Source: an uncultured Caryophanales bacterium (GTDB lineage Bacteria; Bacillota_I; Bacilli_A; RF39; UBA660). From it: a DNA stretch of 46,136 nucleotides. Under the pieces are notes generated by a model. It searched no databases, was not told the DNA's origin, and saw only the letters and a list, made by a program, of their open reading frames with translations. Numbering within the stretch: the stretch's first letter is position 1; each line of letters starts with the position of its first letter. Location of the stretch: contig CAMUXV010000006.1 in assembly GCA_947164795.1 (NCBI GenBank), positions 1-46,136 of the forward strand, in the 5' to 3' direction. Shown in pieces: positions 1 to 46,136 of this stretch. Position numbers and translations under genes: made by a program.

Positions 1-17
1 TTTTCTATACTCTTCAT
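1..17 (-). CDS. Start of a CDS truncated by the window edge (MKSIE...)
   Basis: Minus strand GAGGTAATAATTATGAAGAGTATAGAA: RBS-like GAGG plus ATG; upstream extended -10 TGCTACAAT. Confidence 0.45.
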
Positions 18-105
18 AATTATTACCTCATATACATTGTAGCACATTTGCAACACGTTAATCAATAAAAAATTAAGTTCATTCAACTTAATTTTTATTT
101 AATTA

Positions 106-135
106 TTAGTTTTTCTTTGCTTTGATCGCAGCTTG
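106..135 (-). pseudogene. Displaced 3' tail of ppdK (QAAIKAKKN-stop), followed by a terminator-like hairpin
   Basis: 7 of 9 residues plus stop match the ppdK C-terminus; the frame closes (TGA) immediately upstream; ATTAAGTTGAATGAACTTAAT followed by a T-run downstream on the minus strand. Confidence 0.65.
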
Positions 136-208
136 TCAAACTAGATAATTAACTTATCCAATATGGACGCTTAAATGTATGATTCTTCAGACTAAAATGA
201 CTTTTTAT

Positions 209-1831
209 CTATTTTTCGTGTTCTACGATAAAATAATCTTGTTTTTTTCCTTTAACTTCTAAATTAATTGGTTCATTTAAAAATACTAATTTCCATTCGA
301 ACCAATCTTTATGTACTGTTATTTTTTCTACTACCTCCTCTATTAATAAATCATTAATTCCATTGTAATTAAAATCTAATAATCTTCTAACACTTTGTTT
401 AGCTTTTTCAATTTTAACTTCAGGTGGATCTAATCTTTTTAATTCTTTTTCTAAATCTTCTATTTCTAATTTATATAATTCTATTTTTTCAGATAGTTTC
501 TTTTGAAATGATTCATAATCAGCTGGATTTACTTTCTTATCTAAATATAAATTCAATAATCTATCTAGCTTAATTGATTCTTCTTTTATTAATTTATTAT
601 ATCTTTTTATTTCATTATTTAATTCATCAGCATCATGTGTATCTATTTTTATTCCATTTAATAATATCAACTCTAATTCTATTCTATTATGGTCATCATT
701 AACTAAATTTCTAAATATGAACTCAGCCATTTTTTCAAGTTTCCATTCTTGAACTTCTTTTACTTCACAGAATTTATAACCATATTCATATTTTCCACCT
801 TTAGGATGAGTTTTTCTATTATAGCATGCATAAGCATATGTTTTACCTTTGTTAGTTGTATGATCTTTTCTTCTATTAAAATTCGAACCACATTCACAAA
901 TCATTTTCTTACTCCAAATATATTTAGGTACTCCAATTGCTGTCCTATCACCTGATGTTGATGGTTTAGAATGTCTATCTAATATCGCTTGTACTTTTTC
1001 AAAATCTTCTTTTAAAATTATAGGTTCATGTGTACCTTCAACAACTATTTGTTCTATCTCTCCTCTATTCTTTCTTGCTTTTTGTTCAAGATAATCTGGA
1101 ATATATTGTTTGTTATAGACTATCGTTCCAGCATAAAATTGGTTCCTTAAAACACGAGTAATATATGCAGCATTCCATCTAGTTAGCCCAGTAGAAGTCT
1201 TATAACCCTTTCTTTCTAGATCCTTTGCTATTGTAGTAGTTCCTACACCATTTAGATATTCTTTAAATATATATCTAACTATATCTGCTTGTTCTTGATT
1301 AACTACCATAGTATTTTTATTAATTTTGTCATATCCTAAAATATTTCCTGAGCCCATAAAAATACCATTTTGAAAAGCAATTCTTAAACCTGCTTTTACT
1401 CTTTGAGATGTTTTCTTACTTTCATTTTGAGCTAATGTAGCCATAATAGTAAGTTTTAATTCTCCATCATCATCTTTGAATGTCCAAATATTATCTTCAG
1501 TAAAATATACTTCCACACCTATCTTTTTTAGCTTTCTTGTTTCTTGTAATGTATCAACTGTATTCCTTGCAAATCTCGAAACTTCGCGAGTAATAATTAA
1601 ATCAAATTTACCTTCATGAGCATCCTTCATCATTCTTATAAAATTCTTTCTTTTCTTAATAGAAGTACCTGTAATACCTTCATCTATATATCTATCATAT
1701 AGAATCCAATTAGGATGTTTATCTAAAATATCATCATAGTACTGAACTTGATTATCTAATGCTGATAATTGAGCTTCATGTTCAGTAGATACACGAGCAT
1801 ATATAGCAACCTTCCTATTCATTTTCATCAC
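209..1831 (-). CDS. Large serine recombinase (resolvase/invertase N-terminal domain, recombinase domain, zinc beta-ribbon, coiled coil)
   Basis: VAIYARVSTEHEAQLSALDNQ with catalytic Ser motif, ITREVSRFARN, MICECGSNFNRR zinc ribbon. Confidence 0.95.
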   Translation of the reverse strand: MMKMNRKVAIYARVSTEHEAQLSALDNQVQYYDDILDKHPNWILYDRYIDEGITGTSIKKRKNFIRMMKDAHEGKFDLIITREVSRFARNTVDTLQETRKLKKIGVEVYFTEDNIWTFKDDDGELKLTIMATLAQNESKKTSQRVKAGLRIAFQNGIFMGSGNILGYDKINKNTMVVNQEQADIVRYIFKEYLNGVGTTTIAKDLERKGYKTSTGLTRWNAAYITRVLRNQFYAGTIVYNKQYIPDYLEQKARKNRGEIEQIVVEGTHEPIILKEDFEKVQAILDRHSKPSTSGDRTAIGVPKYIWSKKMICECGSNFNRRKDHTTNKGKTYAYACYNRKTHPKGGKYEYGYKFCEVKEVQEWKLEKMAEFIFRNLVNDDHNRIELELILLNGIKIDTHDADELNNEIKRYNKLIKEESIKLDRLLNLYLDKKVNPADYESFQKKLSEKIELYKLEIEDLEKELKRLDPPEVKIEKAKQSVRRLLDFNYNGINDLLIEEVVEKITVHKDWFEWKLVFLNEPINLEVKGKKQDYFIVEHEK

Positions 1832-1871
1832 CTCTACTAAAACTTATCATTTTTGTAAGAATTTGTTTACT

Positions 1872-1921
1872 GTGCGATTTTTGTATAGAAAAAGAAGTAT
1901 TTCTACTTCTTTCATCGCACA
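1872..1921 (-). terminator. Hairpin terminator enclosed in a second stem
   Basis: AAGAAGTA-GAAA-TACTTCTTTTT nested inside GTGCGAT...ATCGCAC on the minus strand. Confidence 0.6.
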
Positions 1922-1942
1922 TTTGACATTATTCTTTATTAG

Positions 1943-3688
1943 TTAATTCTTGATTCTTTTAGAACCATTAATATTACATTTTGGACAACCATTTCCATTT
2001 GTACGATTATAAACAGCAGCTTGCCATTCATTACCACAGCAAGAACACTTCCACCATACCTTTTTACCACTACCGATAGTTAGAACATCTGGAGTCAATG
2101 GAAAGTTCTTCTCATAGTCCCATTCTTTTACTAAATCGGACCTTTTGATTAATAAATTATTTTTGTTATTAGTAGAATTTATGCGATTCATATCACCAAT
2201 ATGTTTATGTTTACAATCAAAACAATAATTGGTTTTTGCTTTTATCCTTGAACATACAGGCATTCTATAAGATAATCCGCAATTTTCACAAATCCACCAT
2301 ACATTTTTCCTACTACTATAATACAATTCAGATGGTAAAATTCCAACATTTTTTTCTTTGTCCCAATATTTCATCAAATTAGGAAATCTTTTTTCTAAAC
2401 TGTTAGTTTCATTAACTTTTTTGGCAGAACAATAAGGACAATTAATATATTCTATTTTTCTACCTATACTTGTTGTAAATGAACTACCACATTTTTTGCA
2501 CTTCCACCATACTTTTTTATTGGATCCAACTGAAAGGCTTTCTGGTAATAACCCATCATTTCTTTCATAATCCCACTCATCTAATAATTCAGGATAATAA
2601 ATAGTAAAATTATTATCTTTAATGATCTTAACATACTGATTGTAAATATTAATTTGATCTTTTTGAATATTAACACCATCAATTGTTATATTTAATAATC
2701 CTTGTATACATTTAATAACATGTTCCAAATAAATATAATCTCTATCAATAATGCAATAAATTACATTATTTTCTTTATCAATCAAGTTTTTATTTGATTC
2801 TTTTATATGATATAGCTTTATATTATTATTCTTTATAATTTCATTTTTCTTTTTTTCTTTTAATCTGCTTTTTTCATTTTCATGATAATATGAACCATCA
2901 TATTCAAATCCAACTTTATAATCTGGTAAAAATATATCTATTTCTTGTCCTTCAATTTTTTTACGGCTTTCTACTGTTGTAACTTTTGATAAATAATATA
3001 AAATTGCTTGTTCTGGAAATGAAGTACCATATTCAAAATAGCAATGAGGACATCCTGTTCCATTTGTTCTTTTAGATACACTTGCTTTCCACGTATGACC
3101 CAATGGACATTTCCACCAAACTTTTCTATTTGAACCAGCCATGAAATCACTTGGATTTATATCAGCATTCTTTTCATAATCCCAACTATCTAAAATTTCT
3201 GGATGTGTAGTTTCAATATCGTTCTCACCTTTAATAGCTTTTTGTCCTGTACAATAAATACATCCTGATCCTCCAGTTCTATTGCAAACTCTTGCCTGCC
3301 ATTCATGACCTTTTTTACATTTCCACCAAACAGTTTTTCCACTTCCGATAGTTACATCTTTTGGTGTTAAAGGTAAATTCTTCTCAATATCCCATTCATC
3401 AACTAAATCGGGTCTATTATCATATAATGATCCTCTTTTATTCAGTATAGATTTATTGTGATTAATTCCTATCTTCTTTAAACCACATTTTGGGCAACCA
3501 GTTCCTCCTCTTGTTCTACTCTTGGGTGATGCTTCCCACTCATTACCACATTCTAAACATTTCCACCAAATTTTTTTACTACTACCTGTAGTAATATCAT
3601 TTAAAAAAACACTTTGATTTTTATCAAAATCATACTCTTTTATAAGTTCTATATTATCTTTTAATAAGTTACTCATATGACACCTCAT
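1943..3688 (-). CDS. Multi-zinc-ribbon protein (DUF4379-like repeats) with an embedded endonuclease-like domain
   Basis: Six WWxC..C...W........GCxxC units; central segment FPEQAILYYLSKV...QEIDIFLPDYKVGFEYDGSYYHE resembles Vsr/PD-(D/E)XK-type nucleases. Confidence 0.75.
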   Translation of the reverse strand: MRCHMSNLLKDNIELIKEYDFDKNQSVFLNDITTGSSKKIWWKCLECGNEWEASPKSRTRGGTGCPKCGLKKIGINHNKSILNKRGSLYDNRPDLVDEWDIEKNLPLTPKDVTIGSGKTVWWKCKKGHEWQARVCNRTGGSGCIYCTGQKAIKGENDIETTHPEILDSWDYEKNADINPSDFMAGSNRKVWWKCPLGHTWKASVSKRTNGTGCPHCYFEYGTSFPEQAILYYLSKVTTVESRKKIEGQEIDIFLPDYKVGFEYDGSYYHENEKSRLKEKKKNEIIKNNNIKLYHIKESNKNLIDKENNVIYCIIDRDYIYLEHVIKCIQGLLNITIDGVNIQKDQINIYNQYVKIIKDNNFTIYYPELLDEWDYERNDGLLPESLSVGSNKKVWWKCKKCGSSFTTSIGRKIEYINCPYCSAKKVNETNSLEKRFPNLMKYWDKEKNVGILPSELYYSSRKNVWWICENCGLSYRMPVCSRIKAKTNYCFDCKHKHIGDMNRINSTNNKNNLLIKRSDLVKEWDYEKNFPLTPDVLTIGSGKKVWWKCSCCGNEWQAAVYNRTNGNGCPKCNINGSKRIKN

Positions 3689-4478
3689 TATTTATTTTTT
3701 TAACTTCATCAAGTGTTATTTCTAGATTAATACTTTTTATAATATCTAATAATAAATTATATTTTGCTTTATCTTTTGGTAAATATTTATTTTTCTTAAA
3801 AAATATATAAAATTTTTTTAGATTACTACCCATAATTTTTTTAAGTTTATCAGGAACATATTTGAAATCTTTAAAATCGTCATAAAACAAATTTTCCCAT
3901 ACCATATATCGTGCAAGATAATGAGTAATTGTATATATTAACTCCACATGATTAGTTGAATCTATAACCTCTTCCAACATTTTATTTTTCTTTGGAACTT
4001 CTAAATTAATTAAATCTTCTTTATTTCCAAAAGCCATTGGTAAATATTTCCTATAGAATATGTAAGATTTTTTCTTAGCATTAAATTCTGTCCAGATATA
4101 AAAGGCATAGTATTCATTGCTTTTAAGCATCTCATCATAGTTACCATTAAAGAATAATTTACAATATTTATAAAAATCAACTGCATGTGTTAGTTCATGA
4201 TATACCGTACAAAAAAGCATATAATCTTTTCCAAAATTATCTAATTCTTTATTATCAATTAATATATTAAATGGTTCTTTAATATTTTTTGGAGGAATTA
4301 CAATACCATTATAATCATTATCTGTAAATCGTTGGTTTCTTCCATATTTTTCATTATACTTTTTATATTCTACAGATAAGTCATCAGTAAAAATCCAATT
4401 TATTTCTAAATCTTTATAAATGTTATTTTCAGTAAAAATAGATTTTTCAATTAATTTTATAATATATATAATATCCAA
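3669..4478 (-). CDS. Putative zinc metallopeptidase-like protein
   Basis: HExxH motif in FCTVYHELTHAVDFYKY; overlaps the downstream zinc-ribbon gene by 20 nt. Confidence 0.5.
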   Translation of the reverse strand: MDIIYIIKLIEKSIFTENNIYKDLEINWIFTDDLSVEYKKYNEKYGRNQRFTDNDYNGIVIPPKNIKEPFNILIDNKELDNFGKDYMLFCTVYHELTHAVDFYKYCKLFFNGNYDEMLKSNEYYAFYIWTEFNAKKKSYIFYRKYLPMAFGNKEDLINLEVPKKNKMLEEVIDSTNHVELIYTITHYLARYMVWENLFYDDFKDFKYVPDKLKKIMGSNLKKFYIFFKKNKYLPKDKAKYNLLLDIIKSINLEITLDEVKKINNEVSYE

Positions 4479-4495
4479 ATTGCACCTCCAACTAT

Positions 4496-4942
4496 CTAGT
4501 CATAATTTATATAATCAACATTATAATTATAGTCCCAATCTAAATCATATTTTAAATCATATAATGTAACTTCCTTTTTCATATCGTCAGGAAGCCATCT
4601 TAAATCCTCAAACCTTCCATGCCCTGCCATAACAATTTGTTTCCCATTTGTAATTATTTTTTTCATTGCTTCATAGGCATTTTTAAAACAATCAGGATCT
4701 CCAAATTCAAAATCATAAAATTCATCTAAATATAATACATCATAGTCTTTATATCTATCCATATATGTATTATTTAATACTTCTAATGAAAAATCTCTTG
4801 TATAAGTATTTCCCACCTTTTTGTTTTTATCTAATCCAAGATATTCAAGATTTTTATTAATTCTTGTCCATGTACCATTTGGACTATAAAAATATATTAA
4901 TTTTTGATTATTGATATCCATGTGACCACACCCTATATCCAT
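4496..4942 (-). CDS. Small DnaA/Hda-like AAA+ domain protein with degenerate Walker A
   Basis: MDRYKDYDVLYLDEFYDFEFGDPDCFKNAYEAMKKIITNGKQIVMAGHGRFEDL aligns by eye with DnaA ...YRNVDVLLIDDIQF......F...FN.L....KQIVISSDRPPKEI; the Walker A position reads SPNGTWTR. Confidence 0.5.
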   Translation of the reverse strand: MDIGCGHMDINNQKLIYFYSPNGTWTRINKNLEYLGLDKNKKVGNTYTRDFSLEVLNNTYMDRYKDYDVLYLDEFYDFEFGDPDCFKNAYEAMKKIITNGKQIVMAGHGRFEDLRWLPDDMKKEVTLYDLKYDLDWDYNYNVDYINYD

Positions 4943-4998
4943 TATATCACAGATTTTCTAATAATTTTTGTTCAGAATATTATTATATAGCAAAATCT

Positions 4999-5487
4999 TT
5001 AATCAATGTCTTTTAAATCAAAATGAAGTTTCCATTCTAAATAATCACGATCTGATATTTCTCTGTTCTCTCTTTTTTTTCTCATTTTTTCCCATGCTTC
5101 AAATCCTCTTATAATATCTTCAGTATAGAATGTCTTTTTCATTGCATCGATATCAAAAATAAATTCACTATAAGGACACAACTCTTCTTCCCACATATGT
5201 TGATGTATAACTTCATTAGGATCTGCAAAATTATATCTTTTTATAGCATATACACTTACATCAAATAATTCTGCTAGATATTCTACTCTATCTAGTTCTG
5301 GTTCTCTAGAATTGCACTCATACTTACGGATAGTATCTGCGGGATCCTTTCCACCTAGATTTAAATACTCTGCTACATCAGTCAATTTCATATATCTTAG
5401 TTCTCTCAAAAATTTTAGTTTTGCTCCTTGACTAAGACTCTCCAATTCAGGTTTAAAAAAATAATTACTCATAATATTTACCTCCAA
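4999..5487 (-). CDS. XRE-family helix-turn-helix regulator
   Basis: LKFLRELRYMKLTDVAEYLNLGGKDPADTIRKYECNSREPELDRVEYLAELFDVSVYAI. Confidence 0.85.
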   Translation of the reverse strand: MEVNIMSNYFFKPELESLSQGAKLKFLRELRYMKLTDVAEYLNLGGKDPADTIRKYECNSREPELDRVEYLAELFDVSVYAIKRYNFADPNEVIHQHMWEEELCPYSEFIFDIDAMKKTFYTEDIIRGFEAWEKMRKKRENREISDRDYLEWKLHFDLKDID

Positions 5488-5515
5488 TCTTATTTTTTTA
5501 TTCCATTAAAAAAGC

Positions 5516-5533
5516 TAGTACTTAAACTAGCCA
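5516..5533 (-). terminator. Hairpin plus U-tract in the leader of the XRE gene (possible attenuator)
   Basis: Minus strand GCTAGT-TTAAGT-ACTAGC-TTTTTT upstream of the XRE RBS. Confidence 0.5.
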
Positions 5534-5743
5534 ACTTCTTTTTATTCTTTTTAATTTTGCTCTCCATATTTGGACTACAAGAAATGCCACCCGAGTTATA
5601 TTGTCACTATACTATGCCATTCAGAACAACCTCCAATCTTATATTTTTCCATTTTTATTATAATTTTTAAAATATTAGCAAACCCTTTTAATTGCAACAA
5701 AAAAAGAGTATTTCTACTCTTTTGATTTGTACGTTTAAACGTC

Positions 5744-8371
5744 CTAGTTTTTGTGCGCGCGAATTGCGGCTTGGGCAGCAGCTAGTCTTGCTATAGGTAC
5801 TCTAAATGGTGAACATGAAACATAAGTTAAGCCTATATTATGGCAGAATTCTACTGATTGTGGATCTCCACCATGTTCTCCGCAGATACCTAGTTTAATT
5901 TCAGGTCTTGTTTTCTTACCTAAATCTACAGCCATTTTAACTAGTTTTCCAACGCCATGTTGATCTAATTTTGCAAATGGGTCTTGTTCATAGATTTTAT
6001 TTTCATAGTATGAACCTAAGAACTTACCAGCATCATCTCTTGAGAAACCAAATGTCATTTGTGTTAAGTCATTAGTTCCAAATGAGAAGAATTCTGCTTC
6101 TTCAGCTATTTCATCTGCAAGTAGTGCTGCTCTTGGTATTTCAATCATTGTACCGATATGATATGTTATATCAGAATTCTTTTCTTTCTTTACTTGTTCT
6201 GCTACTTCAATAACAATGTCTTTAACAAATTTTAATTCTTTCTTTTCACCAACTAATGGAATCATTATTTCAGGAATGATATCATATCCATCTTCCTCTT
6301 TGACTTCGATAGCAGCTTCCATTAATGCTCTCGTTTGCATTTTAGCTATTTCTGGATAAGTAACGGCTAGACGACAACCTCTATGACCCATCATTGGATT
6401 GAATTCATGAAGTTCATCACATACTTCTTTAATATGTTCTAAAGTCATACCCATTGCTTCTGCTAAATCTTTCATTTCTTTTTCAGTTTTAGGAGCAAAT
6501 TCATGTAGTGGTGGATCAATATAACGAACTGTCATTGGTCTACCTGCTAATGCTTTATACATAGCTTTGAAATCACTCTTTTGATAAGGAATTAATAAAT
6601 TTAAGTATTTTTCTCTATCTTCAACTGTTTCTGATAAGATCATTCTTCTTAAATTAAAGATTCTTTCTTCATCAAAGAACATGTGTTCTGTACGACAAAG
6701 TCCAATACCTTCTGCACCAAGTTCAACGGCTTTCATAGTATCTTTTGGAGTATCAGCATTTGTTCTAACACCTAATTTTCTATATTTATCAGCCCAGGCC
6801 ATAACACGACCAAATTCACCAGCAATTGTAGCATCTACGGTTTTTATTTCTCCATCATAAATGTTTCCAGTAGTACCATCAATAGAGATTACATCTCCTT
6901 CTTTAAATACTTTTCCACCTAGTTCAAACTTCTTATTTGCTTCATCCATCTTGATATCTCCGCATCCTGATACACAGCATGATCCCATTCCACGAGCAAC
7001 TACTGCCGCATGAGAAGTCATACCACCACGAACTGTTAGGATACCTTGAGCGGCTTTCATACCAGTTATATCTTCTGGTGATGTTTCTAGTCTTACTAAA
7101 ACACATTTTTTCTTTTTAGCTTTCCATTTTTCAGCGTCTTCAGCAGTAAATACTATTTCACCACATGCAGCACCAGGAGATGCTCCTAATCCTTTACCAA
7201 TTGGTTTAGCTTCTTTTAAAGCTTTAGCATCAAATTGTGGATGCAATAATGTATCTAGATTTCTTGGATCTATCATTAATACAGCTTCTTCTTCAGTACG
7301 CATTCCCTCATCTACTAAATCACAAGCAATTTTAAGGGCTGCTCTTGCTGTTCTTTTACCATTTCTTGTTTGAAGCATATATAATTTACCATGTTCAACA
7401 GTAAATTCCATATCTTGCATATCTCTATAGTGTTCTTCTAGTGTTTTACATACATCTTTAAATTGTTTAAATGCCTCAGGGAATTTTTGTTCCATTTCAG
7501 CTATTTTCATTGGTGTACGAACACCTGCAACAACATCTTCACCTTGAGCATTTGTTAAGAATTCACCAAATAATCCTTTTTCACCTGTAGCAGGATCTCT
7601 TGTAAAGGCAACTCCTGTTCCACAATCATCCCCCATATTACCAAAGGCCATTGATTGTACATTAACCGCAGTTCCCCATGAATAAGGGATATCATTATCT
7701 CTTCTATATACGTTAGCTCGAGGATTATCCCAAGATCTGAATACTGCTTTAATAGCTCCCATTAATTGTTCTTTTGGATCACTCGGGAAATCTTTTCCGA
7801 TTTTTTCTTTATATTCAGCTTTAAATTGATTTGCCAATTCCTTTAAATCATCAGCAGTAAGTTCGACATCTTGTTTTACTTTCTTTTCTGTTTTCATCTT
7901 ATCGATTAATTCTTCAAAGTATTTTTTTCCGACTTCCATAACAACATCAGAATACATTTGAATGAATCTTCTATAACAGTCCCAAGCCCATCTTGGGTTA
8001 TTACTTTTTTTAGATAGGACTTCTACTACTTCTTCATTTAATCCTAAATTAAGAATAGTATCCATCATACCAGGCATACTTGCTCTCGCACCACTTCTTA
8101 CTGAAACAAGTAAAGGATTTTCTTTATCTCCAAATTTCTTTCCCGTTTCTTTTTCCATTAAAGAAATATATTCATTTATTTGTTTTTGAATTTCTGAGTT
8201 AATTTCTCTTCCATCTTCATAATATTGTGTACATGCTTCTGTTGTGATAGTAAAACCTTGAGGTACTGGAAGTCCAATATTAGTCATTTCAGCTAGATTA
8301 GCACCTTTACCACCTAAAAGGTTTCTCATATCTGCATTACCTTCTTTAAAGGCATATACGTATTTTGTCAT
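5744..8371 (-). CDS. ppdK: Pyruvate, phosphate dikinase
   Basis: LLGGKGANLAEMTNIGLPVPQGFTITTEAC; GGMTSHAAVVARGMGSCCVSGC; SFGTNDLTQMTFGFSRDD. Confidence 0.98.
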   Translation of the reverse strand: MTKYVYAFKEGNADMRNLLGGKGANLAEMTNIGLPVPQGFTITTEACTQYYEDGREINSEIQKQINEYISLMEKETGKKFGDKENPLLVSVRSGARASMPGMMDTILNLGLNEEVVEVLSKKSNNPRWAWDCYRRFIQMYSDVVMEVGKKYFEELIDKMKTEKKVKQDVELTADDLKELANQFKAEYKEKIGKDFPSDPKEQLMGAIKAVFRSWDNPRANVYRRDNDIPYSWGTAVNVQSMAFGNMGDDCGTGVAFTRDPATGEKGLFGEFLTNAQGEDVVAGVRTPMKIAEMEQKFPEAFKQFKDVCKTLEEHYRDMQDMEFTVEHGKLYMLQTRNGKRTARAALKIACDLVDEGMRTEEEAVLMIDPRNLDTLLHPQFDAKALKEAKPIGKGLGASPGAACGEIVFTAEDAEKWKAKKKKCVLVRLETSPEDITGMKAAQGILTVRGGMTSHAAVVARGMGSCCVSGCGDIKMDEANKKFELGGKVFKEGDVISIDGTTGNIYDGEIKTVDATIAGEFGRVMAWADKYRKLGVRTNADTPKDTMKAVELGAEGIGLCRTEHMFFDEERIFNLRRMILSETVEDREKYLNLLIPYQKSDFKAMYKALAGRPMTVRYIDPPLHEFAPKTEKEMKDLAEAMGMTLEHIKEVCDELHEFNPMMGHRGCRLAVTYPEIAKMQTRALMEAAIEVKEEDGYDIIPEIMIPLVGEKKELKFVKDIVIEVAEQVKKEKNSDITYHIGTMIEIPRAALLADEIAEEAEFFSFGTNDLTQMTFGFSRDDAGKFLGSYYENKIYEQDPFAKLDQHGVGKLVKMAVDLGKKTRPEIKLGICGEHGGDPQSVEFCHNIGLTYVSCSPFRVPIARLAAAQAAIRAHKN

Positions 8372-8610
8372 TTATCTTTCACCTCACTTTTTTATGATAT
8401 CAAAATCTAATTAAAAAGTAAACCATTAATTACAATAGTTTACTTATACTTGACATATTTTTATTAACCGACAACGCTCTCCCGGATTAACAAGTTATTT
8501 CTCCATTTACTCGCAGTAGAATAATCCTTTATATATCTTTTATTCTTATTGTAAATGTATTATTATTCTTAACAATTATATCATAATTGCACTTCATTAT
8601 AAGTATCTTT

Positions 8611-9882
8611 TTATTTCAATTTTCTTTTTACATAAGGTTTTTCTTCTTCATCTGATAATACATTTCTACTACCAATAATAAAATGTTTTATAGGAATAAT
8701 TTCATCATTTTCAAAATCATATGCATATATTTGATCATCTGATTTATTTTCTTTACAAAATGATTCTATTTTGTTCTTAATATTATCATAAAGACTTATA
8801 TTAACATATTTTTTCCCATTAGTTAAACTAAATCTATAACCATCTTTATCTAGAGAACTTCTGTAATATATACCATGATTCTGTTGTTTTAAATAATCAA
8901 ATTTATTTCTATCACGCCCACTAAAATATTTTTTCATATATTCATCATATTCTATTTCTTTTATCTGCTGCTTGTTATCTACTATATTTATTTGATATAA
9001 TTTATCTGGTCCATAATGCCCACCATCAATATGTATATAAGAGCTTCCATCATAAAATCTAGTAGGAGAATACTGTATATAATCATATCTTTTGCCTTCT
9101 TTATTAATAAAAGCTCCTCCATTACCTGTTTTTTCTTCTTCACCAAATGTTGTTGTAAAAACCATTCCCTCTTGGAATCTATCAGCATAAGCATACATAA
9201 ATGGAGCAAAAAAGTCACCTTTTTTATTAATAATTCCATAAACATTAATATGTATTCTTCCGTGTTTTAATTCTTTAATTATGTAATCTTTGTCTTCTTT
9301 AGATAGGGATAATTCTTCATTAGAAAGATCTGCTAAAGAATTTATTTCTAAAGATACAGCAGCCATATTTTCACTATAATCTTTAGCTTTATCAAACCTG
9401 CACGCTATTACTAAATCTAAATTTTCATTGATATATCCCCATTTTTTAGTGGCAGGATCTTGTACTGCTGCTAAACCTTCGCTAAAGTCATGTACTTGTT
9501 GCCATTTGGTTTCATACATATTTCCTGTTTTTGTATCTATAAATCCATATTTCTTTCCATCTTTATATGCTATTAGATGACTATCCAATTTATTATCTTT
9601 TGGTTTAATAAATCTTTCAACATATTTGCATATAAATTTTCCTTCAGTATTGCAAAGGACATATTTTGTTTTATTTTTAAAAAATATCCCCAATGCTAAT
9701 GTGTTTTCATTAACAAAATATAAATCTTCAAAATAACTATAATATTTATCTACATTATCTTTTAACCTTTCTAATATTTCATTCTTTCCGCCTATTAGTA
9801 TACACAATTTATTGTTTAAACTATCATAGGGAACATACTTACCATCCTCATCTCTAATTAATAGTACTTGTTCATTAGTCAT
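8611..9882 (-). CDS. WG-repeat-containing protein
   Basis: Repeats such as YGFIDTKTGNMYETKWQQVHDFSEGLAAVQ...KWGYINENLDLVIACRFDKAKDYSENMAAV. Confidence 0.75.
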   Translation of the reverse strand: MTNEQVLLIRDEDGKYVPYDSLNNKLCILIGGKNEILERLKDNVDKYYSYFEDLYFVNENTLALGIFFKNKTKYVLCNTEGKFICKYVERFIKPKDNKLDSHLIAYKDGKKYGFIDTKTGNMYETKWQQVHDFSEGLAAVQDPATKKWGYINENLDLVIACRFDKAKDYSENMAAVSLEINSLADLSNEELSLSKEDKDYIIKELKHGRIHINVYGIINKKGDFFAPFMYAYADRFQEGMVFTTTFGEEEKTGNGGAFINKEGKRYDYIQYSPTRFYDGSSYIHIDGGHYGPDKLYQINIVDNKQQIKEIEYDEYMKKYFSGRDRNKFDYLKQQNHGIYYRSSLDKDGYRFSLTNGKKYVNISLYDNIKNKIESFCKENKSDDQIYAYDFENDEIIPIKHFIIGSRNVLSDEEEKPYVKRKLK

Positions 9883-10009
9883 AAATAATCCTCCTTCAAA
9901 ATCATTTTATTATAAAGGATTAGTTAAGTCAATTAAATTAAAATAGTTTATTATACCGATTATTTATATATAATATTAATATAATTTATAGCAAATAAAA
10001 AGAAGTTAA

Positions 10010-10769
10010 TTATTCTACATTAACTCCTTTTTTAAATATCTTTTTACCTATAAAATATAATATAGTTATAATTATTAGATATAGAATGTCCACAACTAAA
10101 ATAAGGGTTTTAAATGAACTATCCATAATAGTAGTAGTATATTCTTTAAATAAAAGACTTATATCGGTATTAAAGAATCCTATTATATATATAATACCAA
10201 GTATTAATAAAATATAATGATATACCAATAAATACTGACTTTAATATTTTATTATTATTAGAACTATTTCCTAATAATATCCCCATTATACCACAGTAGG
10301 ACATATATATTATTTCTAAGATAACAGTTAATATCATACCTAGTATAATAAAACTATTATTATTAAATATTATCTTAATAGTATTAATTAAATCTTTATT
10401 TAAGAAAGCTATAATAAAACTAATGATAATTACTAATAATGATATTAGTATGGAAATAATAGATGATAATATTTTAGAATTATATAAAGTATTCTTACTA
10501 ATAGGAAGAGTATGTGTTAGATATGATTCATCTTTATAAATACTATTTCTAAATCTTACCCATACTCTTATGACACTATTTATTAATACAGAGGCAAAAC
10601 AAGATATGGATACTCCTTTTAATATTTGATAGATAATATTACCAATAGATGAACTAGTATTTAAACTAGATATTCTAGTTAATATACATATAATAATTGA
10701 TATAGAAAAATATATTAGCATTATTTTATTTATCCATAATAAATCATATTTAATTAATTTCTTTAACAT
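10010..10769 (-). pseudogene. ABC transporter permease, apparently frameshifted (ORFs 10170-10769 and 10010-10228)
   Basis: Two overlapping hydrophobic ORFs in different frames, downstream of and coupled to an ABC ATPase. Confidence 0.55.
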
Positions 10770-11455
10770 TTGAAAGACCTCCTGAAGATTTCGTCTATAC
10801 TAGATTTTTCTTTTTCTCTTAACTTATCTGCATCTTCTGTTAAGACTATTTTACCTTTATCAATAAAGATGACATTATCTAATATTCTTTCAATATCTGA
10901 TATTAAATGCGTAGATATGATAACACTACTTCCTTCTTTAAAATTAGAAAGAATAGTATCAAGAATATAATCTCTAGTTGCAGGATCAACTCCTCCTAGG
11001 GGCTCATCTAAGATATAAAGGTCTGCTTCTCTAGACATTACTAATATTAATTGTAATTTTTCTTGCATACCTTTGGACATCTTAGATATTTTTTTATCTT
11101 TATCTAAATCTAAATCTTTTAATAGTTTATAGGCTTTCTTAGTATTAAAATCTTCATAAAACTCTTCAAAGTATTTAATTACACTTTCAACTTTCATATC
11201 TTTATCTAAGTATGTTCTTTCCGGTAAATAAGATATATGAGATTTAGAGGATACTCCTATAGGTTTACCTTTAAATAGTATTTCTCCTTCATCTAAAGTA
11301 AGTAAATCATTTATTAGTTTTATTAAAGTTGATTTACCTACTCCATTCTTACCAAGTAATCCATATATTTTACCTTTTTCAATTTTTAAGTTAATATTAT
11401 CTAATACTTTTTTATTATCAAATTTCTTAGTAACATTTTTACATTCAAGTAACAT
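10763..11455 (-). CDS. ABC transporter ATP-binding protein
   Basis: GLLGKNGVGKSTLIK Walker A, LYILDEPLGGVDP Walker B. Confidence 0.95.
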   Translation of the reverse strand: MLLECKNVTKKFDNKKVLDNINLKIEKGKIYGLLGKNGVGKSTLIKLINDLLTLDEGEILFKGKPIGVSSKSHISYLPERTYLDKDMKVESVIKYFEEFYEDFNTKKAYKLLKDLDLDKDKKISKMSKGMQEKLQLILVMSREADLYILDEPLGGVDPATRDYILDTILSNFKEGSSVIISTHLISDIERILDNVIFIDKGKIVLTEDADKLREKEKSSIDEIFRRSFKC

Positions 11456-11820
11456 TATTTTATTCCTCCTATTTCTTCTAAGTAAGAAAGGATTTCTTTT
11501 TTAGTAATTCCAATTTTATTCATATTAGTTATATACTTCTCGGTTATATCTCTAGCTATATCTTTTTTTATTTTATTTACTAGTTTTTTATCTTCGGTTA
11601 CATATTTACCATTAGTTCTTTCAGTATATATTAATTTATCTTTTTCTAATTCTCCTAGTGCTTTTTGCATAGTGTTAGGATTTACTTTAGCAGTAAGAGC
11701 TAAATCTCTAACTGATGGTATTTTGCTTCCTAAAGGATATTCACCCGATATAATAGCTTCTTTTAGTTTATCTACTAACTGAATATATATTGGACTTTCA
11801 TTATTGAAATTGAACTCCAT
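11455..11820 (-). CDS. GntR-family regulator (YtrA/YhcF-like)
   Basis: ESPIYIQLVDKLKEAIISGEYPLGSKIPSVRDLALTAKVNPNTMQKALGELEKDKLIYTERTNGKYV; translationally coupled to the ABC genes. Confidence 0.93.
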   Translation of the reverse strand: MEFNFNNESPIYIQLVDKLKEAIISGEYPLGSKIPSVRDLALTAKVNPNTMQKALGELEKDKLIYTERTNGKYVTEDKKLVNKIKKDIARDITEKYITNMNKIGITKKEILSYLEEIGGIK

Positions 11821-11865
11821 ATTATTTCCTTTCCACTGTATTACTCATCTAATACAATAATACAT

Positions 11866-12426
11866 CTATTGTTTATTTATGTCAATAGGTTTTTGATACA
11901 TAAAACATTCTTTTTCATGAGAATTAATTATTCCTATAGCTTGAAGGTATGAATATATAATAGTACTACCAACAAAGGTCATACCCCTTTTTTTTAAATC
12001 TTTTGATATAGTATCAGATAATTCATTAGTGGTCTTTCCTACTTCATATAGTATTTTACCTTTAGTAAAGGTATTTAAGTAATTAGCAAAACTATGATAT
12101 CCTTTTATTATACCTTTAAATATCTTAGCATTATTAATACTTGCTTTTATCTTTAATTTATTCCTAATGATATCTTTATTTTTTAATAATTCGTTTATCT
12201 TATTATCATCATAATTAATTATTTTATCAATATCAAAGTTATCATAAGCTAGTTTAAAACTATCTCTTTTATTTAGAACACACTCCCAGGATAATCCTGC
12301 TTGGAATGATTCTAGTAAAAGCATTTCAAATAGATATTTATCTTCTAGATTTAATACTCCCCATTCTTTATAATGATACTCAATATATTTTTCATTATTT
12401 AAATTACACCATTTACATCTATGCAT
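11866..12426 (-). CDS. tag: DNA-3-methyladenine glycosylase I
   Basis: MHRCKWCNLNNEKYIEYHYKEWGV, LLLESFQAGLSWECVLNKRDSF. Confidence 0.92.
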   Translation of the reverse strand: MHRCKWCNLNNEKYIEYHYKEWGVLNLEDKYLFEMLLLESFQAGLSWECVLNKRDSFKLAYDNFDIDKIINYDDNKINELLKNKDIIRNKLKIKASINNAKIFKGIIKGYHSFANYLNTFTKGKILYEVGKTTNELSDTISKDLKKRGMTFVGSTIIYSYLQAIGIINSHEKECFMYQKPIDINKQ

Positions 12427-12516
12427 ATTTTTCTCCTTCTTTTATTATATCAAAAAAAGAGGTAAAGCACCTCTGTTTTAGTTATTATATTTACCTTTTT
12501 ATAATATTTTTTTAAA

Positions 12517-13173
12517 TTATTTATCATTAGTAATATCACCATCACCAGTTACAGGTATAGTTTCACCTAAATATTTTGGTTTAGGTTTTATTATCACTTT
12601 AAAGAAATCTTTTATTCTAGCTATTACTTCTCTTACTTCTCTTAATGCATCTCCATAATACTCTTTAGGTTCTGCTTTTACACCATATGCTTCTAATCCT
12701 AGTTTATCCGCAATATATAATGCCCTGTATAAATGATACTCTTGAGATACGATAACTATCTTTTTTGCTTTAAATATTTCTTTAGTTCTATAGATACTAT
12801 CGTAAGTAGAAAATCCAGCATGATCCATAAATATATCACTAGAGGAAACATTGTTTTCGATTAGGAATTCTTTCATAATATTTACTTCATCGTAGTCTTT
12901 TCGTCCATGGTCTCCGCTTACAATTATTTTACTTGATACATTATTGTTATATAGTTCTAATCCTTTTTGTAATCTATCTTCAAGCATAAGACTTGGTCTA
13001 TTATTTCTTACTCCTGCTCCAAGAATAAGAATACAATCGATATTATCAAGATTAGTATAATCATCTATTATTATTTTTTTAGTAGATAACTTTACATATA
13101 TATTTGTGCTTAATAACGTGACTATTATTAGTAACATAATTATTATAATATATTTAATTATTTTCTTTTTCAT
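12517..13173 (-). CDS. YdcF/SanA-like DUF218 membrane protein
   Basis: CILILGAGVRNNRPSLMLEDRLQKGLELY, IIVSGDHGRKDYDEVNIMKEFL. Confidence 0.85.
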   Translation of the reverse strand: MKKKIIKYIIIIMLLIIVTLLSTNIYVKLSTKKIIIDDYTNLDNIDCILILGAGVRNNRPSLMLEDRLQKGLELYNNNVSSKIIVSGDHGRKDYDEVNIMKEFLIENNVSSSDIFMDHAGFSTYDSIYRTKEIFKAKKIVIVSQEYHLYRALYIADKLGLEAYGVKAEPKEYYGDALREVREVIARIKDFFKVIIKPKPKYLGETIPVTGDGDITNDK

Positions 13174-13247
13174 TAAACTCTCCTTATATCATCATTATAT
13201 CATTATTTTATTATTAATACTAGATATTTCTAGTAAAGGATAATGGA

Positions 13248-13265
13248 GGATTAACATGTTAATCC
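13248..13265. repeat. 18-bp perfect palindrome within a dispersed intergenic motif
   Basis: GGATTAACATGTTAATCC; related copy near 8464-8505. Confidence 0.7.
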
Positions 13266-13322
13266 GGGAAGCGAAGCGGTTAAACCAAAAGAAAAAGTCC
13301 AAATAAATTGGACTTTATAATA

Positions 13323-13748
13323 TTATCTCTTACTAAATTGTGGAGCTCTTCTTGCACCTTTAAGACCATATTTCTTTCTTTCTTTAACTCTTGGATCTCT
13401 AGTTACAAATCCATTAGCTTTAAGAATTCTTCTATATGAATCTTCGTTAGCAGCATTATCTTTATCATATTCTAATAATGCTCTTGTTATACCAAGTCTA
13501 ATTGCTCCTGTCTGACCTGAAAATCCACCACCAGTAACATTAGCATCTACATCAAATGATTCTTCATTTTTAGTTACTACTAATGGTTGTTTAAGGTCCA
13601 TTACTAATACTTCAAATGGCATGTATTCATTTACATCTTTACCATTTACAGTAATTTTACCAGTACCTGGAGTTAAAGTAACTCTAGCTATAGCACCTTT
13701 TCTTCTACCTGTGCCATAAAAACTTCTTTTTTCTTTAGTTTTAGCCAT
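13323..13748 (-). CDS. rpsI: 30S ribosomal protein S9
   Basis: [29 protein letters not shown] ... [24 protein letters not shown]. Confidence 0.99.
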
Positions 13749-14206
13749 TATTTATTTCCTCCTAGTTCTAGTTTTTTAGGTTGTTGAGCTGTATGTGGAT
13801 GCTCTTCTCCAGCATATACAAATAATTTCTTATACATACTTCTTCCTAATCTATTATGTGGAAGCATTCCTTCAACAGCTCTTTCCATCATTTCTACTGG
13901 ATATTTTTCTTTCATTTCTTTAGCAGTTCTTTCTCTTAAACCACCAACATATCTTGAGTGATCATAATACATCTTGTCTTCTAACTTATTACCTGTTAAC
14001 AATACTTTATCAGCATTAACGATAATAACATAATCTCCGCAGTCAACATGAGGTGTATATGTTACTTTATGTTTACCTCTTAAAAGGACTGCTGCTTTAC
14101 TAGCTACTCTACCAAGAGGCATATCTTTTGCATCAATAACATACCAATCTCTAGTAACTGTTTCTTTACTTTGCATAAATGTGCTTTTCATTTTATTCTC
14201 CTTCAT
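13748..14206 (-). CDS. rplM: 50S ribosomal protein L13
   Basis: [29 protein letters not shown]; adjacent to rpsI. Confidence 0.99.
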
Positions 14207-14333
14207 ATTTTTTATATTAGTTCTTTCTATTTAAATGGTCCCAATATCTAAATAGTCCAAACCCATGTACCGACTATGATTTTACTATTATTTTATGTTT
14301 TTGTCAACAATTTAGGCTATTTTTCTTTAAAAA

Positions 14334-16103
14334 TTACTCTTTATCATATTCTTTTAAGAATTCAATAAACTCTTTAGCAACATTATCTGGAAGTATTTCT
14401 TTTAAATCTTCAAGAGTAGCACTTTTCATATTAGATATTGTCTTATATTTTTTAAGTAGTTTCTTTTTACGTACTTCTCCTATTCCATCGATATTATCTA
14501 AGATAGAAGATAAGGCTCCTTTACTTCTTAAATTACGGTGATAACTTATCGTAAAATTATGGACTTCATCTTGCATCTTTGTAAGTAAAAGAAATAAACT
14601 ACTCTTTTTTTCAATTGGTATTTCTTCAAGAGGATCTAATCCTAAGAGCATATTCGTACTATGTTTATCATCTTTTTTAAGTCCTGCGACTGGAATATTA
14701 AGTCCTAAAGAAGATATTACTTCTCTTGCTACATGAATTTGTCCTACTCCACCATCTACTATTATTAAATCCGGTTTCTCTAAATTATCTTTTAATACTC
14801 TAAAATACCTTCGATAGATTACTTCTTTCATAGTACCATAATCATCATTAACATCATTGGTTATTTTAAACTTACGATAATCATTTTTAGAGGGTCTACC
14901 TAAGACAAAGACTACCATACCTGATACATTAAAGTTACCAAATAAATTGGAGTTATCAAATAGTTCTATTCGATTAGCACTATCTAGATGTAATTTCTCT
15001 TTTAATTCTTCTAGAGCAGCATTTATTTTATCATCATCATTTTTAATATAAGTCATCTGCTCTTCAAAATAAATTCTAGCATTATCAAAAGCTAAATCTA
15101 AGATTCTTTTTTTATCTCCTTTTATTGGAGTAAAGAATTTATATTTAAATATTTCGGTAAATGAATTGGTATCAATGATATCTGGTACTAATACTTCTTT
15201 AGGATTAGATACATTCTTACTATAGAAGTTAGTTAAATAACTAGATAATTCTTCTTCAGGAGTACTTATCATAGGAAAGATATTTCTTGTCCTATCTAAA
15301 AGTTTTCCACCTCTTATAAAGAGAATTTGAATACTTATATAATTATCTTTAGTATAGTATCCTACGACATCGGTATTTACTGATTCATCTAAATCTACTT
15401 TTTGCTTTTCCGTAGTAATATTTATATAATCTAATAAATCTTTATATTCTAAAGCTTTCTCATATTCCATATTTTCTGAATAGATATTCATTTTTTCTTT
15501 TAATCTATCTGTTAATACTTTAGTATTTCCATTTAAAAAAGATACTATTTCACTCTTCATATTATCTATTTCTTCTTTAGGTATATCTTTCTCACAATAA
15601 CCTAGGCACTGCCCTATATGATAATATAAACATACTTTCTTTTCATAGGCATTACATTTTCTAAGTGGATATATTCTATTTAGAATTTCTACAACTTTTT
15701 TAGCAGCGGTCACATTAGGATATGGTCCAAATAAATTATTCTTTATTTTTCTTACATTTATTTTTCTTATAATTCTTAATCTTGGTACTTTCTCATCTGT
15801 TAATTCGATATAAGGATAGCTTTTATCATCTCGATATAAAATATTATATTTAGGATTATATTTTTTTATTAAGTTTATTTCTAGTAATAAGCTTTCCATT
15901 TCGGTATTAGTTACAATATATTCAAAATAAGCTATTTCTTTTACTAGCATCATTGTTTTACCAGTATGCTCTCTTTGAAAATAAGAACTTAATCTATTCT
16001 TTAGATTCTTACTCTTCCCAACATATATTACAATACCTTCTTTATTATGCATTAAATAACATCCTGGTAAATGTGGTACTAGTGATAATTCTTCTTTAAA
16101 CAT
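14334..16103 (-). CDS. uvrC: Excinuclease ABC subunit C (start revised from 16196)
   Basis: LPGCYLMHNKEGIVIYVGKSKNLKNRLSSYF (GIY-YIG); the longer ORF start lies inside the tRNA, and MFKEEL at 16103 has an upstream RBS. Confidence 0.96.
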   Translation of the reverse strand: MFKEELSLVPHLPGCYLMHNKEGIVIYVGKSKNLKNRLSSYFQREHTGKTMMLVKEIAYFEYIVTNTEMESLLLEINLIKKYNPKYNILYRDDKSYPYIELTDEKVPRLRIIRKINVRKIKNNLFGPYPNVTAAKKVVEILNRIYPLRKCNAYEKKVCLYYHIGQCLGYCEKDIPKEEIDNMKSEIVSFLNGNTKVLTDRLKEKMNIYSENMEYEKALEYKDLLDYINITTEKQKVDLDESVNTDVVGYYTKDNYISIQILFIRGGKLLDRTRNIFPMISTPEEELSSYLTNFYSKNVSNPKEVLVPDIIDTNSFTEIFKYKFFTPIKGDKKRILDLAFDNARIYFEEQMTYIKNDDDKINAALEELKEKLHLDSANRIELFDNSNLFGNFNVSGMVVFVLGRPSKNDYRKFKITNDVNDDYGTMKEVIYRRYFRVLKDNLEKPDLIIVDGGVGQIHVAREVISSLGLNIPVAGLKKDDKHSTNMLLGLDPLEEIPIEKKSSLFLLLTKMQDEVHNFTISYHRNLRSKGALSSILDNIDGIGEVRKKKLLKKYKTISNMKSATLEDLKEILPDNVAKEFIEFLKEYDKE

Positions 16104-16153
16104 TAGAACCTCCTTATATAAGAAAAAACCCTTTAAGGGTTGTATTTCTTTAA

Positions 16154-16244
16154 TGGCGGAGTAGGAGAGATTTGAACTCTCGCAGCAGTTACCCACTCTA
16201 CACCCTTAGCAGGGGCGCCTCTTCAGCCTCTTGAGTACTACTCC
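16154..16244 (-). tRNA. tRNA-Ser (anticodon GCU), CCA encoded
   Basis: Minus strand GGAGTAGTACTCAAGAGGCTGAAGAGGCGCCCCTGCTAAGGGTGTAGAG...GAGAGTTCAAATCTCTCCTACTCCGCCA; acceptor GGAGTAG/CTACTCC, long variable arm. Confidence 0.95.
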
Positions 16245-16285
16245 ACGTGCTTCATATATAATGATATATTATTTTACTTTAAAAG

Positions 16286-16747
16286 TCAACTAATTTTAAC
16301 TATTTTTATATCATCTCTAGCCTTATATAACTCTAACATTTTTAGTACTGCACTTCTTATTTCTTCGTTATTTTCGCTACACTCTATTTTTTTATCATAT
16401 TCGTTTATTTTACCTATTATTTCTTCATTATTAAGTAAATACTTTTTTATACTAAGTTCTTTATTATATATTTTTTCTATCTTCTTTATATTATCTTTAT
16501 TCTTAGTGATACCTATTACTGCATTATACTTACCATCATCTTCATAATAGATATAACTACTTAAACTGGCCGCTTTTAAACTTTCATAATCATCATAAGA
16601 AGAATCTTCAAGTAAATATATAATATTTGAAGATAATGTATTACTCGCCTTTTCTTCATAAATACTAAAGAGCAATCTACCACATACCGCTCCACATATA
16701 ACTGATAAAAAAATAGGCATAAATATCTTCTTTAATCTTTCTTTCAT
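16286..16747 (-). CDS. Hypothetical protein with one N-terminal TM segment, next to pilin-like genes
   Basis: MKERLKKIFMPIFLSVICGAVCGRLLFSIY; order and strand match the pilin genes. Confidence 0.55.
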   Translation of the reverse strand: MKERLKKIFMPIFLSVICGAVCGRLLFSIYEEKASNTLSSNIIYLLEDSSYDDYESLKAASLSSYIYYEDDGKYNAVIGITKNKDNIKKIEKIYNKELSIKKYLLNNEEIIGKINEYDKKIECSENNEEIRSAVLKMLELYKARDDIKIVKIS

Positions 16748-16803
16748 ATTATCACCAAAGATATTATATACCTATATTTTTAAATTATTTGTCGAATTAT
16801 ATG

Positions 16804-17286
16804 TTATTTATTATAAACTATAATATTTGCTTCAAATGGTTCTTTAGAAAATTTATTATCAGCGGTTATTTTAATTAAAACATAATCTTCACTTTTACTA
16901 CTACTGATAGTATAATTATAAAGGTTTTTATTTATATTTTTACTATAATCTCCATATTGGATTTTATAATCAACTCCATCCCTATTCATTATTTTAATTA
17001 TGCTAGTAGTACTATTATTAAAAGTTATATTACAATATAAACTATTACAGCTTATATTTGTTATAATCCCGTTATTTTTCATATCCTCTTCAAGATGCTC
17101 TTTTATGTTTTTTATTATTAATGTTTTATCAGTAATTATTTCTGTATCAACATATGCATCATCGGTTATATTAACTAATTTGACTGTTATTTCCATAAGA
17201 AATACTGCTATTGTAATAGCCACCACTGAAGCTAGAATTACTTCAACTGCTAAATATCCTTTATTATTAAGCCTCATTTCCATCAC
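16804..17286 (-). CDS. Type IV prepilin-like protein
   Basis: LNNKGYLAVEVILASVVAITIAVFLMEITVKL prepilin-like signal. Confidence 0.65.
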   Translation of the reverse strand: MMEMRLNNKGYLAVEVILASVVAITIAVFLMEITVKLVNITDDAYVDTEIITDKTLIIKNIKEHLEEDMKNNGIITNISCNSLYCNITFNNSTTSIIKIMNRDGVDYKIQYGDYSKNINKNLYNYTISSSKSEDYVLIKITADNKFSKEPFEANIIVYNK

Positions 17287-17752
17287 CTACTTTTAGTGTA
17301 TAATAATATAAGTCATCATTAGTATTTTTTTGAAGCTTGACAATTATTAAATAACTAAACTCATTAAATTCAATTTTATCTTCTAGATAATCAATATAAT
17401 TTTTAAAAGATTGTGTGCCACTATCTAGCGAATTTTTTAGTGTTTCTAAAATAGCTTTATCAGATTTTACATAATATGCTTCAATAGATGTATTAACCTC
17501 ATTTTTATAGAATTGGATAAATTTATTATTTTCAATTTTTTGGTAGTTATTCACATTATTGTAAGAATTATCTAAAACATCATTTATTGCCATGGCAGCG
17601 TACATTGCATCAATATCATAATACTTATTCCTTGTATCATAAGCACTCGATATTTTACTTAATGAAATATATAAAATTATCAATACTGTTGATACTACAG
17701 AGGCAACAATAACTACTTCCGCTAGCATAAATCCTTTTTTATTCATTTTCAT
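17267..17752 (-). CDS. Type IV prepilin-like protein
   Basis: MNKKGFMLAEVVIVASVVSTVLIILYISLSKI prepilin signal (KGFMLAE). Confidence 0.75.
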   Translation of the reverse strand: MKMNKKGFMLAEVVIVASVVSTVLIILYISLSKISSAYDTRNKYYDIDAMYAAMAINDVLDNSYNNVNNYQKIENNKFIQFYKNEVNTSIEAYYVKSDKAILETLKNSLDSGTQSFKNYIDYLEDKIEFNEFSYLIIVKLQKNTNDDLYYYTLKVGDGNEA

Positions 17753-17850
17753 TTTTTATCACCTTTTTGTTGATATTTTACTAAATATATTATATAATAA
17801 TTATAGAATAAAATCTAGTCTTTTTTTAAAAGAATGGAAAGAGGGATATT

Positions 17851-19806
17851 ATGCAAAATGGGAGTACTGCAGCTAATAGTGTGCAGAATGTTAATAACAA
17901 TTTAAATAATAATAGTCAGGTTAATAATCAGAGCAGTACTCTAATGAGTATGGATAATAATCTAGGCAAAGTTCAAACCATTGAAAATCAAATGCAAAGC
18001 GATCAGCAGCAAATGAAAACTATTCAAAAAGAAATGAAGACTATTCAAGACAGAATGCAAATTAATCAGAATAAAGTTCAGACTATTCAAAGTCAAATGC
18101 AAAATGAACAAAACAAGATGCTGATTATTCAAAACCAAATGCAAAATGGGCACAACCAAATACAAACTATTCAAAACCAAATGCAAAATGATCAAAGTCA
18201 GATAAAGACTATTAAAGATAAAATGCAAAATAATCAGAATCAGATGCAAACCATTCAAAACCAAATACAAAATGATCAAAGCCAAATACAAGATATTAAA
18301 AATAAAATGCTTACTATTCAAAATCGAATGCAGATTAATCAAAAGATAATGCAAGATGAGCAAGAACAAATATCAAAAAAAGAAAAACCAGTACAAGATA
18401 GTCAAAATAAAGTACAAAGCGATAAGAAAATGACACAACAGGGAGATAATAAAACGCTGCTAAATAATTCAAATGAAAAGCAGAGTACACCGAAACAGAC
18501 GTTGGGCGATCAAAAAGTATCACAAGATCTTCATAATATTAGTAACATGCATCAAGATAAAAATTTAAATAATTCTAACAACAAATTAAACATGTTACAA
18601 AATCATAACAGTGATTTTTCGAGAATGCCTATTGTAGATATTGTTAATTCAATTATATTAACAGGAGTAAATGCTGGAGCAAGTGATATTCATTTGGATC
18701 CCACCGATGAAGGCATAACTGTTAGAATTAGAATTGATGGTTTATTAAGAGATTATTTCAAACTTCCTAGAGACATAAAACAAAATGTCATAACGAGAGT
18801 TAAAATAATGGCTGGTATGAATATTACTGAAACAAGATTACCTCAAGATGGTGCTATAAAAGATACCTTAAAAGGAAAAAATTTGGATTTGCGTGTTTCT
18901 TCTTTACCTACTAAAAGAGGAGAAAAAATAGTTATAAGAATTATGGATTACTCCATGAGCTTGAAAGGTATTGAATATTTATATTTTAGTGAAACAAATT
19001 ATAACAAAGTATTAAAAATGCTTTCTACTCCTAATGGAATTATATTAGTTACTGGTGCTACTGGTACTGGTAAATCTACTACTTTATATTCTTTCTTACA
19101 AAAATTAAATGTTGAAGGAAGTAACTTAATAACAGTAGAAGATCCAGTAGAAATGGATATTGAAGGTGTTAATCAGGTACAAGTTAATAGCGAAATTGGA
19201 TTGGATTTTGCTACTGTACTTCGTAGTATTTTAAGACAAGACCCCAATGTTATTATGATTGGTGAGATAAGAGATTCTGAAACTGCTCAAATAGCAGTTA
19301 GAGCATCTATTACAGGACACTTAGTATTATCTACGATACACACCAATAATTCTCTTAATACTATTGAAAGACTTCTTGATATGGATGTTGAGAGATACTT
19401 ACTTGCCTCTGCTTTAGAGGGAATTGTTTCACAGAAACTTGCCAGAATGCTTTGTAGCAAATGTAAAGTTAAAAGACAAGTTACTGAAGCTGAGAGAAAT
19501 TTATTTAAATCTGTTTTGGGTCAAGATATTAATGAAATATATGTCGCTAATTCTTCAGGATGCCCACATTGCAGTCATGGTTATAAAGGTAGAATTGCTG
19601 TTCAAGAAGTTCTTCTTATTAATCAGGATATTAGGGACGCAATAAGTGCAGGAATAAGAAAAGATGATTTAAGAAAATTAGTATATAACAAAGATGTAAT
19701 AACTATGCTTCAAGATGGTTTATTTAAGGTAGTGGCAGGATTTACCACTACTGATGAAATACTTAAACTAATTGAAGTTGATGATGCAGATTTTGGTGTA
19801 AAATAA
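17851..19806 (+). CDS. PilB/GspE-family ATPase with Q/N-rich repetitive N-terminus
   Basis: GASDIHLDPTDEGITVRIRIDG, GATGTGKSTTLYS, IGEIRDSETAQIAVRASITGHLVLSTIHTN, CSKC...CPHC zinc site. Confidence 0.93.
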   Translation: MQNGSTAANSVQNVNNNLNNNSQVNNQSSTLMSMDNNLGKVQTIENQMQSDQQQMKTIQKEMKTIQDRMQINQNKVQTIQSQMQNEQNKMLIIQNQMQNGHNQIQTIQNQMQNDQSQIKTIKDKMQNNQNQMQTIQNQIQNDQSQIQDIKNKMLTIQNRMQINQKIMQDEQEQISKKEKPVQDSQNKVQSDKKMTQQGDNKTLLNNSNEKQSTPKQTLGDQKVSQDLHNISNMHQDKNLNNSNNKLNMLQNHNSDFSRMPIVDIVNSIILTGVNAGASDIHLDPTDEGITVRIRIDGLLRDYFKLPRDIKQNVITRVKIMAGMNITETRLPQDGAIKDTLKGKNLDLRVSSLPTKRGEKIVIRIMDYSMSLKGIEYLYFSETNYNKVLKMLSTPNGIILVTGATGTGKSTTLYSFLQKLNVEGSNLITVEDPVEMDIEGVNQVQVNSEIGLDFATVLRSILRQDPNVIMIGEIRDSETAQIAVRASITGHLVLSTIHTNNSLNTIERLLDMDVERYLLASALEGIVSQKLARMLCSKCKVKRQVTEAERNLFKSVLGQDINEIYVANSSGCPHCSHGYKGRIAVQEVLLINQDIRDAISAGIRKDDLRKLVYNKDVITMLQDGLFKVVAGFTTTDEILKLIEVDDADFGVK

Positions 19807-19840
19807 AAAGTGTAAGAAGTATTGCACTTTTTTTAATTTA
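19807..19840. terminator. Bidirectional terminator between convergent genes
   Basis: AAAAGTGTAAGAAGTATTGCACTTTTTTT. Confidence 0.7.
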
Positions 19841-20450
19841 ATATTTTATCTTTATAATAAGATACTGGCTTAAATGTTATTCTGTGATATCTAGTTATTC
19901 CATACTTTTTAATTGCTTCAATGTGTTTTTTTGTTCCATATCCCTTATTATTTTTTAAATCATACATAGGATATTTTTCATCTAATTCATACATCATTTT
20001 ATCTCGTGTTACTTTTGCTATTACAGAAGCTGCCGCTATAGAAATCGATTTAGCATCACCCTTAATAATACTAGTAGTGGGAATATCAATATCTAATGGC
20101 ATGGCATCTATTAAGACATGATCTAATTTTATATTAGTATTTTTTATTGCCTCTTTCATTGCTATCTTTGTAGCTTCATAGATATTTATCTCATCTATTT
20201 TCTTTTCATCTACTATACCTACTCCAATAGCTATAGCGCTTTCTTTTATTATATCATAGAATAAATCTCTCTTTTTTTCTGATAATTTTTTAGAATCAGT
20301 AAGACCTTCTAAGACAAAGTCTTTAGGTAATACAACACAAGCTGCAACTACACTTCCTATTAGGGGACCTCTTCCTACTTCATCTACTCCCCCTATTAGA
20401 CTTAACCCTTTTTTATAGAGTTCCTTTTCATATTTATATAAATCTTCCAT
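19833..20450 (-). CDS. rnhB: Ribonuclease HII
   Basis: [44 protein letters not shown]-like segment ([22 protein letters not shown]). Confidence 0.97.
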
Positions 20451-20719
20451 TAGTTAATTTTTCCTTTAATATTATTAATTCTATTTTGATTATTAAAATT
20501 ATTCATGCTATTCATATTCCTTTGAAGATTACTAACTTGCTCATTAGGTGTTAGAGGTTTTGGTAATTTTTTTTCCTCTAAAGGAGTCTTAACATTAAAC
20601 ATCTTATCTATAAATTTTTTTTCTTTTTCTCTTGCTTCCTTTACATCGTCATTATGATTAGCTTTCCATGTTCTATCAAATACCTTTGTTAAATCTTCTA
20701 ATTTATTATATATTTTCAT
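20450..20719 (-). CDS. Hypothetical protein, Asn-rich C-terminus
   Basis: ORF coupled to rnh[21 protein letters not shown]. Confidence 0.5.
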
Positions 20720-20776
20720 AAATATATACCTTCTTTCTATTTAATTGTATCATATTAATTAAAAAAAAACTATTAA

Positions 20777-21283
20777 TTAATACATTCCAAGTATCTTTTT
20801 AATAGTTTCATTACTTAAACTAGCAAGATGCCAATTACCATTAGAATCTTTATTTACCTCAAAATCAATTGTGTATAGCACTTGTTCTTTTACTTGTTCC
20901 AATGCTGACAATTTTGCATTGTTATAATCTTCTACTGTATAATTATCCTTTTGATGATAAGAAGAAGACACTTCATTAATAGCTTTTTTATAATCTAATA
21001 CTTCTATTTCTACCGTAATTGTAGCACTATTACCATCATATCTTTCATCTTTAACTTCGTATGATAAATTTTTATATTGTTTTTCAATTAAGTCTCTATA
21101 CCTTTCTGCTTGAGTACCAGTAAGTGTTTCTTCGCTAACCACATCGTCTATACCTTTCTTAATATCTCTATCTAATGTTTGATATTTTGATAATAGATCT
21201 TCTACCTTTGATGTTGGACTATTTGATAAAGAGCAACCTACTAGTAATAGTAAAAATGTAAATACTAATATTATTTTTTTCAT
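20777..21283 (-). CDS. Lipoprotein
   Basis: MKKIILVFTFLLLLVGCSLS lipobox. Confidence 0.8.
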   Translation of the reverse strand: MKKIILVFTFLLLLVGCSLSNSPTSKVEDLLSKYQTLDRDIKKGIDDVVSEETLTGTQAERYRDLIEKQYKNLSYEVKDERYDGNSATITVEIEVLDYKKAINEVSSSYHQKDNYTVEDYNNAKLSALEQVKEQVLYTIDFEVNKDSNGNWHLASLSNETIKKILGMY

Positions 21284-21325
21284 TTCATCACCATTTATAT
21301 TTTTACTAATAAATAGAAAATTATA

Positions 21326-21940
21326 CTAGAAATCGTATGTATTAATTGTTTCAATCACTTTACTTTGACTATATCCCTGTGTTAACAAATGATTATATAC
21401 CTTATTCTTTAAATTAATACCAGAATATTTTTTATTATTCTTTATATCTTTATCTATTATTTTTTTTATTCTTTCTCTAAGAAAATTACTGTCTATATTA
21501 TTAATGTTTTCTTCTATAATATTATTATCTATACCAAGTCTTTCTAATTCTTTTCTTAGTTTATAATCACCTATCGTGGTAAAATTCAACTTATCTTTGA
21601 TATATGCTTTTGCAAATTTTTCATCATCTAAATACTTATTTTTAATTAACTTATCACATACTCTATTTATTATATTTATATCTTCTTCCTTTTTTAATAG
21701 ATATTCTTTTATTTCTTTTATACTTCTTAATCTAATAGAAATATATTTTATAGCTATTTGATATAATTCAAATACCTTATTATCTATATTTAATTTATTA
21801 TATAATTCTTTTTCTATTTCTTTTTTTAATAAGAGCTCATTTTCAGTAATAACATTTTCTTTTAATTGTATTATTTTTTCATTTTCTGAATATTTATTAT
21901 ATTTTTCTTTTTTTATTTTTTCATATTTAACTATTTTCAT
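21326..21940 (-). CDS. recX: Regulatory protein RecX (start revised from 22000)
   Basis: ISIRLRSIKEIKEYLLKKEEDINIINRVCDKLIKNKYLDDEKFAKAYIKDK three-helix repeats. Confidence 0.85.
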   Translation of the reverse strand: MKIVKYEKIKKEKYNKYSENEKIIQLKENVITENELLLKKEIEKELYNKLNIDNKVFELYQIAIKYISIRLRSIKEIKEYLLKKEEDINIINRVCDKLIKNKYLDDEKFAKAYIKDKLNFTTIGDYKLRKELERLGIDNNIIEENINNIDSNFLRERIKKIIDKDIKNNKKYSGINLKNKVYNHLLTQGYSQSKVIETINTYDF

Positions 21941-21974
21941 TATATTATGCCTCCTTGCAAAAAAAAGGAAAGTA

Positions 21975-22706
21975 TTAATTATAAATTCTACTTTCCGCAA
22001 AAATAGCTGCTTTTTGTTCCAACATAACGTTCGATACGCTTTGTTCTATTTCAGGAAGAGCCCTCTTATCTATATTAGATAGAATTACTACCTCCTTAAC
22101 AGTATCGATTAACACTTTTCCCCAAATAATACCCTCTTTTATTGTTAGGTCATTAAACATATCTATTGTAATAGATTTATAAAAATATCCAAATACTAAT
22201 CTTTTTGTAATAACAAGTATTCTTTTATTTGTAAGTACTACAATATTCGTATTAGCAAATTCATGACTACTATAGTTTTTTTGTGCTACAAATACATATT
22301 TTATTTCTTCATCTGTACCAATAAATTTTGCTGCTGCTTTAGAATGTGCTCTTAATCTAAATGAAATTGTTAATGGGTACTTTCTCTTAAATTCTTTTAC
22401 TTTTTTATAAATAATCTCATATTGACTTAAAGTTTTTTTACTGGTAGTTTCATTGTGTTCATCACTATGAATATTATTATTTTGACTATAATTATTACTG
22501 TTCATGTTGTTATTTAAATCTTCGTTGATATTTGCATTATAATTATTTCTGTTTGCATCATTATTCATATTATTGCTACTATATAAGTTATTTGCTTCAT
22601 ACCCACTATCACTTGTATTACTCATACCATTATCAAAATTATTGGTATTATTTGCATCATTCATGCTATTATTAAAACCATTGGTATTATTGGTATTATT
22701 ATTCAT
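21975..22706 (-). CDS. Asn-rich N-terminus plus bacterial PH-like domain protein
   Basis: NNNTNNTNGFNNSMNDANN... then FIGTDEEIKYVFVAQKN...NIVVLTNKRILVITKRLVFGYFYKSITIDMFNDLTI. Confidence 0.65.
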   Translation of the reverse strand: MNNNTNNTNGFNNSMNDANNTNNFDNGMSNTSDSGYEANNLYSSNNMNNDANRNNYNANINEDLNNNMNSNNYSQNNNIHSDEHNETTSKKTLSQYEIIYKKVKEFKRKYPLTISFRLRAHSKAAAKFIGTDEEIKYVFVAQKNYSSHEFANTNIVVLTNKRILVITKRLVFGYFYKSITIDMFNDLTIKEGIIWGKVLIDTVKEVVILSNIDKRALPEIEQSVSNVMLEQKAAIFAESRIYN

Positions 22707-23356
22707 TATTCTCCCACCTTAATATTCTCTTTAACAAAATCAACAAATGTATCTTTTTCAACATAACCACTGATAGAATCAACTATATTTTCACCATACA
22801 TAAATAATGTTGTAGGTGTACCCCATTTATTTCTCTTCAAATACTTATTAGTAGATGATAATTCTTCACTTTCTTCTTCAGTTAAATTAGTTAAATTTAT
22901 ATAATAGAATGGTAACTTATATTCATTAGCTACTTCCTCTACTACTGGTTCATACATTTCACAGTATCCACATCCATCTCTTACGATTACTACTAAGAAA
23001 ATTTCATTATTATTAACTTTCTCCTTATATTGATCATAAGTAATTTCAGTAAATCCTGCTTCACCAGTTAAAGCTACTGGCAATTCGATATCTAATTTTT
23101 CTTTCTTAGGTGATGTAAGAACAAGACCTACCACTAAAAGAACTGCTACTAAAAGAATTAGAATTATATCTTTTTGTTTAGAAGTTAAACTAAAAGATTT
23201 TTTTTCTTTATTAACTTTCTCTTCTACCTTTTTAGTTTCCTTTACTTCAGTAACTTTAATTTCTTCCTTCTTAATATTATTCTTTTTTACTTCTTTATTA
23301 TTATTTCCCTTTCCATTATTTTTGTTATTCTTTTTGTTTTTTGAATTATTTGCCAT
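22706..23356 (-). CDS. Membrane-anchored thioredoxin-like protein
   Basis: VVIVRDGCGYCEMYEPVVEEVANEYKLPFYYINLTNL, GTPTTLFMYGENIVDSISGY; Lys/Asn-rich N-terminus then TM. Confidence 0.85.
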   Translation of the reverse strand: MANNSKNKKNNKNNGKGNNNKEVKKNNIKKEEIKVTEVKETKKVEEKVNKEKKSFSLTSKQKDIILILLVAVLLVVGLVLTSPKKEKLDIELPVALTGEAGFTEITYDQYKEKVNNNEIFLVVIVRDGCGYCEMYEPVVEEVANEYKLPFYYINLTNLTEEESEELSSTNKYLKRNKWGTPTTLFMYGENIVDSISGYVEKDTFVDFVKENIKVGE

Positions 23357-23468
23357 AATTAATATACCTCCTAGAAATAAGTTTACACTTAAATATCAAA
23401 AAAAGCAAGTATTTATCTTGCATTTTTTAAATTCATAACAATTTAATATTACTATCCATAAATAAAAT

Positions 23469-23521
23469 GCAGCCCTGCCGCCCAATGAACCATAAGGTTC
23501 TTCGGTCGGTATCAGTACTGC
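23469..23521. other. Long imperfect hairpin downstream of the surface-protein gene
   Basis: Minus strand GCAGTACTG...CCGACC..GAACC-TTAT-GGTTC..GGGCGG-CAGGGCTGC. Confidence 0.55.
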
Positions 23522-23557
23522 TTTAATTTCTTATTTCTGCTTTACCCTTCAAGAGCC

Positions 23558-23591
23558 CCATCCGAGGCGTGCTTAAGCGCACTCCGGATGG
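23558..23591. other. 34-bp imperfect palindrome just downstream of the surface-protein gene
   Basis: CCATCCGAGGCGTGCTTAAGCGCACTCCGGATGG, centred on CTTAAG. Confidence 0.6.
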
Positions 23592-23622
23592 TTATTAAAG
23601 TTTCTTCTTTATCCTCTTATCT

Positions 23623-25443
23623 CTATCCCAAAACGAATGGATTGGATTGACTACCATTTCCTTCGGAAATGGATACGCCTGATTTAAGGAAGACTGCAGG
23701 ACGGACAGCATGGCCATCGTTAGCACCGACATTGCTCAAAGAACCAGCGCCAAACACAGAGAACACATAGTAAGCATAGTCCGAATTAGCGCGCGGAGAA
23801 AGAGTCCATCCCACGTGTGTCATTAACCAGTCAGTATTATTGCAAGATGGGTCAGTATAGTAATTATCCATTGTTTGATTACACTGGGATAAATCGGCTG
23901 CGTATCCATAGTCGGATGCATTTATTAATCCTACTTTCCCATTCCAGATTGATGCTCTTGTTACTTCATCATTACAATATGGACCATAATTACCAGTTGA
24001 AGAACATATTTTGCCTATGTTTCCTCTTTCGGCATTATACTGAGTATTTACATACGATGCATCATTATCATAAGCACCAGTATACCATACAGCAGTATCT
24101 ATCATATTTTGAACATTAGTTGATAAACCAGAGTCAGTAAAATCACATTCATTAAAGTTATTCGACCCACTATCATAGCATAAACCACTTTCTTTATTCC
24201 AATACAAACTATTATTTACTGAATCACTATCATATCCAGGATTAAGAAGTCTCATTAGATCAGCTCCTTCATAAGATCCTGATGGACCCCACTGATTTAT
24301 TCCGTATCCTTCGTTTATAGAAGAATCCGATGTATCCCAAGAGTAATACCCAATAGAATCATTTCGAATTAGTTTTAATCTTCCACCAAATACGCCAATA
24401 ATACGGTATAAGATAGGTTGCTCTCCGCATATTTCATCTATTGATGATACTCCAGCACTAGCCAGTATTGAAGGCATTGCTGCTTCACATTGAGCAGCAC
24501 TTGTAAATGTTTGACCTACTAAGCTTCCTATTGTTGCATAATTAGTGGAACAATCGGCATTATCATAGCACTGCTGGGAGTTTTCAAACATACCTTTAAA
24601 CATATCCCATTTTTGCCATGGTTTTGTATTTACATCTCCAATATCAACATAGTTATTAGGATTAGATCCATAGAAACGGATATCTCCTCCATTTATATCT
24701 GTAGACATACTAGCATGTCTGTCATTCATTAATCCTACACTAGGTGCTAAATTATATGTAATACCATTAACAGTAGCAGTACTCTTATTTGCTTCAGTAT
24801 ATAAATTTCTTATATATTCTGCCGCATTTACTGGTGGTGTTGTATCTTCTTGTGATACTACTTCTGCTCTTATTTCTCCTATGTAAGATGCTCCTACATA
24901 GTTTGGATCTGTTGTAATTGGTCCATTTATCCAGATATATACTCGATATTTTATTCCTCCAGTAGTAGATGATACAAAGATATTATCTTGTAATAATATA
25001 TCTCCTTCGGTAGTAATAGGTCCATCTTTAATAAATGTTTCTGTACTATTTTCTACTTTTACTAATGTATAATATAATCCTCCTGTTAATAATATATCAT
25101 CTGTGCTTACATTAGTAGTTAAATATAATTTACCTAGTCCTGATACATTAGTACATCTAGGATCTAGTGATAATCCTACTTCTGCATACTGTGGATTTTG
25201 TACTACCTGATTTAAATTATCTCTATTATAATTAGTCATAAATTTTAGCATAGCAGGATTTTCTACTGTTCCTAAATCTTTTCTATAATATACTACATCA
25301 AAGCATTCTGTTGATCCTGCAATTATGATGTTATTGCTTCTCCAAGTTAGCCATGCATAAGTAGCTCCTGCTACTAAAGCAATAAAGCCAAATATTCCAA
25401 GTAGTGATCCTATCGTTTTTGATTTTTTTCTACTTTCTTCCAT
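23623..25443 (-). CDS. Secreted/cell-wall surface protein with TasA/camelysin-like N-terminus and DUF6273-like C-terminal module
   Basis: N-terminal TM with GATYAWLTW; C-terminal WTLSPRANSDYAYYVFSVFGAGSLSNVGANDGHAVRPAVFLKSGVSISEGNGSQSNPFVLG. Confidence 0.65.
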   Translation of the reverse strand: MEESRKKSKTIGSLLGIFGFIALVAGATYAWLTWRSNNIIIAGSTECFDVVYYRKDLGTVENPAMLKFMTNYNRDNLNQVVQNPQYAEVGLSLDPRCTNVSGLGKLYLTTNVSTDDILLTGGLYYTLVKVENSTETFIKDGPITTEGDILLQDNIFVSSTTGGIKYRVYIWINGPITTDPNYVGASYIGEIRAEVVSQEDTTPPVNAAEYIRNLYTEANKSTATVNGITYNLAPSVGLMNDRHASMSTDINGGDIRFYGSNPNNYVDIGDVNTKPWQKWDMFKGMFENSQQCYDNADCSTNYATIGSLVGQTFTSAAQCEAAMPSILASAGVSSIDEICGEQPILYRIIGVFGGRLKLIRNDSIGYYSWDTSDSSINEGYGINQWGPSGSYEGADLMRLLNPGYDSDSVNNSLYWNKESGLCYDSGSNNFNECDFTDSGLSTNVQNMIDTAVWYTGAYDNDASYVNTQYNAERGNIGKICSSTGNYGPYCNDEVTRASIWNGKVGLINASDYGYAADLSQCNQTMDNYYTDPSCNNTDWLMTHVGWTLSPRANSDYAYYVFSVFGAGSLSNVGANDGHAVRPAVFLKSGVSISEGNGSQSNPFVLG

Positions 25444-25536
25444 ATTTTTATTACCTACTTTCTATATAGATGATAACATAAAAACATATTAAAAACAAGT
25501 ACATAGAAAAATTTTTGAATTTTTTTAAAAAAGTAG

Positions 25537-25565
25537 TTGACAAATATGTCAAGTTAGATTATTAT
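25537..25565 (+). promoter_or_regulatory. Sigma-A-like promoter
   Basis: TTGACA-17 nt-TATTAT. Confidence 0.6.
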
Positions 25566-25571
25566 ATTAAT

Positions 25572-25698
25572 CACCAGTTCGATATTTAGGCGAATTGGTG
25601 CTAGTATCACACTAGCCAACCCCTTTTTATTCTTTTTGAGAGACTGTTCCTTAGGGGGTCAGTCTCTAATTTTTTTACTATTAACTTTTATGTTAATA
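25572..25698 (+). ncRNA. Candidate structured small RNA ending in tandem terminators
   Basis: Hairpins CACCAGTTCG/CGAATTGGTG, GCTAGT/ACTAGC, AGAGACTG/CAGTCTCT + TTTTTTT, ACTATTAAC/GTTAATAGT + TTTTTTT; promoter just upstream; no ORF. Confidence 0.45.
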
Positions 25699-25843
25699 GT
25701 TTTTTTATATCTTATTGACTACTAATTAAATTGTGATTATAATATATAATTACAAAATGGAGAACAGAAAGGAGATATGATAAAAAAATATATTTTTTAT
25801 ATGTTTTTATTGCTTAATATATATTAAAAAGGGAGGATTTTAA

Positions 25844-26704
25844 ATGAATGAAGTTGAAGTAATAGATGATATTAATATAAAAGATAAAATATACCAAGTA
25901 AGAGGAAAATTAGTTATATTAGATAGTGATTTAGGTAAATTATATAAATGTACTAATGGGACTAAGGATATTAATAAGGCGGTAAAAAGAAATAAAGAGA
26001 GATTCCCAGAAGAATTTTGCTTTCAGTTAACGAAAGAAGAATACCATGAAATTCTAAGGTTCCAATCTGGAACCTTAGAATTTAAACAAGGAAAGTATAG
26101 TAAATATCTTCCTTATGCCTTTACTGAATCTGGAGTAGCTATGTTATCTGGAATTTTACATACAGAAATAGCTATTAACACAAGCATACTAATCATGAAA
26201 GTTTTCGTAACTATGAAGAATTATTTATCTAATAGTTTGTTAGAGCAAAACTTTTATAGGAATATGTTATTAGATCACGATGATAGAATTAAGATATTGG
26301 AAAATAATTTTAATAATAAATCTTTTAGTAATGAAATATTTTTTGAAGGTCAAATATATGATGCCTACTCACTACTTTTAGATATACTTAACAGTTCAAA
26401 AGAAAGTATAATTATAATAGATAATTTTGCCAATAAAAAATTATTTGATTTACTATCTAAAACTAATAAAGTTGTAACTGTTTATAGTAAGATTTTTGAT
26501 AAAGAGTTAATAGATAAATATAATAAACAGTATAATAACGTTACTTTAATATATAATGATAGTTATCACGATAGATTTATAATTATAGATAAGAGAATAT
26601 TATATCACTGTGGTGCTTCGTTTAAGGATTTAGGCAAAAAATGTTTTTGCATTAGTAAAATAGACAATATAGAAATGGTTAATGAAATAATTAGTAAATT
26701 ATAA
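25844..26704 (+). CDS. ORF6N-domain protein with PLD-like C-terminal region
   Basis: VRGKLVILDSDLGKLYKCTNGTKDINKAVKRNKERFPEEFCFQLTKEE...KYLPYAFTESGVAMLSGIL; YHDRFIIIDKRILYHCGASFKDLGKKCFCISKI. Confidence 0.92.
   Translation: MNEVEVIDDINIKDKIYQVRGKLVILDSDLGKLYKCTNGTKDINKAVKRNKERFPEEFCFQLTKEEYHEILRFQSGTLEFKQGKYSKYLPYAFTESGVAMLSGILHTEIAINTSILIMKVFVTMKNYLSNSLLEQNFYRNMLLDHDDRIKILENNFNNKSFSNEIFFEGQIYDAYSLLLDILNSSKESIIIIDNFANKKLFDLLSKTNKVVTVYSKIFDKELIDKYNKQYNNVTLIYNDSYHDRFIIIDKRILYHCGASFKDLGKKCFCISKIDNIEMVNEIISKL
26049..26083. repeat. 15-bp perfect inverted repeat, 5-nt spacer, inside the ORF6N gene
   Basis: AAATTCTAAGGTTCC-AATCT-GGAACCTTAGAATTT. Confidence 0.95.
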
Positions 26705-26709
26705 TAATA

Positions 26710-26741
26710 AAAGTTCCATATTAATCATGGAACTTTTTTAT
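26710..26741. terminator. Bidirectional terminator between convergent genes
   Basis: AAAAGTTCCATATTAATCATGGAACTTTTTT. Confidence 0.75.
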
Positions 26742-26750
26742 ATTAACAAC

Positions 26751-26963
26751 TTATTTAGTTTGATAGTTTGAACCGCTAAGTTGGTTTTCTCCTAATTTAA
26801 CTAATCTCTTAGTAATTTCTCCACCAACTGAACCGTTAGCTCTAGAAGTTGCATCTGGTCCTAAATTAACACCAAATTCGTTAGCTATTTCATATTTCAT
26901 TCTTTCGATAGCTTGTTTTGCTCCTGGAACTACCATTTTGTTATTTGAACTGTTATTACTCAT
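26751..26963 (-). CDS. Alpha/beta-type small acid-soluble spore protein
   Basis: [51 protein letters not shown]. Confidence 0.95.
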
Positions 26964-27037
26964 TTCGTTTCACCTCCTACACTAATAGGTTGTGAAATTA
27001 ATGAATTTTAATACTCTTTATTGAATGGTAATTTTTT

Positions 27038-28210
27038 CTATATATCAAACTTCTTTTCTTCTTTTTTTATCTTAATTATTTCTCTATTATTTACAGCTTC
27101 TTCGATTAACTTTTCATAATCAAAACTTTGTTCATACTCTATTGCTTTATTTATGTCTGGGTTTATTACTGGATGTTTAGGTAAGAATATTGTACAACAA
27201 TCTTCATATGGAAGAATAGATATTTCATATGTATCTATTTTTCTAGCAATATCTATTATTTCTAATTTATCTAGGCATGCTACTGGTCTTATTACTGGTA
27301 CATTTGTAACAGAATTTATTACTTTCATACTAGTTAGTGTTTGACTTGCTACTTGTCCTACTGATTCTCCATTTATTAAACATAATAGATTATTTTTTTC
27401 CATTATTTTATTTGCTATTCGATACATCATTCTTCGCATTATGGTTATCATATATGTAGGGTCGATATTTTTATAAATCGCCTCTTGAATATCTGTAAAT
27501 CTTACAATATGTAATGTAATATTTGCATCATATTTCGTAAGTTTCTCTACTAATGTTTTTACTTTGTTTTTAGCCATCTCACTAGTATGTGGTGGCGACT
27601 CAAAATAAACACACTCCAGTCTGATTCCCCTTTTCATAGCAAGATAACCTGCTACTGGGGAATCAATTCCTCCTGATAACATTAGAAGTCCATGGCCTGC
27701 TACTCCGACAGGATAACCGCCAGAGGCTTTTATTTCTTTTTCATATATATAAGTATAATCTTCTCTTATTTCAATTTTTAATAAATACTCGGGATTATGA
27801 ACATCTACTTTAATATTATCGATTTTTTTTAAAAGTAGTGCTCCTATTCTTCTACTAAAATCCATACTAGGAATAGCAAATGTTTTATCTGCTCTATCTG
27901 TTTCAACTTTAAATGTTTTAAATTCTATATTTTTAGCAATATCCAATACTTTAGATTCTATTTCTTCAGTATTAGTATTTACTCTATTTGCTATTACTAT
28001 ACTATGAATACCAAAGATATTTTTTAATATAGAAACTATTTCATCAATATTATCATCAGTCTCTATAAACATTCTAACTCTATTTTTTATTATTCTAACA
28101 TTATATCCATCTAATGCTTTTTTTATATTATTATATAGAATATTTATAAAGAGATTTCTATTACCACTTTTAGTAGTTAATTCTCCATATTTTATTAATA
28201 TTATTTTCAT
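27038..28210 (-). CDS. thiI: tRNA 4-thiouridine sulfurtransferase
   Basis: LLMLSGGIDSPVAGYLAMKRG, THUMP domain, MMYRIANKIMEKNNLLCLINGESVGQVASQTL. Confidence 0.96.
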   Translation of the reverse strand: MKIILIKYGELTTKSGNRNLFINILYNNIKKALDGYNVRIIKNRVRMFIETDDNIDEIVSILKNIFGIHSIVIANRVNTNTEEIESKVLDIAKNIEFKTFKVETDRADKTFAIPSMDFSRRIGALLLKKIDNIKVDVHNPEYLLKIEIREDYTYIYEKEIKASGGYPVGVAGHGLLMLSGGIDSPVAGYLAMKRGIRLECVYFESPPHTSEMAKNKVKTLVEKLTKYDANITLHIVRFTDIQEAIYKNIDPTYMITIMRRMMYRIANKIMEKNNLLCLINGESVGQVASQTLTSMKVINSVTNVPVIRPVACLDKLEIIDIARKIDTYEISILPYEDCCTIFLPKHPVINPDINKAIEYEQSFDYEKLIEEAVNNREIIKIKKEEKKFDI

Positions 28211-28226
28211 TTATATCAATCCATTT

Positions 28227-28589
28227 CTATGATGCATTATTGCATTCGGTACTATTATCTTTAAATTCATATTTATTAGATACATATTTTACACAGCATG
28301 TATTATCACATATATCTTCTATTTCTACTCCAGGTATATCTTGATCAGATATTAGTGTTGAAACTAATACGCCATTTGTTTTATCGGCAGTACTATGTCT
28401 ATCGAAGTATAGATCCGCTGCTGATGTAATAAGCTGTATCTTTGACTCTTTTTGTTTATTTTTACTTCTTTCTATTGATGAAGTAATATTAGGAAGAGCT
28501 ATTCCCATTATAATTACTAGTATAGCTATTACTGCCATTAATTCTATTAAAGTAAAACCTTTTCTATTTAATCTTTTCATTCTTCTCAC
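28227..28589 (-). CDS. Type IV pilin / ComGC-like protein
   Basis: LNRKGFTLIELMAVIAILVIIMGIALPNI. Confidence 0.9.
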   Translation of the reverse strand: MRRMKRLNRKGFTLIELMAVIAILVIIMGIALPNITSSIERSKNKQKESKIQLITSAADLYFDRHSTADKTNGVLVSTLISDQDIPGVEIEDICDNTCCVKYVSNKYEFKDNSTECNNAS

Positions 28590-28628
28590 CTACTTTAAGT
28601 ATAAAATATTTTTATTATTAATACAATA

Positions 28629-31160
28629 CTATTTTATTTTTTCTTTTAATTTACTTAGGATATTTATAGCATCAATTGGTGTTATATTTAATATGTCTAT
28701 TTTCTTTAGTTCTTCTTCTACTACACTTTTATGTTCTTCAAAGTTAAGAGGAAGCGTTGTCTGAATATAGACATCTTTTTTCTTTTCTTTTGATTCATAT
28801 GTTTTTAAGATAGAGTCTGCTCTATCTATTACAGAAGAAGGTAGTCCTGCTAGTTTAGCAACATTTATTCCATAACTTTTATCGACACATCCATCTTTAA
28901 CTTTATGAAGAAAAGTAATATTTCCATCTTCTTCCACTGCTGATACATGTTTGTTTTTTAAATTTTTAAGCGTTTTTTCCATATCAGTTAATTCATGATA
29001 ATGGGTTGAAAATAATGTCTTACATTTAATATTATTTGCAATGTATTCTAGAATAGCTTCTGCTAGACTCATACCATCAAACGTAGCAGTACCACGTCCT
29101 AATTCATCAAATAGTATCAAGCTATTTTTAGTGGCAAACTTAATAGCCCGAGATGCTTCTTTCATCTCTACCATAAAAGTAGATTCTCCACTTACTAAAT
29201 CATCCGAAGCTCCGATCCTAGTAAATATTTTATCAAAGATAGGAAGAGTTGCCTCCCCGGCAGGTACAAAGCATCCTATTTGAGCCATAATCGATATGAT
29301 ACCAAGTTGTCTCATATATGTCGACTTACCAGCCATATTAGGCCCAGTTATTAATAATATATCAGTACTTTTATCCATTACGATATCATTTGGTACATAT
29401 TCATCACCTTTTAATACTTTTTCGACGACAGGGTGTCTAGACTCTAGTATATTTATTTCATTGGTGCTAGTAATAATAGGTCTTACATAGTTATATTTTT
29501 CACTAACTAAAGCAAATGATTCTAGTACATCTACTTCGCTTATTACTTTAGCTATCTTTTGCAGATTACTAATATACTCTTTACATTTATCTCTAACAGA
29601 AGTAAATAAATCATACTCTAAATTTATTATTTTATCTTCCGCCGATAGTATTAAATCTTCTTTTTCTTTAAGTAAAGGCGTAATAAATCTTTCACAATTA
29701 GCAAGTGTTTGTTTTCTAATATAACCCATGTCATCTGTTATTAAGTTTAGATTTCCTTTAGACACTTCAATAAAGTAACCAAATACTTTATTAAATCCTA
29801 CTTTTAGATTCTTAATACCAGTTCTTTCTCTTTCTTCTACTTCAAATTTACTAATAAAGTCTTTACCACCTTTACTTAGAGATTTTAGTTCATCTAATTC
29901 ACTAGAATATCCTTCTTTGATTAAATACCCTTCTTTTAAACTATTAGGTGGTTCTTCATATATTGATTTTTCTAGTAGATTATATAAATCATCTAATGTT
30001 TCAATAGTATCATAGTATTTTATCTTCGATAGTTTTTCTTTAATACTAGGAAGTACTTTTAATGATGATTTTAACTGTAGTAAATCTTTCGCAGAAGCAC
30101 TACCAAAGCTAATTCTTCCGCATAATCTTTCTAAATCATATACTTCATATAAATCATTACGAAGTTCTTCAGCAGTTATAAAGTCTTCGAGTAAATTAGT
30201 TACAATATTATATCTTTTATTTATTTCAGTTATATCTAGTAAAGGATTTTCTATAAAAGATTTAAGTCTTCTACTACCCATCGCAGTCTTAGTATTATCA
30301 AGTAGCCAAAGTAGAGAATATGTTCTTTCTTTAGTTCTTAAGTTTTCGGTTAATTCTAAGTTTCTTTTCGTATGAATATCCATTTCCATAAAGTCATTTT
30401 TCTTGATTATTTTTACTTTTTGGAAATGAGATAAATTTCTTTTCTGATCTATATTTAAGTAATACAATAAATACTTAATAGATTTAACTATTCTTTCATC
30501 AGTAATATCTTCATAGATATTAGTATACTCACTTTCTAATAAATTATCATTATATGATATAGGAACTTTGTTATCTTTTAGACTAGATATTAATACTTTA
30601 TCAGTATAAGTATTAGTTACTAATTCCTTTATTTCTAAAGATAATACTTTATATATAATATCAGTATTATTTTTCTCTAGTATTTCCGAATATATTTCCC
30701 CAGTAGTAATATCTGAGTATGTAAGCACTACGCCATATTCAAAATCATATAAAAATCCTATATAATTATTTTCTTTTTCATTTAACGAATTAGCATTAAT
30801 AATTGTTCCAGAAGATATTATCTCCGTAATATCTCTTTTTACTATTCCTTTAGCAAACTTGGGATCTTCCAACTGCTCACAGATAGCTACTTTAAATCCC
30901 TTTTTTATTAATTTATCAATATATACTTCAGCAGCATGATGTGGTATTCCACACATTGGTACTCTTTCTTCTAATCCTGCACTTTTTCCAGTTAGAGTAA
31001 GTTCTAGAGCATGAGATACAACTTCAGCATCTTCAAAAAACATTTCATAGAAGTCTCCTAATCTATATAGTATTATTGTATCTTCATACTTATCCTTAAG
31101 TTCTACATAATGTCTCATCATTGGTGATAATTTATCTCTATTTACATCATTTCTTTTCAT
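28629..31160 (-). CDS. mutS: DNA mismatch repair protein MutS
   Basis: LSPMMRHYVELKDKYEDTIILYRLGDFYEMFFEDA; LLITGPNMAGKSTYMRQ; LFDELGRGTATFDGMSLAEAI. Confidence 0.99.
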   Translation of the reverse strand: MKRNDVNRDKLSPMMRHYVELKDKYEDTIILYRLGDFYEMFFEDAEVVSHALELTLTGKSAGLEERVPMCGIPHHAAEVYIDKLIKKGFKVAICEQLEDPKFAKGIVKRDITEIISSGTIINANSLNEKENNYIGFLYDFEYGVVLTYSDITTGEIYSEILEKNNTDIIYKVLSLEIKELVTNTYTDKVLISSLKDNKVPISYNDNLLESEYTNIYEDITDERIVKSIKYLLYYLNIDQKRNLSHFQKVKIIKKNDFMEMDIHTKRNLELTENLRTKERTYSLLWLLDNTKTAMGSRRLKSFIENPLLDITEINKRYNIVTNLLEDFITAEELRNDLYEVYDLERLCGRISFGSASAKDLLQLKSSLKVLPSIKEKLSKIKYYDTIETLDDLYNLLEKSIYEEPPNSLKEGYLIKEGYSSELDELKSLSKGGKDFISKFEVEERERTGIKNLKVGFNKVFGYFIEVSKGNLNLITDDMGYIRKQTLANCERFITPLLKEKEDLILSAEDKIINLEYDLFTSVRDKCKEYISNLQKIAKVISEVDVLESFALVSEKYNYVRPIITSTNEINILESRHPVVEKVLKGDEYVPNDIVMDKSTDILLITGPNMAGKSTYMRQLGIISIMAQIGCFVPAGEATLPIFDKIFTRIGASDDLVSGESTFMVEMKEASRAIKFATKNSLILFDELGRGTATFDGMSLAEAILEYIANNIKCKTLFSTHYHELTDMEKTLKNLKNKHVSAVEEDGNITFLHKVKDGCVDKSYGINVAKLAGLPSSVIDRADSILKTYESKEKKKDVYIQTTLPLNFEEHKSVVEEELKKIDILNITPIDAINILSKLKEKIK

Positions 31161-31290
31161 ACTACTAACCTTCTTTTTTCTTTTATATTATAACATTTTA
31201 GGTAATTATTGTAAATTATTATTTTTGTAAAATTATCTATTAAAAAAATTAAAGAATTGATATGAACTACTCAAGTTTTATTCAACAACA

Positions 31291-32298
31291 TTAAACATTG
31301 ATATGCAGATTTAAATCCTCTTCTGTTGGTAATTTTTGTAATATATCTTTAGGGATATATTTATTAAGTTCATATGAAGATATTCCAATGGGTACATTTG
31401 TGCTTTTTAATGACCATTTTGCAGTTAATCTATCTTTACTTTTACATAGCAAAAGTCCTATTGTTTGATTATCAGTTTCTTTTTTTAAAGTTTCATTTAC
31501 CGCGGTTACATAGAATCCTAGTTGACCAATGTATTCTGGCTTAAATTCAGTTGTTTTGAGTTCTATAACAATATAACATCTTAAATCTAAATGATAAAAT
31601 AATAAATCTATATAATAATCATTATTTTCAGTGCTAATTTTATACTGATTACCTACAAATGAGAATCCTTTTCCTAATTCAATTAATACATCTTTAATTT
31701 TATTTATCATAGCTACTTCTAATTCCTTTTCCTTGTAATTTTCTTTTAATGTTAAAAAATCAAATATGTATGGATCTTTTATAGTATTATTTGCCAAATC
31801 GCTATTAATATCTGGTAAAGACATTTTAAAATTGTTTGAACTATTTCCTATTCTCAAATGAAAATTAGATTCTATTTGCATAACTAACATATCCCTACTC
31901 CAGCCATTCTTAATAGTAGCTTCTGCGTATATTTTTCTTATTTTATTATCTTTTATTTTACTCATTAATACAATATTATGTCTCCATGGAAGTTGTGCAA
32001 CGATGCGTTGCACAAGTTCATCATCTTTATATTCAAGATAAAACTTCTTCATATATTTTAGATTTCTAACAGAAAATCCTTCAGTATTTGGAAATTCAAG
32101 TCTTAATTCGCGAGATATATCATCAATAAATTTATTACCATATTTATAGTTATCATTTAATATTTTACCCAACTTAAAATAAAGATTAATTAAACTTTTA
32201 TTTGTTTCTATTGCAACTTTAATTTGAGTAGTTCTAATTTCATTTTTAATACTATTAATTATACTTCTAAAATCTTCTTTTGCTTTTTCTTCTAACAT
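31291..32298 (-). CDS. DUF1016/YhcG-type PDDEXK nuclease domain protein (start revised from 32334)
   Basis: VAQLPWRHNIVLMSKIKD; FVGNQYKISTENNDYYIDLLFYHLDLRCYIVIELKTTEFKPEYIGQLGFYV. Confidence 0.93.
   Translation of the reverse strand: MLEEKAKEDFRSIINSIKNEIRTTQIKVAIETNKSLINLYFKLGKILNDNYKYGNKFIDDISRELRLEFPNTEGFSVRNLKYMKKFYLEYKDDELVQRIVAQLPWRHNIVLMSKIKDNKIRKIYAEATIKNGWSRDMLVMQIESNFHLRIGNSSNNFKMSLPDINSDLANNTIKDPYIFDFLTLKENYKEKELEVAMINKIKDVLIELGKGFSFVGNQYKISTENNDYYIDLLFYHLDLRCYIVIELKTTEFKPEYIGQLGFYVTAVNETLKKETDNQTIGLLLCKSKDRLTAKWSLKSTNVPIGISSYELNKYIPKDILQKLPTEEDLNLHINV
31993..32015. repeat. 10-bp perfect inverted repeat, 3-nt spacer, inside the DUF1016 gene
   Basis: TTGTGCAACG-ATG-CGTTGCACAA. 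Confidence 0.9.
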
Positions 32299-32322
32299 AT
32301 TATTTTTCCTCCTTCTATAATC

Positions 32323-32428
32323 AAAAAGAGACACTTATCTTAAATAAGCATCTCCGCATCATGCATATTTCTATTTTGCCTCTAGAAATATACCTTATCG
32401 ATCTGATTGTTATATAAATATCAGGCAA
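32323..32428 (-). promoter_or_regulatory. Candidate structured leader: possible pseudoknot followed by intrinsic terminator, upstream of the DUF1016 gene
   Basis: Minus strand: stem AUAUUUCUA/UAGAAAUAU with loop GAGGCAAAA; loop AGGCAA complementary to upstream UUGCCU; then GAGAUGCUUAU-UUAAG-AUAAGUGUCUC-UUUUU before the RBS. Confidence 0.5.
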
Positions 32429-32513
32429 CCTTTTTTATACAATTTAATTATACTAAAAAGATATTTGAATTTCAATATAAATATAGAAAAAATGGAGATT
32501 ATCTTGATAGTAT

Positions 32514-33095
32514 TTATTCTAATATTTCTTTAATTATAGTTCTCACTTCGTATATTCTTTTATTTAAAAAATCAGGATGATCTTTAAACCATTTAATGTT
32601 AAGTGGTGATGGATGAGGAAGTACTAATGTTAATTTACTATTTAAACAATTATCTTTAAATACTAAATCATTAAAATTATCATTAGGAAAGAATACTTTG
32701 GCTGATTTAGCTCCTATTAAAATATATATTCTATTATTAATATATTCTAATTCTTTCTTTATCCATTTTTCATAACATATTCTAGGAGGCATTCTATCAT
32801 TACCATTTTTATCTTTACCTGGATAACAATGAGATAATGCTGCAATATAGAAGTTATCTGGATTATAAAATTCTTCATCTGTTATTTGATACCAGTCATA
32901 TTTTAATTTTTTACCGCTTTGATCAGTAAATGGTTTTAATGATTCATGGACTGTCCTTGATGGTGCCTGACTAATTTGTACTATTTTAGAATTTGTATTT
33001 CCTATTACAACGGGATGAGGAGTAAAACCAAATTTGTTTTTACATATATCGCATTTTTTTAATTCTTTTATTAATTTATTAAATTCTTCTTCCAT
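32514..33095 (-). CDS. Uracil-DNA glycosylase superfamily protein
   Basis: CDICKNKFGFTPHPVV...IVQISQAPSRTVHESLKPFTDQSGKKL; LVLPHPSPLNIKWF. Confidence 0.8.
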   Translation of the reverse strand: MEEEFNKLIKELKKCDICKNKFGFTPHPVVIGNTNSKIVQISQAPSRTVHESLKPFTDQSGKKLKYDWYQITDEEFYNPDNFYIAALSHCYPGKDKNGNDRMPPRICYEKWIKKELEYINNRIYILIGAKSAKVFFPNDNFNDLVFKDNCLNSKLTLVLPHPSPLNIKWFKDHPDFLNKRIYEVRTIIKEILE

Positions 33096-33096
33096 A

Positions 33097-33612
33097 TTAT
33101 TCTATTTCACTTTTATATATTTTAAATATCTCTAGCATTTCTTTTGCTATTCCTTTTTTATCTCCATATTCATTAACATTTTTAGTAAGTTCTTCTTCTA
33201 CTTTATTTAAAGGAATATATGTTAATTTAAAATTGCCTTCTTTTTCTTCTTCTGTATAATTAGTATTATTTAAATTTGGTTTTTCATCAGTTTTAATTTC
33301 ATAATAGTATATTTCTATTTTTCTGTTTTTACCTACTTCTGGCCAATCCTTATAATATCCAGACATTTTAATAAATGGTTCTATATTATTTACATTTAAA
33401 TTAATACCGGTTTCCTCAAGTAATTCTCTGTTTACAGCAGTAATTAATTCTTCATTATCTTCGACATGACCTCCAGGAAATTGATATTCATTATGAGAAT
33501 ATCCTAGTAATATTTCACTATTCGAATTAATTAGTAATACTTTTACTCTTTTTACTATTTCAGTCATCTCTTCTTCTTTTAAATTATATTTATTTGTAAT
33601 AATTTCTTTCAT
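33097..33612 (-). CDS. NUDIX hydrolase
   Basis: FPGGHVEDNEELITAVNRELLEETGINL Nudix box. Confidence 0.93.
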   Translation of the reverse strand: MKEIITNKYNLKEEEMTEIVKRVKVLLINSNSEILLGYSHNEYQFPGGHVEDNEELITAVNRELLEETGINLNVNNIEPFIKMSGYYKDWPEVGKNRKIEIYYYEIKTDEKPNLNNTNYTEEEKEGNFKLTYIPLNKVEEELTKNVNEYGDKKGIAKEMLEIFKIYKSEIE

Positions 33613-33633
33613 AATTCATCTTCTTTCTTATTA

Positions 33634-34401
33634 TTATAAAAATAACTCTGTTAATAATATGTAATAATTAATAGTTTTATAATTAGGTTTAATATCTAGT
33701 TTTTTAAATAAATATTCTTCTGCCTCTTTAGACTCATAATTTCTTCTTAGTGATTTAACTAATATTGCTATATCATACCAATAATCAGCAATTCCTGAGT
33801 CTCCTAAATCAATAAATCCTGTTACTTTATCATTTTTAAAGAATATATTTGGCAAACTTAAATCACCATGCGATAAGCATAATTTTTCTTCATTTATTTT
33901 ATTATCTACTAAATATTTATATAGGTTTTCTGTACTACCAAATCTTTTTTGATTTTCTTCATTCATATCTTCTTTAGTAACTAATTTATTATCAATATTA
34001 TATTTAGCTACTGATAATTTTATATCTAAATTATTATATATTGGGCAGTTATTTATATCGTATTCTTGTAACATTTTTAAAGCATCTGCTGCTAAATCAA
34101 TTACACGATGCATATCATCAAATATTTCATCGCAGCAGATCATATCTCCATCTAATTTTCTTGTTATTAATGTACTATATGCTCCATCGTAATTAAAATA
34201 TATAACTTCTGGTACTGGTATTTTATTTTTTAAATAATTAAACATAAAATACTCTCTATCTAGTTTATTTCCTTTAGCTTGTTTTATATAGTAAATATCA
34301 TTATCTTTAACTATTTCTCTAACACTATCTCCAGAACAACCAATATTAATATCGTTTACTGTAGCATTTTTTATAAATTCTTTTATATAAGTATTATCCA
34401 T
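33634..34401 (-). CDS. Aminoglycoside phosphotransferase-family (APH(3')-like) kinase
   Basis: LCLSHGDLSLPNIFFKNDKVTGFIDLGDSGIADYWYDIAI. Confidence 0.88.
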   Translation of the reverse strand: MDNTYIKEFIKNATVNDINIGCSGDSVREIVKDNDIYYIKQAKGNKLDREYFMFNYLKNKIPVPEVIYFNYDGAYSTLITRKLDGDMICCDEIFDDMHRVIDLAADALKMLQEYDINNCPIYNNLDIKLSVAKYNIDNKLVTKEDMNEENQKRFGSTENLYKYLVDNKINEEKLCLSHGDLSLPNIFFKNDKVTGFIDLGDSGIADYWYDIAILVKSLRRNYESKEAEEYLFKKLDIKPNYKTINYYILLTELFL

Positions 34402-34494
34402 AGTTTCACCTTCTTCGTATTTATATTATCATAAGTGTGTAAGCTTATCAACCAATTATGAAAAAGAAGATAATTTTTAAGTTATCTCCTAACA

Positions 34495-35124
34495 TTATTT
34501 TATTATAGGCATCTTTTTATCAAAAGTAACTTCATTATATCTTTCAATGCCTTGTTCATTACATAATTCTAAATATTTGTCATCCCAAGATAATCTATAT
34601 GCATTATTAATATTTAGTCCAAGTTTATCTACCCATGTTTTTACTACTTCTTCTGGATTCTTAGTTAAACTTTTATTTTCTATTTCGACACATACTCCAA
34701 AAGGATATTCATCTAATGATACCTCAATATCTTCATTCTCATAAACAGTTCTATATCTTTCATAACTCTCTACTACTTCAAAGTGCATAACATTATTTAT
34801 TATAAAGATAAAGTTATCTATATCTTCTGGATTAATTCTAACTTCTTTTTCTTCTTCTTTATTTACTTCAGTTTCAGTCGTACTTTTTAATCTTCTTTTC
34901 CAACTTAATTTACATTTTGTTTCCTTTTCATTTGAAGATATTCTAAGTCTAAATCTTCCATCTATTTCTTTATCATAAAAATCAAATCTCTTATCCGAAT
35001 GGTTATACTGAATAGTCTTTTCGTATGTTCTTAGTTTTTTTGTTAGTTCAGTCATTCCATCTAAATTTTGAATAATTTTCTCTATCTCTTCCATCCCATA
35101 ATAAAATCTTACCTCGTACTCCAT
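34495..35124 (-). CDS. CYTH-like domain protein
   Basis: MEYEVRFYYG...GRFRLRISSNEKETKCKLSWKRRL...YERYRTVYENEDIEVSLDEYPFGVCVEIE. Confidence 0.65.
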   Translation of the reverse strand: MEYEVRFYYGMEEIEKIIQNLDGMTELTKKLRTYEKTIQYNHSDKRFDFYDKEIDGRFRLRISSNEKETKCKLSWKRRLKSTTETEVNKEEEKEVRINPEDIDNFIFIINNVMHFEVVESYERYRTVYENEDIEVSLDEYPFGVCVEIENKSLTKNPEEVVKTWVDKLGLNINNAYRLSWDDKYLELCNEQGIERYNEVTFDKKMPIIK

Positions 35125-35202
35125 TTAATTCACTCTCCCATACTTTTTTCAATAAAATTCCTCTAAAATTATTATACCAATTTACATGCAATAAGCAAGT
35201 AC

Positions 35203-37005
35203 TTATTTTAAATACTTGCTTATTTTTTCTAATACTTTATTTTTATCTAATGGTTTTAGAATATAATCAATAAAACCATATTTTAAATATTCTTCATTAT
35301 ATTCATAATCATTATTCTTAGTAAGTAATACTACTTTAGTATTAAAGTTTTTAATATTCTTTAATTTAGTAATTACTTCTATACCACTAAGTGGTTTCAT
35401 TTCTTCATCTAATAATATTAAATCATACTTTTCTTTATTTCTTATTTTATCTAGACATTCTTTACCTAGACTTACTATATCTAATTCAATATTAGTATTA
35501 GATAATATCTTAGTAAATAATTTCTGACTAGATATGTTATCATCTACGAGTAATATTCTTTTCTTATCTAATTCTTTATTATATTTAGATGATTTACTTT
35601 TTTCTTCATATACTTTTTGATCTAATATTATTTTAATAGAAGTACCACTACCATAAGTACTAGATGGTACTATAGTCCCATTCATTAAAGTAATTAATTT
35701 TTTAGCATTATATAGACTATTATTTAAATTAGTACTATCTTCTTCTTTTTTAGTGTTTAAAGCTCTATTTAATTCTTCTATCTTCATACCAGTACCAGAG
35801 TCTTCTACTGTAATAATTAATCTTGCTATATCATTTTTAATAATAGTATTTACATTTAATTCAATATAACCTTTTTCTGTATACTTATAACTATTTTCTA
35901 ATAATATATCGATTACTTTCTTTAAACTAACACTATCTCCATATAAATACTGTGGAAGTGTTGTATCAATATTACTTCTAAAAGATAATCCTTTGTCTTT
36001 ACACTTTTCTTTATAATTAGTTATTAACTGTTTCAATAATAATTTAATATTATATTTATTATTATATATTTTAATACTAGAAGTATCGATACTAGATATA
36101 TCTAATATTTCATTAGTCATAGTAGTAAATTTAGCAGTACTTCCCTTAATATCTCTAGTGGTTTCTTTTATTAATTCTTTATCTACTTTCTTATTATCTA
36201 TTTCATCTAATATATAATCAGCACTATCATCAATATCTTTAGTAATACTTCTTATATCATTAGTCATATTATATAAGAACAATGTTTTTTCTTCATTAGC
36301 ATTATCTGATATTTCTTTAGCTCTATGAACCTCTTCGAGCATTTTCATATCTGGGTTCTCAATTGTGAAATACATTAAATATCCAATAATCATTCCTAAT
36401 AAAGAGTTTAAATAATTAAAATCAGGGTTTATTGTTTGCACAAAAATAAAAATTGTGGTTAATATTATTGTTGAGTATATTGGAATATATTTCTTTTCTT
36501 TTATATTCTTATAATTCTTTAATACTAATACTATGTTAAATATGGTAAAAATTGCTCCTACTACATATGTCAAATATATAAGAGGGCCATCAACCATTAT
36601 TTTCTTGTCAATAACTTCTAAATTAATTGGAATAAAATATAATAAAATACTTAAATACAATAACAAGTCGATGTTATTAGTTTTCTTTATAACACTATTT
36701 TCTTTTTTTTCAGAAATTGCATATGTGTAAAAACTCAAAAGCAACAGCCAATCTAAAATAATGATAGTATAAGTTTTTTCCAAAAGATTTGCAAAAACAT
36801 TAACTGAATTACTCAAAGTAGTAACAATACCAAAGGAAAGACCAAATATACTTCCAAATAGAGAAAAAACAATTAATCTAGCAAATATACTATGTTCAAT
36901 TCTTTTTATCCTTGGTTTAGAAAAATAAAATATATTTAACATTATTATCATAAATAAGTTTAATATATTTATTGATATTATTTGAATAGTTACATTATCT
37001 ATCAC
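35203..37005 (-). CDS. Membrane hybrid sensor kinase-like protein with receiver domain and degenerate H-box
   Basis: FLYNMTNDIRSITKDI at the H-box, LLENSYKYTEKGYIELNV N-box, VEDSGTGM G-box, receiver ILLVDDN...LILLDEEM...VVLLTKN...ILKPLD. Confidence 0.85.
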   Translation of the reverse strand: MIDNVTIQIISINILNLFMIIMLNIFYFSKPRIKRIEHSIFARLIVFSLFGSIFGLSFGIVTTLSNSVNVFANLLEKTYTIIILDWLLLLSFYTYAISEKKENSVIKKTNNIDLLLYLSILLYFIPINLEVIDKKIMVDGPLIYLTYVVGAIFTIFNIVLVLKNYKNIKEKKYIPIYSTIILTTIFIFVQTINPDFNYLNSLLGMIIGYLMYFTIENPDMKMLEEVHRAKEISDNANEEKTLFLYNMTNDIRSITKDIDDSADYILDEIDNKKVDKELIKETTRDIKGSTAKFTTMTNEILDISSIDTSSIKIYNNKYNIKLLLKQLITNYKEKCKDKGLSFRSNIDTTLPQYLYGDSVSLKKVIDILLENSYKYTEKGYIELNVNTIIKNDIARLIITVEDSGTGMKIEELNRALNTKKEEDSTNLNNSLYNAKKLITLMNGTIVPSSTYGSGTSIKIILDQKVYEEKSKSSKYNKELDKKRILLVDDNISSQKLFTKILSNTNIELDIVSLGKECLDKIRNKEKYDLILLDEEMKPLSGIEVITKLKNIKNFNTKVVLLTKNNDYEYNEEYLKYGFIDYILKPLDKNKVLEKISKYLK

Positions 37006-37062
37006 ACTAACCTCCTACTCTTTATATAAAATATATCATACTTTTCTTACAAAATATACATA

Positions 37063-39009
37063 TTATTTACTAAGTACAAGTTTTTTTGAATTACTTTTTG
37101 GAGGGATTATTTTTATCTCACCGACCGAAATATTTGTTTCATCTATTTCAATAGTATATTCTCTTCCATCTATCTTATGTTCTAGTAAGCATTTATAATC
37201 ATATTTTGAATTTTTTGTTAATGGCATTTCATCAAGAAATCTAATTTTAGTTGGTATTTGCCTTGTTGAAATATCTTTATTATTGATAAGCTTATTTAAA
37301 ATGTTTTCAACTATACTTTTTTTATCTAAATTTATATATTCTGCATTTAAAGTAATGTTTGCAATAGCCATATTTCCCCTTTTTTCTTCATCATAATACT
37401 CATTAATGATACATTCACTAATTTCATCACATTCCGAAATAATTTGTTCCATCACATATGGCTTATATTTATAACCGTCAAATCTGGTAAATGTTCTATC
37501 AATTCTTGTATTAAAAGACATACTGCCATCTGATTCCATATTTATCAAATCACCAGTTTTTATGCAATCAATTCCATCTATTACATAATGAGGTACTATA
37601 GTTTCACCATCTAAAATTCCCAAAGAAACTGATGGAGATGACGCATATGCTTCACCAGTTATAATTTTATGATTTTCATCGAATTTAAGTGGTTTTCTAG
37701 TAGTTGGATCTATTATTATGTAATTCATATATGGCAAAGGTCTTCCAATGCTGCCTATTTTTTCTTCTTTATGATATTTAATACTCGTACTTCCTGTGCA
37801 CTCGCTCATACCATAACCATATTCAAGTCTACAATTTTCTGCATTGTGTTTTTTCAAAAATACTTGCATTTCTTTTTCTCTTGGAAATTCTCCTCCACCT
37901 ACTGTGATTCTTTTTAAAAATGATAAATCTTTTCCATCTAAGTAATGATTATCCATAAGAGGATTTAACATAGTTGGAGCTGCTATCACCATATTAGGTT
38001 TTGTTTTATATATTTTTCTTGGTAAATCATCCGGAGTAAACTCTGGTATTTGAATCATTTTAGCTCCACAGCAAAATCCATAATGAGCAACATCGCCTAT
38101 ACCAAACGAAGCAAAATATGGTAATAAATGAAAGACACTATCTGAAGTTGAATATCTTTCACCAGTTGCAAATATTTGCTGCACGTGTGTATTTAAATTT
38201 TCATTCGTAAGTGGTATTGGCTTAGGCATGGCTCCTGAAGTTCCCGATGTATGAACAATTAAAGCTAATTCATTAGGGCTATAAACGTTATTAATAACTT
38301 TGTTATATCTACTATTATTAATTAAATCATTATATCTAATAATATTCAATTTTGATTTTTTTAACACATCATTTATATGTTCATTATTTTTTTTCATTAA
38401 AGAAAGTTTATCTTTAAGTTTTTTTAAACTATCTATATTATAACCATTTTTATCTATTTCATCAAACAAATATCCAAACTGAGCACGATTATTCATTGCA
38501 TCGTTTATTGAAAAAATAACAACTGGTTCAATCCCTATTTCCTTTAATTCATCCTCTACTTTGCTAAAAAAGGTTTCATAGCATTGATCCAGAATAATGA
38601 TATGTTTTATCTTTTCCTTTTTTATTATCTCAATTATTTTTTTTCCAGTTATTGTTGAGTTAATACTATCTGGTCTTGGATCATAAAAATCTGAAACAGC
38701 ACCTATTTTTGAAGCAGCATAAAATAAATTTGCTGTTGTAGATAAAGTTGGTAATATGGATAGAATTCTATCTTTTTTAACTACTCCAATTGCGCTTAAT
38801 CCTTTTGCTAAATTACTTATGTTATCAATCATTTTGCCATAAGATATTTTATATCCATAAAATTCTGTGGCAATGCTACTTAAGTGTCCGTTAATGTTCG
38901 AAATAAAAAAATCATAGACCGTTTCTTCTGATAATGGTTCAAAATATCTTTTATCATAATATTCAAGCCATGGTTTATCAATATGTGGATATCCTGTTAT
39001 TTCTTTCAT
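37063..39009 (-). CDS. AMP-dependent synthetase/ligase (start revised from 39114)
   Basis: ALIVHTSGTSGAMPKPIPLTNENL, YGYGMSECTGSTSI, IKTGDLINMESDGSM; ATG at 39009 preceded by GGGGGAATTTAATT. Confidence 0.9.
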   Translation of the reverse strand: MKEITGYPHIDKPWLEYYDKRYFEPLSEETVYDFFISNINGHLSSIATEFYGYKISYGKMIDNISNLAKGLSAIGVVKKDRILSILPTLSTTANLFYAASKIGAVSDFYDPRPDSINSTITGKKIIEIIKKEKIKHIIILDQCYETFFSKVEDELKEIGIEPVVIFSINDAMNNRAQFGYLFDEIDKNGYNIDSLKKLKDKLSLMKKNNEHINDVLKKSKLNIIRYNDLINNSRYNKVINNVYSPNELALIVHTSGTSGAMPKPIPLTNENLNTHVQQIFATGERYSTSDSVFHLLPYFASFGIGDVAHYGFCCGAKMIQIPEFTPDDLPRKIYKTKPNMVIAAPTMLNPLMDNHYLDGKDLSFLKRITVGGGEFPREKEMQVFLKKHNAENCRLEYGYGMSECTGSTSIKYHKEEKIGSIGRPLPYMNYIIIDPTTRKPLKFDENHKIITGEAYASSPSVSLGILDGETIVPHYVIDGIDCIKTGDLINMESDGSMSFNTRIDRTFTRFDGYKYKPYVMEQIISECDEISECIINEYYDEEKRGNMAIANITLNAEYINLDKKSIVENILNKLINNKDISTRQIPTKIRFLDEMPLTKNSKYDYKCLLEHKIDGREYTIEIDETNISVGEIKIIPPKSNSKKLVLSK

Positions 39010-39115
39010 AATTAAATTCCCCCAATCAATATATTTTTTAAGTGCTAATCGAATATAATAGCGGTTAAAGATAATTTTTTTATTAATTATTAAAAAGTGT
39101 AATTCAAATATCACC

Positions 39116-40180
39116 TTATCTTCTATCGTCTATTATTATTCTATTAGCTTTTTCACTATTTGTAGTTAAAACGGAAAAATTATTGTCAATAACAATAGCA
39201 AAGGTAAAAGATACAACATCCTCTACATTTTTTTTAAATTTTTCAATATTAACTTTTTTAGACACATGAAAATTCACAGTATCTGTTGGTTCCTTAATAA
39301 TTTCAATATAATACTCACCATCAAATCCACTGTAATCTAAATGATGTAGTAGTTCATCAAAATTTATTACTTGCCCTTTTATCTTTTGAATATTATTCTT
39401 TCTTCCTAATATTTTAATAGTTTTTGTAAAATGTCCACATTTACACCTTATATTATCTAAAATAACTATATCGTTTGTCATGAAGCGTTTCATTTTAACT
39501 TTCGAAAAAATATTATTACTTGTTAGCAAAAGTATACCTGTCCCATTTTCTTTTATTATTAAATCATCTACTAATACTTCCGCATTATAATCTTTTGATA
39601 AATGCAAATTACCACACCGACATTCGCCCGCTATCATTGGAACTTGTAACATACCATAACTATCATATATTTTAGTGTTTAACATTTTTTCTATTTTATT
39701 CCTTATACCGTCAGTTAAAAGTTCACCTCCTGTAACTACAAATTTTATCTTAGCGCTGATGTCTTTTAAATATCCCTCTTTCTCTAAAATATTGCAGATT
39801 TTTAATATGTAACTTGGCATTCCGACAATGACATCAGGTAAAATATTATGGAGTTCACGTACTTTTAATTCACTTCCGTAATTTTTTCCAGAGCCTAACG
39901 GATAGACAATATGTCCCATCTCGCAAAATGTTTGAGTATAGTAATAGGCCGGCGGAAATAATCCATATCCCCAAAGAATGACAATTTTACTATTTTTTTG
40001 AAGAGGTGTTAATTTCATTAATTCCTTTAATCTTTTGTTAGCATTTTTTATTGTATTACTTGGGTATATTATACTTTTTGAAATACCGGTTGTACCTGAT
40101 GAACTAAATACTATTCCGCCTCTTTTATAAAACTTAGAATTAATATATTCATGCCACTCTTCTGTACTTATAAATTTCAT
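39116..40180 (-). CDS. PaaK/CapK-like adenylate-forming enzyme
   Basis: GGIVFSSSGTTGISKSIIYPS, VVTGGELLTDGIRNKIEKML, DSYGMLQVPMIAGECRCGNLH, MTNDIVIL...GHFTKTIKILGRKNNIQKIKG. Confidence 0.85.
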   Translation of the reverse strand: MKFISTEEWHEYINSKFYKRGGIVFSSSGTTGISKSIIYPSNTIKNANKRLKELMKLTPLQKNSKIVILWGYGLFPPAYYYTQTFCEMGHIVYPLGSGKNYGSELKVRELHNILPDVIVGMPSYILKICNILEKEGYLKDISAKIKFVVTGGELLTDGIRNKIEKMLNTKIYDSYGMLQVPMIAGECRCGNLHLSKDYNAEVLVDDLIIKENGTGILLLTSNNIFSKVKMKRFMTNDIVILDNIRCKCGHFTKTIKILGRKNNIQKIKGQVINFDELLHHLDYSGFDGEYYIEIIKEPTDTVNFHVSKKVNIEKFKKNVEDVVSFTFAIVIDNNFSVLTTNSEKANRIIIDDRR

Positions 40181-41283
40181 TTTTGCTCCTCTATAAATTT
40201 TGAGAATAGAATAATATCACAATTTTCTTTGTATGGTTCTCTCAATATTCCTTCACAAAAATAGTTATTCATTGATAATGTATTAGCAATCACGACTTCA
40301 CCGACAGGAACAAAAATTGAAATCTTTCTTCTTTTTAGTAAACAAGCACTTTGTTCTATTTCATTAACTAATTCTAAAATATTTTTTTCATTTAAGTAAG
40401 AATTACTAATTAGAAAAGGAGATACCTTGTAATTTCCTCCCCGTTTAGGAGTCGCTACAACCAAACACTCAATTTCATCATTTTCTAAGACAATAAAGGA
40501 ATCTTTACACTTATGTTCATAAACTAATTTGTTTTCTCCACAAGAACCCGTTACGATAGCTTTAGTAAATGTTCTATCAATATCGTCGAAATACATTTTC
40601 ATATTTTCACAAATAAAATCATTAAGTTTTTCGCAATTAATTTCTAATAGGTTATTTTTAATTATTTTTTTTATTAAGTTAGGTCCTTGATTCGTTCTAA
40701 CAGGAATGCATTCCTTGTTATTATTTTTTTTATTAAAAAACTTGCCACATACACGATCTGAAGAATTTTTAGAATAGTTTTTGCATAATACTGCTTCCAA
40801 TTTCAAATTTAATTTACTATAATCTAAAACGGCTGTAGAATAATTATTTATAGGTGCAGTTACATAAACTTTTCTTGCACCATTTTTAACATAATTATTG
40901 CATACCATTTCAATCATTTCTTTTGCGAATCCTTTTCCTCGGTATTCTGGTAATAAGCATGTCGGTCCTAATTTTATAGAGCCACCTCTTTTTCTAGTTA
41001 TTACTTCAAATCCTATTGGTAAATCATCGTAAAAACAGATCCAAATATCCTTTCCTAACGTAAAAAAACCATATTCATCAAATCCTTTTTTATCTATTTC
41101 AATTAATCTCTTAGCAAAAGATTCATCGATATCATCGTAACTATCTTTTATATTTTGTGTGACGAGATTAATAAAAATTTCATTGTAAATAGGATATTTT
41201 TTTAATCTTTGTATTGATAGTTTTTCAAATATATTTTGATTATTTTTACATTTTAAAATCTTATTCATATAATTATTCACCAC
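40177..41283 (-). CDS. Tandem GNAT acetyltransferase
   Basis: KLGPTCLLPEYRGKGFAKEMIEM motif A; C-terminal half is a diverged repeat (VATPKRGGNYKVSPFLI...). Confidence 0.8.
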   Translation of the reverse strand: MVNNYMNKILKCKNNQNIFEKLSIQRLKKYPIYNEIFINLVTQNIKDSYDDIDESFAKRLIEIDKKGFDEYGFFTLGKDIWICFYDDLPIGFEVITRKRGGSIKLGPTCLLPEYRGKGFAKEMIEMVCNNYVKNGARKVYVTAPINNYSTAVLDYSKLNLKLEAVLCKNYSKNSSDRVCGKFFNKKNNNKECIPVRTNQGPNLIKKIIKNNLLEINCEKLNDFICENMKMYFDDIDRTFTKAIVTGSCGENKLVYEHKCKDSFIVLENDEIECLVVATPKRGGNYKVSPFLISNSYLNEKNILELVNEIEQSACLLKRRKISIFVPVGEVVIANTLSMNNYFCEGILREPYKENCDIILFSKFIEEQK

Positions 41284-41719
41284 TTTTATTTATACTTATT
41301 AGATTATCTATTATATCATTTTTGTTAATATATATAAAATTCTGAGGTGCCTTAAAATTGGGGTTACCTAAAATTATTTTTTCTAAATTTATGGACTTTT
41401 TATATCTTTTTGGATTAATAACTTCAATAGCGCAACATTCTTTTTTATTTTTATAATAATTCTTAAACCATTCTAATGCTTTTATATCTTTTTCATTACC
41501 AGTTATATGCATTAATTCATTAAATGAACATTTCAAAATCCTACCGGCAGTAAATTCACCCACTATTGCTTTTTCTTCTTTCGATGAATAAACCACAATA
41601 GTCAAATTGTCATCATCACATATTTTAGGAAGATTTTTTCTAAATTCCCAATGTTTTGTTCCATTAAATATCTTGTTTGAATATTTAGTCATAATTGACA
41701 TTAAAACCTTTTTTTCCAT
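41273..41719 (-). CDS. ASCH/PUA-like domain protein
   Basis: VLMSIMTKYSNKIFNGTKHWEFRKNLPK...AIVGEFTAGRILKCSF. Confidence 0.65.
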   Translation of the reverse strand: MEKKVLMSIMTKYSNKIFNGTKHWEFRKNLPKICDDDNLTIVVYSSKEEKAIVGEFTAGRILKCSFNELMHITGNEKDIKALEWFKNYYKNKKECCAIEVINPKRYKKSINLEKIILGNPNFKAPQNFIYINKNDIIDNLISINKSGE

Positions 41720-41724
41720 AAAAC

Positions 41725-42162
41725 TTAAATCTCCTCTATTTCTTTAATTATTGTATTTATTAAGTCTTCTATATTTTGATGATATTTAGTTTTATATAAT
41801 GTTTTTGTTGATCCATATTCTATCATTATATTGACTCCATTTCCTTCAGATTTTCTAATATCAGTTCTGATACAAATACTTTTTTTATTATTTGCATAGG
41901 CATAACCCAATTCCCAGGCTACACCTGAATCTACATCTGCTCCATCAACGATGGCAAGAACAATGTCAGAATTATTTATATTATTTTTACACCCTTCAAA
42001 AATTGGATACATATCATATTTACCATCCGTTTCTATTGGAGATACAGTTTGTGGCAAAAAAACCTTAAATTTTCCTGTGCTCTCAATTTTATCTGCTATA
42101 TATTTATTTATATTTCTTTCTAGTGTTGTAAATAGAGGAGCAGCCAAATAAATCTTTTTCAT
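41725..42162 (-). CDS. Nucleoside 2-deoxyribosyltransferase-family protein
   Basis: KKIYLAAPLFTTLERNIN...VFLPQ...SDIVLAIVDGADVDSGVAWELGYAYA. Confidence 0.85.
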   Translation of the reverse strand: MKKIYLAAPLFTTLERNINKYIADKIESTGKFKVFLPQTVSPIETDGKYDMYPIFEGCKNNINNSDIVLAIVDGADVDSGVAWELGYAYANNKKSICIRTDIRKSEGNGVNIMIEYGSTKTLYKTKYHQNIEDLINTIIKEIEEI

Positions 42163-43079
42163 TTCATTCTCCTCCTAGTTTCTTTTATTTTTCTTACTTT
42201 TTCGATATCAGGATAGGAAGTGTTGCTTTCAACCGAAATTGCAGCTAATGTGCTGGCAAATTTTGCACAATCACTATAACTCCAATTTTGAGATATTCCA
42301 TATACTATACCTGCTGAATAAGAGTCCCCTGCTCCAACTGGTGAATTTGCTAATGCTTCATCAGCGGCTACCATCTCAATAAATCCGTTATCATAAAATA
42401 CTTTTGAACCAACTTTTCCATATGTAACAAAAATTGCTCTTAAATTATTATTAATTTTAAATAATAGTCTTAAATCATCAATTTTTAATTTGCTTTTTAA
42501 GGCATTAACTTCTTCTTCATTTCCAATTAAAATGCAACTTTTTTTAATCATTGCATTTAAATATAATTCTGTATTTAGAAAATAATTACTAACATTATGA
42601 ATAATAATTTTATTTTTTTCATTAATTATATTAAGTAATTCCAAATTATACTTTTTTTGATGTGTTGAAAAATAAAATATATCTGATTCTTCACAGATTT
42701 GTTTTTGTTTTTGCGTAACTTTAAATTCAAGCGATGCTGGTTTAAAAAATGAAATACAATTCTCCTCTTTTTTCGTTATTGCAATAAAAACTTCATACAT
42801 TTCTTCGCAAGTATTATCACAATATATTCCATCAACATTTACACCATTATATTGCAAAAAATTAAAATATTTTTTTGCAACTGGATTATTGGGGATTGAG
42901 GTTAAATAACTACAATCACATCCTAAACAAGATAAAGTCAAGGCAACAATAGCTCCTCGTCCACCCATACATTTTGTATTATCATACACATATCCAACAT
43001 CATCTATTTTTGGCAATTCTTCAACTCTTAGTAACGTATCATGAGTCATATTTCCAATACATACAATTTTTTTCTCCAT
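42159..43079 (-). CDS. PfkB-family carbohydrate/nucleoside kinase (start revised from 43103)
   Basis: VCIGNMTHDTLLRVEELPKIDD...GGRGAIVALTLSCLGCDCSYLT; SPVGAGDSYSAGIVYG anion hole. Confidence 0.88.
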   Translation of the reverse strand: MEKKIVCIGNMTHDTLLRVEELPKIDDVGYVYDNTKCMGGRGAIVALTLSCLGCDCSYLTSIPNNPVAKKYFNFLQYNGVNVDGIYCDNTCEEMYEVFIAITKKEENCISFFKPASLEFKVTQKQKQICEESDIFYFSTHQKKYNLELLNIINEKNKIIIHNVSNYFLNTELYLNAMIKKSCILIGNEEEVNALKSKLKIDDLRLLFKINNNLRAIFVTYGKVGSKVFYDNGFIEMVAADEALANSPVGAGDSYSAGIVYGISQNWSYSDCAKFASTLAAISVESNTSYPDIEKVRKIKETRRRMK

Positions 43080-43087
43080 AAATCCCC

Positions 43088-43534
43088 CTAAAATAAGTCC
43101 CAATCCTTATTATTGCTATTGTAAATCATTTCCGAATAATTATTTTCCTTAAATATTTGTAACATAATGTCAAAATTATTTGCTAAATCTTTCTGAGATA
43201 GTTCTTCTTCTGTTATCCAATAGTTTTTTCCTTCTTCTGTTTCTAATATTAAATCTCCAGTAAATGATTCAGACTTATATAGAAATACTATTGAACGTTC
43301 ATTTTTTTCATCATTATACCAATTTTTTATTCCACATAACTCTAAATTATTTATAATCAATCCAGTTTCTTCTTTTACTTCACGGATCGTAGATTTTACT
43401 ATACTTTCACCATTGTTGATTTTTCCTCCAGGAAATGCTAATCCTTTCCAATTTTTTACTCTTTCTTGAACCAATATTTTGTTTGTATTTACATCAATAA
43501 TTTTACACATATTCATTAATTTAATATTTTCCAT
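43088..43534 (-). CDS. NUDIX hydrolase
   Basis: AFPGGKINNGESIVKSTIREVKEETGLII. Confidence 0.93.
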   Translation of the reverse strand: MENIKLMNMCKIIDVNTNKILVQERVKNWKGLAFPGGKINNGESIVKSTIREVKEETGLIINNLELCGIKNWYNDEKNERSIVFLYKSESFTGDLILETEEGKNYWITEEELSQKDLANNFDIMLQIFKENNYSEMIYNSNNKDWDLF

Positions 43535-43855
43535 AACAATATTCTCTCCTCTCTTATCGTGGTAAAATTATATTATCTTAAGACTATTTTTCCCAATTAA
43601 AATGTTATTATTTTATAATACAAATATTAATTATATAAAATAATGTATTAAAAAACTAATTCATTTAATTAAAATAGTATTAGTAAACTATTTGTTTATC
43701 ATCCTCATAATTATTTATACATTTAAAGTATAACATTATTTGTTATAAAAGTAAATTAATTTATTAAAATAGAATAATTATAAAAATGTACCTTAAATAT
43801 GTTATACTAGATACAGGTTAAAATTAATTTATGAAAAGGATAAGGTGATTTATTT

Positions 43856-44194
43856 ATGATAAAAGTTTCAGTTGATGATTTAAAATACAGAAGTGATTTT
43901 TGTACTAATTATGGTCAATATCAAGAAGGTTATAGAATAGTTTATTTTTATCCAAACAGCACTTATCATGTCGGAACATTTAGTGGAAGTATAGAAGGTT
44001 TTATGATGGATTTTGTAGAAGTTGAGCCAATAGAAAATGACGATGATATTCCACAATTTATTTCCATAGAAGATCTTTTAAATAGATATTTATCAGATGT
44101 AAAAGAAATTTCTGCTGTTGCTATTTATAAAACTGATGGAACATTAATTGAAAGGTTAGATAGAAATAATCTTAACAAACAATATATAAAATAA
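43856..44194 (+). CDS. Hypothetical protein
   Basis: 112-aa ORF with RBS-like AAGGTG upstream and a terminator hairpin (AAACAGTAATGA...TCATTACTGTTTTT) downstream. Confidence 0.6.
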   Translation: MIKVSVDDLKYRSDFCTNYGQYQEGYRIVYFYPNSTYHVGTFSGSIEGFMMDFVEVEPIENDDDIPQFISIEDLLNRYLSDVKEISAVAIYKTDGTLIERLDRNNLNKQYIK

Positions 44195-44261
44195 ACAGTA
44201 ATGAAATTTATTTATCTCATTACTGTTTTTATTACTTTTTTGTCATCTATTAGTAACCACA

Positions 44262-45143
44262 TTACAACTTGTTATAAACATCCTCTATTAACTTTTTTAG
44301 TTTATTAATATATTCAATATTATCTATATTCATTAAATAAAAATGACAATATGCATTAATCATACACCATTTTAAGTTATTATTATCATAAGTGCCAATT
44401 TCTAAATATCCTTTTAAAAAGGATTCTATATCCTCTAAATTATCCATAAATGTTTGTGTTGGCCTCAAAACTATACTCCAAGCAATATCTTGTTCTTTAA
44501 AACCCATACCACTATATTCAAAATCTAAAACACCAGATATATTTCCATTATGCCATAGTATATTTGCATAATGAAAATCACCATGTATAAATGTTTGATT
44601 ATTAATCACAATACCATTATTAGATAAATACTCTATATATGGTTTTAAAAAACTATCAAATTCTTTATAATCATCTATTTTAGGAATGTCATTAATTATT
44701 CGCTTTTTGGCGTCACAAAACAATTTCGAATTAATCTTATGAATTTTGGCCAATTCTCTCCCATATTTTATTAAATAGTTTGATTTATTAACCTCAGAAT
44801 TGCTTCTAAAAATATCCGATAATCTAATACCATCTATTTTTTCAAGTACCATATAATGCTTATTCTCTACTATACCATTTTCTATTATTTTTGGCATCCT
44901 ATCATAACAATTATTTTTCATTAATATTTTCAAATTATTAACTTCAGCATCAAAAGCTGCCATTTTACTTCTTTCAATTTTTATAAATGCATCTATCACT
45001 TTATCTTTATACACACATTTACATTCTACTACATCATTTTGAGCATACGGATAACTAAAAATTTCTAATATCTTAATCTTTTTAAATTTTATAGTTAATG
45101 GATCAATTAATAAATCCCTCCATTTATCATATATTATTCCCAT
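44262..45143 (-). CDS. APH-family phosphotransferase
   Basis: QTFIHGDFHYANILWHNGNISGVLDFEYSGMGFKEQDIAWSI. Confidence 0.9.
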   Translation of the reverse strand: MGIIYDKWRDLLIDPLTIKFKKIKILEIFSYPYAQNDVVECKCVYKDKVIDAFIKIERSKMAAFDAEVNNLKILMKNNCYDRMPKIIENGIVENKHYMVLEKIDGIRLSDIFRSNSEVNKSNYLIKYGRELAKIHKINSKLFCDAKKRIINDIPKIDDYKEFDSFLKPYIEYLSNNGIVINNQTFIHGDFHYANILWHNGNISGVLDFEYSGMGFKEQDIAWSIVLRPTQTFMDNLEDIESFLKGYLEIGTYDNNNLKWCMINAYCHFYLMNIDNIEYINKLKKLIEDVYNKL

Positions 45144-45212
45144 TTTTTACTCCCTTTCTTATATAAGCAAATCTACAAGCAATAATCAAATTACTCTAAC
45201 TCCATATTAGTA

Positions 45213-45755
45213 TTATATTTTTTGATACTCTTCTTTTACCATCAAAGCATATGTTTGAGTTATACCAATTGTATCCTTAGTGCTAAAATAGTTTTTTATA
45301 TAAAAGCCACATTTTTTATAACAATTTATTGCTTTTGTGTTATTTTTCAATGGGCACATCACTAATAATTCAGCCTCTTTTTCTGTTTCTAATATTTTAG
45401 ATAACATATTTATTGCTTTGCTTCCAATTCCTTTGTTATGTTCTTTTAATTCGCCAATAAATATATCAATTTCATAAATATTATTTCCTGTTAAATTATA
45501 CAATCTTTTATCCTCTTCTTCTACTAATTTGTATTGAATTATTCCAACAGGCCTTTTTTGATATTCAATCATATAAACTGGTACTTTAGCCGTTTTTAAT
45601 GTTCTAGGATAATATTTTTCTTTTATTTCATTATAATTTAATTTTCTTTGTTCAAAACTTGAATATATTTCTTCCTCTTGATACCATTTTTCAAGCATTT
45701 TATAATCTTCATCAATATTCTTTAATAATCTGATATTAACATCACACATATTCAC
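45213..45755 (-). CDS. GNAT acetyltransferase, AAC(6')-like
   Basis: YEIDIFIGELKEHNKGIGSKAINMLSKIL...NTKAINCYKKCGFYI. Confidence 0.85.
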   Translation of the reverse strand: MNMCDVNIRLLKNIDEDYKMLEKWYQEEEIYSSFEQRKLNYNEIKEKYYPRTLKTAKVPVYMIEYQKRPVGIIQYKLVEEEDKRLYNLTGNNIYEIDIFIGELKEHNKGIGSKAINMLSKILETEKEAELLVMCPLKNNTKAINCYKKCGFYIKNYFSTKDTIGITQTYALMVKEEYQKI

Positions 45756-45870
45756 ACATCCTACTTTTAAAATATAATATTTACTACAAACTAATTATAG
45801 CAATATTTTTATTAAAAGACAATTGTTATTTTAAGTAAAATAATATATAATTAATTAGAAGGTGTTATAA

Positions 45871-46136
45871 ATGAGTAAGAAAAGAAAAAAAAGGAAATTA
45901 AGATTAGGAAGAATCTTATTACTATGTATAATTATTATAGTAATAGGACTAGGTATTTATTTAATAATACCAAAGAATTATGGGTATAAAAAAGATGTTG
46001 TTAAAGTATTTAAAGAAGAAAATATTATAGATATTATTAGAGAAAATAAAAAGTATTCTAAAGTACTTGAAGAAGCAATACTTAATAATAATTTTAATAA
46101 AGAATATTTACTTGATTATTTAAATATTAATTATAT
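45871..46136 (+). CDS. N-terminus of a membrane-anchored protein, truncated at window end
   Basis: AGAAGGTGTTATAAATGAGTAAGAAAAG: MSKKRKKRKLRLGRILLLCIIIIVIGLGIYLIIPKNYGYKKDVVKVFKEENI; open to the window end. Confidence 0.7.
   Translation, partial: MSKKRKKRKLRLGRILLLCIIIIVIGLGIYLIIPKNYGYKKDVVKVFKEENIIDIIRENKKYSKVLEEAILNNNFNKEYLLDYLNINY

Follow-up and report, generated by a model that had tools for sequence, protein, structure and literature searches.

Gene content of the locus

The window (the whole stretch of DNA analysed, 46,136 nt) carries seven intact open reading frames on the minus strand that a first-pass annotation had described as a single operon. A sensor-kinase gene, overlooked in that annotation, lies 57 nt downstream of the last of the seven. 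The seven genes and their order are borne out by the open reading frames and by Pfam and NCBIfam matches. In order of transcription, the features are:

43088..43534, minus strand: NUDIX hydrolase, cassette gene 1 (Pfam E 3e-17), with the canonical Nudix box GKINNGESIVKSTIREVKEETGL
42159..43079, minus strand: PfkB-family kinase (Pfam E 5e-38), with the GAGD motif present
41725..42162, minus strand: nucleoside deoxyribosyltransferase-like protein (NDT; Pfam Nuc_deoxyrib_tr E 9e-20; PDB 7o62 E 5e-17)
41273..41719, minus strand: ASCH-domain protein of subfamily PDC-M11B, ZmASCH-like (Pfam E 2e-4; PADLOC E 2e-28)
40177..41268, minus strand: tandem GNAT acyltransferase with a degenerate domain 2 (Pfam E 2e-5)
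39116..40180, minus strand: short PaaK-like acyl-CoA ligase (NCBIfam PaaK models, E 4e-24)
37063..39009, minus strand: acyl-AMP ligase (Pfam AMP-binding PF00501 E 9e-42), with the adenylation motifs kept
36376..37005, minus strand: hybrid sensor, hypervariable membrane part (codons 1-210) of about six helices (hydropathy; six hydrophobic segments)
35203..36375, minus strand: hybrid sensor, conserved cytosolic part, HATPase_c and receiver (Pfam HATPase 2e-12, Response_reg 5e-21)

The first six genes (39116–43534) form a translationally coupled cassette of the order NUDIX–PfkB–NDT–ASCH–tandem GNAT–PaaK-like. As first annotated, these genes overlap or nearly abut, with ATGA overlaps at the PfkB/NDT and GNAT/PaaK junctions and gaps of 8 nt between NUDIX and PfkB (provided that PfkB starts at ATG 43079), 5 nt between NDT and ASCH, and 4 nt between ASCH and GNAT (with the GNAT start at ATG 41268, which recurs in a congener relative). 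The acyl-AMP ligase follows the PaaK-like gene after 106 nt when read from ATG 39009; an alternative start at GTG 39114 is unlikely, as the homologues begin ...TGYPHIDKPW. A promoter scan performed no better than on shuffled sequence (82 found versus 79 expected from shuffles), a search of Rfam gave no match, and no convincing flanking repeats were found around the cassette to mark a mobile element. Elsewhere in the region there is a further NUDIX gene, along with two APH-type kinases.

Pairing of the acyl-AMP ligase with the sensor

The acyl-AMP ligase (37063–39009) belongs with the downstream sensor (35203–37005) and not with the six-gene cassette, since the sensor is its conserved partner and the ligase is absent beside a decayed copy of the cassette in a congener. 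The ligase is directly upstream of the sensor at 10 of 12 assessable loci of the genus and at least 14 of 27 loci of the wider family; across genus and family, the position before the sensor is taken time and again by an acyl-AMP ligase or else by a PlsC acyltransferase (PF01553). All eight ligases aligned have the P-loop, in the form HTSGTSG..PKP or TGGTTG/TSGTTG..PKG. A related ligase of another genome (G018) is flanked by PlsC-like genes. Based on the genus-wide pairing with the sensor, the ligase is rejected as a member of the cassette, and the seven genes divide into two independent units with high confidence. Thus, what stands of the seven-gene operon is a set of six coupled nucleoside/acyl genes, four of which are found together (decayed) in the congener; the ligase, paired with the sensor, does not stand as its seventh member. 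Absence of co-conservation is found for the ligase but not for the cassette.

The sensor is present in 105 of the 145 genomes sampled. No Pfam match to HisKA is detected in the protein, and the phospho-His position is occupied by Asn249, with Asn in 11 of 11 aligned copies of the genus and Gly in one further partial copy; thus, a canonical kinase relay is unlikely in the genus. The phospho-His is retained in many sensors of the wider family. For the ligase-sensor locus, the analysis identified neither an output regulator nor an exporter.

Exchange of the ligase and sensor half as one block

The ligase and the sensor half are swapped between genomes as a single block, a conclusion that is considered highly secure. 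Within the genus, divergence of the ligase is matched by that of the sensor half (correlation of identities r=0.985, permutation p=0.0002), as compared to r=-0.21 with the cytosolic half. The relationship recurs in the family sample, where r is 0.65 (0.67 as a partial correlation; permutation p<0.001) against 0.01 for the cytosolic half, and mean identity is 33.5% for the sensor part versus 66.4% for the cytosolic part. The breakpoints in relatives are sharp at the DNA level and map to codons 206-210 of the sensor. At the same locus of two species (L150 and L153), a 2.7-kb block with no detectable similarity corresponds exactly to the ligase and sensor half: identity of 94.9% stops 13 nt inside the ligase and returns at 94.8% at sensor codon 210. 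In a second pair (L149 and L154), PlsC is in place of the ligase and similarity returns at codon 206, while in a third (L151 and L155) it returns at codon 209. The hypervariable block is seen in these relatives, the copy in the window being without an allelic partner.

Exchange of this kind is the genetic hallmark of pherotype loci, agr and comQXPA among them. There, a single hypervariable block spans the synthase gene or genes together with the membrane-sensor half, next to a conserved kinase half (PMC10482373, PMC4008528). The shared features include: (i) an enzyme gene immediately before that of the sensor (as in agrB-agrD-agrC), here with a putative synthase role, and (ii) in relatives, a hypervariable block of enzyme and sensor half joined to a conserved kinase half. 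By contrast to agr and comQXPA, the place of the enzyme is filled by an acyl-AMP ligase or PlsC, the receiver is fused to the sensor with no adjacent DNA-binding partner, and no peptide precursor gene is present in the 57-nt gap of the window or seen in the relatives. The CqsA/CqsS system provides a second comparison. CqsA is a PLP enzyme, and its gene adjoins that of CqsS. The CqsS protein, a hybrid sensor in the membrane, has both an ATPase and a receiver domain (PMC3310172). Similarly, the locus described here has an enzyme gene beside a sensor of about six helices with a kinase core and receiver; however, the enzymes are of a different synthase family (PF00501 or PF01553) and are not PLP-dependent, and the sensors of the genus lack the phospho-His, whereas CqsS requires His194.

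A putative acyl signalling system

The acyl-AMP ligase (PlsC in some relatives) would make or prime an acyl signal, to be detected by the six-helix hybrid sensor encoded next to it. Specificity would then lie in the ligase and sensor half as a unit, joined to a cytosolic signalling module that is conserved. That the product of the enzyme is the ligand of the sensor is given even odds, and the system is predicted to act between cells. More tentatively, at somewhat less than even odds, uncultured gut Bacilli of this family may use a new class of cell-to-cell signalling in which ligases or PlsC make diverse acyl signals for cognate six-helix sensors, with enzyme and sensor half swapped as allelic dialect blocks; the conserved cytosolic module would, in this genus, operate without the phospho-histidine. 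That enzyme and sensor vary in step may instead have to do with an intracellular metabolite or the state of the membrane lipids, and not with a signal. A related alternative, lipid or fatty-acid homeostasis, would have the enzyme feed a lipid pathway and the sensor monitor lipid state, with diversity that tracks the niche and not a signalling dialect. While replacement of the ligase by PlsC, a phospholipid acyltransferase family, and the position of the G018 ligase between PlsC-like genes are in keeping with homeostasis, it fails to predict that enzyme and sensor half are exchanged jointly, with a sharp breakpoint beyond which the cytosolic half is 95% identical, and an identity of 28% between alleles of the same locus would be unexpected; this alternative is viewed as rather unlikely. 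The two-unit reading overall, exact chemistry aside, is assigned a probability of about 55%.

Proteins and distribution of the six-gene cassette

The cassette proteins differ in how closely they match solved structures and known active sites. The NUDIX protein is nearest to 2b06 (92 bits), and the PfkB-family kinase, likely nucleoside or ribokinase-like, has the MJ0406 sugar kinase (2c49, E 1e-13) as its sole PDB match at E<=1e-9. The NDT retains Tyr5, Asp78 and the nucleophile Glu84, the last of which is invariant in alignment A4; the position of the general-acid Asp is occupied by Cys58. The nucleophilic Glu is likewise kept in the MilB/BlsM nucleoside-antibiotic pathways, where an NDT-fold enzyme also resides amid tailoring enzymes; unlike these pathways, the cassette has no hydroxymethylase or other nucleoside-antibiotic genes. 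In MilB, the phosphate-binding Ser97 is six residues before Glu103, whereas the NDT has Asp78 at this position. MilB-type cleavage of monophosphates is thus rejected, and the residue points to nucleosides rather than to the monophosphates first suggested as substrates.

The ASCH protein aligns with PDB 5gus (E 2e-6), and its Tyr44 and Lys50 correspond to Tyr47 and Lys53 of ZmASCH (PMC5615036). It has a GxKxxxxR motif but does not match the Lys21/Thr24/Glu74 triad of the N4-acylcytidine amidohydrolase YqfB; the position of Thr24 reads Glu25, as placed on the motif by eye, and YqfB-type deacylation is rejected on this basis. The internal duplication of the GNAT is genuine (the two halves match at E 3e-8), with the second half devoid of the RGKGFA acyl-CoA motif; an AlphaFold model with no homologues supplied was uninformative (pLDDT 32). 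The PaaK-like protein (PDB matches 9s3l, E 1e-20, and 4r1l, E 6e-19) is missing about 70 N-terminal residues and keeps the ANL adenylation motifs, including the P-loop SSSGTTGISKS and the C-terminal Lys.

The decayed copy of the congener (locus L119 of G002) is at a different site, adjoins ppdK and tRNA-Met/tRNA-Leu, and shares 73-85% DNA identity with the cassette. It retains NUDIX, ASCH, the GNAT start and PaaK in order, and no trace of the AMP-ligase was found up to the tRNAs. NUDIX, ASCH, GNAT and PaaK travel together, as judged from this remnant. The NUDIX gene leads to the PfkB start and then directly to ASCH, a junction that is consistent with deletion of PfkB-NDT; these two genes appear to have been lost. 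G087 has a stand-alone trio of NUDIX, nucleotide kinase and ASCH, and in G002 such a trio stands at the head of another cluster; the NUDIX proteins of these trios are 54-58% identical to that of the cassette. Among the samples searched, one intact cassette is found: no other was detected with GNAT2, PaaK and NDT in viral contigs, with GNAT2 and PaaK in the genome collection (where L119 was the sole match) or with GNAT2 in plasmids, and the intact tandem GNAT has no relative in the genome contigs, viral contigs or plasmids searched. ASCH homologues occur phylum-wide in unrelated gene contexts, while NDT homologues have no common neighbourhood in plasmids and are also present in phages. The cassette is a rare accessory set.

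Possible functions of the cassette

The cassette probably, if tentatively, acylates and recycles a nucleoside-type compound. The PaaK-like ligase would convert an acid to its acyl-CoA, the tandem GNAT would move the acyl group onto the amine of a nucleoside-type acceptor, and the ASCH protein would recognise the acylated base; for the nucleosides and nucleotides concerned, PfkB, NDT and NUDIX would provide phosphorylation, transglycosylation or cleavage, and clearance. Here the families assign the enzymes, while the order of steps and the substrate are predicted, and a role in nucleoside acylation is at best a possibility, against which count the single intact copy, the ASCH protein without the catalytic Thr of YqfB and the replacement of the NDT general-acid Asp by Cys58. 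Operons of GNAT, ASCH and a P-loop ATPase are already known (PMC7641849), and base acetylation was proposed for such operons in an earlier study, as cited in PMC7641849. In the (PIN)-GNAT-EVE/ASCH/AAA_17 operons (PADLOC PDC-M11), an ASCH of the same family is likewise beside an acetyltransferase and a phosphate-transferring/P-loop enzyme. The cassette differs in that ASCH comes first, the tandem GNAT has a degenerate GNAT as its second half in place of EVE, and PfkB, NDT, NUDIX and PaaK are added.

These operons suggest an anti-phage or toxin-antitoxin system, a role consistent with the match of ASCH to the candidate-defence family PDC-M11B (E 2e-28) and with the toxin-antitoxin function proposed for GNAT-EVE, ASCH and AAA_17 operons. 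Such a role is improbable, as neither an EVE nor a PIN domain is present, GNAT2 matches GNAT-EVE at no better than E 0.018 across 46 residues, PADLOC gave nothing notable on the other cassette proteins except a NUDIX candidate family, and four metabolic enzymes would be left unexplained. Detoxification or resistance, in which a toxic nucleoside analogue from neighbours would be acylated by the GNAT, cleaved by the NDT and removed by NUDIX/PfkB, is conceivable though doubtful: the APH-type kinases and additional NUDIX of the region fit this role, and the cassette is rare, at different sites and decaying in a relative, like resistance genes; however, inactivation dependent on acetyl-CoA needs no dedicated acyl-activating ligase such as the PaaK-like protein, and an exporter is absent. 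The genes may also be small-molecule enzymes unrelated to each other that form an operon by chance, as loose NUDIX, APH and GNAT genes are abundant in the genome family and a second intact cassette is absent from the samples searched. The tight packing (ATGA couplings at two junctions, 4-8 nt at the others), the co-inheritance of four genes with the congener remnant at another site and the recurrence of the NUDIX-kinase-ASCH trio make a chance assembly unlikely.

Implications

The two-unit split corrects a seven-gene 'pathway' that would mislead reconstitution. The six-gene cassette is a plausible, rare nucleoside-acylation pathway that is worth expressing separately. Allelic pairs of the ligase-sensor locus that differ solely in the block provide a ready-made experiment, in which a near-identical cytosolic module is joined to a different enzyme and sensor. 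If the acyl signalling reading is true, the small-genome gut bacteria of this family would have a widespread, family-restricted form of signalling that exchanges its chemistry along with the specificity of its receptor.

Gene organization

The seven minus-strand ORFs at 37063-43534 of the window are real and intact, in the order given by the first-pass annotation, and the first six are as close-packed as it described (gaps of 4-8 nt or ATGA overlaps); the ~107-nt gap that it placed before the AMP-ligase measures 106 nt. A sensor-kinase gene lies 57 nt downstream of the ligase, and the starts of PfkB, GNAT and AMP-ligase are refined to ATG 43079, ATG 41268 and ATG 39009, respectively.

39116-43534, minus strand: six-gene cassette (NUDIX, PfkB kinase, nucleoside deoxyribosyltransferase-like protein (NDT), ASCH, tandem GNAT, PaaK-like)
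37063-39009, minus strand: AMP-ligase
35203-37005, minus strand: hybrid sensor

The tandem GNAT is, as annotated, an internal duplication (halves match each other, E 3e-8), in which the acyl-CoA binding motif is absent from the second copy. The cassette and the ligase-sensor genes are flanked, at 32514-35124 and 44262-45755, by further genes for small enzymes (NUDIX, CYTH, GNAT, two APH-type kinases and one without assignment), possibly for resistance or detoxification.

The six-gene cassette

A decayed cassette is present in G002, a genome of the same genus (contig C93, locus L014), between ppdK and tRNA-Met/tRNA-Leu, with the same match in genome_contigs record JAGHHB010000056.1 ('Bacilli bacterium', L119). 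The remnant (NUDIX, ASCH, GNAT gene start and PaaK pieces, with stops throughout) is 73-85% identical to the window cassette in DNA. Alignment of its NUDIX block extends across the PfkB ribosome-binding site and start, beyond which the sequence is that of the ASCH start; as the PfkB and ASCH starts share ATGGA(G)AAAAA, recombination between the two would be the simplest way in which PfkB-NDT was lost. The PaaK remnant and the tRNAs lie just over 100 nt apart, with no AMP-ligase between them. The region that follows ppdK (L014:1-1600) is an insertion hotspot, occupied by the decayed cassette and tRNAs in G002 and, in the window, by an element with a recombinase gene (209-5487).

NUDIX search of 291 family genomes and GNAT search of 193 order genomes recovered no other intact cassette; thus, conservation of the neighbourhood is known from one intact and one decayed copy. 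The seven-gene operon proposed earlier is supported in part: it holds for the six cassette genes, four of which (NUDIX, ASCH, GNAT and PaaK) are found together in G002, but not for the AMP-ligase, which is missing there and is paired with the downstream sensor genus-wide. NUDIX-thymidylate-kinase-like-ASCH trios, each starting with a NUDIX 54-58% identical to that of the cassette, occur on contig C33 of G002 and in G087, which is of a different genus. The G087 trio is isolated; that of G002 leads into a larger cluster. This cluster (L020:8371-15782), which follows a serine recombinase gene and a relaxase-like one, includes the trio, methyltransferases, an alanine-dehydrogenase-like protein, an AlkZ-like glycosylase, an aminoacyl-tRNA-synthetase-like protein (no Pfam match) and AdoMet decarboxylase, and has the appearance of a mobile biosynthetic cluster that carries a DNA-repair gene for self-protection.

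The PfkB protein has as its nearest solved structure that of M. jannaschii MJ0406, a nucleoside kinase. The NDT retains Tyr5, Asp78 and the nucleophile Glu84 in alignment; Cys58 occupies the position of the general-acid Asp, and a Cys is also found there in a Thiothrix homolog. MilB has a phosphate-binding Ser97 six residues before its Glu103 (PMC4081090), whereas the window NDT has Asp (Asp78) six residues before the nucleophilic Glu, in place of that Ser; thus, nucleosides are likelier substrates than the monophosphates suggested earlier. On an Eleftheria terrae plasmid (L161:4277-6435), an NDT-like gene and a SIR2-family gene overlap by 4 nt and resemble a defence-type NAD/nucleotide pair. 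The ASCH protein matches PADLOC PDC-M11B (E 2e-28), is of the same family as the ASCH of GNAT-EVE/ASCH operons (PMC7641849), and keeps equivalents of Tyr47/Lys53 of the RNase ZmASCH but not the nucleophilic Thr24 of YqfB. The PaaK-like protein has the adenylation motifs and is missing ~70 N-terminal residues. Based on these family assignments, the best fit for the cassette is a tentative scheme (probability about 0.3) in which an acid would be activated, the acyl group transferred to a nucleoside-type amine, the product recognized by ASCH, and the nucleoside turned over by PfkB, NDT and NUDIX.

The ligase-sensor locus

The downstream gene product has six hydrophobic segments, an HATPase_c domain and a receiver, with no match to HisKA. 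Sensor homologs occur in 11/11 genus genomes and 105/145 family genomes (E<=1e-40); in a class-wide sample of 203, matches came from 20 genomes, every one of this family. Immediately upstream is an acyl-AMP ligase in 10 of the 12 assessable genus loci (that of L155 was recognized by a weak match at the C terminus alone) and a PlsC acyltransferase (PF01553) in two. In the wider family, 14 or more of 27 loci have an upstream ligase, and the window genome has a second ligase-sensor pair (contig C8, L159). The window AMP-ligase thus belongs with the sensor and not with the cassette.

Across eight genus pairs, ligase identity tracks that of the membrane sensor half (codons 1-210; r=0.985, permutation p 0.0002) and not that of the cytosolic half (r=-0.21); in a family sample (n=14), the corresponding r is 0.65 for the sensor half (partial 0.67, permutation p<0.001) and 0.01 for the cytosolic half. 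In L150 and L153, from two species with the common locus argS-GNAT-[block]-trpS, the cytosolic halves are 95.7% identical and the sensors and ligases 28% each; DNA identity of 94.9% stops 13 nt inside the ligase ORF and, after 2.67 kb without detectable similarity, resumes at 94.8% from sensor codon 210. L149 and L154 sit at a common ftsK-yceD-rpmF-[block]-priA locus, with a ligase in one and PlsC in the other, and alignment resumes at codon 206; in L151/L155 it resumes at codon 209 (flank gene names, tkt included, were read by eye from the sequences). In each case the block stops where the membrane domain ends, at a conserved YFTIENPD. Enzyme and sensor half thus move as one block, in a small sample of allelic pairs from MAGs, compared between relatives, the window copy being without an allelic partner at its own site. 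The contig flanks and the recurrence of the breakpoint speak against assembly chimeras.

The pherotype loci agr and comQXPA likewise combine a hypervariable synthase and sensor half with a kinase half that is conserved (PMC10482373, PMC4008528), and a membrane hybrid sensor with fused receiver is shared with CqsS (PMC3310172). By analogy, the ligase or PlsC would make or prime an acyl signal read by the neighbouring sensor. Lipid homeostasis is a possible alternative role, yet it would not predict block exchange. The locus is not a member of these known systems, as it has no peptide gene, its synthase is of a different family, and the phospho-accepting His is replaced by Asn in the genus sensors (window 35203-37005, L148-L159; Gly in one further partial copy). 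The genus sensors keep the receiver Asp and the ATP-binding Asn, and many wider-family sensors carry a normal SHEIRTPL motif. His227, kept in 10/11 genus sensors, may be an alternative site, or the genus sensor may be a pseudokinase. Compared to the six-gene cassette, the ligase-sensor locus is the more surprising result.
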